A DNA stretch of 34,430 nt, taken from IMG/VR virus record IMGVR_UViG_3300024433_000004, positions 1-34,430 of that record; one strand, 5' to 3'. Below the pieces are notes generated by a model. The model made no database searches. It was not told where the DNA came from and worked only from the letters and a program-made list of their open reading frames with translations. The stretch is from a virus. The position numbers and the translations under genes were made by a program. Numbering within the stretch: the stretch's first letter is position 1; each line of letters starts with the position of its first letter. Shown here piece after piece: positions 1 to 34,430 of the stretch.

Positions 1-41
1 CTTCAAACTCTTTTGGCCGCCATTCCTACTACCGCTATGCG
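1..41. repeat. terminal overlap, left copy
   Basis: These 41 bases are identical to 34390-34430. Joining the two ends keeps the reading frame of the gene that runs across them, so this is read as the closing overlap of a circular assembly. The same bases also lie inside a longer internal repeat (33983-34172), so the closure rests on repeated sequence and could hide extra repeat units. Confidence 0.85.
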
Positions 42-534
42 TGGGACTGATAACGCGGCCCTTGCTTCTTCCTGGACTGCGGCACTTGCGACAGCGCTTG
101 GCAACTATACCGCGGCCAGGGCGGGATACCTGGACGAATTGGCGGCCGCTAATATGCCTGCGGACCTGGACACGGTCAAGGGCCTGGTTGATACAGCTGA
201 ATCCGCAATATCGTATTCGTACCTTGACGCGGGCGGCGAACAAGACGTTTACGAAGACACGGCAGTCACCAGGCGCGAAATATCCGTTGAGCTCGACATT
301 ACCAATATGACTAACGGGGGCATTATTCGGGTATATCGGAAAGTCGACGGCTCGAACTATAAAATTTGGATTAAAGAAAACGTTGACAGCGTAGCTTCAG
401 GCGGGGACGAAGACGTCTATACCGTGACAGGCGCCCGAACCAACCAGGCTTTCAAAATAACATATGAAGAAGACGCTGACGAAGGCGCGGCCAGGACAAT
501 TACTGGAAACGTCATTACTCAGGTCTTAGAGTAA
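1..534 (+). CDS. fibre-like repeat structural protein, 3' part (continues from 33841)
   Basis: This frame is open from base 1 and is the continuation of the gene that starts at 33841; joined over the 41-bp overlap the protein is about 360 residues. The first third finishes the second copy of a 107-residue tandem repeat rich in Ala, Leu and Thr (SALQTLLAAIPTTAMRGTDN), a type of sequence common in phage fibre shafts. The last 110 residues form a separate beta-rich domain (ISVELDITNMTNGGIIRVYR) resembling the end of the protein at 3100. An apparent TTG start at 13 is only an internal leucine codon. Its place between the capsid gene and the connector suggests a virion surface fibre or decoration protein; this role is inferred. 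Confidence 0.8.
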   Translation, partial: LQTLLAAIPTTAMRGTDNAALASSWTAALATALGNYTAARAGYLDELAAANMPADLDTVKGLVDTAESAISYSYLDAGGEQDVYEDTAVTRREISVELDITNMTNGGIIRVYRKVDGSNYKIWIKENVDSVASGGDEDVYTVTGARTNQAFKITYEEDADEGAARTITGNVITQVLE

Positions 535-548
535 GGGGGGTTTTTGAA

Positions 549-1121
549 ATGGGCGAATTAGGCGGCGTTATCCCTGCCCCTGCCACTGAGACTATTGAAC
601 GCTATCATACGGCAGACCTGGGGGCTGGATCTTTTTATACACCAGCCGATGAAGGACTCTTCTCAGCTGTGCTTGAGAGTGAGGATTTGCGACCGAGTTT
701 GCAGGATGCTCAACCAGGGTGGAGTCGTATTCTTGAGCCTGTACTAGGCAATGATGCTGTCATTGGCGATGGTACTAACTTAAATTTTTACAATACCAAT
801 GTAGCCGCCCGAAACATAGTGATAATGAGACACCACATATCAACGGGCACTTATGAACGATATAATTCCCAGGATTTGGGGGCGGGAGTAACCTATACCC
901 CCGCCGATGGGGGACTATTCAGCCATACGTCAAATTGGGCCGTAGTCGTTCATTGCGAATATAAATACAATGCCAGTTGGTGGTATTACGGGCGTGACGA
1001 TGGCGCCGGCGACGTGGAAGGAACATTCTTGGCGATTGGTGATGGTACGAATCTGAGGTTTCATAATACCCGCGGCGGAAATACGTATTACGTATGTATG
1101 CGCGCGAAAATAGTTTCATAA
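549..1121 (+). CDS. structural protein of two repeated beta-rich units, function unknown
   Basis: The 190-residue protein contains two copies of an approximately 90-residue unit. Each starts ERY..xDLGAG..YTPAD.GLF and ends with GDGTNL.F.NT, so it arose by internal duplication. GGGGGG at 535-540 serves as ribosome site for the ATG at 549. It sits in the block of fibre-like genes between the capsid and connector genes, so a virion surface role is likely but unproven. Base usage differs from the neighbours: GAG and CTC are frequent at 640-760 but nearly absent from most of the genome, which suggests recent acquisition. No enzymatic motif is visible. Confidence 0.75.
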   Translation: MGELGGVIPAPATETIERYHTADLGAGSFYTPADEGLFSAVLESEDLRPSLQDAQPGWSRILEPVLGNDAVIGDGTNLNFYNTNVAARNIVIMRHHISTGTYERYNSQDLGAGVTYTPADGGLFSHTSNWAVVVHCEYKYNASWWYYGRDDGAGDVEGTFLAIGDGTNLRFHNTRGGNTYYVCMRAKIVS

Positions 1122-1132
1122 GGGGGATAAAA

Positions 1133-1609
1133 ATGCCAAAACATATCATAGACACTGAAAGTCCTGAATTCGACGGAATACCAATGAGGCTTCGGGAATC
1201 CCACAAGGGACAAGTGCTACTTGAAGAAGACAGGCGGCCCGACGGGTCACTCAGAGGGCTTGTTTGTATCGAATTGGGGGCGTTGACGGAGATTATAACC
1301 GATGATACTGGCGTGGTTGTTTTCCCATTGACGGTCACGAACCCCGACGAACTGGAAGCGGCCGCCAATACGGTTAGGCAAGCCAGGCGCTTTGCTGGAG
1401 TGCCCCCTGAATATGTCGGCAAGACATTCGCTGAATATTTGGCGGGTGATGTTGCTGGCGCGAATATATCGGGCCATAAAAAGTACGCCAAAATTCACGA
1501 GGAATTGATGGACGACGAATCGGTCAAGGTATTGCTTCAAGCGAAGGGCGTTAGTTTGTCGGTTATAAATGAAATGAAGGGCAAGTTCAGGGGGGCCGTT
1601 AGTTTATAA
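1133..1609 (+). CDS. conserved-looking phage protein in the head-tail module, function unknown
   Basis: The protein has 158 residues. The start at 1133 is chosen over an upstream ATG in the same frame at 1094 because GGGGG at 1122-1126 lies directly ahead of it and because 1094 overlaps the preceding gene. The protein is acidic, with a predicted mixed alpha/beta first half (GQVLLEEDRRPDGSLRGLVC) and a helical second half. It contains no Cys cluster, membrane segment or recognised catalytic motif. It is the last gene before the head-tail connector, so a virion or assembly role is plausible. I do not recognise the family. Confidence 0.75.
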   Translation: MPKHIIDTESPEFDGIPMRLRESHKGQVLLEEDRRPDGSLRGLVCIELGALTEIITDDTGVVVFPLTVTNPDELEAAANTVRQARRFAGVPPEYVGKTFAEYLAGDVAGANISGHKKYAKIHEELMDDESVKVLLQAKGVSLSVINEMKGKFRGAVSL

Positions 1610-1625
1610 AAGGGGGGCTTAGCCA

Positions 1626-2150
1626 ATGGCCGTTGATACGAATACTTATGCCGAACACGAAGACGTCGAACGTCTTATCGGCGACATTGTTTTGAACCGG
1701 ACATTCGACGCGACCACGACGCCCACGCTTGACCAGGTTGAAGCCGAACTGGACAACGCGGCCGCCGACTTGAACCGCGAACTTGACCAGGTCGGTTATA
1801 CCGTCCCCGTGGTCAAAGCCGATTACCCGACCGCCCATAAATTCTTGAAGGCGGCCAATGCTTACGGGGCCGCGGCGGTCTTACTTTCGACCGTCCCGTC
1901 CGAAGGTTACGACCCGACGGAAGAAGTCGAATCCCCCACGGTTGACCGCGCAACGACTTACGGGAACAAGTTCAAGTCGGCTTTGAAGGCAATCCGCGAA
2001 AACCGGTTACGGGCGGGCCGGCGGAAGGCGCGCCTGGGCGATATGTTCGCGGGTTCCCAGGAAACCGAAGACGGGGAAGAAAAGCTTCCCATATTCAAGC
2101 GGGGAATGGACGATTATCCTGGCCGTCGTTCGCTGGTTAATGAAGACTAG
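1626..2150 (+). CDS. head-tail connector (adaptor) protein, HK97 gp6-like
   Basis: The 174-residue protein is helical in its first two thirds. It begins with the short acidic helix typical of adaptors (HEDVERLIGDIV), followed by a long helix with DQVEAELDNAAADLNRELDQ and a region rich in Ala and Tyr, and it ends in a charged tail. Such proteins form the ring under the portal and link it to the neck. The identification rests on helix pattern, size and position just ahead of two neck proteins and the tail genes. A GGGGGG ribosome site precedes the ATG. The family call is moderate; the neck location is more certain than the exact protein. Confidence 0.55.
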   Translation: MAVDTNTYAEHEDVERLIGDIVLNRTFDATTTPTLDQVEAELDNAAADLNRELDQVGYTVPVVKADYPTAHKFLKAANAYGAAAVLLSTVPSEGYDPTEEVESPTVDRATTYGNKFKSALKAIRENRLRAGRRKARLGDMFAGSQETEDGEEKLPIFKRGMDDYPGRRSLVNED

Positions 2151-2159
2151 GGGGGCGTT

Positions 2160-2600
2160 ATGTCGCAAAGAGTAATTGAAGACGCGGTCGTTGCCGTGAT
2201 TAAGCTTCACGACGACTTCGACGATACGAATTGCTTCGCTTACGATAAGCGGGCCCTGGGGAAAGGGCTTGACCGCCTTGTCGTTGTGTCCTTCGGCCAA
2301 ATCAGGCAGGAAAGCATATCCCTTCGAATGAAACGCCGCGTTTGGTCGTTCAACGTTGACGTCCTGGTTCCCTGGCGCGGGGAACTGACCGAACTCGATA
2401 CCAGGGTCGGAACCGAAACCCAAAAGGTCATTGACATACTGGCGAAGTATCCGCGCTTGAACGGGACGGCCAATGTCCAGCGAACGGATATGACCCTTTC
2501 GCCGACCGCCGACGTGATTTCTCACAGGAAGGGGGCTTATCGGGGCCGCCGGCATTCGTTGGACGTCCTGGAATTTTACGACCCACAAAGGGCGGAATAA
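2160..2600 (+). CDS. neck protein, possible tail terminator or head closure
   Basis: The 146-residue alpha/beta protein starts with an amphipathic helix (VIEDAVVAVIKLHDDF). Strands follow, then the segment TQKVIDILAKYPRLNGTANV, a pattern seen in tail-terminator and minor tail U-like proteins, where a helix is followed by a strand describing local measurements of a ring subunit. It ends with a strand LDVLEFYD. It lies between the connector and an HK97 gp10-like protein, so a role joining head and tail is inferred. GGGGGG ahead of the ATG is its ribosome site, and its stop overlaps the next start by one base. It could instead be the head-closure protein. Confidence 0.45.
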   Translation: MSQRVIEDAVVAVIKLHDDFDDTNCFAYDKRALGKGLDRLVVVSFGQIRQESISLRMKRRVWSFNVDVLVPWRGELTELDTRVGTETQKVIDILAKYPRLNGTANVQRTDMTLSPTADVISHRKGAYRGRRHSLDVLEFYDPQRAE

Positions 2601-3103
2601 TGAAAGCGATTGATTACGATTACATCGAATTGTCGCAACTTAATAAACGCGTGAACGAAGCGGGGGATACAATCGCCCGCATTACGTTAAACGAAGGGCT
2701 TCGGAAGTTGGGACGGCTTTTCGTGCCGGCCACGGGGACGGGGCCCCTGGCGAACGCGACCCCCAGGGTATCGGGGAAGCTGAAGCGGTCAACCGTCTTC
2801 CAGATTATCGGCGGGGCAATGCGGCAAGCCCTGGAAATCCGCCAGGCGGCAAAGTCGCCCGAAGGGGTTTATTATGGTTATATCGTCCGTGAAGGACGCG
2901 GGCCCGTTCACGCTATAAACGCGAAGTTCCTTCACTTCTTCATTGGCGACCAGGAATTCTTCCGGAAGTCGGTTGGCCCCGCGCTTCCGAACCCGTATCA
3001 CCGACGCGTCCTTCAAATGCTTATGCCGCAAGTCCAGAAGATAGTTGACGATATGGGCGAAAAAATCGGGGCCTATATCAGCGGGAAGGGGGGTTCTTCA
3101 TGA
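2600..3103 (+). CDS. HK97 gp10-like neck protein
   Basis: The 167-residue protein has the hallmarks of the HK97 gp10 group. There is an N-terminal helix, then a segment like TPRVSGKLKRSTVFQI (in this family, the 'G.L..S' strand after a PxxTGxL region), then an aromatic stretch YYGYIVREGRGP, and finally a helical C-terminus. These proteins act at the portal vertex or neck. The start codon overlaps the previous stop (TAATG), indicating translational coupling. The last four bases overlap the next gene. The family match is by eye from the G.L..S and YG..VE-like pattern, so moderate confidence. Confidence 0.6.
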   Translation: MKAIDYDYIELSQLNKRVNEAGDTIARITLNEGLRKLGRLFVPATGTGPLANATPRVSGKLKRSTVFQIIGGAMRQALEIRQAAKSPEGVYYGYIVREGRGPVHAINAKFLHFFIGDQEFFRKSVGPALPNPYHRRVLQMLMPQVQKIVDDMGEKIGAYISGKGGSS

Positions 3104-3540
3104 GTTATCCGCCCCAGGGAATAGACAAGGCCGACGTCCTGGCGAACCTGGTTGCCGTCGCAACCGAATTGAACGCGATTCGGGCGAAAACGGACGGCCT
3201 GGGGACCCTGACCGAAACGGGGGGAACGCTTACAACTGACGGGAACGAACAAACGCTTTACGTCAACAATGCCCCGTTGGGGGTATTCATTCCGAAGTCC
3301 CTGGATATTGACTTCACGAATCAAACGGCCACGGAAACGGTCGTCATTCGACAATATAAGCGAATGTCTTCGGGCGGCGACTGGATAAAATTCGACGAAT
3401 CTGACCCGTTCGCTGGCGTTCAAGACCCCCTGGGGAAGACAGTCGAATTATTTCCTTCACGCTTCGGAATCAAGGTTACAATCGAAAAGACAGCGGGGGA
3501 CGCGAAGGCATATCCCTGGGAAGTTTTCTTCAAGGTGTAA
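3100..3540 (+). CDS. fibre-like structural protein, paralogue of the gene at 33841
   Basis: The 146-residue protein starts MSYPPQGIDKADV, close to MSFPPQGNKADV at the start of the gene at 33841. Its last 80 residues (LDIDFTNQTATETVVIRQYK) align with the C-terminal beta domain at 290-530. It lacks the long Ala/Leu repeats between these parts, so it looks like a short-shaft version of the same protein. ATG overlaps the previous stop as ATGA, with GGGGGG nearby. A head or tail surface role is likely from position and composition, but no function can be assigned. Confidence 0.7.
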   Translation: MSYPPQGIDKADVLANLVAVATELNAIRAKTDGLGTLTETGGTLTTDGNEQTLYVNNAPLGVFIPKSLDIDFTNQTATETVVIRQYKRMSSGGDWIKFDESDPFAGVQDPLGKTVELFPSRFGIKVTIEKTAGDAKAYPWEVFFKV

Positions 3541-3543
3541 GTT

Positions 3544-4245
3544 ATGAGTTTATACGATAATATAGCATCGAACCGTAAAATGCTTCTGGACCTTCCTTTC
3601 CTGGAAGGCGTCGGGGCCATTACCCAGGACGTCGCGAAACCACATCACCCCGTAACGCTGGTCAATGCCCCGACCTGGGCGTCCCTGGCAAGCGGGAAGT
3701 CCGTCCTGACTTTGAACGGAACGACACAGTACCTTCAATGCTTGAATGCCCTTTGCGCGGACCTGGGCTTTACTGACGGGGATTACAGCGTCGGCGGTTG
3801 GATTGACTGGTCCGATACGGGCAATTCGGAAATCGTAATCGGACGTTGGCAACTCAACGTCGGGGGTTGGGAACTATACTTGACGAAGATTGAAACGGTA
3901 TCCAGCTTAACATTACGTCATCACCACGCGGGCGGGGCTTCAACCAGGACGGCTTGTTATTCCGTCGGTTGGGAACCCGACGTTCCCGTGTTGTTTGGAA
4001 TATCCCGAAGTGGGGGTGAAGCGTTACATTACCGAAACGGCGAAGCCCTGGACGTGGTTACAACGGAAGGCGGCCTGATTGACCCCGAAGCGACGGCTTA
4101 CGACCTGGTAATCGGGACACGCTTCACAAAGGACGCGAACTGGTATAAAAACAACTTCGGGCGATTATTCATTGTGGGCGAAGCCCTTTCCGCAGACGAC
4201 TGGTCGGAAATATACGAATTGGGAAAAGCGGGGTTCGTATTATGA
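3544..4245 (+). CDS. concanavalin/LamG-like lectin domain protein
   Basis: The 233-residue protein reads as a single jelly-roll lectin domain. It has an alternating strand pattern with YSVGGWIDW near residue 80, NGTTQYLQC near 60 and a terminal GRLFIVGEALSADDWSEIYE, the usual ending of LamG-like phage and bacterial surface domains. Such domains bind sugars or serve as capsid or tail decorations. It lies between the neck and tail-tube genes, an odd place for a receptor-binding protein, so a decoration of the tail or neck is possible. It is translated just behind 3100 and overlaps 4242 by 4 bp. Confidence 0.65.
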   Translation: MSLYDNIASNRKMLLDLPFLEGVGAITQDVAKPHHPVTLVNAPTWASLASGKSVLTLNGTTQYLQCLNALCADLGFTDGDYSVGGWIDWSDTGNSEIVIGRWQLNVGGWELYLTKIETVSSLTLRHHHAGGASTRTACYSVGWEPDVPVLFGISRSGGEALHYRNGEALDVVTTEGGLIDPEATAYDLVIGTRFTKDANWYKNNFGRLFIVGEALSADDWSEIYELGKAGFVL

Positions 4246-4733
4246 TTGACAGAATCGGAACATTACGGAAACTGACTTCCAGGCTAACAGCGACCAGGGC
4301 GGGTTATATTGACGATAATTACGACGCGCTACATCACTCGACGCGTATCTTCCCAGGGGATACGTCCCTGGAATGTACGCTGACCGCGGGACAACCCCTG
4401 GATACCTGGTCGGCCTGGGCCGAAATCGTTGACAGCGGGGCGACGACCTTCAGTTCGCTATTGGCCGCGGCCCCTGGTCATATAACCGTTGTTCAGGAAG
4501 AAGAAGTAAGCGACGAAGCGACGCGGTATATGCTTGAAATAGCTTACGGGGCCGCAAAGGTTCCGCTGACTTCACAACGCTTCGCTGGTTCAGGGAAGTT
4601 CCAGAATCCCGATAATCACGCGCGAGTGTTCGGGAATGAAATACCGGCGGGCGAAACGGTTTACTACCGAATGAAAAGCAATACCGCGGTCGCTGATACC
4701 GCGAAAGTCCATATCCGGTATCATCTACATTAA
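4242..4733 (+). CDS. structural protein with fibre-type N-terminal motif
   Basis: The 163-residue protein opens with a short helix containing LTSRLTATRAGYIDD. The same RAGY(L/I)D motif occurs in the repeats of the protein at 33841 and is frequent in phage fibre shafts. The rest is beta-rich, with a Trp/Ala stretch (WSAWAEIVDSG) and an ending KVHIRYHLH. The start overlaps the preceding stop as ATGA, so the two are co-translated. A third fibre-like subunit beside 3100 and 3544 is the best reading; no binding target is visible. Confidence 0.65.
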   Translation: MIDRIGTLRKLTSRLTATRAGYIDDNYDALHHSTRIFPGDTSLECTLTAGQPLDTWSAWAEIVDSGATTFSSLLAAAPGHITVVQEEEVSDEATRYMLEIAYGAAKVPLTSQRFAGSGKFQNPDNHARVFGNEIPAGETVYYRMKSNTAVADTAKVHIRYHLH

Positions 4734-4751
4734 AAGAGGGGGGAAAGTAAA

Positions 4752-5183
4752 ATGACAGAATTATTCGATAGCGGTCAATCGGTCTTCCGAATGGACGACG
4801 CGGGGGGCGACTTTCGGGATTTAACGCCTTACATAATTTCGGTTGACGGGCTTCCTGGGCCGCGGGAACTGGCCGAAGCGACGACCCTTGCCGACGGCGG
4901 GCGGAAGTTTTATCCGACCCTGGAAAACGTGGTCGTAACCCTGGAACTTCTTTGGTCGGACGACGCCCTGGTCGGTTCCGATACCGTCCTGGGCCTACTC
5001 CGGACACACGGTTCGGCTATGTCCTTTGATTATGGCCCTGAAGGGCAGACGGCGGGCGACATAAAATACCACGGGTCGGCCTGGGTTCGGAATTATCAGA
5101 TATTGTCCAGGGTCGGCCAAATGGTAACGGCCCGTTGCGAACTTCAGGTCAATGGGAAAGTTACCCGTGGCACTTACCCATAA
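4752..5183 (+). CDS. tail tube (major tail) protein
   Basis: The 143-residue protein matches the small tail-tube fold by pattern. It has an N-terminal arm (SVFRMDDAGGDFRDLTPYI), then a strand with GLPGPRELAEATTLADGG, then a strand pair VVVTLELLWSDD, then a loop with FDYGPEG and a final beta hairpin. DLTPYI near the start is a common opening of tail-tube proteins of actinophage type. It stands directly ahead of the tail chaperone and tape-measure genes, the expected position. A strong GGGGGG ribosome site fits a protein made in many copies. Confidence 0.75.
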   Translation: MTELFDSGQSVFRMDDAGGDFRDLTPYIISVDGLPGPRELAEATTLADGGRKFYPTLENVVVTLELLWSDDALVGSDTVLGLLRTHGSAMSFDYGPEGQTAGDIKYHGSAWVRNYQILSRVGQMVTARCELQVNGKVTRGTYP

Positions 5184-5237
5184 GTCCGAAAGCGAACTTT
5201 AGTATATACCATTGATATATACCGAAAGGGGGACGAA

Positions 5238-5663
5238 ATGACATACGAACCCGAAACGAAGAAGGTCGAACTGGAAGCGGAAGGCGGCGGGTTCGGGCCG
5301 TTCAAAAAGCGGCCTTATGCCGTCTTTTATGTCGAACTTCGACACGGAACCCAAAAGGCGGTCAACGCCTTGACGCGGCCCTTCCTGAAATACCCTGATA
5401 AGCCGCCGAAGCTTACCATTCAAGGGGACGACGAACCGAAGGTCGAAGGCGGGCAAAGCGTCGCCATTGACTTGACCGCGATAAGTTGGGACGAAGTCAA
5501 CGACGCGATAATCGCCGGCCAGGTCAAGGAATGGTCGTTCGGGCCGGTTGACCAGGCAACGCTTGACGGATTGCCCGAACGGATACGGGAAAGGCTAGTC
5601 AATGAATGTAACTTGCTATATGGGGCATTGGGCCCTTTAGCAAAGGGCGGCGGCGGGAACTAG
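5238..5663 (+). CDS. tail assembly chaperone, G-like short product
   Basis: The 141-residue acidic protein ends LLYGALGPLAKGGGGN just ahead of the tape-measure gene. Like lambda gpG it is the unshifted product of a G/GT pair; such proteins hold the tape measure and recruit tail-tube subunits during assembly and are absent from the virion. The Gly-rich end encodes the slippery region (5630-5648). Ribosome site GAAAGGGGG precedes the ATG. The 54 bp ahead of it hold two TATATACC copies but no clear promoter. Confidence 0.75.
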   Translation: MTYEPETKKVELEAEGGGFGPFKKRPYAVFYVELRHGTQKAVNALTRPFLKYPDKPPKLTIQGDDEPKVEGGQSVAIDLTAISWDEVNDAIIAGQVKEWSFGPVDQATLDGLPERIRERLVNECNLLYGALGPLAKGGGGN

Positions 5664-5860
5664 GGGAAGGGCTTTTCCTGGCCCTGAAGTTACCGAACCG
5701 TTACCGCTTGCCGCCTGAACTGGAAGAAGCATTGGTAATAACTGAAATCGGCTTCCCGCCCCAGGTAATTGACGAATGGCCCCAGGGCCTTATCGAAAAG
5801 ATACTGATTTATAAGGGCGTGAAGAACGTCGTCCAGTTCGGGGGTAACTGGCAACCGTAG
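5238..5860 (+). CDS. tail assembly chaperone, GT-like -1 frameshift product
   Basis: A -1 frame with no start codon of its own is open through the end of the G-like gene and runs to a TAG at 5858-5860, just ahead of the tape-measure ribosome site. A slip at AAAGGGC (5642-5648), or at the stacked sites GGGCCCT or CCCTTTA, would fuse it to the G-like part and give a protein of about 207 residues. The added part continues LPPELEEALVITEIGFPPQ and ends VVQFGGNWQP, the size and place of lambda T. Conserved -1 frameshifting at this locus is established for siphoviruses; its use here is inferred from frame and position. Confidence 0.8.
5630..5648 (+). other. programmed -1 frameshift slippery region
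   Basis: In the zero frame three heptamers fit the X XXY YYZ rule: G GGC CCT (5630-5636), C CCT TTA (5633-5639) and A AAG GGC (5642-5648). The zero frame stops at 5661-5663, and the -1 frame is open to 5860. The GC-rich run GGCGGCGGCGGG directly after the last site may help pausing. Confidence 0.7.
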
Positions 5861-5873
5861 AAGGGGGTTTAAT

Positions 5874-6419
5874 ATGGCACACGAAGCCGCGACGACAATC
5901 GTTCTACGAATGCAGGACGAAGCTTCAGTTCAAATGCAGAATTTCGGGCAAACGACCCAACAAGCGGAAATCCAAAGCCTTCAGTTGAACGCCGCATTAA
6001 CGGCAATGGGGGGCGCGCTGACCGCCATTGGTTCCCTATTGGGTCAACTGGAAAACCCGCTGGCGAAGACGGCGTCAACCTTCTTAATGACAGGCGGGGC
6101 GATACTTATGACTGTTTCCGCAATCGGGACAATGCTTCCGTATATCAAGAACCTGATTGCGACCTTGCGAACCCTGGCGATTGCGCAAGCCATTGTCGCC
6201 GCGCTTACGGGGCCCGTCGGTTGGGCCCGAATCGGAATCGGCCTGGGCGTTGCCGCGGCCGCGACCGCCGGCATTGTCGCCGCGACCGGCGGACTTGGCG
6301 GGGGCGGAACGACCGTCAATATAAGTGCCCAGGCGTTTATGGGTTCGGAATCCGATGCCAGGAAGTTTTCGGAAAAGGTTCAACGCTTCAGTCGCGAAAG
6401 CGAAAGGTTGGGTCGGTAA
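5874..6419 (+). CDS. tape measure protein, unusually short
   Basis: At 181 residues this is a minimal tape measure. It has the N-terminal helical region (LRMQDEASVQMQNFGQTTQQ), a hydrophobic middle with the family-type stretches ALTAMGGALTAIGSLL, TASTFLMTGGAILM and ALTGPVGWARI, a Gly/Ala-rich segment, and the usual C-terminal TTVNISAQAFMGSESDARKF helix with basic end. Tape measures set tail length; siphovirus ones usually have many hundreds of residues, so a very short tail is predicted. It lies between the chaperone pair and the tail hub, with TAA directly abutting the next ATG. Hydrophobicity also fits a membrane-inserting role on injection. Confidence 0.75.
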   Translation: MAHEAATTIVLRMQDEASVQMQNFGQTTQQAEIQSLQLNAALTAMGGALTAIGSLLGQLENPLAKTASTFLMTGGAILMTVSAIGTMLPYIKNLIATLRTLAIAQAIVAALTGPVGWARIGIGLGVAAAATAGIVAATGGLGGGGTTVNISAQAFMGSESDARKFSEKVQRFSRESERLGR

Positions 6420-9044
6420 ATGGGTTTGACACAGATTGACAGCGGCGAATTCGAAGATACCCTTTGCGGCGAACTGGACATTAAGCATATCGCCGGAACC
6501 GTTTACGCGATTGCCCATATGGGGGTTGACTACGACGGGTTCCTTCGGACGATAAACATTGCCGCTGATGGGACAATCGGAGCCCAAATAGACGAACACG
6601 AATACGATACCGTCCTGGGTTATACAAACACACTATTCGCCCTTCCGAACGTCGCGAACGGTTACATTATCGGTTATCAGGGAAGCGGGAGCGACGGCTG
6701 GCTGAAGACCTTTACAATCCAGGACAATGGAACCATAGCGGAAGTTGACAGCTACGAAATTGACGCGACTTACGGGCGGCATTTCCAGTTCTACCACCTG
6801 GGCGGAACCGTGTATTTGGTCGCTTACCAGCAAGCCGCTTACGGTTGGTTCAAGACAATAAATATCAATAACGACGGGACTTTCGGGGCCCTTATTGGCG
6901 CGCAAAAGTATGACGGCGTGTTGGGCGCGTTCCCGTCGCTTCGTCATATTTCAGGGGACATATTCGCCGTCGCTTATACCGGCCCTGGAAGCGACGGTTG
7001 GCTGAAGACGTGGGAAATACAGGCTGACGGGACAATCGAAGTGGCCCCAGGGACGGATTCTTTTGAATTCGATACCGTTTTTGGTGCCCACCCCAAGCTT
7101 ATTCATATTTCGGGAACCGTTTACGCCATAGTTTACCAGGGCCCGCCCGACCTCACGACGGGACAAGGTTTTATGAAGACCTTGACGATTGCCGCCAATG
7201 GGACAATCGGGGCGGTCATTCAGACCTGGAATTTTAGTCCGCCTCAACGTTGTTTGAATCCAAAAATTATTGACCTGGGGGATAACATCTTCGCAGTAAC
7301 TTACGGCTGGTATACTCTACCGACCGGCCGAACCTTCACGGTTCAAATTGACAACGACGGGACAATTCAGACGGCGACGCAGGACGAAGTTACATTCGAC
7401 GCGGTAAGATGCCAGGACTCTAGCGTCCTGAGAATCGGGACTTCAAAGTCTTATATTATCGCTTATATCGGCCCCGACGACGACGGCTGGCTTGCCACAA
7501 TGACCGCCCTTCCCGACGCCCTGGTCATTACGCTGGCGGGCCTGGACGTAACTTCGAAAACCCTGGCCGTAAGAACGGAACGCGGCCAGGATTCTGAATT
7601 AGCACAAGCAACCGCCGGCGTTTGTGAACTCGTTTGCGACAATCAGAATGGCGACTTCAGTCCCGAAAACGCGGCCGGCCTGTATTACGGGACGCTTGCC
7701 CTGGGGAAAGTCATTGAGGTTTATGAAGATTACGGGGGCGTCCGATATAGGCACTTCACGGGCCGGATTGAAAAGATAACGCCCCATGGGGAAACGGAAA
7801 ACCTGGTCGCTTTTATCACGGCCCTTGACGGTATGAACGACCTGGCCCAACTGGAAATCAATACGGTTCTTCGGTCGGATACCGAAAGCGGGACGCTTGT
7901 TGGCGACATACTGGACGCCGCGGCGTGGGCGGCGGGCGACCGCGATATAGACACGGGGGTTGATACCCTTCAACTTGGCTGGTTCCATAAACTCAAGGCT
8001 CTGGCCGCGCTTCGCATTCTGGAACAAATCGAACTCGGCCGCTTCTATATCACGCCGGCGGGGGTCGCTACCTGGGAAAACCGGCACGCGCGCTTGACGG
8101 GGGCGGGCCTGGTAAGCCAGCACGACTTCGAAGATACCCCCGTCGAATTGGCTTATGAATGGTCGAAGAAGCTTGTCTATAATCAGGTCGTCGTCCGCGG
8201 CCGGCGTTATTTTATCGGGGGCGTCCAGCTTGTTTCGGGTTACGATATGGGGACGATTGAAGACGAACTTATTTGGTCGGCCCATACCGGCGATTCGGGG
8301 GCCCCGCTTATCAGCAAGCAGGGAAGCCTGGTCTTATGGGCCGAATTCGGGTCGCCGCTTCAGTCTTACGATAGCCTGGCCCAAGGGACGCATTGGAACG
8401 CCAACACCGAACCCGACAAGACGGGCAACGATGTTTCGGATAATATTACCCTGGTTCAAACTCAATACGGGCAAAGCGTGAAGCTTAAATTCAGCAATGC
8501 GGGGAACCAAAGCGCGTATTTGGTTGTTCCCGATACCCCGCCCCTGGGGGCTCCGACGGGCCGAACCGCCCTGGTTTACGGCGTCCTTTATTCCGTCGAA
8601 GTAATGGCAATCGCGGAAGAAGATACGGATAGCCAGGACGATTACGGGAAGCGCGGTCTTAATCTGGACGTTCCCTTCAAATCGAACCCGAACGACATTC
8701 AGGCCCAGGCCCAATTCCTTTTGGCGAAGTATGACGACGCCGTCCCCAGGGCGATTTCCGTTAGACATACCGCGCGGACGGCCTGGCCCGATACTACGAT
8801 AAGGGTTCAATGCTTGTCGCGGGACATTTCCGACCGGATAACCCTGAAGTCAACGAAATTGGGCGTTGATACCGATTACTATATCAACAAGATAATTCAG
8901 GAATACTTATTGAATGAAGGCGGCTTCGTTCACGAAACGACCTGGATTATCGAACGGGCCCTGGGCGACGCTGAAGGCGTCTTCTGGCTTTTGGGCCTTG
9001 CGGGGTTCGGGGAATTGTCCGAAACGACCAGGCTTGGAATATAA
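6420..9044 (+). CDS. tail hub/baseplate protein with N-terminal seven-bladed propeller
   Basis: The 874-residue protein has two parts. Residues about 20-364 contain seven units of about 50 residues with the pattern I.H..G.VYA..Y.G...DGWLKT..I..DGTI, which reads as a beta-propeller; the last unit is incomplete and merges with the next domain. From about residue 367 (DALVITLAGLDVTSKTLAVR) a tail-hub type protein begins, with ERGQDSEL, DNQNGDFSPEN, a FTGRIEKITP strand and a LRILEQIELGRFYITPAG segment, as in gp27/Tal-like tail proteins. Its ATG follows the tape-measure stop directly. No separate Dit gene is seen, so this protein probably forms most of the tail tip. The propeller may bind the host surface; that is inference. 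Confidence 0.75.
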   Translation: MGLTQIDSGEFEDTLCGELDIKHIAGTVYAIAHMGVDYDGFLRTINIAADGTIGAQIDEHEYDTVLGYTNTLFALPNVANGYIIGYQGSGSDGWLKTFTIQDNGTIAEVDSYEIDATYGRHFQFYHLGGTVYLVAYQQAAYGWFKTININNDGTFGALIGAQKYDGVLGAFPSLRHISGDIFAVAYTGPGSDGWLKTWEIQADGTIEVAPGTDSFEFDTVFGAHPKLIHISGTVYAIVYQGPPDLTTGQGFMKTLTIAANGTIGAVIQTWNFSPPQRCLNPKIIDLGDNIFAVTYGWYTLPTGRTFTVQIDNDGTIQTATQDEVTFDAVRCQDSSVLRIGTSKSYIIAYIGPDDDGWLATMTALPDALVITLAGLDVTSKTLAVRTERGQDSELAQATAGVCELVCDNQNGDFSPENAAGLYYGTLALGKVIEVYEDYGGVRYRHFTGRIEKITPHGETENLVAFITALDGMNDLAQLEINTVLRSDTESGTLVGDILDAAAWAAGDRDIDTGVDTLQLGWFHKLKALAALRILEQIELGRFYITPAGVATWENRHARLTGAGLVSQHDFEDTPVELAYEWSKKLVYNQVVVRGRRYFIGGVQLVSGYDMGTIEDELIWSAHTGDSGAPLISKQGSLVLWAEFGSPLQSYDSLAQGTHWNANTEPDKTGNDVSDNITLVQTQYGQSVKLKFSNAGNQSAYLVVPDTPPLGAPTGRTALVYGVLYSVEVMAIAEEDTDSQDDYGKRGLNLDVPFKSNPNDIQAQAQFLLAKYDDAVPRAISVRHTARTAWPDTTIRVQCLSRDISDRITLKSTKLGVDTDYYINKIIQEYLLNEGGFVHETTWIIERALGDAEGVFWLLGLAGFGELSETTRLGI

Positions 9045-9060
9045 CCGAAAGGGGGATTTT

Positions 9061-9486
9061 ATGATTACGGCGAACACCTGGTTCAAATTGAAATGGGAAC
9101 ATTGGAAGCGGGGGCGGCTCGATAAGCAAGCGGCCCGTTTCCAGATTACGCTTCGGGAACCGGACGACCAGGAAGAACCGATAATGGCCCATATTTCGAA
9201 CGGGGCCTGGCTAGTCCCTTGTCCTGAAAAGGATTGCCGCGGGGTCGAATATGCCTGGGAAGAAGGCTTCTTCGTTTGTTGCTCTTGCCTCAATAGCAAG
9301 GTCGGGCATAAGATAAGGCGGTCGGCTTTCCCCGCGGAACGGAAGGAAATCGAAGAACTTCTGGAAGTCCGCCCGTTACTCAATCGGAACTGGTATCCTG
9401 GCGAAACCCTGGACGATTTGAAGCGGGAAAACGAAGAACACAAAGACGAACTATTGACGACCGCCGATAGTTCGGAAGGGGGTTAA
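9061..9486 (+). CDS. zinc-binding protein in the tail module, function unknown
   Basis: The protein has 141 residues. The ATG at 9061 is chosen over upstream starts in the same frame because ACCGAAAGGGGG lies just ahead and the upstream stretch overlaps the tail hub gene. Four or five cysteines (CPEKDCRG and VCCSC, residues about 54-80) suggest a zinc ribbon in the middle. The second half has the charged segment RPLLNRNWYPGETLDDLKRENEEH, which looks conserved and functional but which I cannot assign. It may be a tail-tip assembly factor, or an unrelated moron gene. Confidence 0.7.
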   Translation: MITANTWFKLKWEHWKRGRLDKQAARFQITLREPDDQEEPIMAHISNGAWLVPCPEKDCRGVEYAWEEGFFVCCSCLNSKVGHKIRRSAFPAERKEIEELLEVRPLLNRNWYPGETLDDLKRENEEHKDELLTTADSSEGG

Positions 9487-9488
9487 TT

Positions 9489-10343
9489 ATGTCCTGGACG
9501 GCAATACCGGCCGACTATGCAACGGGCCACCTGGTAACGGCTTCGGAATGGAATACTTTCGTCTTCGATAATCCTGGTTACTTGAAGGGCCTGGACGGGA
9601 ACATTGAATACGAAGACGACATTGTCGGGAAGGTGGGAACGGAAAAGGTCGGCCTTTCAACGAAACCGTGGACTGAAGGGCACTTCGAAAAGCTATTCGC
9701 CGGCCCCAGGTTGGCAGTTCATAAATTCATTCGTGAAATCGTCGTAAATTGGGAAGACGATACCGCGGGCAATTATCAGCTAACGTACCCGACGACTGGC
9801 GGCGGGGACTTTTCCCTGGGCGGGTTCGGCCAGGCGGTATTGAAGGTTGATAATAACGGGGCTTCAACCGTTTACGTTTGCGGGCAAACGGAACAAAACA
9901 ACGCCCTGGACAATTCCTTCAATGCGTCAAGGTCGCCGTATTGTCGCCAGGAATTCGCCATTGACCGGAACGTCGCGGATACGGGCGTCTTCCTGGGCTT
10001 CCGGCAAACGCCAGGCGTGGCTACTCCCAATTATCTGACCGAACACTTCGCGGGCTTTATGTGGACGGGGGCGATTTGGGTCTTCGCAACGGGGAACGCT
10101 TCGGCTACGGACGTTTCGGGGACACAGACGGTAAACGTTGATACCCGTTACGTCATTGAAATTCTTATCATATCGGCGACAAGCGTTGAAGTCTATCTGA
10201 ACGGCGTCCTGATTGATACCTTGACCGTGGTTCCGACCGGCGACTTGGAATGGTCGTGTCTTCTGGAAAGCGACGGCGGCGGCGGGGCGACCGACACGCA
10301 TTTGACCCTGGGGAAAGTAATCCTTCAGGAAGACTTGTCATAA
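9489..10343 (+). CDS. tail fibre with lectin-like C-terminal domain
   Basis: The 284-residue protein starts with the phage fibre anchor pattern LVTASEWNTFVFDNPGYLKG (residues about 15-34), typical of proteins that attach to a tail tip. From about residue 85 a concanavalin-like beta sandwich follows (FSLGGFGQAVLKV, VEVYLNGVLIDTL, LTLGKVILQ). This is the most likely receptor-binding protein because it is the last structural gene behind the tail hub. GAAGGGGG precedes the ATG. No catalytic residues of a depolymerase are visible. Confidence 0.75.
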   Translation: MSWTAIPADYATGHLVTASEWNTFVFDNPGYLKGLDGNIEYEDDIVGKVGTEKVGLSTKPWTEGHFEKLFAGPRLAVHKFIREIVVNWEDDTAGNYQLTYPTTGGGDFSLGGFGQAVLKVDNNGASTVYVCGQTEQNNALDNSFNASRSPYCRQEFAIDRNVADTGVFLGFRQTPGVATPNYLTEHFAGFMWTGAIWVFATGNASATDVSGTQTVNVDTRYVIEILIISATSVEVYLNGVLIDTLTVVPTGDLEWSCLLESDGGGGATDTHLTLGKVILQEDLS

Positions 10344-10356
10344 GGGGGAATGAGAT

Positions 10357-10641
10357 ATGGCGCAACAAAAGCCGCCAAATATGACGCCTGAAGAAGCGAT
10401 ATTCGACGTTCGCGAACGAATGGTTCGAATGGAAACGCTTTTAATCGGGGTTCCAAATACGGCCGACAACGGCCTGGCCGGAAAGGTCAAAGATAATTGC
10501 GACGACCTGGACGCGACCAGGAAGAAGGTCGGCAAGTTGGAAATCAAGTATTGGATTCTGATTGCCTTCCTGGTGGGAAGCGGGGCCGCGGGCGGAACCG
10601 CCCTGGTCAAGCTTTTTACCGCTTATAGCATAGCCCCTTAA
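10357..10641 (+). CDS. XhlA-like membrane protein, holin candidate
   Basis: The 94-residue protein has an N-terminal amphipathic coiled coil (FDVRERMVRMETLLIGVPN to DLDATRKKVGKLE) followed by a single membrane segment (YWILIAFLVGSGAAGGTALV) and a short tail. This layout is that of XhlA-type proteins, which sit at the membrane and help lysis. It lies at the end of the late operon, where lysis genes are often found. No endolysin gene is next to it, which weakens the lysis call. Confidence 0.65.
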   Translation: MAQQKPPNMTPEEAIFDVRERMVRMETLLIGVPNTADNGLAGKVKDNCDDLDATRKKVGKLEIKYWILIAFLVGSGAAGGTALVKLFTAYSIAP

Positions 10642-10647
10642 TAGGGG

Positions 10648-10677
10648 GCCTGGCATAGTCGCCACATTATGCCAGGC
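10648..10677. terminator. 10-bp perfect hairpin behind the late genes
   Basis: GCCTGGCATA and TATGCCAGGC form a perfect stem with a 10-nt loop, six bases after the last late gene. The sequence that follows is only moderately T-rich (ATATCTTCCTTT), so termination is likely but not of textbook type. Confidence 0.55.
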
Positions 10678-10697
10678 AAATATCTTCCTTTCGGATA

Positions 10698-10729
10698 GGC
10701 CCTGGGGGAATCGGGCAACCCCCAGGGCC
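10698..10729. terminator. 11-bp perfect GC-rich hairpin
   Basis: GGCCCTGGGGG and CCCCCAGGGCC form a perfect stem around a 10-nt loop. There is no T-run behind it. Together with the hairpin at 10648 it probably insulates the late genes from the early genes, or protects a transcript end. A weaker stem CCAGGCC/GGCCTGG lies at 10761-10797. Confidence 0.5.
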
Positions 10730-10839
10730 GCATTATTGCCACGATGCCCCCCAGGGGCCGCCAGGCCGCAAATAAGGGGCCTTTACCCTGGGCCTGGTAT
10801 CTTACGACTTGGCCCCGCTGATTTTATGCCTGATAGAAC

Positions 10840-10857
10840 TTTAGTCCTGGGACTAAA
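10840..10857. promoter_or_regulatory. 18-bp palindrome, candidate operator
   Basis: TTTAGTCC TG GGACTAAA is a perfect dyad with a two-base centre, 48 bp upstream of the TTGACA box at 10905. Its size and symmetry fit a dimeric repressor site for the early promoter. No other copy was noticed. Confidence 0.5.
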
Positions 10858-10904
10858 TACTCCACGCCTGAAGCTATATTCTAACTTCAAATAGACACGG
10901 GGGC

Positions 10905-10960
10905 TTGACACGGGCGTTACAGTTTGGTAAGCTTAATATAGTCGGGTTGACTAGCCCGAC
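10905..10960 (+). promoter_or_regulatory. early promoter region and leader hairpin
   Basis: TTGACA lies at 10905-10910. A -10 element is weak: TAAGCT at 10928 with a 17-bp spacer, or TAATAT at 10934 with a longer one. GTCGGG/CCCGAC (10941-10960) forms a short dyad between the promoter and the first early gene, either an operator or a leader hairpin. Confidence 0.45.
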
Positions 10961-10975
10961 CGGAAGGAAACTGAA

Positions 10976-11272
10976 TTGAAGAAGCTTATTCGATACCTGG
11001 TAATCGCCTTCGTCGCTTTTCAAGCCGCCGATGCGTTCCTGACGCTTTGGGCGACGAACAACGGCTTCCAGGAAGTCAACCCGCTTATGGTATCCTTCGC
11101 CCATACCTGGGCCTTCCCATTCATTAAGATAATTCCCGCCCTGGTCGTGGCCTGGGCGTTGACGAAGCTGAACGCGCGGTTCCCGCGAACCCGACCCGCA
11201 ACCGCCGCCGGCTTTGCAATGGCCGTCGCGTTCCTGGGCGTCGTCCTGGTCGCCAACCTGGGCGAACTATAA
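10976..11272 (+). CDS. small membrane protein, DUF5658-like
   Basis: The 98-residue protein has three membrane segments: residues about 5-25, about 45-62 and 76-94. The segment AADAFLTLWATNNGFQEVNPLM (here read in two parts, DAFLTLWAT and EVNPLM) is the signature of DUF5658 proteins, short integral membrane proteins of unknown function. The start is TTG at 10976, supported by GGAAGGA at 10962-10968 and by the lack of any nearby ATG. It is the first gene of the early region. Confidence 0.7.
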   Translation: MKKLIRYLVIAFVAFQAADAFLTLWATNNGFQEVNPLMVSFAHTWAFPFIKIIPALVVAWALTKLNARFPRTRPATAAGFAMAVAFLGVVLVANLGEL

Positions 11273-11298
11273 GGCAAATCTAGCGAAAGGGGGACGCA

Positions 11299-11661
11299 AT
11301 GAAGACAAAAACCACAATGAAGATTGTTTGCGCGTGGTGCGGGGCCGATATGGGCGAAAAGGACGGCCAGGGGACAACGGGCACGACACACGGCATTTGT
11401 GAAAAGTGTTTCCGGAAGCAGGGTCGCCGTCGCTTTTTACACAAGATAAACTTCTTCGCCCGAATACGGGGCCGCCGCGAAGCCAATCGGAAGGCCGAAG
11501 AAAACGAAGCCTTGCGTCTTTTGGTTTCAAGCAACTCTAACCTTCACACCCAACTTATGCTTCGGGGGAAGCGCGGGATTCATTATATCTTGACCGAAGA
11601 CCTGGCCGAACTGAAGGCCCGCGCAACCGACCAACCCGAAGTCAAATGCAAATGGAATTGA
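11299..11661 (+). CDS. zinc-ribbon protein
   Basis: The 120-residue protein has CAWCGADMGEK near the start and THGICEKC about 20 residues later, a four-cysteine zinc ribbon. The pattern CxWCG...THGICxxC is also seen in small domains attached to signalling proteins. The rest is a basic, helical tail (RRRFLHKINFFARIRGRREA). It may bind nucleic acid. The ribosome site is GCGAAAGGGGG and the next gene follows at 35 bp. Confidence 0.7.
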   Translation: MKTKTTMKIVCAWCGADMGEKDGQGTTGTTHGICEKCFRKQGRRRFLHKINFFARIRGRREANRKAEENEALRLLVSSNSNLHTQLMLRGKRGIHYILTEDLAELKARATDQPEVKCKWN

Positions 11662-11695
11662 ATTCCAAAATCAAATCGAAAGGGGAATAGAGCAA

Positions 11696-11866
11696 ATGGG
11701 TTATCCTGAAGAACCCGAATATCAAGTTTACGACTACGATTGCCCGCATTGTGGAAAGCATTACACAGAGGCGGGGTCGGTGAGAAAACACGCCGACTTC
11801 CAAACGTGCCCTTCCTGCGGCCAGCGGGCAAACGACCCGAAAGCCCTTGACAGGGGCAATACATAA
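11696..11866 (+). CDS. small zinc-ribbon protein
   Basis: A 56-residue open frame with CPHCGKHYTE at residues 16-25 and CPSCGQRA at 38-45, a compact two-knuckle zinc ribbon. GAAAGGGG lies ahead of the ATG. A promoter for the next gene is embedded in its last codons (TTGACA at 11847). Its compact zinc motif and ribosome site make it a convincing gene despite its size. Confidence 0.7.
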   Translation: MGYPEEPEYQVYDYDCPHCGKHYTEAGSVRKHADFQTCPSCGQRANDPKALDRGNT

Positions 11867-11876
11867 GCGTTACAAT
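11847..11876 (+). promoter_or_regulatory. sigma70-type promoter for the 11932 operon
   Basis: TTGACA (11847-11852), an 18-bp spacer and TACAAT (11871-11876). The same -35, spacing and -10 recur at 15897. An 8-bp stem TGGGGGCC/GGCCCCCA (11876-11906) lies at and just after the expected transcription start. Confidence 0.7.
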
Positions 11877-11931
11877 GGGGGCCTGGGGGTTATTCCTGGG
11901 CCCCCAAATCTAAACGAAAGGAAGGTATCAA

Positions 11932-13125
11932 ATGAATATGGGAATCACTAAGGGGCATTGTCCCCACGGCGAATTTAATCTTGCCGAAGGTTGTCCGAAA
12001 TGTATCGCCGAAAGGCGGGCCGCCGCTGAAGACGCCCAGGCGGAAGCGGAACGCCAGGGGATTGACCCTGATTATGAAGCCGCCCGCGCCGACCTGGGGC
12101 CAGACCAGGAACCGCCCGTTTCAATCGTGAAGGTTCGGTATATGAACAAAACCACGGGCGGGCCTGAAGGCCGCGAATATTCATACTTCACAGCCGAACC
12201 CCTGGGCCTGGACTTCCACGTCAAGGTCCCAACCCAAAACGGCTTCGTCGAAGCCGTCGTTACGGCGACCGACGTTCCCGAATCGGAAATCGCCGCCTTC
12301 AGGGATAGGGTCAAAATCATTCCCGCGGGTTCGATAATGGTTCGACCCGCCCCCGACTTATTCCCTGAATTGAATCAGGAACCGGAACCGCCCCAGGAAG
12401 AAGGCCCGTCGGAAGGCGAACACGTCGAACAACTTTGGGACGAACAAAAGGCGGCCGAACAAAGCGTCCCGCCCGCCCTGGTAACGATTGAACGCCAGGT
12501 CGGGAAACCCGCCCCCGAATTGCTTCCGCTTTACTTGGAAGCCGCGGGGCTTCTTCAGTTCGCGAAGGCTCGCGTAATCGCGAAGAACGAAGACCTGAAG
12601 CCCGCGACCGACGACCTGGCAATTATCGCCAAATGTAAGAAGGGAATGTTCGAACGGAAGAACGAAATCGTCGGCCCGTTGAAGACCAGGCTTGACGCAA
12701 TCAATCAGGCATTCGACGACCTTATGTTCCCCGTCCTGGAAGCCGACCGGCTGACCAGGCTTCAGGTTACGGAATACGATAACAAGGTTCGGGCCCAGGC
12801 CGCCGAAGCGAAGCGGATTGAAGACGAAAAGTTCAAACTGGCCCAGGACGAAGCGGCCTTGACTGGAACGGGCGAACATACCCAGGAACTAGGAACCGCC
12901 GTCGCCCCGCCCGCCGTCCCCGCCCATACCCGAACCGATATGGGGACGTTAGGGGGACGGGACAACTGGAAGGCCCGCGTCGTTGACTTCAAGCTTCTGG
13001 ACGACCATTGGAAGATTGCGAACGAATCCCTTCTTAATGCTCACGCCAGGTCAACGAAGGGCGAACGCCCAATTCCTGGGGTCGAATTTTGGAACGATAG
13101 GATTGTCACGGTCAGAGTCAAGTAA
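11932..13125 (+). CDS. multi-domain coiled-coil phage protein, possible recombination or DNA-binding role
   Basis: The 397-residue protein starts with a zinc knuckle (CPHGEFNLAEGCPKC, residues 9-23). A charged helix and a small beta domain follow (residues about 62-145, SIVKVRYMNKTTGG to VKIIPAG), vaguely like the PriA 3' DNA-binding barrel. A Pro/Glu linker leads to a long coiled coil (about 185-310). The end, NWKARVVDFKLLDDHWKI to IPGVEFWNDRIVTVRVK (shown in parts), is a pattern I associate with proteins next to phage recombinases. It is the first gene of its operon. The stop overlaps the HNH gene start, which carries a second version of its C-terminal end. Confidence 0.6.
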   Translation: MNMGITKGHCPHGEFNLAEGCPKCIAERRAAAEDAQAEAERQGIDPDYEAARADLGPDQEPPVSIVKVRYMNKTTGGPEGREYSYFTAEPLGLDFHVKVPTQNGFVEAVVTATDVPESEIAAFRDRVKIIPAGSIMVRPAPDLFPELNQEPEPPQEEGPSEGEHVEQLWDEQKAAEQSVPPALVTIERQVGKPAPELLPLYLEAAGLLQFAKARVIAKNEDLKPATDDLAIIAKCKKGMFERKNEIVGPLKTRLDAINQAFDDLMFPVLEADRLTRLQVTEYDNKVRAQAAEAKRIEDEKFKLAQDEAALTGTGEHTQELGTAVAPPAVPAHTRTDMGTLGGRDNWKARVVDFKLLDDHWKIANESLLNAHARSTKGERPIPGVEFWNDRIVTVRVK

Positions 13126-13583
13126 TGCGGAAACATATTTATCATGCCTGTATAAGTTGTGGAAAGGTCAGATTAGTTCAAACCCGTAATGGGAAAACGA
13201 GAAGTCTAATGTGTAAATCCTGTTCGAAAACTGGCGTTAGGCATCCTCAATACGGGAAGATTGGCAAAGAATCGGCTAACTGGAAAGGTGGCGAAACAAC
13301 TGATAAGAGGGGATACATCTTCATATACAATCTAGAACACCCCAGGGCGGATTCAAAGGGGTATGTAAAGCGGGCGATAATAGTTCTAGAATCTAAATTG
13401 GGAAGGCCCTTACTTGATGGTTGCGACGCTCACCATTTGAATGAAATAAAGGGCGACGATAGACCTGACAATTTAGAGGAAAGGAAACATTCAACCCATG
13501 CACGACAACATAGCTATATGAAACCACGAAATAACAATGGTCAATTCTACGACGACCGCGTCGTTACAATGAGAACCAAATAA
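13125..13583 (+). CDS. HNH homing endonuclease
   Basis: The 152-residue protein has two CxxC pairs (C9/C12 and C30/C33) for zinc. A GYIFIYNLEHPRAD strand region precedes an HNH core DAHHLNEIKG.....NLEERKHSTHARQH (residues 101-129) with His104, Asn116 and His125 as likely active residues. Such enzymes cut DNA at a target site and spread by repair. It starts on the stop of 11932, and its last residues FYDDRVVTMRTK repeat that gene's ending FWNDRIVTVRVK. Base use is more AT-rich than in the neighbours, a sign of recent arrival. Confidence 0.85.
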   Translation: MRKHIYHACISCGKVRLVQTRNGKTRSLMCKSCSKTGVRHPQYGKIGKESANWKGGETTDKRGYIFIYNLEHPRADSKGYVKRAIIVLESKLGRPLLDGCDAHHLNEIKGDDRPDNLEERKHSTHARQHSYMKPRNNNGQFYDDRVVTMRTK

Positions 13584-13598
13584 AAGAAGGGGGAAGAA

Positions 13599-14111
13599 AT
13601 GAGAAGGTTAACAAAAACAGAAATCAAACTTAAACTTGAGTTTCATGGCAAGTGGTTAAAAAATGAAGAAGGCGGTGAGGAAGCCGACCTTCAGGGAGCC
13701 GACCTTCAGGGAGCCAACCTTCAGAGAGCCGACCTTCGGAGAGCCAACCTTCAGGGAGCCAACCTTCAGGGAGCCGACCTTCGGGGAGCCGACCTTCAGG
13801 GAGCCAACCTTCGGAGAGCCGACCTTCAGGGAGCCAACCTTCAGGGAGCCAACCTTCGGGGAGCCGACCTTCGGGGAGCCGACCTTCGGAGAGCCGACCT
13901 TCGGGGAGCCGACCTTCGGGGAGCCGACCTTGACTTCTCTAGTTGGCCTTTATGGTGTGGTTCTAAAAACGTTAAAATAGATTTGAGATTAGCGATGCAG
14001 TTAGCGGCGCATTTCTGCGCGGTTGAATGTGAAGACCCTGAATATCAAACGGCTAGAAAGGCAATTTTTAAGTTCGCGCTAAAAAGCCATATAGCTGAAT
14101 ATTTAAAATAG
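13599..14111 (+). CDS. pentapeptide repeat protein
   Basis: The 170-residue protein contains about 17 successive pentapeptides of type A(D/N)L(Q/R)(G/R), residues 29-112, which should fold as a right-handed quadrilateral helix. A C-terminal helical domain follows ([20 protein letters not shown]). Some pentapeptide proteins mimic DNA and protect gyrase; whether this one does is unknown. GGGGG precedes the ATG. With the HNH gene it forms an AT-richer insert between native genes. Confidence 0.85.
13682..13930. repeat. 15-bp tandem DNA repeat encoding the pentapeptides
   Basis: The unit GGAGCC(A/G)ACCTTC(A/G)G repeats about 16 times almost without drift, so copy number can change by slippage and the array may be collapsed or expanded in assembly. 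Confidence 0.9.
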
Positions 14112-14147
14112 ATTTAGAATTTAAAAAAAAGTAAGGGGGAAATCAAA

Positions 14148-14948
14148 TTGACAAAGCCACTATCGAAGAAGGAAAAAAGGGAACGGAAGGACGCCCGAAA
14201 GCTACAACGGACAAAGGCGAAATCAACGACCGTGGAGACCACTACCCGACCGAAGCTGGCCGAAACCCCGCCAGGGCCGCCGGAAGCGGCCCCCGCAACG
14301 CCGCCACCCGCGCGACCACTCAATCTTTGCGACGATTGCGCGTATGAATTCGGCGAATGCGAAGGCGTCCCGAAGTTCGCCCAGGAAGAAGGGGCCGACG
14401 ACCGCGTCGTCGAATGTTCCGCCTTCGTCAACGTCGCGGCAATGCCGACCGCCGACAAACCATTCGCGCTAGGGCCAGCTCCCGAAATTGTCATTGTTTG
14501 CTCTGGCGGTTGCGGACGGACAACTGACGGGGCATTGAAAGGCAAAGGCGAATATAAACAAATAGGCGAAAGCCCCGTTCCCGAATGGACTTGCCAGGAA
14601 TGCCTTAATAAGCGGGCCCGGGAAGAAGAACCGGTTCACTTGAAGGAAAGCAAAGACGCGACGCGTGAAGACACGTCCCGGGAAGCCGAATTGATACACG
14701 TCAAGGAAAAGGAAGGGGCGACCGAAGAAGAAGTGGCCGAAGACCTGGCGGCAATGGAAGCTGACCTGGAAGCGCGCCGGCGGAAGACCCAACGCTTCTT
14801 CCAGGAAGAAGACTTCGGGACTTGCCAAAGTTGCGGCCAACCGCTGAAGCGAACCGCCTTGAACCGCGACCTTGACGCCATTCGTTGCGTCAATGGCCGT
14901 TGTAACCAATACCGGTTCATAATCAAAACTATTTCGACGGGGGTATAA
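14148..14948 (+). CDS. zinc-finger-rich protein, function unknown
   Basis: The 266-residue protein begins at TTG 14148, which has GGGGG ahead of it (14132-14136). It has a Lys/Arg-rich head, a Pro/Ala linker, and three Cys clusters: CDDCAYEFGEC (about residue 61), CSGGCGRT with WTCQEC (about 118-151), and CQSCGQPLKR with CVNGRC (about 226-254). An acidic helical stretch lies between the last two. Several zinc ribbons in one chain suggest contacts with nucleic acid or proteins. The family is not recognised. Confidence 0.7.
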   Translation: MTKPLSKKEKRERKDARKLQRTKAKSTTVETTTRPKLAETPPGPPEAAPATPPPARPLNLCDDCAYEFGECEGVPKFAQEEGADDRVVECSAFVNVAAMPTADKPFALGPAPEIVIVCSGGCGRTTDGALKGKGEYKQIGESPVPEWTCQECLNKRAREEEPVHLKESKDATREDTSREAELIHVKEKEGATEEEVAEDLAAMEADLEARRRKTQRFFQEEDFGTCQSCGQPLKRTALNRDLDAIRCVNGRCNQYRFIIKTISTGV

Positions 14949-14949
14949 A

Positions 14950-15900
14950 ATGGACGACAAGCCGAAAGGAACGATAGTCCCGAAACAACAACTTGAAATC
15001 GTCAAATACGAAGCCGACATACCATACAGCGGCGGGACGAAGGCGCTTGACCGGATTCACGCGAAGAACCTTTCCCTGGCCGAAGACCACGCGCTTTTCG
15101 ATAAGACGCTTCGGTTGACGGTATTCAACGGCGACCTGAAGACCTTCCTTCGCGGGAAGGGGGAAACCGCCGTGGTCATCGCGGACATTGAAGAACGGCC
15201 CCGCCCCGATAATCCCGAATACGGGCCCGACCGAACCATTGTCCAGGTTTACCAGGACGGGAAACCGGTATCCGTGAAGAAGCCTGGCGGCGGCGGATAC
15301 GGCAAGTCGCCCGAAATCGTCCGCCTGGAACACGAACTTGACCTGGAACTGGAAGGCGTGAAGCGTCGGTCAATCGAAGGGCAAACGGCAATCGCCCAGG
15401 TCGGAACCGTGTTGACTGGCCCGACGCCGATCCCAGGGGAAGACCTGGGAATTGACGAAGACGGTTGGAAGCGTATCCTGGGGAAATACTGGCAAGGAAT
15501 CGAAAGGGGCCTGGACAATTACCTGGCCCCGCAACCCGCGAAAACCACGACGGCCCCGCCAAAGCCTGACCAGCGGCCCCAGGGCGACCAACAAGGGGCC
15601 GAAAAGGAAACGGCGGTATCAAATGACGCGCCGCCGCCTGGCGGCCCGATTAAGCACGTCGGCGACCTCTTGACCAGGGCGACGAAACTTGACCCGCCCG
15701 TTACCAGGCTTGACTTCCAGGAAGTATTGTCAATAAACGACCCGAAGGAAATAACCGACCTGGAAGGGGCCTGGAAGACGGCCCAGGAATTAAGCGCGGC
15801 CAGGCGGCCGAAATCATCTGAAGGAAAGGGGGACAACGGGGAAAACGCCGCTGATAATTCGGCGGAAGCCTGGGGGGAATTAAATCGCGAAGGGGCTTGA
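14950..15900 (+). CDS. phage protein of unknown function in the replication/recombination region
   Basis: The 316-residue protein has an N-terminal alpha/beta domain (residues about 15-110, with FDKTLRLTVFNGDLKTFL and TAVVIADIEE), a Gly-rich loop, a helical middle (about 118-185), a Pro/Gln/Lys linker and a helical C-terminus. No catalytic or zinc motif is seen. It follows 14148 by one base and lies just ahead of a promoter whose -35 box is formed by its last codons. Its place between the coiled-coil protein and the replication initiator suggests a DNA-metabolism role, without direct evidence. Confidence 0.7.
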   Translation: MDDKPKGTIVPKQQLEIVKYEADIPYSGGTKALDRIHAKNLSLAEDHALFDKTLRLTVFNGDLKTFLRGKGETAVVIADIEERPRPDNPEYGPDRTIVQVYQDGKPVSVKKPGGGGYGKSPEIVRLEHELDLELEGVKRRSIEGQTAIAQVGTVLTGPTPIPGEDLGIDEDGWKRILGKYWQGIERGLDNYLAPQPAKTTTAPPKPDQRPQGDQQGAEKETAVSNDAPPPGGPIKHVGDLLTRATKLDPPVTRLDFQEVLSINDPKEITDLEGAWKTAQELSAARRPKSSEGKGDNGENAADNSAEAWGELNREGA

Positions 15901-15926
15901 CAACCGCGGGACAAAGGCGATACAAT
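15897..15926 (+). promoter_or_regulatory. sigma70-type promoter
   Basis: TTGACA (15897-15902), 18-bp spacer, TACAAT (15921-15926), 30 bp ahead of the small gene at 15956. The -35 box overlaps the stop codon of the preceding gene. Confidence 0.7.
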
Positions 15927-15955
15927 CTGAACAAAAGCGAAAGGGGGGTTGCCGA

Positions 15956-16150
15956 ATGGTAACGAATACTCAGCACAAGAAGGGCAAAGTTGACCCCGCG
16001 AAGGTTGTCCGAAACTGGCGGATAAGAAAGGACAATGACCACAACCTACACCTTGAAGCCCCACGGTTAGGCTTCAGTTCGGTTCCCGCCTTCCTGAATA
16101 ACCTGCTTGTCCGATACTTCAACGGCGAAACTATCAAACGCGACCCGTAA
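15956..16150 (+). CDS. small ribbon-helix-helix-like protein, regulator candidate
   Basis: The 64-residue protein carries a strand with alternating residues (VVRNWRIRKDNDHNL) followed by two helices with LGFSSVPAFLNNLLVRYF, the layout of CopG/Arc ribbon-helix-helix repressors. It is the first gene behind its own promoter (15897), where a regulator is expected. GAAAGGGGGG precedes the ATG. The call is from pattern only; a short unrelated DNA-binding protein is possible. Confidence 0.55.
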   Translation: MVTNTQHKKGKVDPAKVVRNWRIRKDNDHNLHLEAPRLGFSSVPAFLNNLLVRYFNGETIKRDP

Positions 16151-16179
16151 ATCTTAAGCCAGGGGGCAATTAGTACTTG

Positions 16180-16195
16180 TTGACAGCAATTAAGG
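16180..16195. repeat. 16-bp direct repeat, left copy
   Basis: TTGACAGCAATTAAGG also occurs at 17037-17052; both copies lead into a GTATGA and a start codon. The pair brackets the PP-loop gene, marking it as a cassette. Confidence 0.85.
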
Positions 16196-16203
16196 TATGA
16201 AGT

Positions 16204-17040
16204 ATGAGTAAATTGAAGGTGTTATCGCTAGGTGCAGGAGTCCAATCAAGTACTCTGTTATTGATGGCCTGCAAGGATGAGATTGAGAAGCCTGATGTGG
16301 CGATATTTGCCGATACTGGGTGGGAAAGTGGAGCTACATACAAGCACCTTGATTGGTTGAAAATAGAAGCAGGGAAATATGGCATCCCTGTAATCATAGT
16401 CCAAGAATATAATATCAAGTATGACTGCCTTAATGGCTCAGAGTTACATCATGGGATGTATCTTATGCCAATATTTATGCGTCTAAATGGCAAGTTATCT
16501 ATCGGGAAACGACAATGCACTTCAAATTATAAGATACGCCCTCTATATCATAAGGTACGAGAGTTGCTTGGGGTGTCAAGAAGGGCTCGCTTACCTAAAG
16601 ATGCTTTAGAGCTTTGGATTGGCATTAGCTTGGATGAGAGCCAGCGTATTTATAATGCTACGGCGGGGTGGGTATTTAACCGCTTCCCACTCGCTGAAAG
16701 ATTTATGACTCGTAATGACTGTGAATTATGGTTGCATAATAATTACCATATCACAGTTCCCAAAAGCTCCTGTGTTGGTTGTCCTTATCACGATAAACGA
16801 TGTTGGCAGGATATATATTCAGTTCCCGATGAATGGGCAGATGCGGTATTAGTAGACGAAGCGATAAGGCATGGACACCCTCGATATGAGCAATTCCTTC
16901 ACAATTCTGGGAGGCCATTAGCAGAAATAGATTTACGCACACCTGAAGATAGGGGGCAGATACCATTTGATTTTTACAAACAGGAGAGAATTACGCTATT
17001 TGCCAAGAGCAATCCATTATGGTTGCCGAGTAATCATTGA
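16204..17040 (+). CDS. PP-loop ATPase, PAPS reductase/DndC-like
   Basis: The 278-residue protein has the PP-loop SLGAGVQSSTLLL (residues 8-20), then VAIFADTGWESGATYKHL, the segment QCTSNYKIRP, and a C-terminal Cys cluster SSCVGCPYHDKRCW. This is the adenine-nucleotide alpha-hydrolase fold of PAPS reductases, DndC and thiolation enzymes; enzymes of this group activate or transfer sulfur with ATP. Phage members are frequent but their substrate is mostly unknown. Base use (many GAG, AT-richer) differs from the phage backbone and the gene is flanked by 16-bp direct repeats, so it was acquired recently. The upstream region has no clear GGGGG ribosome site. Confidence 0.8.
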   Translation: MSKLKVLSLGAGVQSSTLLLMACKDEIEKPDVAIFADTGWESGATYKHLDWLKIEAGKYGIPVIIVQEYNIKYDCLNGSELHHGMYLMPIFMRLNGKLSIGKRQCTSNYKIRPLYHKVRELLGVSRRARLPKDALELWIGISLDESQRIYNATAGWVFNRFPLAERFMTRNDCELWLHNNYHITVPKSSCVGCPYHDKRCWQDIYSVPDEWADAVLVDEAIRHGHPRYEQFLHNSGRPLAEIDLRTPEDRGQIPFDFYKQERITLFAKSNPLWLPSNH

Positions 17041-17052
17041 CAGCAATTAAGG
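17037..17052. repeat. 16-bp direct repeat, right copy
   Basis: Second copy of TTGACAGCAATTAAGG. It overlaps the stop codon of the PP-loop gene, and its AAGG extends to a GGAGGG ribosome site for 17062. Confidence 0.85.
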
Positions 17053-17061
17053 AGGGTATGA

Positions 17062-17535
17062 ATGGACATTGAGAAGGTGAAGGAGATACTGGACTTCATT
17101 GAAAACAACTTCGTAGATACTGTTGAACCTGACCAGACTATAATGCACCATATAGACGATGCAGAGTGGAAGTCTGTCAAGGCTAGAGCTTATACAGCCA
17201 TCCACCAGCTTGATACTGAACCCTGCCCTGAGTGTGGAGGTAAAGGCAGAACTGAGTTACTTGGCAGGTGTTGGACTTGTGAAGGCACAGGCAGAGTACC
17301 CAAGTCTGAAACACCAGTGAAAGTGAGAAGGCTTAATGCACAGGATAGGATAGAAATAGGGAGCAAGGCATTTGAGAAAGGCAAGAAACTAGTGATTAAT
17401 AAAGTTATGAGCAAAGGCAATCCAGTTGCCTATGAAAAGAGTGAGCCTTCCGCTTGGATAGTTACTGCTGAGATGTTAATGAGTTGCCTCATCCGCCAGC
17501 TAAACCCTGATAAGGTAATAGAGGAGGTAGAGTAA
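17062..17535 (+). CDS. protein with DnaJ-type zinc motif, island gene
   Basis: The 157-residue protein has one pair of DnaJ-like zinc knuckles, CPECGGKGR and CWTCEGTGR (residues about 54-75), between two helical parts. Its ribosome site is GGAGGG, unlike the GGGGG of backbone genes, and GAG codons are common, so it belongs to the acquired island. The ATG at 17062 is used because the overlapping ATG at 17058 meets a stop after four codons. Function unknown. Confidence 0.75.
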   Translation: MDIEKVKEILDFIENNFVDTVEPDQTIMHHIDDAEWKSVKARAYTAIHQLDTEPCPECGGKGRTELLGRCWTCEGTGRVPKSETPVKVRRLNAQDRIEIGSKAFEKGKKLVINKVMSKGNPVAYEKSEPSAWIVTAEMLMSCLIRQLNPDKVIEEVE

Positions 17536-17536
17536 G

Positions 17537-17725
17537 ATGACCATATCTGCACAGAATCTAGCAGGCAGCCGAAGTAACATCTCCGAGCTGGATATCTATG
17601 AGACTCCTGAATATGCCACAGAAGCCTTAATGAAAAGGGAAGGGTTTGATGGTTCTATATGGGAGTGTGCTTGTGGTAATGATAAAATGCTTCATATCAT
17701 CCAATCCGAAAGGGGGAAAGCGTAA
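17537..17725 (+). pseudogene. N-terminal fragment of a phage SAM-dependent methyltransferase
   Basis: The 62 residues read LDIYETPEYATEALMKREG and then SIWECACGNDKML. This matches the start of phage DNA methyltransferases of type YxTPxxATxALL...IWExACGxG, with the SAM-binding motif I, but the frame ends soon after and the catalytic half is missing. The stop follows GGGGGAAAGCG, i.e. backbone-like sequence, so the breakpoint of the island lies about 17705-17725. The ribosome site is GAGGAGG. It could be expressed as a short peptide but not as an active enzyme. Confidence 0.65.
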
Positions 17726-17843
17726 TGGCGAAGCAATCTGAAGTCAAAGGGTGGAACCGACGATTTAGAAAACCTGGTTCCTTGCTGTCTCCGCTGTAAT
17801 AAAGTGAAAAAAGATAGGCCAGTCGAGGTTATGTATGAACGAT
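17726..17843 (+). pseudogene. C-terminal remnant of an HNH endonuclease
   Basis: A frame without a usable start encodes GGTDDLENLVPCCLRCNKVK followed by KDRP, the usual end of an HNH nuclease (GG.D...NL...C..CN..K..R). The upstream half with the first His is missing. It ends inside the start of the replication gene at 17835. A 24-residue ORF from ATG 17724 overlaps it in another frame and looks meaningless. Confidence 0.6.
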
Positions 17844-18665
17844 GATTTCGGCATAACCGATAATGCCCCCGTCAACTTCTTTTCGATGATACCACACATG
17901 GTTGACGACGCCAGTTTATCGCCCCAAGCAAAAACGCTTTACCTTCATCTAAAACGTGTTACGGGTGAAGCGGGTATTTGCTGGAAAACACAAGACCAAC
18001 TGGCCGTCCATTGCGGCTTCAGCACTAAGACAATAGTCAAAGCCAAACGGGAACTTGTCAAAGCCAGGATTATCGAAATAAAACTGGAACCATTCGAAGG
18101 ACACCCGCGCCACATTATACATCTGTTGAACATTTGGTCGGAAAACGAGCGTAAATATAGGCAATCGGTTTCCAATGACACCGATACCGATTCCCACAGG
18201 AAACCGCAATCGGTTTCCAACGAAACCGCAATCGGTTTCCAACGACGAGCGACTAAGAAGAACCCTAAAGAAGAACCCTTAAAGAATAACCTTAAAGAAG
18301 AAAAACCCTCTTCTTCAAAGAAGCAACGCGCACCAAAACTTCATACCCGCCCGATATTCTCTGAAATGCAAAAGACCTTGAATTATCCTGAGAAGACCGA
18401 CAAAGACCCGATTCCGAATTACGGGAAGGAAGCGAAGGCTATTGACCGAATGCTTGCCAGGGGTTATTCTGAAGACGACATATTGGCCGCCTGGAAAGCG
18501 AAGGTCAAGGCGCGGGGCGAATTCGTTTCAATGGTATGGGTAAATGAAGACATTGGAAAGGCCGACCGACCGAAACAAGCCGCGTTCGATTTACCGACCG
18601 GATACGACCTGGTCGCCCAGGCCCGAACCGACCAACTAACACGGAAGGCCAGGCAAGGGAGTTGA
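17835..18665 (+). CDS. replication initiator, lambda O-like layout
   Basis: The 276-residue protein has an N-terminal winged-helix domain (residues about 10-100; MVDDASLSPQAKTLYLHLKR, then WKTQDQLAVHCGFSTKTIVK), typical of phage and plasmid initiators. A polar linker with repeats (SVSNDTDTDS, SVSNETAIGF) is followed by a basic stretch and a C-terminal helical domain (RMLARGYSEDDILAAWKAKV). The linker DNA carries iterons and an A-rich tract, as in lambda gene O, where the origin lies in the initiator gene. No helicase gene follows, so host helicase recruitment is inferred. Start ATG 17835 overlaps the HNH remnant. Confidence 0.75.
   Translation: MNDDFGITDNAPVNFFSMIPHMVDDASLSPQAKTLYLHLKRVTGEAGICWKTQDQLAVHCGFSTKTIVKAKRELVKARIIEIKLEPFEGHPRHIIHLLNIWSENERKYRQSVSNDTDTDSHRKPQSVSNETAIGFQRRATKKNPKEEPLKNNLKEEKPSSSKKQRAPKLHTRPIFSEMQKTLNYPEKTDKDPIPNYGKEAKAIDRMLARGYSEDDILAAWKAKVKARGEFVSMVWVNEDIGKADRPKQAAFDLPTGYDLVAQARTDQLTRKARQGS
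18161..18245. repeat. iterons inside the initiator gene
   Basis: Three copies of GCAATCGGTTTCCAAYGA at 18161-18178, 18206-18223 and 18228-18245. The second and third are each preceded by (G)GAAACCG, so they also form hairpins of type GGAAACCG CAAT CGGTTTCC. Confidence 0.8.
18161..18330. other. putative replication origin
   Basis: The iterons are followed at about 18250-18330 by an A-rich, strand-biased stretch with near-repeats CCTAAAGAAG, CCTTAAAGAA and CCTTAAAGAAG, a good candidate for the DNA-unwinding element. The layout copies the lambda ori inside gene O. Origin function is inferred. Confidence 0.6.
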
Positions 18666-18666
18666 A

Positions 18667-18879
18667 ATGAAAAGACCAATTATAATCGTGGAAGGTTCAA
18701 TACCTGGTTGCATTCACTACGAAAGAATCGTCGGCTTCATTGGAACTTGCTGGCGTTGCGGCCAGGTTCGCGATTACGGCCCTTGTTATAGCGACGACGG
18801 CGATAGCCTGAGCAAAAAGAAGGCCCGCAAGGGCCAGGCCGTCCTTCGGGAACGACGGAAAGTGGGGGTTTATGATTAG
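18667..18879 (+). CDS. small early protein with Cys pair, function unknown
   Basis: The 70-residue protein has CWRCGQVRDYGPC (residues about 29-41), enough for a minimal zinc site, and a basic C-terminus (KKKARKGQAVLRERRK). It starts one base after the initiator stop and overlaps the RuvC-like gene by 8 bp, so it is co-translated with them. No family recognised. Confidence 0.65.
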   Translation: MKRPIIIVEGSIPGCIHYERIVGFIGTCWRCGQVRDYGPCYSDDGDSLSKKKARKGQAVLRERRKVGVYD

Positions 18880-19387
18880 ATTCATAGCGATTGACCCGTC
18901 TTCACTGGTTACGGGTTGGGCGGTCTTCGAAGACCAGGGCCTTATTGCCTGGGGGAAGATAGACGCTTCGAAAGTCGAGTTTTCCTTCAGGTTCCAGTAT
19001 ATCGTCAATGAGTTGATACACTTGTGTCAAGTGTATCACTTCACCGAATTAGCCGTTGAAGACGTGAAGACCGCCTGGCATTCAACGAACCGTCAAAGGA
19101 ATATCGCGGGGCTTCAGATAGTCTTCACGTCCATTCGCAAATGGGCCGAAAAGCACAGGATACCGCTTGCGGCTTATAATCCCGCGACCTGGAAGAATGC
19201 CGTCGTCGGGCACGTCCACGCGTCAAAGGAAACGACGAAGGAAAACGCTTGCTTGCGATTCCCCGCGCTTCCCAGGGACTTGTCCGAACACGAATACGAC
19301 GCAATCGCAATCGGGGTTTATCATTCAGGGCTTCGATTCCTGGAAGCCCTGGCGAAAGGGGGACAAAGTGGAAATCGGAAACTTTGA
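18872..19387 (+). CDS. RuvC-like Holliday junction resolvase
   Basis: The 171-residue protein has the RuvC fold pattern: FIAIDPSSLVTGWAVF at the start (Asp8), AVEDVK (Glu63/Asp64), YNPATWKNAVVGH with ASKETTKE, and SEHEYDAIAIG (His140, Asp143) at the end. These give the four acidic or His metal ligands. Such enzymes resolve branched DNA before packaging. The start has GGGGG ahead and overlaps the preceding gene. A perfect 11-bp inverted repeat lies inside the gene at 19014-19038. Confidence 0.85.
   Translation: MIRFIAIDPSSLVTGWAVFEDQGLIAWGKIDASKVEFSFRFQYIVNELIHLCQVYHFTELAVEDVKTAWHSTNRQRNIAGLQIVFTSIRKWAEKHRIPLAAYNPATWKNAVVGHVHASKETTKENACLRFPALPRDLSEHEYDAIAIGVYHSGLRFLEALAKGGQSGNRKL
19014..19038. 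repeat. 11-bp perfect inverted repeat inside the resolvase gene
   Basis: TGATACACTTG, TGT, CAAGTGTATCA. Its arms are AT-richer than the surrounding gene. It may be a repressor site or an RNA hairpin. Confidence 0.75.
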
Positions 19388-19523
19388 AGCCGCGGTTGAA
19401 ATCCGCGACCAGGCCGAAAGGGAATGGATACGGGTATTCGCCGCCTTGAAGCTGGAAGTCCTGAAGGCTTCCCGATTTATCGAAATGGGAAAGGGGGTAA
19501 TTTGGAATGATATACGAAACTAG
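19368..19523 (+). CDS. small helical protein
   Basis: A 51-residue frame starting at GTG 19368 with GCGAAAGGGGG at 19353-19363 ahead of it. It overlaps the end of the resolvase and the start of the SplB-like gene. The sequence is one long amphipathic helix (EIRDQAEREWIRVFAALKLE). Because the ribosome site is so clear I accept the gene; its function is unknown. Confidence 0.6.
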   Translation: MEIGNFEAAVEIRDQAEREWIRVFAALKLEVLKASRFIEMGKGVIWNDIRN

Positions 19524-20310
19524 CGGGCGCGCCCGTGAATACTTCGAACTGGCGGCCAACTTATATTCGGGTTGCGAACACGCTTGCCGGTATTGCTACG
19601 GGGCGGCCGTAACCCGCAAAGACCCGACGGAATTCTTCGGTCGGGCGGTTCCCAGGAAAGGGGGCGAAGGGCCCCTGGAAGCGACCCTGGTCGAACTGGA
19701 ACGGGACGCGTTTCGCCTGGCCCGAAATAATGAAACGCGGCATATCCTTTTATCGTTCGTAACCGACCCGTATCAACCCGCCGAAGCCAAATTCGAGTTG
19801 ACCAGGCGGGCCATTAAAATACTACATAAGAACGGCCTGGCGGTCGCGATACTGACGAAGGGCGGTTGGCTGGCGACCAGGGACTTCGACATTCTAACCA
19901 GGGCCGACTTATTCGGAACGACCTTGACCTTCTTTGACCCGAAGCGTTCCCGCGAATGGGAACCAGGGGCGGCCCTTCCTTCTATGCGAATCAAGTCCCT
20001 GGAAGACGCGAAGGCCCGCGGGATTCAAACCTGGGTATCCCTGGAACCAGTGATTGACCCCGCGGAATCCCTGGCCCTGATTGAAGCGACGGCGAAGTTC
20101 GTTGACGTATTCAAGGTCGGGACGCTGAATTACCAGGGGAAGCTTCCGCGGGAACTTCAGGCCCAGGTTTACCGGATAGACTGGAAGAACTTCGCCCGAA
20201 ACGTGGTCATACTACTTGACCGCCTGGGGGCGAACTATTATATCAAGTGCGACCTGGCGAAGCATATCGGGCGGCCTGAAGGGATAACGGTCGGGAACGT
20301 CCCGAAATAA
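19507..20310 (+). CDS. radical SAM protein, SplB/photolyase-like (COG1533 type)
   Basis: The 267-residue protein has CxxxCxxC at Cys23, Cys27, Cys30 (YSGCEHACRYCYG), which binds the 4Fe-4S cluster that cleaves SAM. ILLSFVTDPYQPAEAKFELT and ILTKGG follow, both typical of the spore photoproduct lyase-like group often annotated as DNA repair photolyase. True SplB repairs spore photoproduct in DNA; the substrate here is unknown, and a DNA-lesion or base-modifying reaction is inferred. GGGGG precedes the ATG. A palindrome follows the stop. Confidence 0.8.
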   Translation: MIYETSGRAREYFELAANLYSGCEHACRYCYGAAVTRKDPTEFFGRAVPRKGGEGPLEATLVELERDAFRLARNNETRHILLSFVTDPYQPAEAKFELTRRAIKILHKNGLAVAILTKGGWLATRDFDILTRADLFGTTLTFFDPKRSREWEPGAALPSMRIKSLEDAKARGIQTWVSLEPVIDPAESLALIEATAKFVDVFKVGTLNYQGKLPRELQAQVYRIDWKNFARNVVILLDRLGANYYIKCDLAKHIGRPEGITVGNVPK

Positions 20311-20312
20311 AC

Positions 20313-20330
20313 CCTTGACGTTTGTCAAGG
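20313..20330. promoter_or_regulatory. short palindrome between genes
   Basis: CCTTGAC GTTT GTCAAGG, two bases after the SplB-like stop and 16 bases ahead of the next start. It could be an operator or a small RNA hairpin limiting translation. TTGACG inside it has no -10 partner at a proper distance. Confidence 0.5.
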
Positions 20331-20346
20331 AATAAGGGGGTTGAAT

Positions 20347-20445
20347 ATGCCGGCTAAAAGAGGCGCGATTGCCACTTGCTATAAATGCGAAGGGAAGGTC
20401 GAAGACCCCGTTTATTTGGGGGGCAAGGCTTTTCATAGCAGTTGA
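20347..20445 (+). CDS. small half zinc finger, probably cut by an in-frame TGA
   Basis: ATG 20347 with AAGGGGG ahead encodes 32 residues: CYKCEGKVEDPVYLGGKAFH then SS and TGA. The pattern CxxC...HxxC of a LIM-like knuckle needs a Cys exactly where TGA stands, and the frame goes on with LSPEDECSLA. So the stop is either a point mutation of a TGC/TGT codon, a recoded TGA, or the true end of a reduced protein. Function unknown. Confidence 0.5.
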   Translation: MPAKRGAIATCYKCEGKVEDPVYLGGKAFHSS

Positions 20446-20497
20446 TTGTCGCCGGAAGACGAATGCAGTTTAGCAGTAAAAGCGAAAGGGGGTAATA

Positions 20498-20716
20498 ATG
20501 GACATAATCGTTTGTTCGCAATGCGGGGGTGGAATGGAAAGGTTCGAAACCGTGGTTGAAGAAGGCAAGCCCGTTGAAAAGGACTGGACGGCCGAAGTTC
20601 CAGTTTGCCCCGTTTGCCGCGGCGTTCCTGGGGCCCAACCGCTTGTCCGGAAGCGCGACGTCCTGGGGGGCTTCCCCTGGAAACGCGACGCGGACGGGAA
20701 GAAGGTTCCGAAATGA
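20498..20716 (+). CDS. zinc-ribbon protein
   Basis: The 72-residue protein has CSQCGGGMERFE (residues 6-17) and CPVCRGVPG (37-45), two knuckles of a zinc ribbon, and an ending with WKRDADGKKVPK. Ribosome site GCGAAAGGGGG. The stop overlaps the next start as ATGA. A nucleic-acid or protein adaptor role is plausible but not shown. Confidence 0.7.
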   Translation: MDIIVCSQCGGGMERFETVVEEGKPVEKDWTAEVPVCPVCRGVPGAQPLVRKRDVLGGFPWKRDADGKKVPK

Positions 20717-21261
20717 TAATGTCATTTGCCTGGACAACCGACGCTTTGCTGGCCGAACGGAAGAAGGTAACGCGGCGGGACTGGTCGAAGGAATACGCGG
20801 CCAGGTTCCGCGAAAGGACGGTTCACCTGGCATATAACCGGTTGCCGCGCATTGGCGGGAATAAGGTCGGGGACGTCCGCATTAGCGGGCCGCCGTATCC
20901 GGAAGATACCAGGAACATTCCGGACGCCGACTTCGAACTGGAAGGCTTGAAATATATGGAAGAAAAGGGCCTTCTTATTCGGGGCCGGACGCCGCGGGAG
21001 TTCTTCGAAGCCTGGCGGCAATCCCCCCAGGTTCTTTTCGTCGTCCGCTTTGACCTGGTCTTCCCTTGCGACCGTTGCGGCGAATGGACGACGGCGGCGG
21101 CCTTCGGGCCTTATGAAAAAAAGCGGCTTTGCCCGCTTTGTTGGGTTGACTGGTCTTACTTTGCCGAAGCGCGGTCGGTTCAATGTCGGGCCAGTTCCGC
21201 TTCCTGGGAAGAAGTTTATTCGGCATTCCTGGCGCCGCCGCGGAAGGGGGCCCTGGTATGA
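20713..21261 (+). CDS. ASCH/PUA-like domain protein with zinc ribbon
   Basis: The 182-residue protein starts MIMSFAWTTDALLAERKKVT then RRDW, which is the opening of phage ASCH-domain proteins (MSFALTTEQ...KTVTRR). Next come a strand VHLAYNRLPRIGGNKVGDV, a segment YPEDTRNIPDADFELEGL, and a strand VLFVVRFDLVF. A zinc ribbon CDRCGEWTTA...CPLCWVDW follows (residues about 118-144). ASCH domains are PUA-related and bind RNA or modified nucleotides. The ATG at 20713 is chosen over a longer upstream frame because it overlaps the previous stop as ATGA. Confidence 0.65.
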   Translation: MIMSFAWTTDALLAERKKVTRRDWSKEYAARFRERTVHLAYNRLPRIGGNKVGDVRISGPPYPEDTRNIPDADFELEGLKYMEEKGLLIRGRTPREFFEAWRQSPQVLFVVRFDLVFPCDRCGEWTTAAAFGPYEKKRLCPLCWVDWSYFAEARSVQCRASSASWEEVYSAFLAPPRKGALV

Positions 21262-21518
21262 AGAAGGCCCAAAGCCGGCACTATTTCAAATGCCCTTTCC
21301 CGAACTGCTTTCGAACCTTTGAAAAGGAAGAAGGGAAGGAAGACCTTTGCAATCACCACAGGCAATTCGTAAGCGACCTTCTATTCGTTCTTAGTCGTTT
21401 GAAACCGCCCGAAGAAGCCGTCGGGCCCCAGGACGGCCCGAAGATATACGTTCCGAAGCCTGGAATGACCGACCAGGCAATCAAAGAAGCGCGCCAGGCG
21501 GCGGGAAGGGGGCCATAG
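21258..21518 (+). CDS. C2H2-type zinc protein
   Basis: The 86-residue protein has CPFPNCFRTFEKEEGKEDLC followed by NHH (residues 12-34), a C2H2-like finger with a second Cys/His option. A helical second half follows. Start ATG 21258 overlaps the previous stop as ATGA; a longer in-frame start at 21183 would lie inside the ASCH gene and has no ribosome site. Unknown role. Confidence 0.7.
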   Translation: MKKAQSRHYFKCPFPNCFRTFEKEEGKEDLCNHHRQFVSDLLFVLSRLKPPEEAVGPQDGPKIYVPKPGMTDQAIKEARQAAGRGP

Positions 21519-21823
21519 TGAAGAAGTTTATCGCCTGGGTCAATCGGGTATTCACTCATAACCGCGACAAGGAAAACGACTTCGGCATTCGGGCCCTTCT
21601 TCATATTCCCGTCGGCTTCGTTATGGGCCTTCTGGACTGGACGAATGGACTGGCCCGCTTGTTCATATTCTACGAACGCAACGAAGACCGGCATACCGGC
21701 GACCAGGCGTGGAAGGATACGTTCGGGGCGATTATCGGTTGGGTAATCGGCCGCCTTGCCCTGGTCGTCTTCCTGGCCTGGTTAATTATTAAAGTAATTG
21801 ATTTCGTCAAATTATTACATTGA
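21518..21823 (+). CDS. small membrane protein with conserved-looking YERNED motif
   Basis: The 101-residue protein starts at GTG 21518, sharing one base with the previous stop; GAAGGGGG precedes it. It has a membrane segment at about 30-50 (IPVGFVMGLLDW), then the charged motif FYERNEDRHTGDQAWKDTFG, then a longer membrane segment at 72-96. The charged motif between helices looks like a conserved feature of a phage membrane protein family, possibly holin-like. Function unknown. Confidence 0.65.
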   Translation: MKKFIAWVNRVFTHNRDKENDFGIRALLHIPVGFVMGLLDWTNGLARLFIFYERNEDRHTGDQAWKDTFGAIIGWVIGRLALVVFLAWLIIKVIDFVKLLH

Positions 21824-21845
21824 ATCATTAACGAAAGGGGGTATT

Positions 21846-22202
21846 ATGAACTGGTTCAAATGCTTATTCAGTAGGAAGCCAAAACCCGTCCCGTTTGACC
21901 GGCCGAAACCTGGCCCCGACATTATCGGTCGCCAGGCGGGGCAAAAGCGGAACCGCGTCCATATCTACCGGCAACCGTTCGGCTACCCGATACGGCTTTG
22001 CGATTGGGTTATGGTCGAACTAACCGATATTGAAAAGGTTGGGGAATGCCAGGGCGTCGGCGGGCCGGCGGAATTGACGACCTTACTTATGGCCCTGGAC
22101 TGGCGGGCGAACCAGGGCGACCGGATATGTAAGCATTGCGAAGCGGTCGCCATCGGGTATCGGCAATCAATCAACGCCGCCCCGTTCGAAGGGGCGGGAT
22201 AA
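21846..22202 (+). CDS. hypothetical early protein
   Basis: The protein has 118 residues. ATG 21846 is chosen for the ACGAAAGGGGG just ahead; an upstream start at 21798 overlaps the previous gene. It has a basic N-terminus, a beta-like middle (RVHIYRQPFGYPIRLCDWVM) and a CKHC pair near residue 97. No family recognised. It sits just ahead of the small terminase, and its stop overlaps that start by one base. Confidence 0.65.
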   Translation: MNWFKCLFSRKPKPVPFDRPKPGPDIIGRQAGQKRNRVHIYRQPFGYPIRLCDWVMVELTDIEKVGECQGVGGPAELTTLLMALDWRANQGDRICKHCEAVAIGYRQSINAAPFEGAG

Positions 22203-22885
22203 TGGCCGATAAGCTGGAACGAAGCCATAAGAAGAAGCTTCGGCCCTGGAACGCGCTTCGGGTCGAAGAACGCCAGGAATACTTCTTCCTGGTTTATGAA
22301 CAAATGGGCGTCGGCCGAACCTTGAAGCGGTTGTGGGGCCTTGTCCGCGGCGTTGGGGCCGAAATATCGCTGAAGACCCTGGAACGGTATTCGTCCGTTT
22401 ACAACTGGCAAGTGAAGATATTGGAACGGGCCGCCAGGCACGAAAGCGCGGGCTTCCAGGACGTCCAGGCCCAGGTTGACAAAATGACCGCCGAACACGT
22501 CCGGACATTTCAGGACATTGGGGCCCTGGTAATGGCGGGGATTAAGCATTGGCAAGCGGAAGTCGAAAAGAGGGTCAAGGCGGGCCTTCCGCCGACTCTG
22601 GAAGTTGACCTGGTAACAATCGGGAAGCTGGCCCAAATTTACCAGCACGGCGAACGCCTGGCGCGGGGACTAGCCACGTCGAAGGCGGAAGTAATCGTCG
22701 AAGTCCTTCCGCCCCTGGTCAAAGATATGTTCGCCGTCTTCCTGGCCGTCAACGTGATTACGAACGACCCGCCGGAACTTGTGAAGAAGCGGGAAGCCGA
22801 ATTCATATCGCGGGGCGACCAGGTTCTTATTCAGTATTACGGGAAGACCACGAAGGAACTTCCCGAAGGAAAGGGGGAAAAGTGA
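22202..22885 (+). CDS. terS: terminase small subunit
   Basis: The 227-residue protein has a helix-turn-helix region (YEQMGVGRTLKRLWGLVRGV to SLKTLERYSSVYNWQVKI) followed by a long helical oligomerisation region. The YSSVYNWQVKILERAARHE segment is the classic small-terminase pattern of an HTH ending with W.xR.....H. It recognises phage DNA and brings it to TerL. It lies two genes ahead of TerL. The longer frame from 22136 is rejected because it overlaps the preceding gene. Confidence 0.75.
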   Translation: MADKLERSHKKKLRPWNALRVEERQEYFFLVYEQMGVGRTLKRLWGLVRGVGAEISLKTLERYSSVYNWQVKILERAARHESAGFQDVQAQVDKMTAEHVRTFQDIGALVMAGIKHWQAEVEKRVKAGLPPTLEVDLVTIGKLAQIYQHGERLARGLATSKAEVIVEVLPPLVKDMFAVFLAVNVITNDPPELVKKREAEFISRGDQVLIQYYGKTTKELPEGKGEK

Positions 22886-22886
22886 A

Positions 22887-23090
22887 ATGGTTGAAACGAT
22901 AAGGGGACTTGTCCGGCCGATTATAACTTACCTGGTTATCCTGGCCCTGGTTGGCGTCGTGGTCTTCCTGGTCGTCAAGTTCGCCGACCTGGAAATGGCG
23001 AAGGACGTCATAACTTCGTTCTTAATCCTGGTTACGGCGATTTCGGCCTTCTGGTTCGGTCAACGGACGACAAAGCCGCCGGCGACTTAA
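22887..23090 (+). CDS. small membrane protein, holin candidate
   Basis: The 67-residue protein has two membrane segments (residues about 11-31 and 42-58) and ends FWFGQRTTKPPAT. The FWFGxR ending is common in small phage holin-like proteins. AAAGGGGG of the ribosome site lies in the end of the terS gene. A lysis role is possible; its place among packaging genes is unusual for one. Confidence 0.6.
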   Translation: MVETIRGLVRPIITYLVILALVGVVVFLVVKFADLEMAKDVITSFLILVTAISAFWFGQRTTKPPAT

Positions 23091-23113
23091 TTGTTAACAA
23101 ACGTCAACAATTA
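23088..23113. repeat. 8-bp inverted repeat at a gene start
   Basis: TAATTGTT (23088-23095) and AACAATTA (23106-23113) around a 10-base centre; TCAACA occurs twice close by. It may be an operator, or a hairpin limiting use of the TTG at 23091. Confidence 0.5.
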
Positions 23114-23129
23114 TCAACACGACTTACGA

Positions 23130-23333
23130 ATGATAAAAGGTAACTATTGTCAACCAAAGTGTCCAGAAGTTACCTTGACCCTGGACGAATTCTTAATGCT
23201 GGACGCCGCCCAAAGGGTCGCCGGCGCTTTGGGTTTTACAATGACCTGGGAAAAGACGGTCGCCGGCCTTATAATTGGAATGGGAAGGTCGAATGAAAGT
23301 GCTATTGATAGACGCCGACGGGAAGCTTCCTAA
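23130..23333 (+). CDS. small protein of unknown function
   Basis: A 67-residue frame from ATG 23130; a longer version would start at TTG 23091, directly behind the previous stop. Neither has a clear ribosome site. The sequence has two Cys (NYCQPKCPEVT), a helical DEFLMLDAAQRVAGALGFTM and ends in the next gene, overlapping it by 41 bp. The start is uncertain and the role unknown. Confidence 0.5.
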   Translation: MIKGNYCQPKCPEVTLTLDEFLMLDAAQRVAGALGFTMTWEKTVAGLIIGMGRSNESAIDRRRREAS

Positions 23334-24174
23334 TATCGCCCTTCACAAGTTGGCAATATGGCATAGACGCCAGGGCGACGAAGTAACCTGGGATATGCCG
23401 CTTTTCCTGAATCAAGCAGACAAGGTTTACATTTCAACCATACTGACGAAGACCTGGCCGAAGGTCGAAAACCTGGTCGGGTTGCGGCCCGATGCCGTCG
23501 TTGGCGGGACGGGAACGTGGGGCTTCATTGACCCGCCGCCGAAGCTTCCCTTCGAAGTCGAAGTGGTCAAAGCGCGTATAAATTATGGCTTCACGACGCG
23601 GGGTTGTATTCGCCATTGTCCATTTTGCATTGTTCCCCAGGTCGAAGGAAATATTCGCGCGGTCGGCGATATATTCGACATTTGGGACGGGAAGGCGAAG
23701 GCATTGACGTTGTTTGATAACAATATCCTGGCCCTTCCCGACCATTTCAAAACCATTGTTGAACAACTGTTTTCCAACGGTTTGTCCGTTGATTTCAACC
23801 AGGGCCTTGATATTCGATTGATAAATGAAGCGACGCTTCTATTGTTGCAGAAGCTTAAAATGCGGCGGCTTCGATTCGCCTTCGACGACCCGAAGCTGGC
23901 CCCGCTAATCGAAGAAAAGGTTGCTATGATTCGCCAGGCGCGATTGAATAGGGACGTGTTCTTTTATGTCCTGGTCGGCTTCAATACCACTTGGGAAGAA
24001 GACCAGGCGCGATTGAACCTTATTCGCCGCCTGGGTTGTCGCGCTTATGTAATGAAATACGAAAGCATTCGCCGCGACCGCCGTTATATCGAGTTGTCGC
24101 GTTGGGCGAATATGTTTTGGTCTTTCGCCAAATATGAATTCGAAGACTTCAGAAGGGATATTGGTGAATGGTAA
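23293..24174 (+). CDS. radical SAM protein
   Basis: The protein has 293 residues. The N-terminal 95 residues (MKVLLIDADG, DAVVGGTGTWG) resemble the nucleotide-like N-domain found ahead of radical SAM cores. The core starts with TTRGCIRHCPFCIVPQVEG (Cys105, Cys109, Cys112) and has LFDNNIL, FNQGLDIRLIN and FYVLVGFNTTWEED, the strand ends of a radical SAM barrel. Substrate unknown. ATG 23293 is preferred to TTG 23275 for its GGGAAGG spacing. It ends 7 bp into the TerL gene, so it is co-translated with packaging genes. Confidence 0.8.
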   Translation: MKVLLIDADGKLPNIALHKLAIWHRRQGDEVTWDMPLFLNQADKVYISTILTKTWPKVENLVGLRPDAVVGGTGTWGFIDPPPKLPFEVEVVKARINYGFTTRGCIRHCPFCIVPQVEGNIRAVGDIFDIWDGKAKALTLFDNNILALPDHFKTIVEQLFSNGLSVDFNQGLDIRLINEATLLLLQKLKMRRLRFAFDDPKLAPLIEEKVAMIRQARLNRDVFFYVLVGFNTTWEEDQARLNLIRRLGCRAYVMKYESIRRDRRYIELSRWANMFWSFAKYEFEDFRRDIGEW

Positions 24175-25649
24175 CACGAACGCCGTATCTATACAAAGAC
24201 GCCGCGGTTGCCGCCGGAATCCGGCAACGTGAAGACGCGACCAACTGGACGCGGACGCCCGCGACCCTGGGGGCCCACATATCCCGCGGGGCTTACGAAC
24301 GCGTCCGGCATATTGACTTCCTGGCCGACCGTATCGCGGAAGTGGCCGACCGGCCCGTCTTCCTGGTTATCACTATTCCGCCCCAACACGGCAAGTCGGA
24401 ACTTGTGTCCCATTGGACGCCCGTTTGGTTCCTGAAGAAGTTCCCCTGGAAGAAGGTCGGCCTGGCGTCTTATGAAATGGGCTTTGCTTCCGAATGGGGC
24501 GGCAAGGCGAAGGATACCATAAACGATAACGCCGACGATTTGGGCCTGGAACTTCGCCAGGACACGAAGGCGAAGGGCCGCTGGAACCTTCGCGGGTATG
24601 GCGGCGGAATGTTCGTCGCGGGTATCGGGGGCCCTTTCACGGGCCGCGGCTTCGACCTGATTATCATTGACGACCCGATTAAAAACGACGCTGAAGCCCT
24701 TTCAGACGTTTACCGCCGGCGGAACTGGAACTGGTATCGAACCGTCGCCCGAACCAGGCTTGCCCCTGGCGGTTCGATAATCGTCATTATGACACGCTGG
24801 CACGAACAAGACCTGGCGGGGGCCTTGTTGGGGAATCCGCCTGAAGAAGACCAGGAACCGGTTATCGAAGAAGACGTCGCCCCCGACCCGTGGGAAGTAA
24901 TCAACCTTCCCGCCCTGGCGGAAGAAAACGACCCCCTGGGCCGGAAACCAGGGGAAGCCCTTTGGCCCGAACGATACGACGAAGCCGCCCTGAAGCGTTC
25001 CAGAATGGCCGCTGGCCCCTTCTGGTGGACGGCCCAATACCGCGGCAAGCCGCAACCCGAAGGCGGCGGTATAATCAAAACTGGTTGGTTCAAATCCTAT
25101 TCTGAAGAAGACCTTCCCGCGTCGTTTTCCAGCACGATTCAGATATGGGACACGGCTTATAAAGAACAACAAAGGCACGACCGGTCGGCGTGTTTGACCC
25201 TGGGAATGACACGTCGCCCGACCAGGTATTTCGTCCTGGACTTATTCGTCCGGCGAATGATATTCCCCGACCTGGTTCGGGCTTGTCAAGCCAATTATGA
25301 CAAATGGGAACCCGACCGCGTCCTGATTGAAGATAAGGCGTCGGGGATTTCGCTTATTCAGCAAGTCCGCCGCGATACGACCGTCCCAATGCGGGCGGTC
25401 AAGGCGGTTGACGATAAGATAACGCGGGCCCATACCGTAACCGGTATAATGGAAGCGGGCCAGGTCTTAATCCCCGTCCGCGCTTCCTGGTTGGCCGACT
25501 TCCTGAAGGAAATCGGGGACTTCCCGACGGGGGCCCACGACGACATTGTGGACGTCCTGGTTCACGGCTTGCGATACTTCAAGCCGCGGTTGAAAGGACT
25601 GGAAGCTGGCGTCCAAACGGAACCGAAAACTTCACGCTGGCGGGAATGA
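24168..25649 (+). CDS. terL: terminase large subunit
   Basis: The 493-residue protein has the Walker A motif PPQHGKSE (residues 71-78), the Walker B FDLIIIDDP (D168/D169) and a coupling motif MTRWHEQD. A C-terminal RNase H-like nuclease follows with acidic residues in IWDTAYKE (D328), LIEDKASG (E388/D389) and GAHDDIVD (D458/D459). It translocates DNA into the head and cuts it. The order TerS-TerL-portal is standard. Length and motifs are complete. Confidence 0.95.
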   Translation: MVTRTPYLYKDAAVAAGIRQREDATNWTRTPATLGAHISRGAYERVRHIDFLADRIAEVADRPVFLVITIPPQHGKSELVSHWTPVWFLKKFPWKKVGLASYEMGFASEWGGKAKDTINDNADDLGLELRQDTKAKGRWNLRGYGGGMFVAGIGGPFTGRGFDLIIIDDPIKNDAEALSDVYRRRNWNWYRTVARTRLAPGGSIIVIMTRWHEQDLAGALLGNPPEEDQEPVIEEDVAPDPWEVINLPALAEENDPLGRKPGEALWPERYDEAALKRSRMAAGPFWWTAQYRGKPQPEGGGIIKTGWFKSYSEEDLPASFSSTIQIWDTAYKEQQRHDRSACLTLGMTRRPTRYFVLDLFVRRMIFPDLVRACQANYDKWEPDRVLIEDKASGISLIQQVRRDTTVPMRAVKAVDDKITRAHTVTGIMEAGQVLIPVRASWLADFLKEIGDFPTGAHDDIVDVLVHGLRYFKPRLKGLEAGVQTEPKTSRWRE

Positions 25650-25677
25650 CCAGCCGTGAACTATCGAACGTATCAAC

Positions 25678-25706
25678 TTGACACTTTCGAAAAACCGAAG
25701 TAATAT
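25678..25706 (+). promoter_or_regulatory. strong sigma70-type promoter ahead of the head operon
   Basis: TTGACA (25678-25683), a 17-bp spacer and TAATAT (25701-25706), 43 bp ahead of the portal start. This is the closest match to consensus in the window and likely drives the structural genes. Confidence 0.75.
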
Positions 25707-25749
25707 TATTGACAAGGGCCCGAAATCTACCCGAAGGGGGGTTCGATAA

Positions 25750-27171
25750 ATGGTTAATGAAAAGCGACCAGGTTACACCCCGCCCGACCCAAATTCAAAA
25801 CGAAGTCAACGCCGCCTGACTGAAGGGCGGCGTTCGCATAAATACCAGGACGGCGGGAATGTCCGGACGATTATCGGCGTTACCGGCCTGAAGCATATCG
25901 GCGGCCGGATACGGGAAGAATACCGGAACGCGCTTAAAAACTGGTCAACCGAAGTCAAGCTATACCTGGAAATGAGGGACGACCCGATTATCGGGGCCCT
26001 GACTGACGCAATCAAGCTTCCCCTTCAGGCCGCTTCCTTCGACATTGAGGCGGCCCCAGGCGGAAGCCCGAACGACGAAGCCGCCGCCGAATGGCTTTGG
26101 GAAGTGTTGAATAATATGGAAAGCCAACCGTGGATTTCCCACGTCGAAGACGCCCTGGAATGCCTGGACTTCGGCTTTGCCCTGAGCGAAATCGTCCTGG
26201 ACAAGCGGGCCGACGGCCGGCTTTGGCTGAAGAACATTGACCCGCGCGGCCAGGAAAGCTTGAACCGTTGGGAATACGACAAAGACGAAAAGGACAAGCT
26301 TGTTTCCTTCGTCCAGAATGACCCGAACACGGGAAGCCAATATGATATTCCGATTGCCAAATGCCTTCACTTCAAATATAGGGGCCGGAAGGGGAATCCC
26401 CAGGGGCATTCGATTCTTAGTGCCCTTTATCGGCCTTATAAGTTCGCGCGTAACCTGGAAGACCTGGAAGGAATCGGGATTGAACGCGACGTCGGCGGAA
26501 TGCCGATTGCGAAGCTAAAAGAAGGCGGCTATGAAGAAGCGGACATTAACGCGCTGAAAACCGCGCTGAAGGGGCTTCGGAAGGACGAAGAAGTTTACCT
26601 GATTGAACCCGAAGGCGTTGACATACGCGCTTACGGGGGCGGGTCGAAGATATACGACGTCAACCAGGTAATTGACCGCTGGCATAAAGTAACCTTAATG
26701 CGGTTCTTCGCCCAATTCCTGATTTTAGGAATGGGGAACGTCGGAACCCAGGCCCTTGTCAAAGGTTCCCAGGACTTCTTCGTGCTAGTCCTGGAAGCCG
26801 TTCAACGTTACCTTCTGGAAACCTGGAACCTTCAGCTTGTCCCGTATCTTTTCAAGTTCAACGCCTGGGAAGGGATTTCCGGATACCCGACAATCGTTTG
26901 GGAAAAGCCAGGCAAGATTGACCTGGCGGGGTTACTCAATTCGCTGAATACCGCGGTCGGGGCGAAGCTATTCACGCCGACCGATATTGACGAAGACCAT
27001 ATTCGGGGGATTGCCGACCTTCCGGAACTTCCCGAAGAAGAACGGGGGGCCCCGCGGGACGTTGAAGCCCCGCCAATGGGGGGCCTTTTTGACCTTCCGC
27101 GTAAAATGGACGACCTGGGCGATAAGGTCGGTTCGATTGAAAAGGAACTGGCCCTGGCGGGGGAACGTTAA
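25750..27171 (+). CDS. portal protein, Mu gp29/DUF935-like
   Basis: The 473-residue protein has the DUF935-type pattern: LYLEMRDDPIIGALTDAIKL, then WEVLNNMESQPWISHVEDAL, DFGFALSEIVLDK, FKYRGRKGNPQGHSIL and a long helical part ending with RFFAQFLILGMGNVG and DQVNQVIDRWH-like helices. Portals form the ring through which DNA enters. The MuF-like gene that follows supports this family. GGGGGG precedes the ATG. Confidence 0.85.
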   Translation: MVNEKRPGYTPPDPNSKRSQRRLTEGRRSHKYQDGGNVRTIIGVTGLKHIGGRIREEYRNALKNWSTEVKLYLEMRDDPIIGALTDAIKLPLQAASFDIEAAPGGSPNDEAAAEWLWEVLNNMESQPWISHVEDALECLDFGFALSEIVLDKRADGRLWLKNIDPRGQESLNRWEYDKDEKDKLVSFVQNDPNTGSQYDIPIAKCLHFKYRGRKGNPQGHSILSALYRPYKFARNLEDLEGIGIERDVGGMPIAKLKEGGYEEADINALKTALKGLRKDEEVYLIEPEGVDIRAYGGGSKIYDVNQVIDRWHKVTLMRFFAQFLILGMGNVGTQALVKGSQDFFVLVLEAVQRYLLETWNLQLVPYLFKFNAWEGISGYPTIVWEKPGKIDLAGLLNSLNTAVGAKLFTPTDIDEDHIRGIADLPELPEEERGAPRDVEAPPMGGLFDLPRKMDDLGDKVGSIEKELALAGER

Positions 27172-27308
27172 TGAAGAAGAAGCTTCTTTGCTTATTCAGG
27201 CACGATTGGGGGCCCTGGCGATTACACCCGTGTTATGGCGACCGCGACATTCGCCGTTGTATCCGTTGCGGGCATTCCCAGGAAAGGAAGGTCGGGACGA
27301 AATGGTAA
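27171..27308 (+). CDS. small zinc-finger protein
   Basis: A 45-residue frame starting on the last base of the portal stop and ending inside the next gene. It reads CLFRHDWGPWRL, then CYGDRDIRRCIRCGHSQERK, a pattern of small phage proteins with HDW and CxRCG...Q. Size and overlaps suggest a real, co-translated gene; role unknown. Confidence 0.65.
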   Translation: MKKKLLCLFRHDWGPWRLHPCYGDRDIRRCIRCGHSQERKVGTKW

Positions 27309-28138
27309 CGGCATTGAAACGACGCCGGCCGTTCTTCAAGGCCCGCCCGAAGGCGGGGCAAAAGCAACGTATCGGTTCCGGAACCTATGAAGAAAAGACG
27401 AACCGCCAGCAACGGAAGCTTGTCCGCGTCTTTGACCAATGGGCCGCCGCGCTGAAGCGCGAAATCGCGGCCAGGTCAAGCCGTGGGGCGACCCTTCCTG
27501 AATTGTCCGCTTACCTGGACGCCCAAATCCCGAAGCTGGAAACGCGCCTGGTCGAAATTATGAATGCCGGCACGACTTCAGCCGTGAAGACCGCCGCGGG
27601 CTCACGGGCCGAACTTCCCGCAATCCTGGCCCTGGCCGAACGGCGGAAGGAAGAAAACCTGGCAATGGTTCGGGACAACCTGGTTCCGAAGGTTCACGAA
27701 AAGTTGACCCTGGGCCTGGCCGCCGCGGTTCCCGCCCTTATCATTGGACGGGGCCTGGCCGTCGAACAACAAAAGGCCGTTTCCCTGGCGATTAAGAACG
27801 CGACCGCCGCTTCCAGGAATGCCCCCGCCCAGTATGCCGGCGGTTATTGGGTAATGCTTTTCGAAACGGAAAAGACCCTGGGCGGTATCCGCGAAGACGA
27901 ACGGGCGGCTGAAGGACTGGCCCCCGAACCGGTCAAATGGAACCTTGACCCGCGGGCCGTTCATTGTAAGCCGTCCCCTGGGTTTTACGGTTGTCCCCAA
28001 CTGGCCGGCGAATACCCTGGCGGCTGGCGAACGCTTCCAACCGTGCCCGCTGGACAAGTAACGTGTAGGGGAAATTGCAGATGTACAGTTTCGGTTTTTA
28101 GAGATGGCGAATGGCGACGTGGAGTATATGACGATTAA
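27302..28138 (+). CDS. MuF-like minor head protein
   Basis: The protein has 278 residues. ATG 27302 is chosen over a longer in-frame start inside the portal gene because GGAAAGGAAGG lies ahead. It has an N-terminal basic region and a long helical middle (about 40-200). The MuF-type C-terminus reads NLDPRAVHCKPSPGFYGCPQ, then LPTVPAGQVTCRGNCRC, the Cys-rich phage head morphogenesis signature. MuF proteins lie inside the capsid near the portal. Its place between portal and protease is as in Mu-like head modules. Confidence 0.8.
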   Translation: MVTALKRRRPFFKARPKAGQKQRIGSGTYEEKTNRQQRKLVRVFDQWAAALKREIAARSSRGATLPELSAYLDAQIPKLETRLVEIMNAGTTSAVKTAAGSRAELPAILALAERRKEENLAMVRDNLVPKVHEKLTLGLAAAVPALIIGRGLAVEQQKAVSLAIKNATAASRNAPAQYAGGYWVMLFETEKTLGGIREDERAAEGLAPEPVKWNLDPRAVHCKPSPGFYGCPQLAGEYPGGWRTLPTVPAGQVTCRGNCRCTVSVFRDGEWRRGVYDD

Positions 28139-28156
28139 ACGAAAGGGGGATTATCA

Positions 28157-28378
28157 ATGAATCCAGAAACGGGAATTGTAAGGGAACTATTGGAAGGTGA
28201 AAAGCCGAAACCTGGGGAAGTGTTAGTAAATAAACCACGGCCCGATTGCCCCAGGTGTGAAGGAAGGGGGTCAATCCCGAAGGAAGAAGCGACCCGACCC
28301 GAACGACGTCGGGCGGAAAAGGCGGGCTTGCCATTGTGGGCGAAGTTTATTCCTTGCCCTGAATGTAATCCTGATTGA
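28157..28378 (+). CDS. small zinc-finger protein
   Basis: The 73-residue protein has CPRCEGRGSI (residues 31-40) and a CPEC at 68-71, with a basic helix between them, forming a DnaJ-like or rubredoxin-like zinc site. ACGAAAGGGGG precedes the ATG. Unknown role within the head operon. Confidence 0.7.
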   Translation: MNPETGIVRELLEGEKPKPGEVLVNKPRPDCPRCEGRGSIPKEEATRPERRRAEKAGLPLWAKFIPCPECNPD

Positions 28379-28394
28379 AACCGAAGGGGGCGAA

Positions 28395-28598
28395 TTGATA
28401 AACGGCGACGTCATATATTGTTCCTGCTGTGGCACACAGAAAATGGCTGAAATCGTCGGCGATAACCTGGTTATCAAAGACCGCCGGCACGGGGTAAAAC
28501 ACGTCGCCGTTATCCCGATTTCCGAATTACTTGACATTTTGAAAACCAGGGCCGATAATAGTTTCAAAGACCAGGCCGCGGTTGCGGCGAAGATTTAA
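28395..28598 (+). CDS. small zinc protein, Com-like layout
   Basis: The protein has 67 residues. TTG 28395 with CCGAAGGGGG ahead is chosen; the longer frame from 28257 overlaps the previous gene. It begins MINGDVIYCSCCGTQKM, with Cys9, Cys11 and Cys12, then VGDNLVIKDRRHGVKH and a helix. The layout recalls small Cys-containing regulators such as Mu Com, but with too few Cys for a sure call. Confidence 0.55.
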   Translation: MINGDVIYCSCCGTQKMAEIVGDNLVIKDRRHGVKHVAVIPISELLDILKTRADNSFKDQAAVAAKI

Positions 28599-28645
28599 CA
28601 ACTGAATATCAGGCGGCTTGACCGCCCGAAAGTTGGCCCGACCGA

Positions 28646-28684
28646 CCCCGAAGACGGATACACGTCCTTCGGGGTTATTTTTTG
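28646..28684 (+). terminator. intrinsic terminator inside the head operon
   Basis: CCCCGAAGACG and CGTCCTTCGGGG form a stem with one bulged base and a short loop, followed at once by TTATTTTTT. This is the most canonical Rho-independent terminator in the window. It lies upstream of the protease, cement and capsid genes, so it probably works as an attenuator. Confidence 0.75.
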
Positions 28685-28703
28685 GCCTGGTCGGGGGCCC
28701 GAA

Positions 28704-28961
28704 ATGGAGTGTCCGAATTGCAAACGGAACGAAACCGAAGAACTGAAGGAACTATCCCGCGGAATGGGGAACCAGGCGTTCGTCAAATGCCTAAATTGCG
28801 GGACGGTCATTTTGTGTTCGGGCGAAATCATAACGCAATACTGGCCGAACGGCCAGGAAGGGGGTAACGAATGTCGCCATTTGGCCCATACGCAACCTTC
28901 GACGAATGCGTCGCAAAGAACCAGGACAAGTCCAGTCCCGAAGGCTTTTGCGCCTGGCTAG
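28704..28961 (+). CDS. small zinc-ribbon protein
   Basis: The 85-residue frame has CPNCKRNE (residues 3-10) and KCLNCGTVILC (29-39), a plain zinc ribbon. GGGGG lies 6 bases ahead of the ATG. The last 30 residues overlap the start of the protease gene in another frame and look of low complexity. The zinc part is convincing, the exact end less so. Confidence 0.55.
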   Translation: MECPNCKRNETEELKELSRGMGNQAFVKCLNCGTVILCSGEIITQYWPNGQEGGNECRHLAHTQPSTNASQRTRTSPVPKAFAPG

Positions 28962-30700
28962 AACATAAGATAACGGGGGCCTGGCCTGGGGGAATGACCG
29001 CGGATAAATGGCCCGAACCATACCTGAAAGCATACGACGCCGCCCTGGTTGCCGGCAAAGCTGAAAAGGAAGCTTACCGGGAAGCAATCGCCGCGGCCCT
29101 GGCGGAAGGCTACGAAATGACCCGCTTCGGTTTTATCAAGCAATTCCAGGCCCCGAATATGAAGAAGATTACCGGCGTCAAGGTCTTCGCCGTGGGGAAC
29201 TGGACGGATAGCGCGGGCGTAACCCGCGACTGGACAAATGAAGACCTGGACAAAATGGTTGACGCATTCACGGCGGGCGTCCCCGCCATTGTCCCGCTGA
29301 AATGCGGGCATACTTCGGACGCGTTCAACCAGCAAATCGCCGACGCCCTGGGCGTCCCCGTTGAAACGATTACGGGTGACAACGGCCAGGGTCAAATTGG
29401 CCTGGGTAAAATGACTTCCCTTGAACGCAAAGGCGGCCTACTGGTCGCCGCGTTTGAAAATATCCCCGAACCGATAGCCAACTTAATCGAAGGCGGCCAA
29501 TATGCGACCGTATCGGTCGAAATTGAAGACGCGGTCGGGGATTTCGGCCCCGTAATAACGGGCGTCGCTTTGCTAGGCGCGGAAGAACCGGCAGTTGACA
29601 AGGCGACCCTGGAAAGGGCCCTGATATTCGGCGGAAGTAGAAAAGGCGCGCGGGTATTGTCCTTCACGGTTGGCGAAGACATACCGATTGAAACGCTTCG
29701 GGCCGAATTCAACGAAATACGGGGCAAGCTTGCCGACATAATAAAAGGGAAGCGCGGCGCGCCAATATTCAGGGCCTTGTTCGGAAACCTGGCAAACTTA
29801 TTCGAACAAATGGTCGTGGGGAAACACGCCGCCCCAGGGGACAATGCGGGAGTCCCCGAAGAAATCCGCGCCTATGCCGACCTGGAATACCAGGGGAATA
29901 TTCAACCCCTGATTGCCTGGGCCGGACGCGTCGGCTTCGACGCTTGCGTTACGGAGTTGACGGGCAAGCCTGGCATTACCGACCCCGAACGCGTTTGTGG
30001 TTGGTTGAAGGGCCAGGCAGAAAGTAAACCAAAAGGGGGTAATACAGATATGTTACCGAAAGCACTAGAAGGTAAAAAGCCGGAAGACATTCGGGCAATG
30101 AAGCTTCCCGACCTGGTCAAGCTTTTCGAAGGAAGCGATACCCCGACGGTTGAAGAACTGAAGGGGGCTTTCCAGGAAGGCGACCTGGCCGCCATAGCCG
30201 CCGCCCTGGGACTGGCCGAAGGCGCGACCGCGGAAGATATTGTCGCGGCTATTAAGGCTCTTATGGAAGCGGCCGCCGCCGCGGAATCCGCGAAGCCTGG
30301 CGGGGAAATGGCGAAGGAATTCGCCAAAGCTTCCGACCGGATTAAGGCCCTGGAAGCGGAAAAGGCCGTCCGCGATTGGGAAGACCGGACGCGGGAATTC
30401 AAGGCTATTCCAGGAACGCCCCACGAACACGCGGTAAAGCTGGCCGATATTGAAGGCAAGGCCGGCAAGGAAACCGCGGAAACCCAATTCAAGGCTCTGG
30501 AAGAAGCGAATCGCCTGGCCGTTGAAGCCCAAAAGATAGTCGGCACTTCACGTTCCGCCGCTTCCCCGACTGACTTCGATAACGAAGTCGCGAAATACCA
30601 GTCGGAACACAAGGAAGCGACGAAGGTTGAAGCAATCAAGGCCGTTTCCAAAGCCCGCCCCGACCTGTATCACGCAAGGCGGGACGACTGGAACCAGTAA
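28871..30700 (+). CDS. head maturation protease with C-terminal scaffold
   Basis: The 609-residue protein has an N-terminal Cys motif (FDECVAK...FCAWL, residues 10-30) and a Mu gpI-like serine protease (about 100-240) with the likely catalytic His147 in VPLKCGHTSD and Ser215 in QYATVSVEIED. A second copy of the Cys motif follows (FDACVTEL...VCGWL, about 356-379), and then an acidic, Ala-rich coiled-coil scaffold (394-609). Protease and scaffold are fused as in lambda C/Nu3 and Mu I/Z. An internal ribosome site and ATG at 30050 can make the scaffold alone. GGGGG precedes the first ATG. Confidence 0.85.
   Translation: MSPFGPYATFDECVAKNQDKSSPEGFCAWLEHKITGAWPGGMTADKWPEPYLKAYDAALVAGKAEKEAYREAIAAALAEGYEMTRFGFIKQFQAPNMKKITGVKVFAVGNWTDSAGVTRDWTNEDLDKMVDAFTAGVPAIVPLKCGHTSDAFNQQIADALGVPVETITGDNGQGQIGLGKMTSLERKGGLLVAAFENIPEPIANLIEGGQYATVSVEIEDAVGDFGPVITGVALLGAEEPAVDKATLERALIFGGSRKGARVLSFTVGEDIPIETLRAEFNEIRGKLADIIKGKRGAPIFRALFGNLANLFEQMVVGKHAAPGDNAGVPEEIRAYADLEYQGNIQPLIAWAGRVGFDACVTELTGKPGITDPERVCGWLKGQAESKPKGGNTDMLPKALEGKKPEDIRAMKLPDLVKLFEGSDTPTVEELKGAFQEGDLAAIAAALGLAEGATAEDIVAAIKALMEAAAAAESAKPGGEMAKEFAKASDRIKALEAEKAVRDWEDRTREFKAIPGTPHEHAVKLADIEGKAGKETAETQFKALEEANRLAVEAQKIVGTSRSAASPTDFDNEVAKYQSEHKEATKVEAIKAVSKARPDLYHARRDDWNQ
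30031..30039 (+). promoter_or_regulatory. internal ribosome binding site
   Basis: AAAAGGGGG inside the protease gene, 10 bases ahead of the in-frame ATG at 30050. It has the same form as the ribosome sites of most genes in the genome. Confidence 0.7.
30050..30700 (+). CDS. nested scaffold protein (internal start)
   Basis: In-frame initiation at Met394 of the protease gives a 216-residue protein beginning MLPKALEGKKPEDIRAMKL, made of acidic and Ala-rich helices, as expected for a scaffold. Lambda Nu3 is made in the same way from the end of gene C. The start is supported by the GGGGG site and by the change of composition just there. Expression is inferred. Confidence 0.65.
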   Translation: MLPKALEGKKPEDIRAMKLPDLVKLFEGSDTPTVEELKGAFQEGDLAAIAAALGLAEGATAEDIVAAIKALMEAAAAAESAKPGGEMAKEFAKASDRIKALEAEKAVRDWEDRTREFKAIPGTPHEHAVKLADIEGKAGKETAETQFKALEEANRLAVEAQKIVGTSRSAASPTDFDNEVAKYQSEHKEATKVEAIKAVSKARPDLYHARRDDWNQ

Positions 30701-30746
30701 GCGGGGGCCAGGTCAAACAAAATCTAAGTAAGGGGGAATTCTCAAA

Positions 30747-31145
30747 ATGGGAATGAACGAAAAACTTATTTGGACGGAAAGTATGAAGACGGCCGCGACC
30801 CTGGCCGATTATTCGTCCAAGCAGTATTACGGGGCCAAATTGAGTGCTGACCGGACAATCGTCCTTCCGACTAACGACGCCGACATTCCAGTTGGCCTTG
30901 TCCTGAACAAACCGTCGAATAGCGAAGTCGCGCAACTGCTTATCGTCGGGCGGGCCCCTGGCGTGGTTGGGGAAGCAATCACGGCGGGCCAAAAAGTCCG
31001 TATTGCCAGTGGGGGCAAGGTTATGCTTTGGGAAACCACGGATACCACGACCCATTGCGTCGGCCAATGCGTCGAAGGCGCGGACGACGACGGGCAAATG
31101 GGGGTATTCAACTTCTCATTTCCAGGCGCGATAGACACGGCTTAA
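30747..31145 (+). CDS. capsid cement (decoration) protein, DUF2190-like
   Basis: The 132-residue beta-rich protein begins with TAATLADYSSKQYYGAKLSA and has PVGLVLNKPSNSEVAQLLIV followed by G and AITAGQKVRIASGGKVMLW, the pattern of small cement proteins with a GVL..P..G....V...G. strand series. It sits directly ahead of the capsid gene, as usual. GGGGG lies ahead of the ATG. It stabilises the capsid from outside. Confidence 0.75.
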   Translation: MGMNEKLIWTESMKTAATLADYSSKQYYGAKLSADRTIVLPTNDADIPVGLVLNKPSNSEVAQLLIVGRAPGVVGEAITAGQKVRIASGGKVMLWETTDTTTHCVGQCVEGADDDGQMGVFNFSFPGAIDTA

Positions 31146-31184
31146 TCCGTGTCATTGAAATACTGAAAAGGGGGAATCGAACAA

Positions 31185-32147
31185 ATGAAACGAATGTTCG
31201 GAAATCCGACCGGTAGCGACGTCCATATTGACCAGGCTTTGTCGGAAATCGCAATCGCGTATCGGAATAAGAGTTTTATCGCCGACCAGGTCTTACCACT
31301 TGTTGACGTGGACAAGCAAAGCGACAAGTATTACGTTTGGGACAAGGGTTCCTGGTTGACGAACCAGGTCGAACTTCGGACGCCTGGGGATACCTACCCC
31401 GAAGGCCGAATGAAGCTTTCGTCCGACGAATTCTACTGCGACATTTATCACCTGGGTTATCCGATACCCTGGGAAGATAAGAAGAACCAGGACGTCGCCG
31501 TTGACCTGGAAACCACGGGGGCCGAATGGCTGGCTCACCAATTCTTACTTAACCGTGAAGTCCAAATCGCCGCCGCCGTTTTCGCCGGCACGATATGGGA
31601 CACGAACCCGACCGTCGGGGTGGACTTTGTCGCCTGGGACGACTACGATAACAGCGACCCGCCCGAAGACATAGACACTTATCGCGATACCGTCCTTCAG
31701 AATACGGGCGTGGAACCGAATGTCCTGGTCGTCGGGAAACAGGTCTTCAGTCAGCTTCGCCGACACCCGCTTCTTCTTGATATGTATAAATACACAGGAA
31801 GGGGCATTCTAACGGAAGCCGAAGTCGCCGCCGCGCTGGACGTTGAAAAGCTTCTTATCGGGAAATGCGTCCGGCGAACGTCCCTGGAAGGGGCCGCGGC
31901 CGCAGTTCAAGCTTTCGTTTGGGGCAAACACGCGCTTATGCTTTACGTCCCCGAACGACCGGCCCTTCGCGAACCCGCCGCTGGTTATACCTTCGCCTGG
32001 AACATTGACGGAAGCGGCTTGACCACGAACGTTATACCGACGGTCCAGGAAGAACGGGACCGCGACTTCCTGAAAGGGAAACACGCCTTCGACTACAAGG
32101 TAACGGGGGCGGACCTGGGCGTCTTCTTCGGCGACGTCATAAGCTAA
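31185..32147 (+). CDS. major capsid protein, HK97 fold
   Basis: The 320-residue protein follows the cement gene. It opens with IDQALSEIAIAYRNKSFIAD then QVLPLVDVDKQSDKYYVWDK, the N-arm pattern of this capsid group. A middle with WLAHQFLLNREVQIAAAVFA and PNVLVVGKQVFSQLRRHPLL follows, and it ends GVFFGDVIS. These are standard for coat proteins encoded after DUF2190-type cement proteins. It has AAAGGGGG ahead and a 10-bp bulged hairpin after the stop. Confidence 0.85.
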   Translation: MKRMFGNPTGSDVHIDQALSEIAIAYRNKSFIADQVLPLVDVDKQSDKYYVWDKGSWLTNQVELRTPGDTYPEGRMKLSSDEFYCDIYHLGYPIPWEDKKNQDVAVDLETTGAEWLAHQFLLNREVQIAAAVFAGTIWDTNPTVGVDFVAWDDYDNSDPPEDIDTYRDTVLQNTGVEPNVLVVGKQVFSQLRRHPLLLDMYKYTGRGILTEAEVAAALDVEKLLIGKCVRRTSLEGAAAAVQAFVWGKHALMLYVPERPALREPAAGYTFAWNIDGSGLTTNVIPTVQEERDRDFLKGKHAFDYKVTGADLGVFFGDVIS

Positions 32148-32160
32148 CAACGGAACCTTA

Positions 32161-32194
32161 TCGGCGGGCCTGGGGATAGCCTGGGCCCGACCGA
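32161..32194. terminator. hairpin behind the capsid gene
   Basis: TCGGCGGGCC and GGCCCGACCGA pair with one bulged A. There is no T-run. It may stabilise the 3' end of the capsid mRNA or cause partial termination. Confidence 0.4.
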
Positions 32195-32224
32195 AATTCG
32201 AATAACGAAAAGGGGGAAATTCAA

Positions 32225-33154
32225 ATGACAGTAAGATGGAGAGGCCGACACGTTTTCGACAAGCTGGTCGCAAGTTCGGTTGAAGGGATACTGGCGGGAT
32301 ACGTTTTCAATCCCCTGGGAACCCATTACTACGTTGACGACCAGAACGGCAACGACAACAATTCGGGCCTATCGCCCGACGCCGCGAAGCTTACTATGCA
32401 AGCCGCGGTTGACCTTTGCAAAGACTGGAAGGGCGACGTAATTCACACGACCAGGGGAACCCAAACGGTCACGGAACCAGTCACGTTCGACGTCAAGGGC
32501 CTTCTGGTCATGGCGGACCAGTTGGGGAACCCGAACGCAATGGGCGAATATCATGTCATATACGGTTCGCATACCGACGGCCCCGCGGCCATAATCGAAG
32601 AACCCTGTATCCTTCTTGGCCTGGGCTTTTGCGGGTCACAGACGGCGGGGGCTTCCCTGGAAATTGATTGCGGCGAAGCTGGCGGTTCCGCTGGCGGCTG
32701 GTCGCTTATCAAGAATTGTCGCTTCGACCATTGGGGGATTGCGAAGGCATACGCTATCCTTTGCAAAGGCGGGGCCGACAACCAGATTGAAGATTGCGAA
32801 TTCGACGGTCTTTGGACTGGTTACACAACCGCCGCGATATACCTTCAGGACGACGGGGCACAAGGTTGCTGGAATTACGGCATTGAACGGAACCGCTTCT
32901 ATAACATCGGTTCGGGGAAATACTGTATTGAAGTCAAGTCGGGGTCACATCTTCGCCAGGTCTTGATTAAAGGCAACCACAATATCGGTCCCGCTTCGCC
33001 CGCGAAGTTCTTCAATCACCAGGCCCAGGCGGGCGACGGTCAGATATGCGACAACTACACGGGCAACGCGACCGACACGGGTTCCTATGACGAAACGGTC
33101 GCAACGCTTCAGGGGGACGGTTACAGCATATCGAATAACCACTACGAAGAATAA
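32225..33154 (+). CDS. right-handed beta-helix protein
   Basis: The 309-residue protein starts with a short anchor (RGRHVFDKLVASSVEGILAG). The pectate-lyase-like opening THYYVDDQNGNDNNSGLSPD follows, then short strand repeats with IKNCRF, IEDCEF, IERNRF, IKGNHN and ISNNHY. This is the N.F/C.F ladder of parallel beta-helices. Such folds act as sugar-binding or -cleaving fibres. Its place directly behind the capsid gene suggests a capsid-attached fibre. Catalytic residues cannot be named from sequence. Confidence 0.75.
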   Translation: MTVRWRGRHVFDKLVASSVEGILAGYVFNPLGTHYYVDDQNGNDNNSGLSPDAAKLTMQAAVDLCKDWKGDVIHTTRGTQTVTEPVTFDVKGLLVMADQLGNPNAMGEYHVIYGSHTDGPAAIIEEPCILLGLGFCGSQTAGASLEIDCGEAGGSAGGWSLIKNCRFDHWGIAKAYAILCKGGADNQIEDCEFDGLWTGYTTAAIYLQDDGAQGCWNYGIERNRFYNIGSGKYCIEVKSGSHLRQVLIKGNHNIGPASPAKFFNHQAQAGDGQICDNYTGNATDTGSYDETVATLQGDGYSISNNHYEE

Positions 33155-33188
33155 TCCGTCCGAACAAATATAACGAAAGGGGGCTTGA

Positions 33189-33305
33189 ATGAGCAATCCG
33201 AATAAATTCCCGAAGATTGACAAGCCGAAGAAAACGGGGCCCGACGTCGCCCCCATGCCCGCGGCTTTGTTCGACATGGCCGCCGAAATGAAAGCGGCGA
33301 AATAG
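33189..33305 (+). CDS. very small basic protein
   Basis: A 38-residue frame (MSNPNKFPKIDKPKKTGPDV then a helix) with ACGAAAGGGGG ahead of the ATG. It is Lys/Pro-rich with an amphipathic Ala/Met helix at the end. It lies between structural genes. The ribosome site makes it credible; function unknown. Confidence 0.6.
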   Translation: MSNPNKFPKIDKPKKTGPDVAPMPAALFDMAAEMKAAK

Positions 33306-33310
33306 CAATC

Positions 33311-33382
33311 CTGGGGCCCCTGGGGAAACCTGGGGCCCCTTCGACAACTGAATAAGTATTACGGGGTTACTGGCCCTTCGGG
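33311..33382. repeat. GC-rich hairpins behind the small gene
   Basis: CTGGGGCCCC at 33311-33320 recurs 19 bases on as TGGGGCCCC (33331-33339). GGGGCCCC is self-complementary, so the two copies pair around the intervening TGGGGAAACC. A second stem GGCCC/GGGCC with a TTCGG loop lies at 33372-33386. Nothing codes here until 33418. Confidence 0.5.
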
Positions 33383-33417
33383 GGCCGTCCCGAATTAGTA
33401 TGTAGGGGGTAACGACA

Positions 33418-33801
33418 ATGGCATTGAAACCGACTTCGCGGGACAACCGTTCCGCAAGGCAAATCACACGCAAAGCACTTCCTATTGAAAAGGCCAACGT
33501 CCACAAAGGCAATAAAAACGCGAATATTGACTTCCTGGCCGCCAACATTACGCCTTCCGATTATCCCGTCCTTTTCCGCGTTCAAGTTATGCTTCCCGTC
33601 GCTGGCAAGTTCACAGCGTTGATTACGGACGGAACCAACGAATTGACTTGCCACTTCAACGGCGGGTCGAACCTGGTCGCGAATAGCCTTTATGTCTTCG
33701 ACGTGCTTATGCACGACGGCGACCAAATTAACTTCCAGTCCGACCAGAATCAAGACGGCCATTTGCTACGCGTCCAGGAAATAGCCTGGGGGACACAGTA
33801 A
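33418..33801 (+). CDS. small beta-rich structural protein
   Basis: The 127-residue protein has a basic N-terminus (SRDNRSARQITRKALP) and then a beta sandwich-like series FRVQVMLPVAGKFTALITD, ELTCHFNGG and LYVFDVLMHDGDQINFQS. This resembles small virion decoration or fibre-tip domains. AGGGGG precedes the ATG. It belongs to the fibre-like block between capsid and connector; its precise role is unknown. Confidence 0.65.
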   Translation: MALKPTSRDNRSARQITRKALPIEKANVHKGNKNANIDFLAANITPSDYPVLFRVQVMLPVAGKFTALITDGTNELTCHFNGGSNLVANSLYVFDVLMHDGDQINFQSDQNQDGHLLRVQEIAWGTQ

Positions 33802-33840
33802 CCAGGAAGTCTTCAAATATGCGAAAAGGGGGAAAGTGAA

Positions 33841-34430
33841 ATGAGTTTTCCGCCACAAGGAAATAAAGCCGACGTATCAGGACTGGCGACTTCAACCGCC
33901 CTAACTACTCACGACACAGATATTAAAGCCGACGTCGGTGATTTTAGCGGCCAAACTAACCTTCAATCGTTGCTGGCTGTTTTGGGGATTCCAGACGTCG
34001 CGGCGAAACCGCTTTATACTTGCCTGGTTACAGACAGGCTTGACCACGGGACATACGGCTTATCGGCCCTTCAAACTCTTTTGGCCGCCATTCCTACTAC
34101 CGCTATGCGTGGGACTGATAACGCGGCCCTTGCTTCTTCCTGGACTGCGGCACTTGCGACAGCGCTTGGCAATTATACCGCGGTACGGGCTGGCTATCTT
34201 GACGAACTGGCGGCGGCCAATCTTCCCACGGATATAGCCGCCATTCAAACCGACCTGGGCGACTTCAGTTCACAAACTAACCTTCAAACATTACTGGCCG
34301 CCCTGGGGATTCCAGACGTCGCGGCGAAACCGCTTTATACTTGCCTGGTTACAGACAGGCTTGACCACGGGACATACGGCTTATCGGCCCTTCAAACTCT
34401 TTTGGCCGCCATTCCTACTACCGCTATGCG
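33841..34430 (+). CDS. fibre-like repeat structural protein, 5' part (continues at 42)
   Basis: The ATG at 33841 has AAAAGGGGG ahead and the frame is open to the window end, continuing in the same frame at base 42. The start MSFPPQGNKADVSGL matches the protein at 3100. From about residue 31 two tandem units of 107 residues follow (DVGDFSGQTNLQSLLAVLG and DLGDFSSQTNLQTLLAALG), the second ending in the left part of the window. Long Ala/Leu repeats of this type form trimeric shafts. The role as virion fibre is inferred from position and repeats. Confidence 0.8.
   Translation, partial: MSFPPQGNKADVSGLATSTALTTHDTDIKADVGDFSGQTNLQSLLAVLGIPDVAAKPLYTCLVTDRLDHGTYGLSALQTLLAAIPTTAMRGTDNAALASSWTAALATALGNYTAVRAGYLDELAAANLPTDIAAIQTDLGDFSSQTNLQTLLAALGIPDVAAKPLYTCLVTDRLDHGTYGLSALQTLLAAIPTTAM
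33983..34172. repeat. 190-bp identical repeat, first copy
   Basis: These 190 bases recur at a distance of 321 bp: 34304-34430 continued by 42-104 across the ends. The surrounding part of the 321-bp unit has diverged, so the identical core was probably homogenised by recombination. Confidence 0.85.
34304..34430. repeat. 190-bp repeat, second copy (first 127 bp)
   Basis: Identical to 33983-34109; the remaining 63 bases are at 42-104. The window ends inside this repeat. Confidence 0.85.
34390..34430. repeat. terminal overlap, right copy
   Basis: Identical to bases 1-41; see there. Confidence 0.85.

Follow-up and report, generated by a model that had tools for sequence, protein, structure and literature searches.

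Here, we describe a real, selected, and clade-wide miniature tape measure, encoded by a viral genome that was analyzed as one window of 34,430 bases comprising the whole of IMG/VR record IMGVR_UViG_3300024433_000004. The short form occurs in at least 31 contigs including this record, and in the window it has 181 residues. Very probably, the protein is a true miniature tape measure of a siphovirus-type tail, which would dock on the hub, serve a tube of few rings, and have lost its middle from a longer ancestor. On balance we also favor a broader reading, in which the whole clade pared its tape measure to a head-side end, a membrane module, and a hub anchor, so that the complete assembly line of a siphovirus yields a tail with only 2 to 7 rings. 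The features concerned are the following.

1626 to 3103, plus strand: three neck/tail-completion candidates (1626 to 2150, 2160 to 2600, and 2600 to 3103), in conserved synteny 5' of the tube gene
4752 to 5183, plus strand: tube (major tail) protein of 143 aa, matching the major tail family phrog_10528 (E 2e-20) and sharing 26% identity with gp62 of Arthrobacter phage Kovu
5238 to 5663, plus strand: putative short form (G-like) of the tail assembly chaperone, 141 aa, from position, conservation in relatives, and frameshift architecture
5633 to 5639, plus strand: heptamer C CCT TTA, the predicted slippery site, in a phase that fits a -1 slip
5640 to 5860, plus strand: putative -1 frame chaperone extension (T-like), about 73 codons, 43 to 95% identical in relatives
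5874 to 6419, plus strand: miniature tape measure protein, 181 aa, its parts mapped from conservation and a helix-only low-confidence model
6291 to 6416, plus strand: last 42 residues of the tape measure, hub-tracking, type A
6420 to 9044, plus strand: predicted tail hub, 874 aa, type A, gp27/gp44-type from about residue 368, with a repeat-rich N-terminal part
24168 to 32147, plus strand: head genes, with terminase large subunit at 24168 (PHROGs E 6e-98), portal at 25750 (4e-63), head protease at 28871 (2e-15), and major capsid protein at 31185 (4e-74)

The gene lies in the slot of a tape measure. It has 181 codons and an ATG start with a ribosome-site-like run, GAAGGGGG, a few bases upstream, and it starts directly past the chaperone frameshift extension with the hub gene on its 3' side, giving the order tube gene, G/GT-type chaperone, -1 extension, 181-aa open reading frame (ORF), and gp27-like hub. 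The G/GT chaperone arrangement precedes tape measures in lambda-like phages. Within the clade, 23 chaperone genes carry a CCCTTT[A/G/T] heptamer at this phase (a count that leaves out L025), and the predicted -1 frame extension is open for 70 to 73 codons; the sister branch formed by L066 and L069 carries A AAA AAA in its place. Among the neck candidates, the product of 2600 to 3103 shows a weak match to phrog_5 Neck1 (E 0.027). The head gene set is ordinary.

For the hub, the C-terminal 507 residues match gp27/gp44-type folds in the PDB at E 8e-8 to 1e-3, from a model with a pLDDT of 48. Foldseek matches of this low-confidence model include Mu gp44, MuSo2 43 kDa, T4 gp27, and the HFTV1 tail, and the 33 PDB matches at E<=0.001 are mostly phage, tailocin, or VgrG hubs, all consistent with a gp27/gp44-type hub fold. 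Sequence similarity is seen to Microcystis and Thermobifida phage proteins. The N-terminal third (6420 to 7500) consists of propeller-like repeats and is occupied by other domains in relatives, where hubs reach about 1559 aa and the tape measure stays short.

Several other regions of the window were noted in passing. A three-gene insert at the neck/tube junction (3100 to 4733) is absent from that place in most relatives and includes a LamG-like protein (3544 to 4245); in L010 and L019, a relative of the 4242 protein is encoded 5' of the neck genes. Motifs of the GAAAAGGGGGAAA type, a strong ribosome-site-like consensus, recur just 5' of start codons at 4733, 19488, 22868, 32206, and 33822 (23 bases each). 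We also observe a pentapeptide-repeat protein (13599 to 14111), whose five-residue unit, resembling A-D-L-Q/R-G, is encoded by a 15-base tandem repeat. The ORFs at 16204 to 17040, 19507 to 20310, and 23275 to 24174 specify a protein resembling PAPS reductase (phrog_424, 8e-39) and a pair of radical-SAM-like proteins; one matches phrog_9298 (E 2e-63). A fibre-like ORF (33842 to 34430 plus 1 to 534) spans the record ends, and its 321-base internal repeat makes the repeat number uncertain. Since the exact 41-base repeat at the record ends sits within this fibre-gene repeat, circular closure is likely but unproven.

Within the 181-aa protein we distinguish an N-terminal helix (residues ~1 to 57), a hydrophobic module (~64 to 138), a Gly-rich linker, and a C-terminal end (~146 to 181). 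The short family conserves an R-M-x-D-E-A-S region near the N terminus, an AL[ST]GPxGW motif closing the hydrophobic module, the linker, and the C-terminal end. Kyte-Doolittle maxima over 19 residues reach 1.7 to 1.8 at 70 to 88 and 94 to 112, and 1.66 at 118 to 136, so that membrane-like segments are present. The AlphaFold model is helix-only with a pLDDT of 42 and was used for secondary structure only. Against PHROGs, the protein gives weak matches to phrog_5218 (unknown function, E 0.0017) and the tape-measure family phrog_1533 (E 0.11). The former was dropped as evidence, being unspecific and also matching in 10 of 14 control genomes. A link to tape-measure families runs through the homologue in L069, which matches both phrog_1533 (E 2e-6) and the short family (3e-12).

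When profiles were compared directly, the tape measures of Kovu, Mae-JY09, and P1312 showed no significant similarity to the short protein, no PDB chain was found with the short-family profile at E<=1, and PF10145 (the PhageMin_Tail core domain) has no match in the 181-aa protein. A long central helical or repeat region is typical of tape measures, though not universal; with this region and PF10145 missing, filing the protein as a tape measure rests on its slot and its ends. Slot, ends, and the L069 link together support the ORF as the tape measure of a siphovirus-type tail. This bears out the first-pass annotation, which had named a tape measure accompanied by tube, chaperone, and hub genes: phrog_10528, the in-phase slippery site, and the predicted hub fold account for all three. 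The profile search that it had proposed gave weak direct matches and an indirect link through L069.

The missing middle is seen against two longer homologues in the same slot. L069 and L071 (IMG/VR 3300031654_000092 and 3300031278_000111), which are 97% identical contigs from different metagenome records, encode a tape measure of 391 aa. That of L066 has 224 aa, and the neck, tube, and chaperone proteins of this phage are 40 to 78% identical to those of L069. BLAST aligns residues 1 to 81 of the two tape measures with each other (E 2e-6) and residues 72 to 224 of L066 with 234 to 391 of L069 (E 8e-17). Aligned in this way, the proteins have matching ends, and a single central block of ~150 residues is present in one and absent from the other. 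The earlier description of a protein that keeps both ends and lacks its middle was thus right, but it took no note of the hydrophobic module that has been retained or of the match between C terminus and hub. L069 and L071 resemble the short family in neck, tube, and chaperone order and in the two tape measure ends, and they differ in the extra block, the A AAA AAA site, and repeated tube genes. The tube gene is present in two tandem copies in L066 (3518 to 4392) and three in L069 (1959 to 3651), where one copy carries an extra N-terminal ~150 residues.

More distant homologues have 707 and 869 aa, and distant relatives span 707 to 1657 aa overall; the tube outgroup L045 has a 1303-aa tape measure with a PF10145 core. 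In the tube-protein tree, the long-tape outgroups (L045 and Kovu) separate from the clade at 98/98 support, and L066 and L069 branch apart from the 26 remaining rows, all of which are short. Shrinkage from a longer ancestor is the simplest reading, with loss of the middle as the most likely route to the short length.

The C-terminal ends fall into three types, and the hubs likewise into three. Based on the last 42 residues, the nearest neighbor has the same hub type in all 25 phages compared (25/25; mean AUC, 0.98). Controls perform less well, at 16/25 for the first 60 residues and 18/25 for both all but the last 55 residues and the tube protein (AUC, 0.61 to 0.68). The clearest case is L037, whose N-terminal part is nearest a type-B phage while its end and hub are both type A. 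Because the last 42 residues track hub type better than the rest, the C terminus is supported as the predicted hub-docking end. However, the two genes are adjacent and linked, so that a single recombination can move C terminus and hub together without any docking requirement. A sign test for co-switching on the tube tree had low power, with two supported pairs, only two of the type switches falling on well-supported branches.

We propose that the tail would start when the tape measure C terminus docks on the hub, after which the frameshifted chaperones would load tube protein around the tape measure. The short N-terminal helix and hydrophobic module may then reach across only a few rings of the tube, which the neck would finally close. 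Hydrophobic parts of other tape measures have a proposed role in membrane passage, and the retained module may act in the same step at infection. Length would have been reduced by central loss from a longer ancestor and then held by selection.

What tail such a ruler would give can be estimated from published calibrations. At 0.15 nm per residue (PMC4569894), 181 residues yield an upper value of 27 nm; on the TP901-1 line (slope 0.145 nm per residue, tail length reaching zero at 127 residues; PMC5099701), they yield about 8 nm, and a refit of five of the TP901-1 points with the parent at 937 residues yields about 4 nm. With its tape measure of ~216 residues, the gene transfer agent RcGTA builds five tube rings of 3.8 nm, and its tail measures 49 nm once the baseplate is counted (PMC7296036), so the TP901-1 line may understate short tails. 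Taken together, these values lead to a strong prediction of a stubby version of the long-type tail, ~8 to 27 nm or ~2 to 7 rings. The first-pass annotation had also suggested a transition between long- and short-tailed forms. This holds only in the sense of shortening within a siphovirus-type tail and was otherwise overstated: the clade is stably short with siphovirus-type genes, has RcGTA as a precedent, and does not represent a morphological transition, which is also not needed to explain the short tail.

Alternatively, the protein could be a plug or needle and no ruler, the few rings being set by geometry or by tube and terminator in a podovirus-like manner. In RcGTA, the tape measure shows a likeness both to tape measures and to the P22 needle (PMC7296036), and 181 residues lie near the 127-residue zero-tail extrapolation of TP901-1. 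We consider this unlikely, as tube gene and frameshifted chaperone pair, both associated with polymerization along a tape measure, are retained in the clade, and the 391-aa homologue shows a middle of variable length between fixed ends. Less probable still is that tail length is set by more than the 181-aa protein, through a longer tube or another virion protein that extends the ruler. Self-polymerization of the SPP1 tube protein gp17.1 (PMC8718954) lends this some plausibility. Against it, no other long tape-measure-like ORF is seen in the 34.4-kb genome, where the other large ORFs that could be assigned encode hub, terminase, portal, head protease, and capsid, and PF10145 finds nothing at E<=1 in seven genomes (this one and six near-full-length relatives of 32 to 36 kb), in which a second tape measure, the finding that would have spoken against the original call, was thus not detected.

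The miniature tape measure is conserved across the clade. Homologues of 180 to 224 aa, with identity down to ~35 to 40%, occupy the same slot in 30 other viral contigs, most of them divergent in sequence and from different metagenome records, and contig 3300009529_000943 encodes an identical protein. Against four relatives, the dN/dS of the gene is 0.16 to 0.21, below most tube and hub comparisons, which indicates purifying selection. No long version was found in the main clade among the contigs sampled, and genome scans for a prophage or host link gave no relative. Longer homologues do exist in distant relatives, but with 30 mostly separate records carrying the short form at this dN/dS, an assembly or sequencing deletion of a long gene in this contig, an artefact that the first-pass annotation had wished to see checked, has a negligible chance of being the explanation and is rejected. 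In L065, an extra gene (2418 to 2948) sits between tape measure and hub; it is absent in the other members examined.

If the miniature tape measure is what it appears to be, the clade would provide a natural example of a minimal siphophage tail, close to the theoretical limit of zero tail, in which the C-terminal hub-docking tip is exchangeable. Tape measures perform several jobs together, and these would be separated in a clade that has retained chaperone, tube, and hub but little of the ruler; what remains should approach the minimum required to initiate the tail, bind the chaperones, and pass the membrane. The agreement of the last 42 residues with hub type points to a docking site that can be tested, and the pair of 224 and 391 aa represents a natural length experiment. 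The clade would also show to what extent a long-tail system may approach podovirus dimensions with its gene set unchanged.

Among known systems, Arthrobacter phage Kovu has a homologous tube (26%), a two-part chaperone, a tape measure, and a minor tail protein in the same order, although its tape measure has 1243 aa and no significant similarity to the 181-aa protein. In TP901-1, whose tape measure of ~937 residues (810 + 127) goes with a 118-nm tail, mutations define the minimal needs as the N-terminal end, the C-terminal end, and the first hydrophobic region, the same kinds of parts that the 181-aa protein keeps (PMC5099701); the published minimum of 154 N-terminal and 60 C-terminal residues, however, exceeds the whole of the latter. 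No other short tape measures were found in the open-access subset of the literature. By length and description, the RcGTA tape measure of Rhodobacter capsulatus (Rcc01694, g11) is comparable, with ~216 residues and a long-tail-type tube of five rings (PMC7296036). It is described as having a helix of 113 residues together with a beta section and a short helix, whereas the short family has a conserved hydrophobic module, and it belongs to a gene transfer agent particle, whereas the short family is encoded in virus genomes. By this analogy, RcGTA is a precedent for a named tape measure this short.
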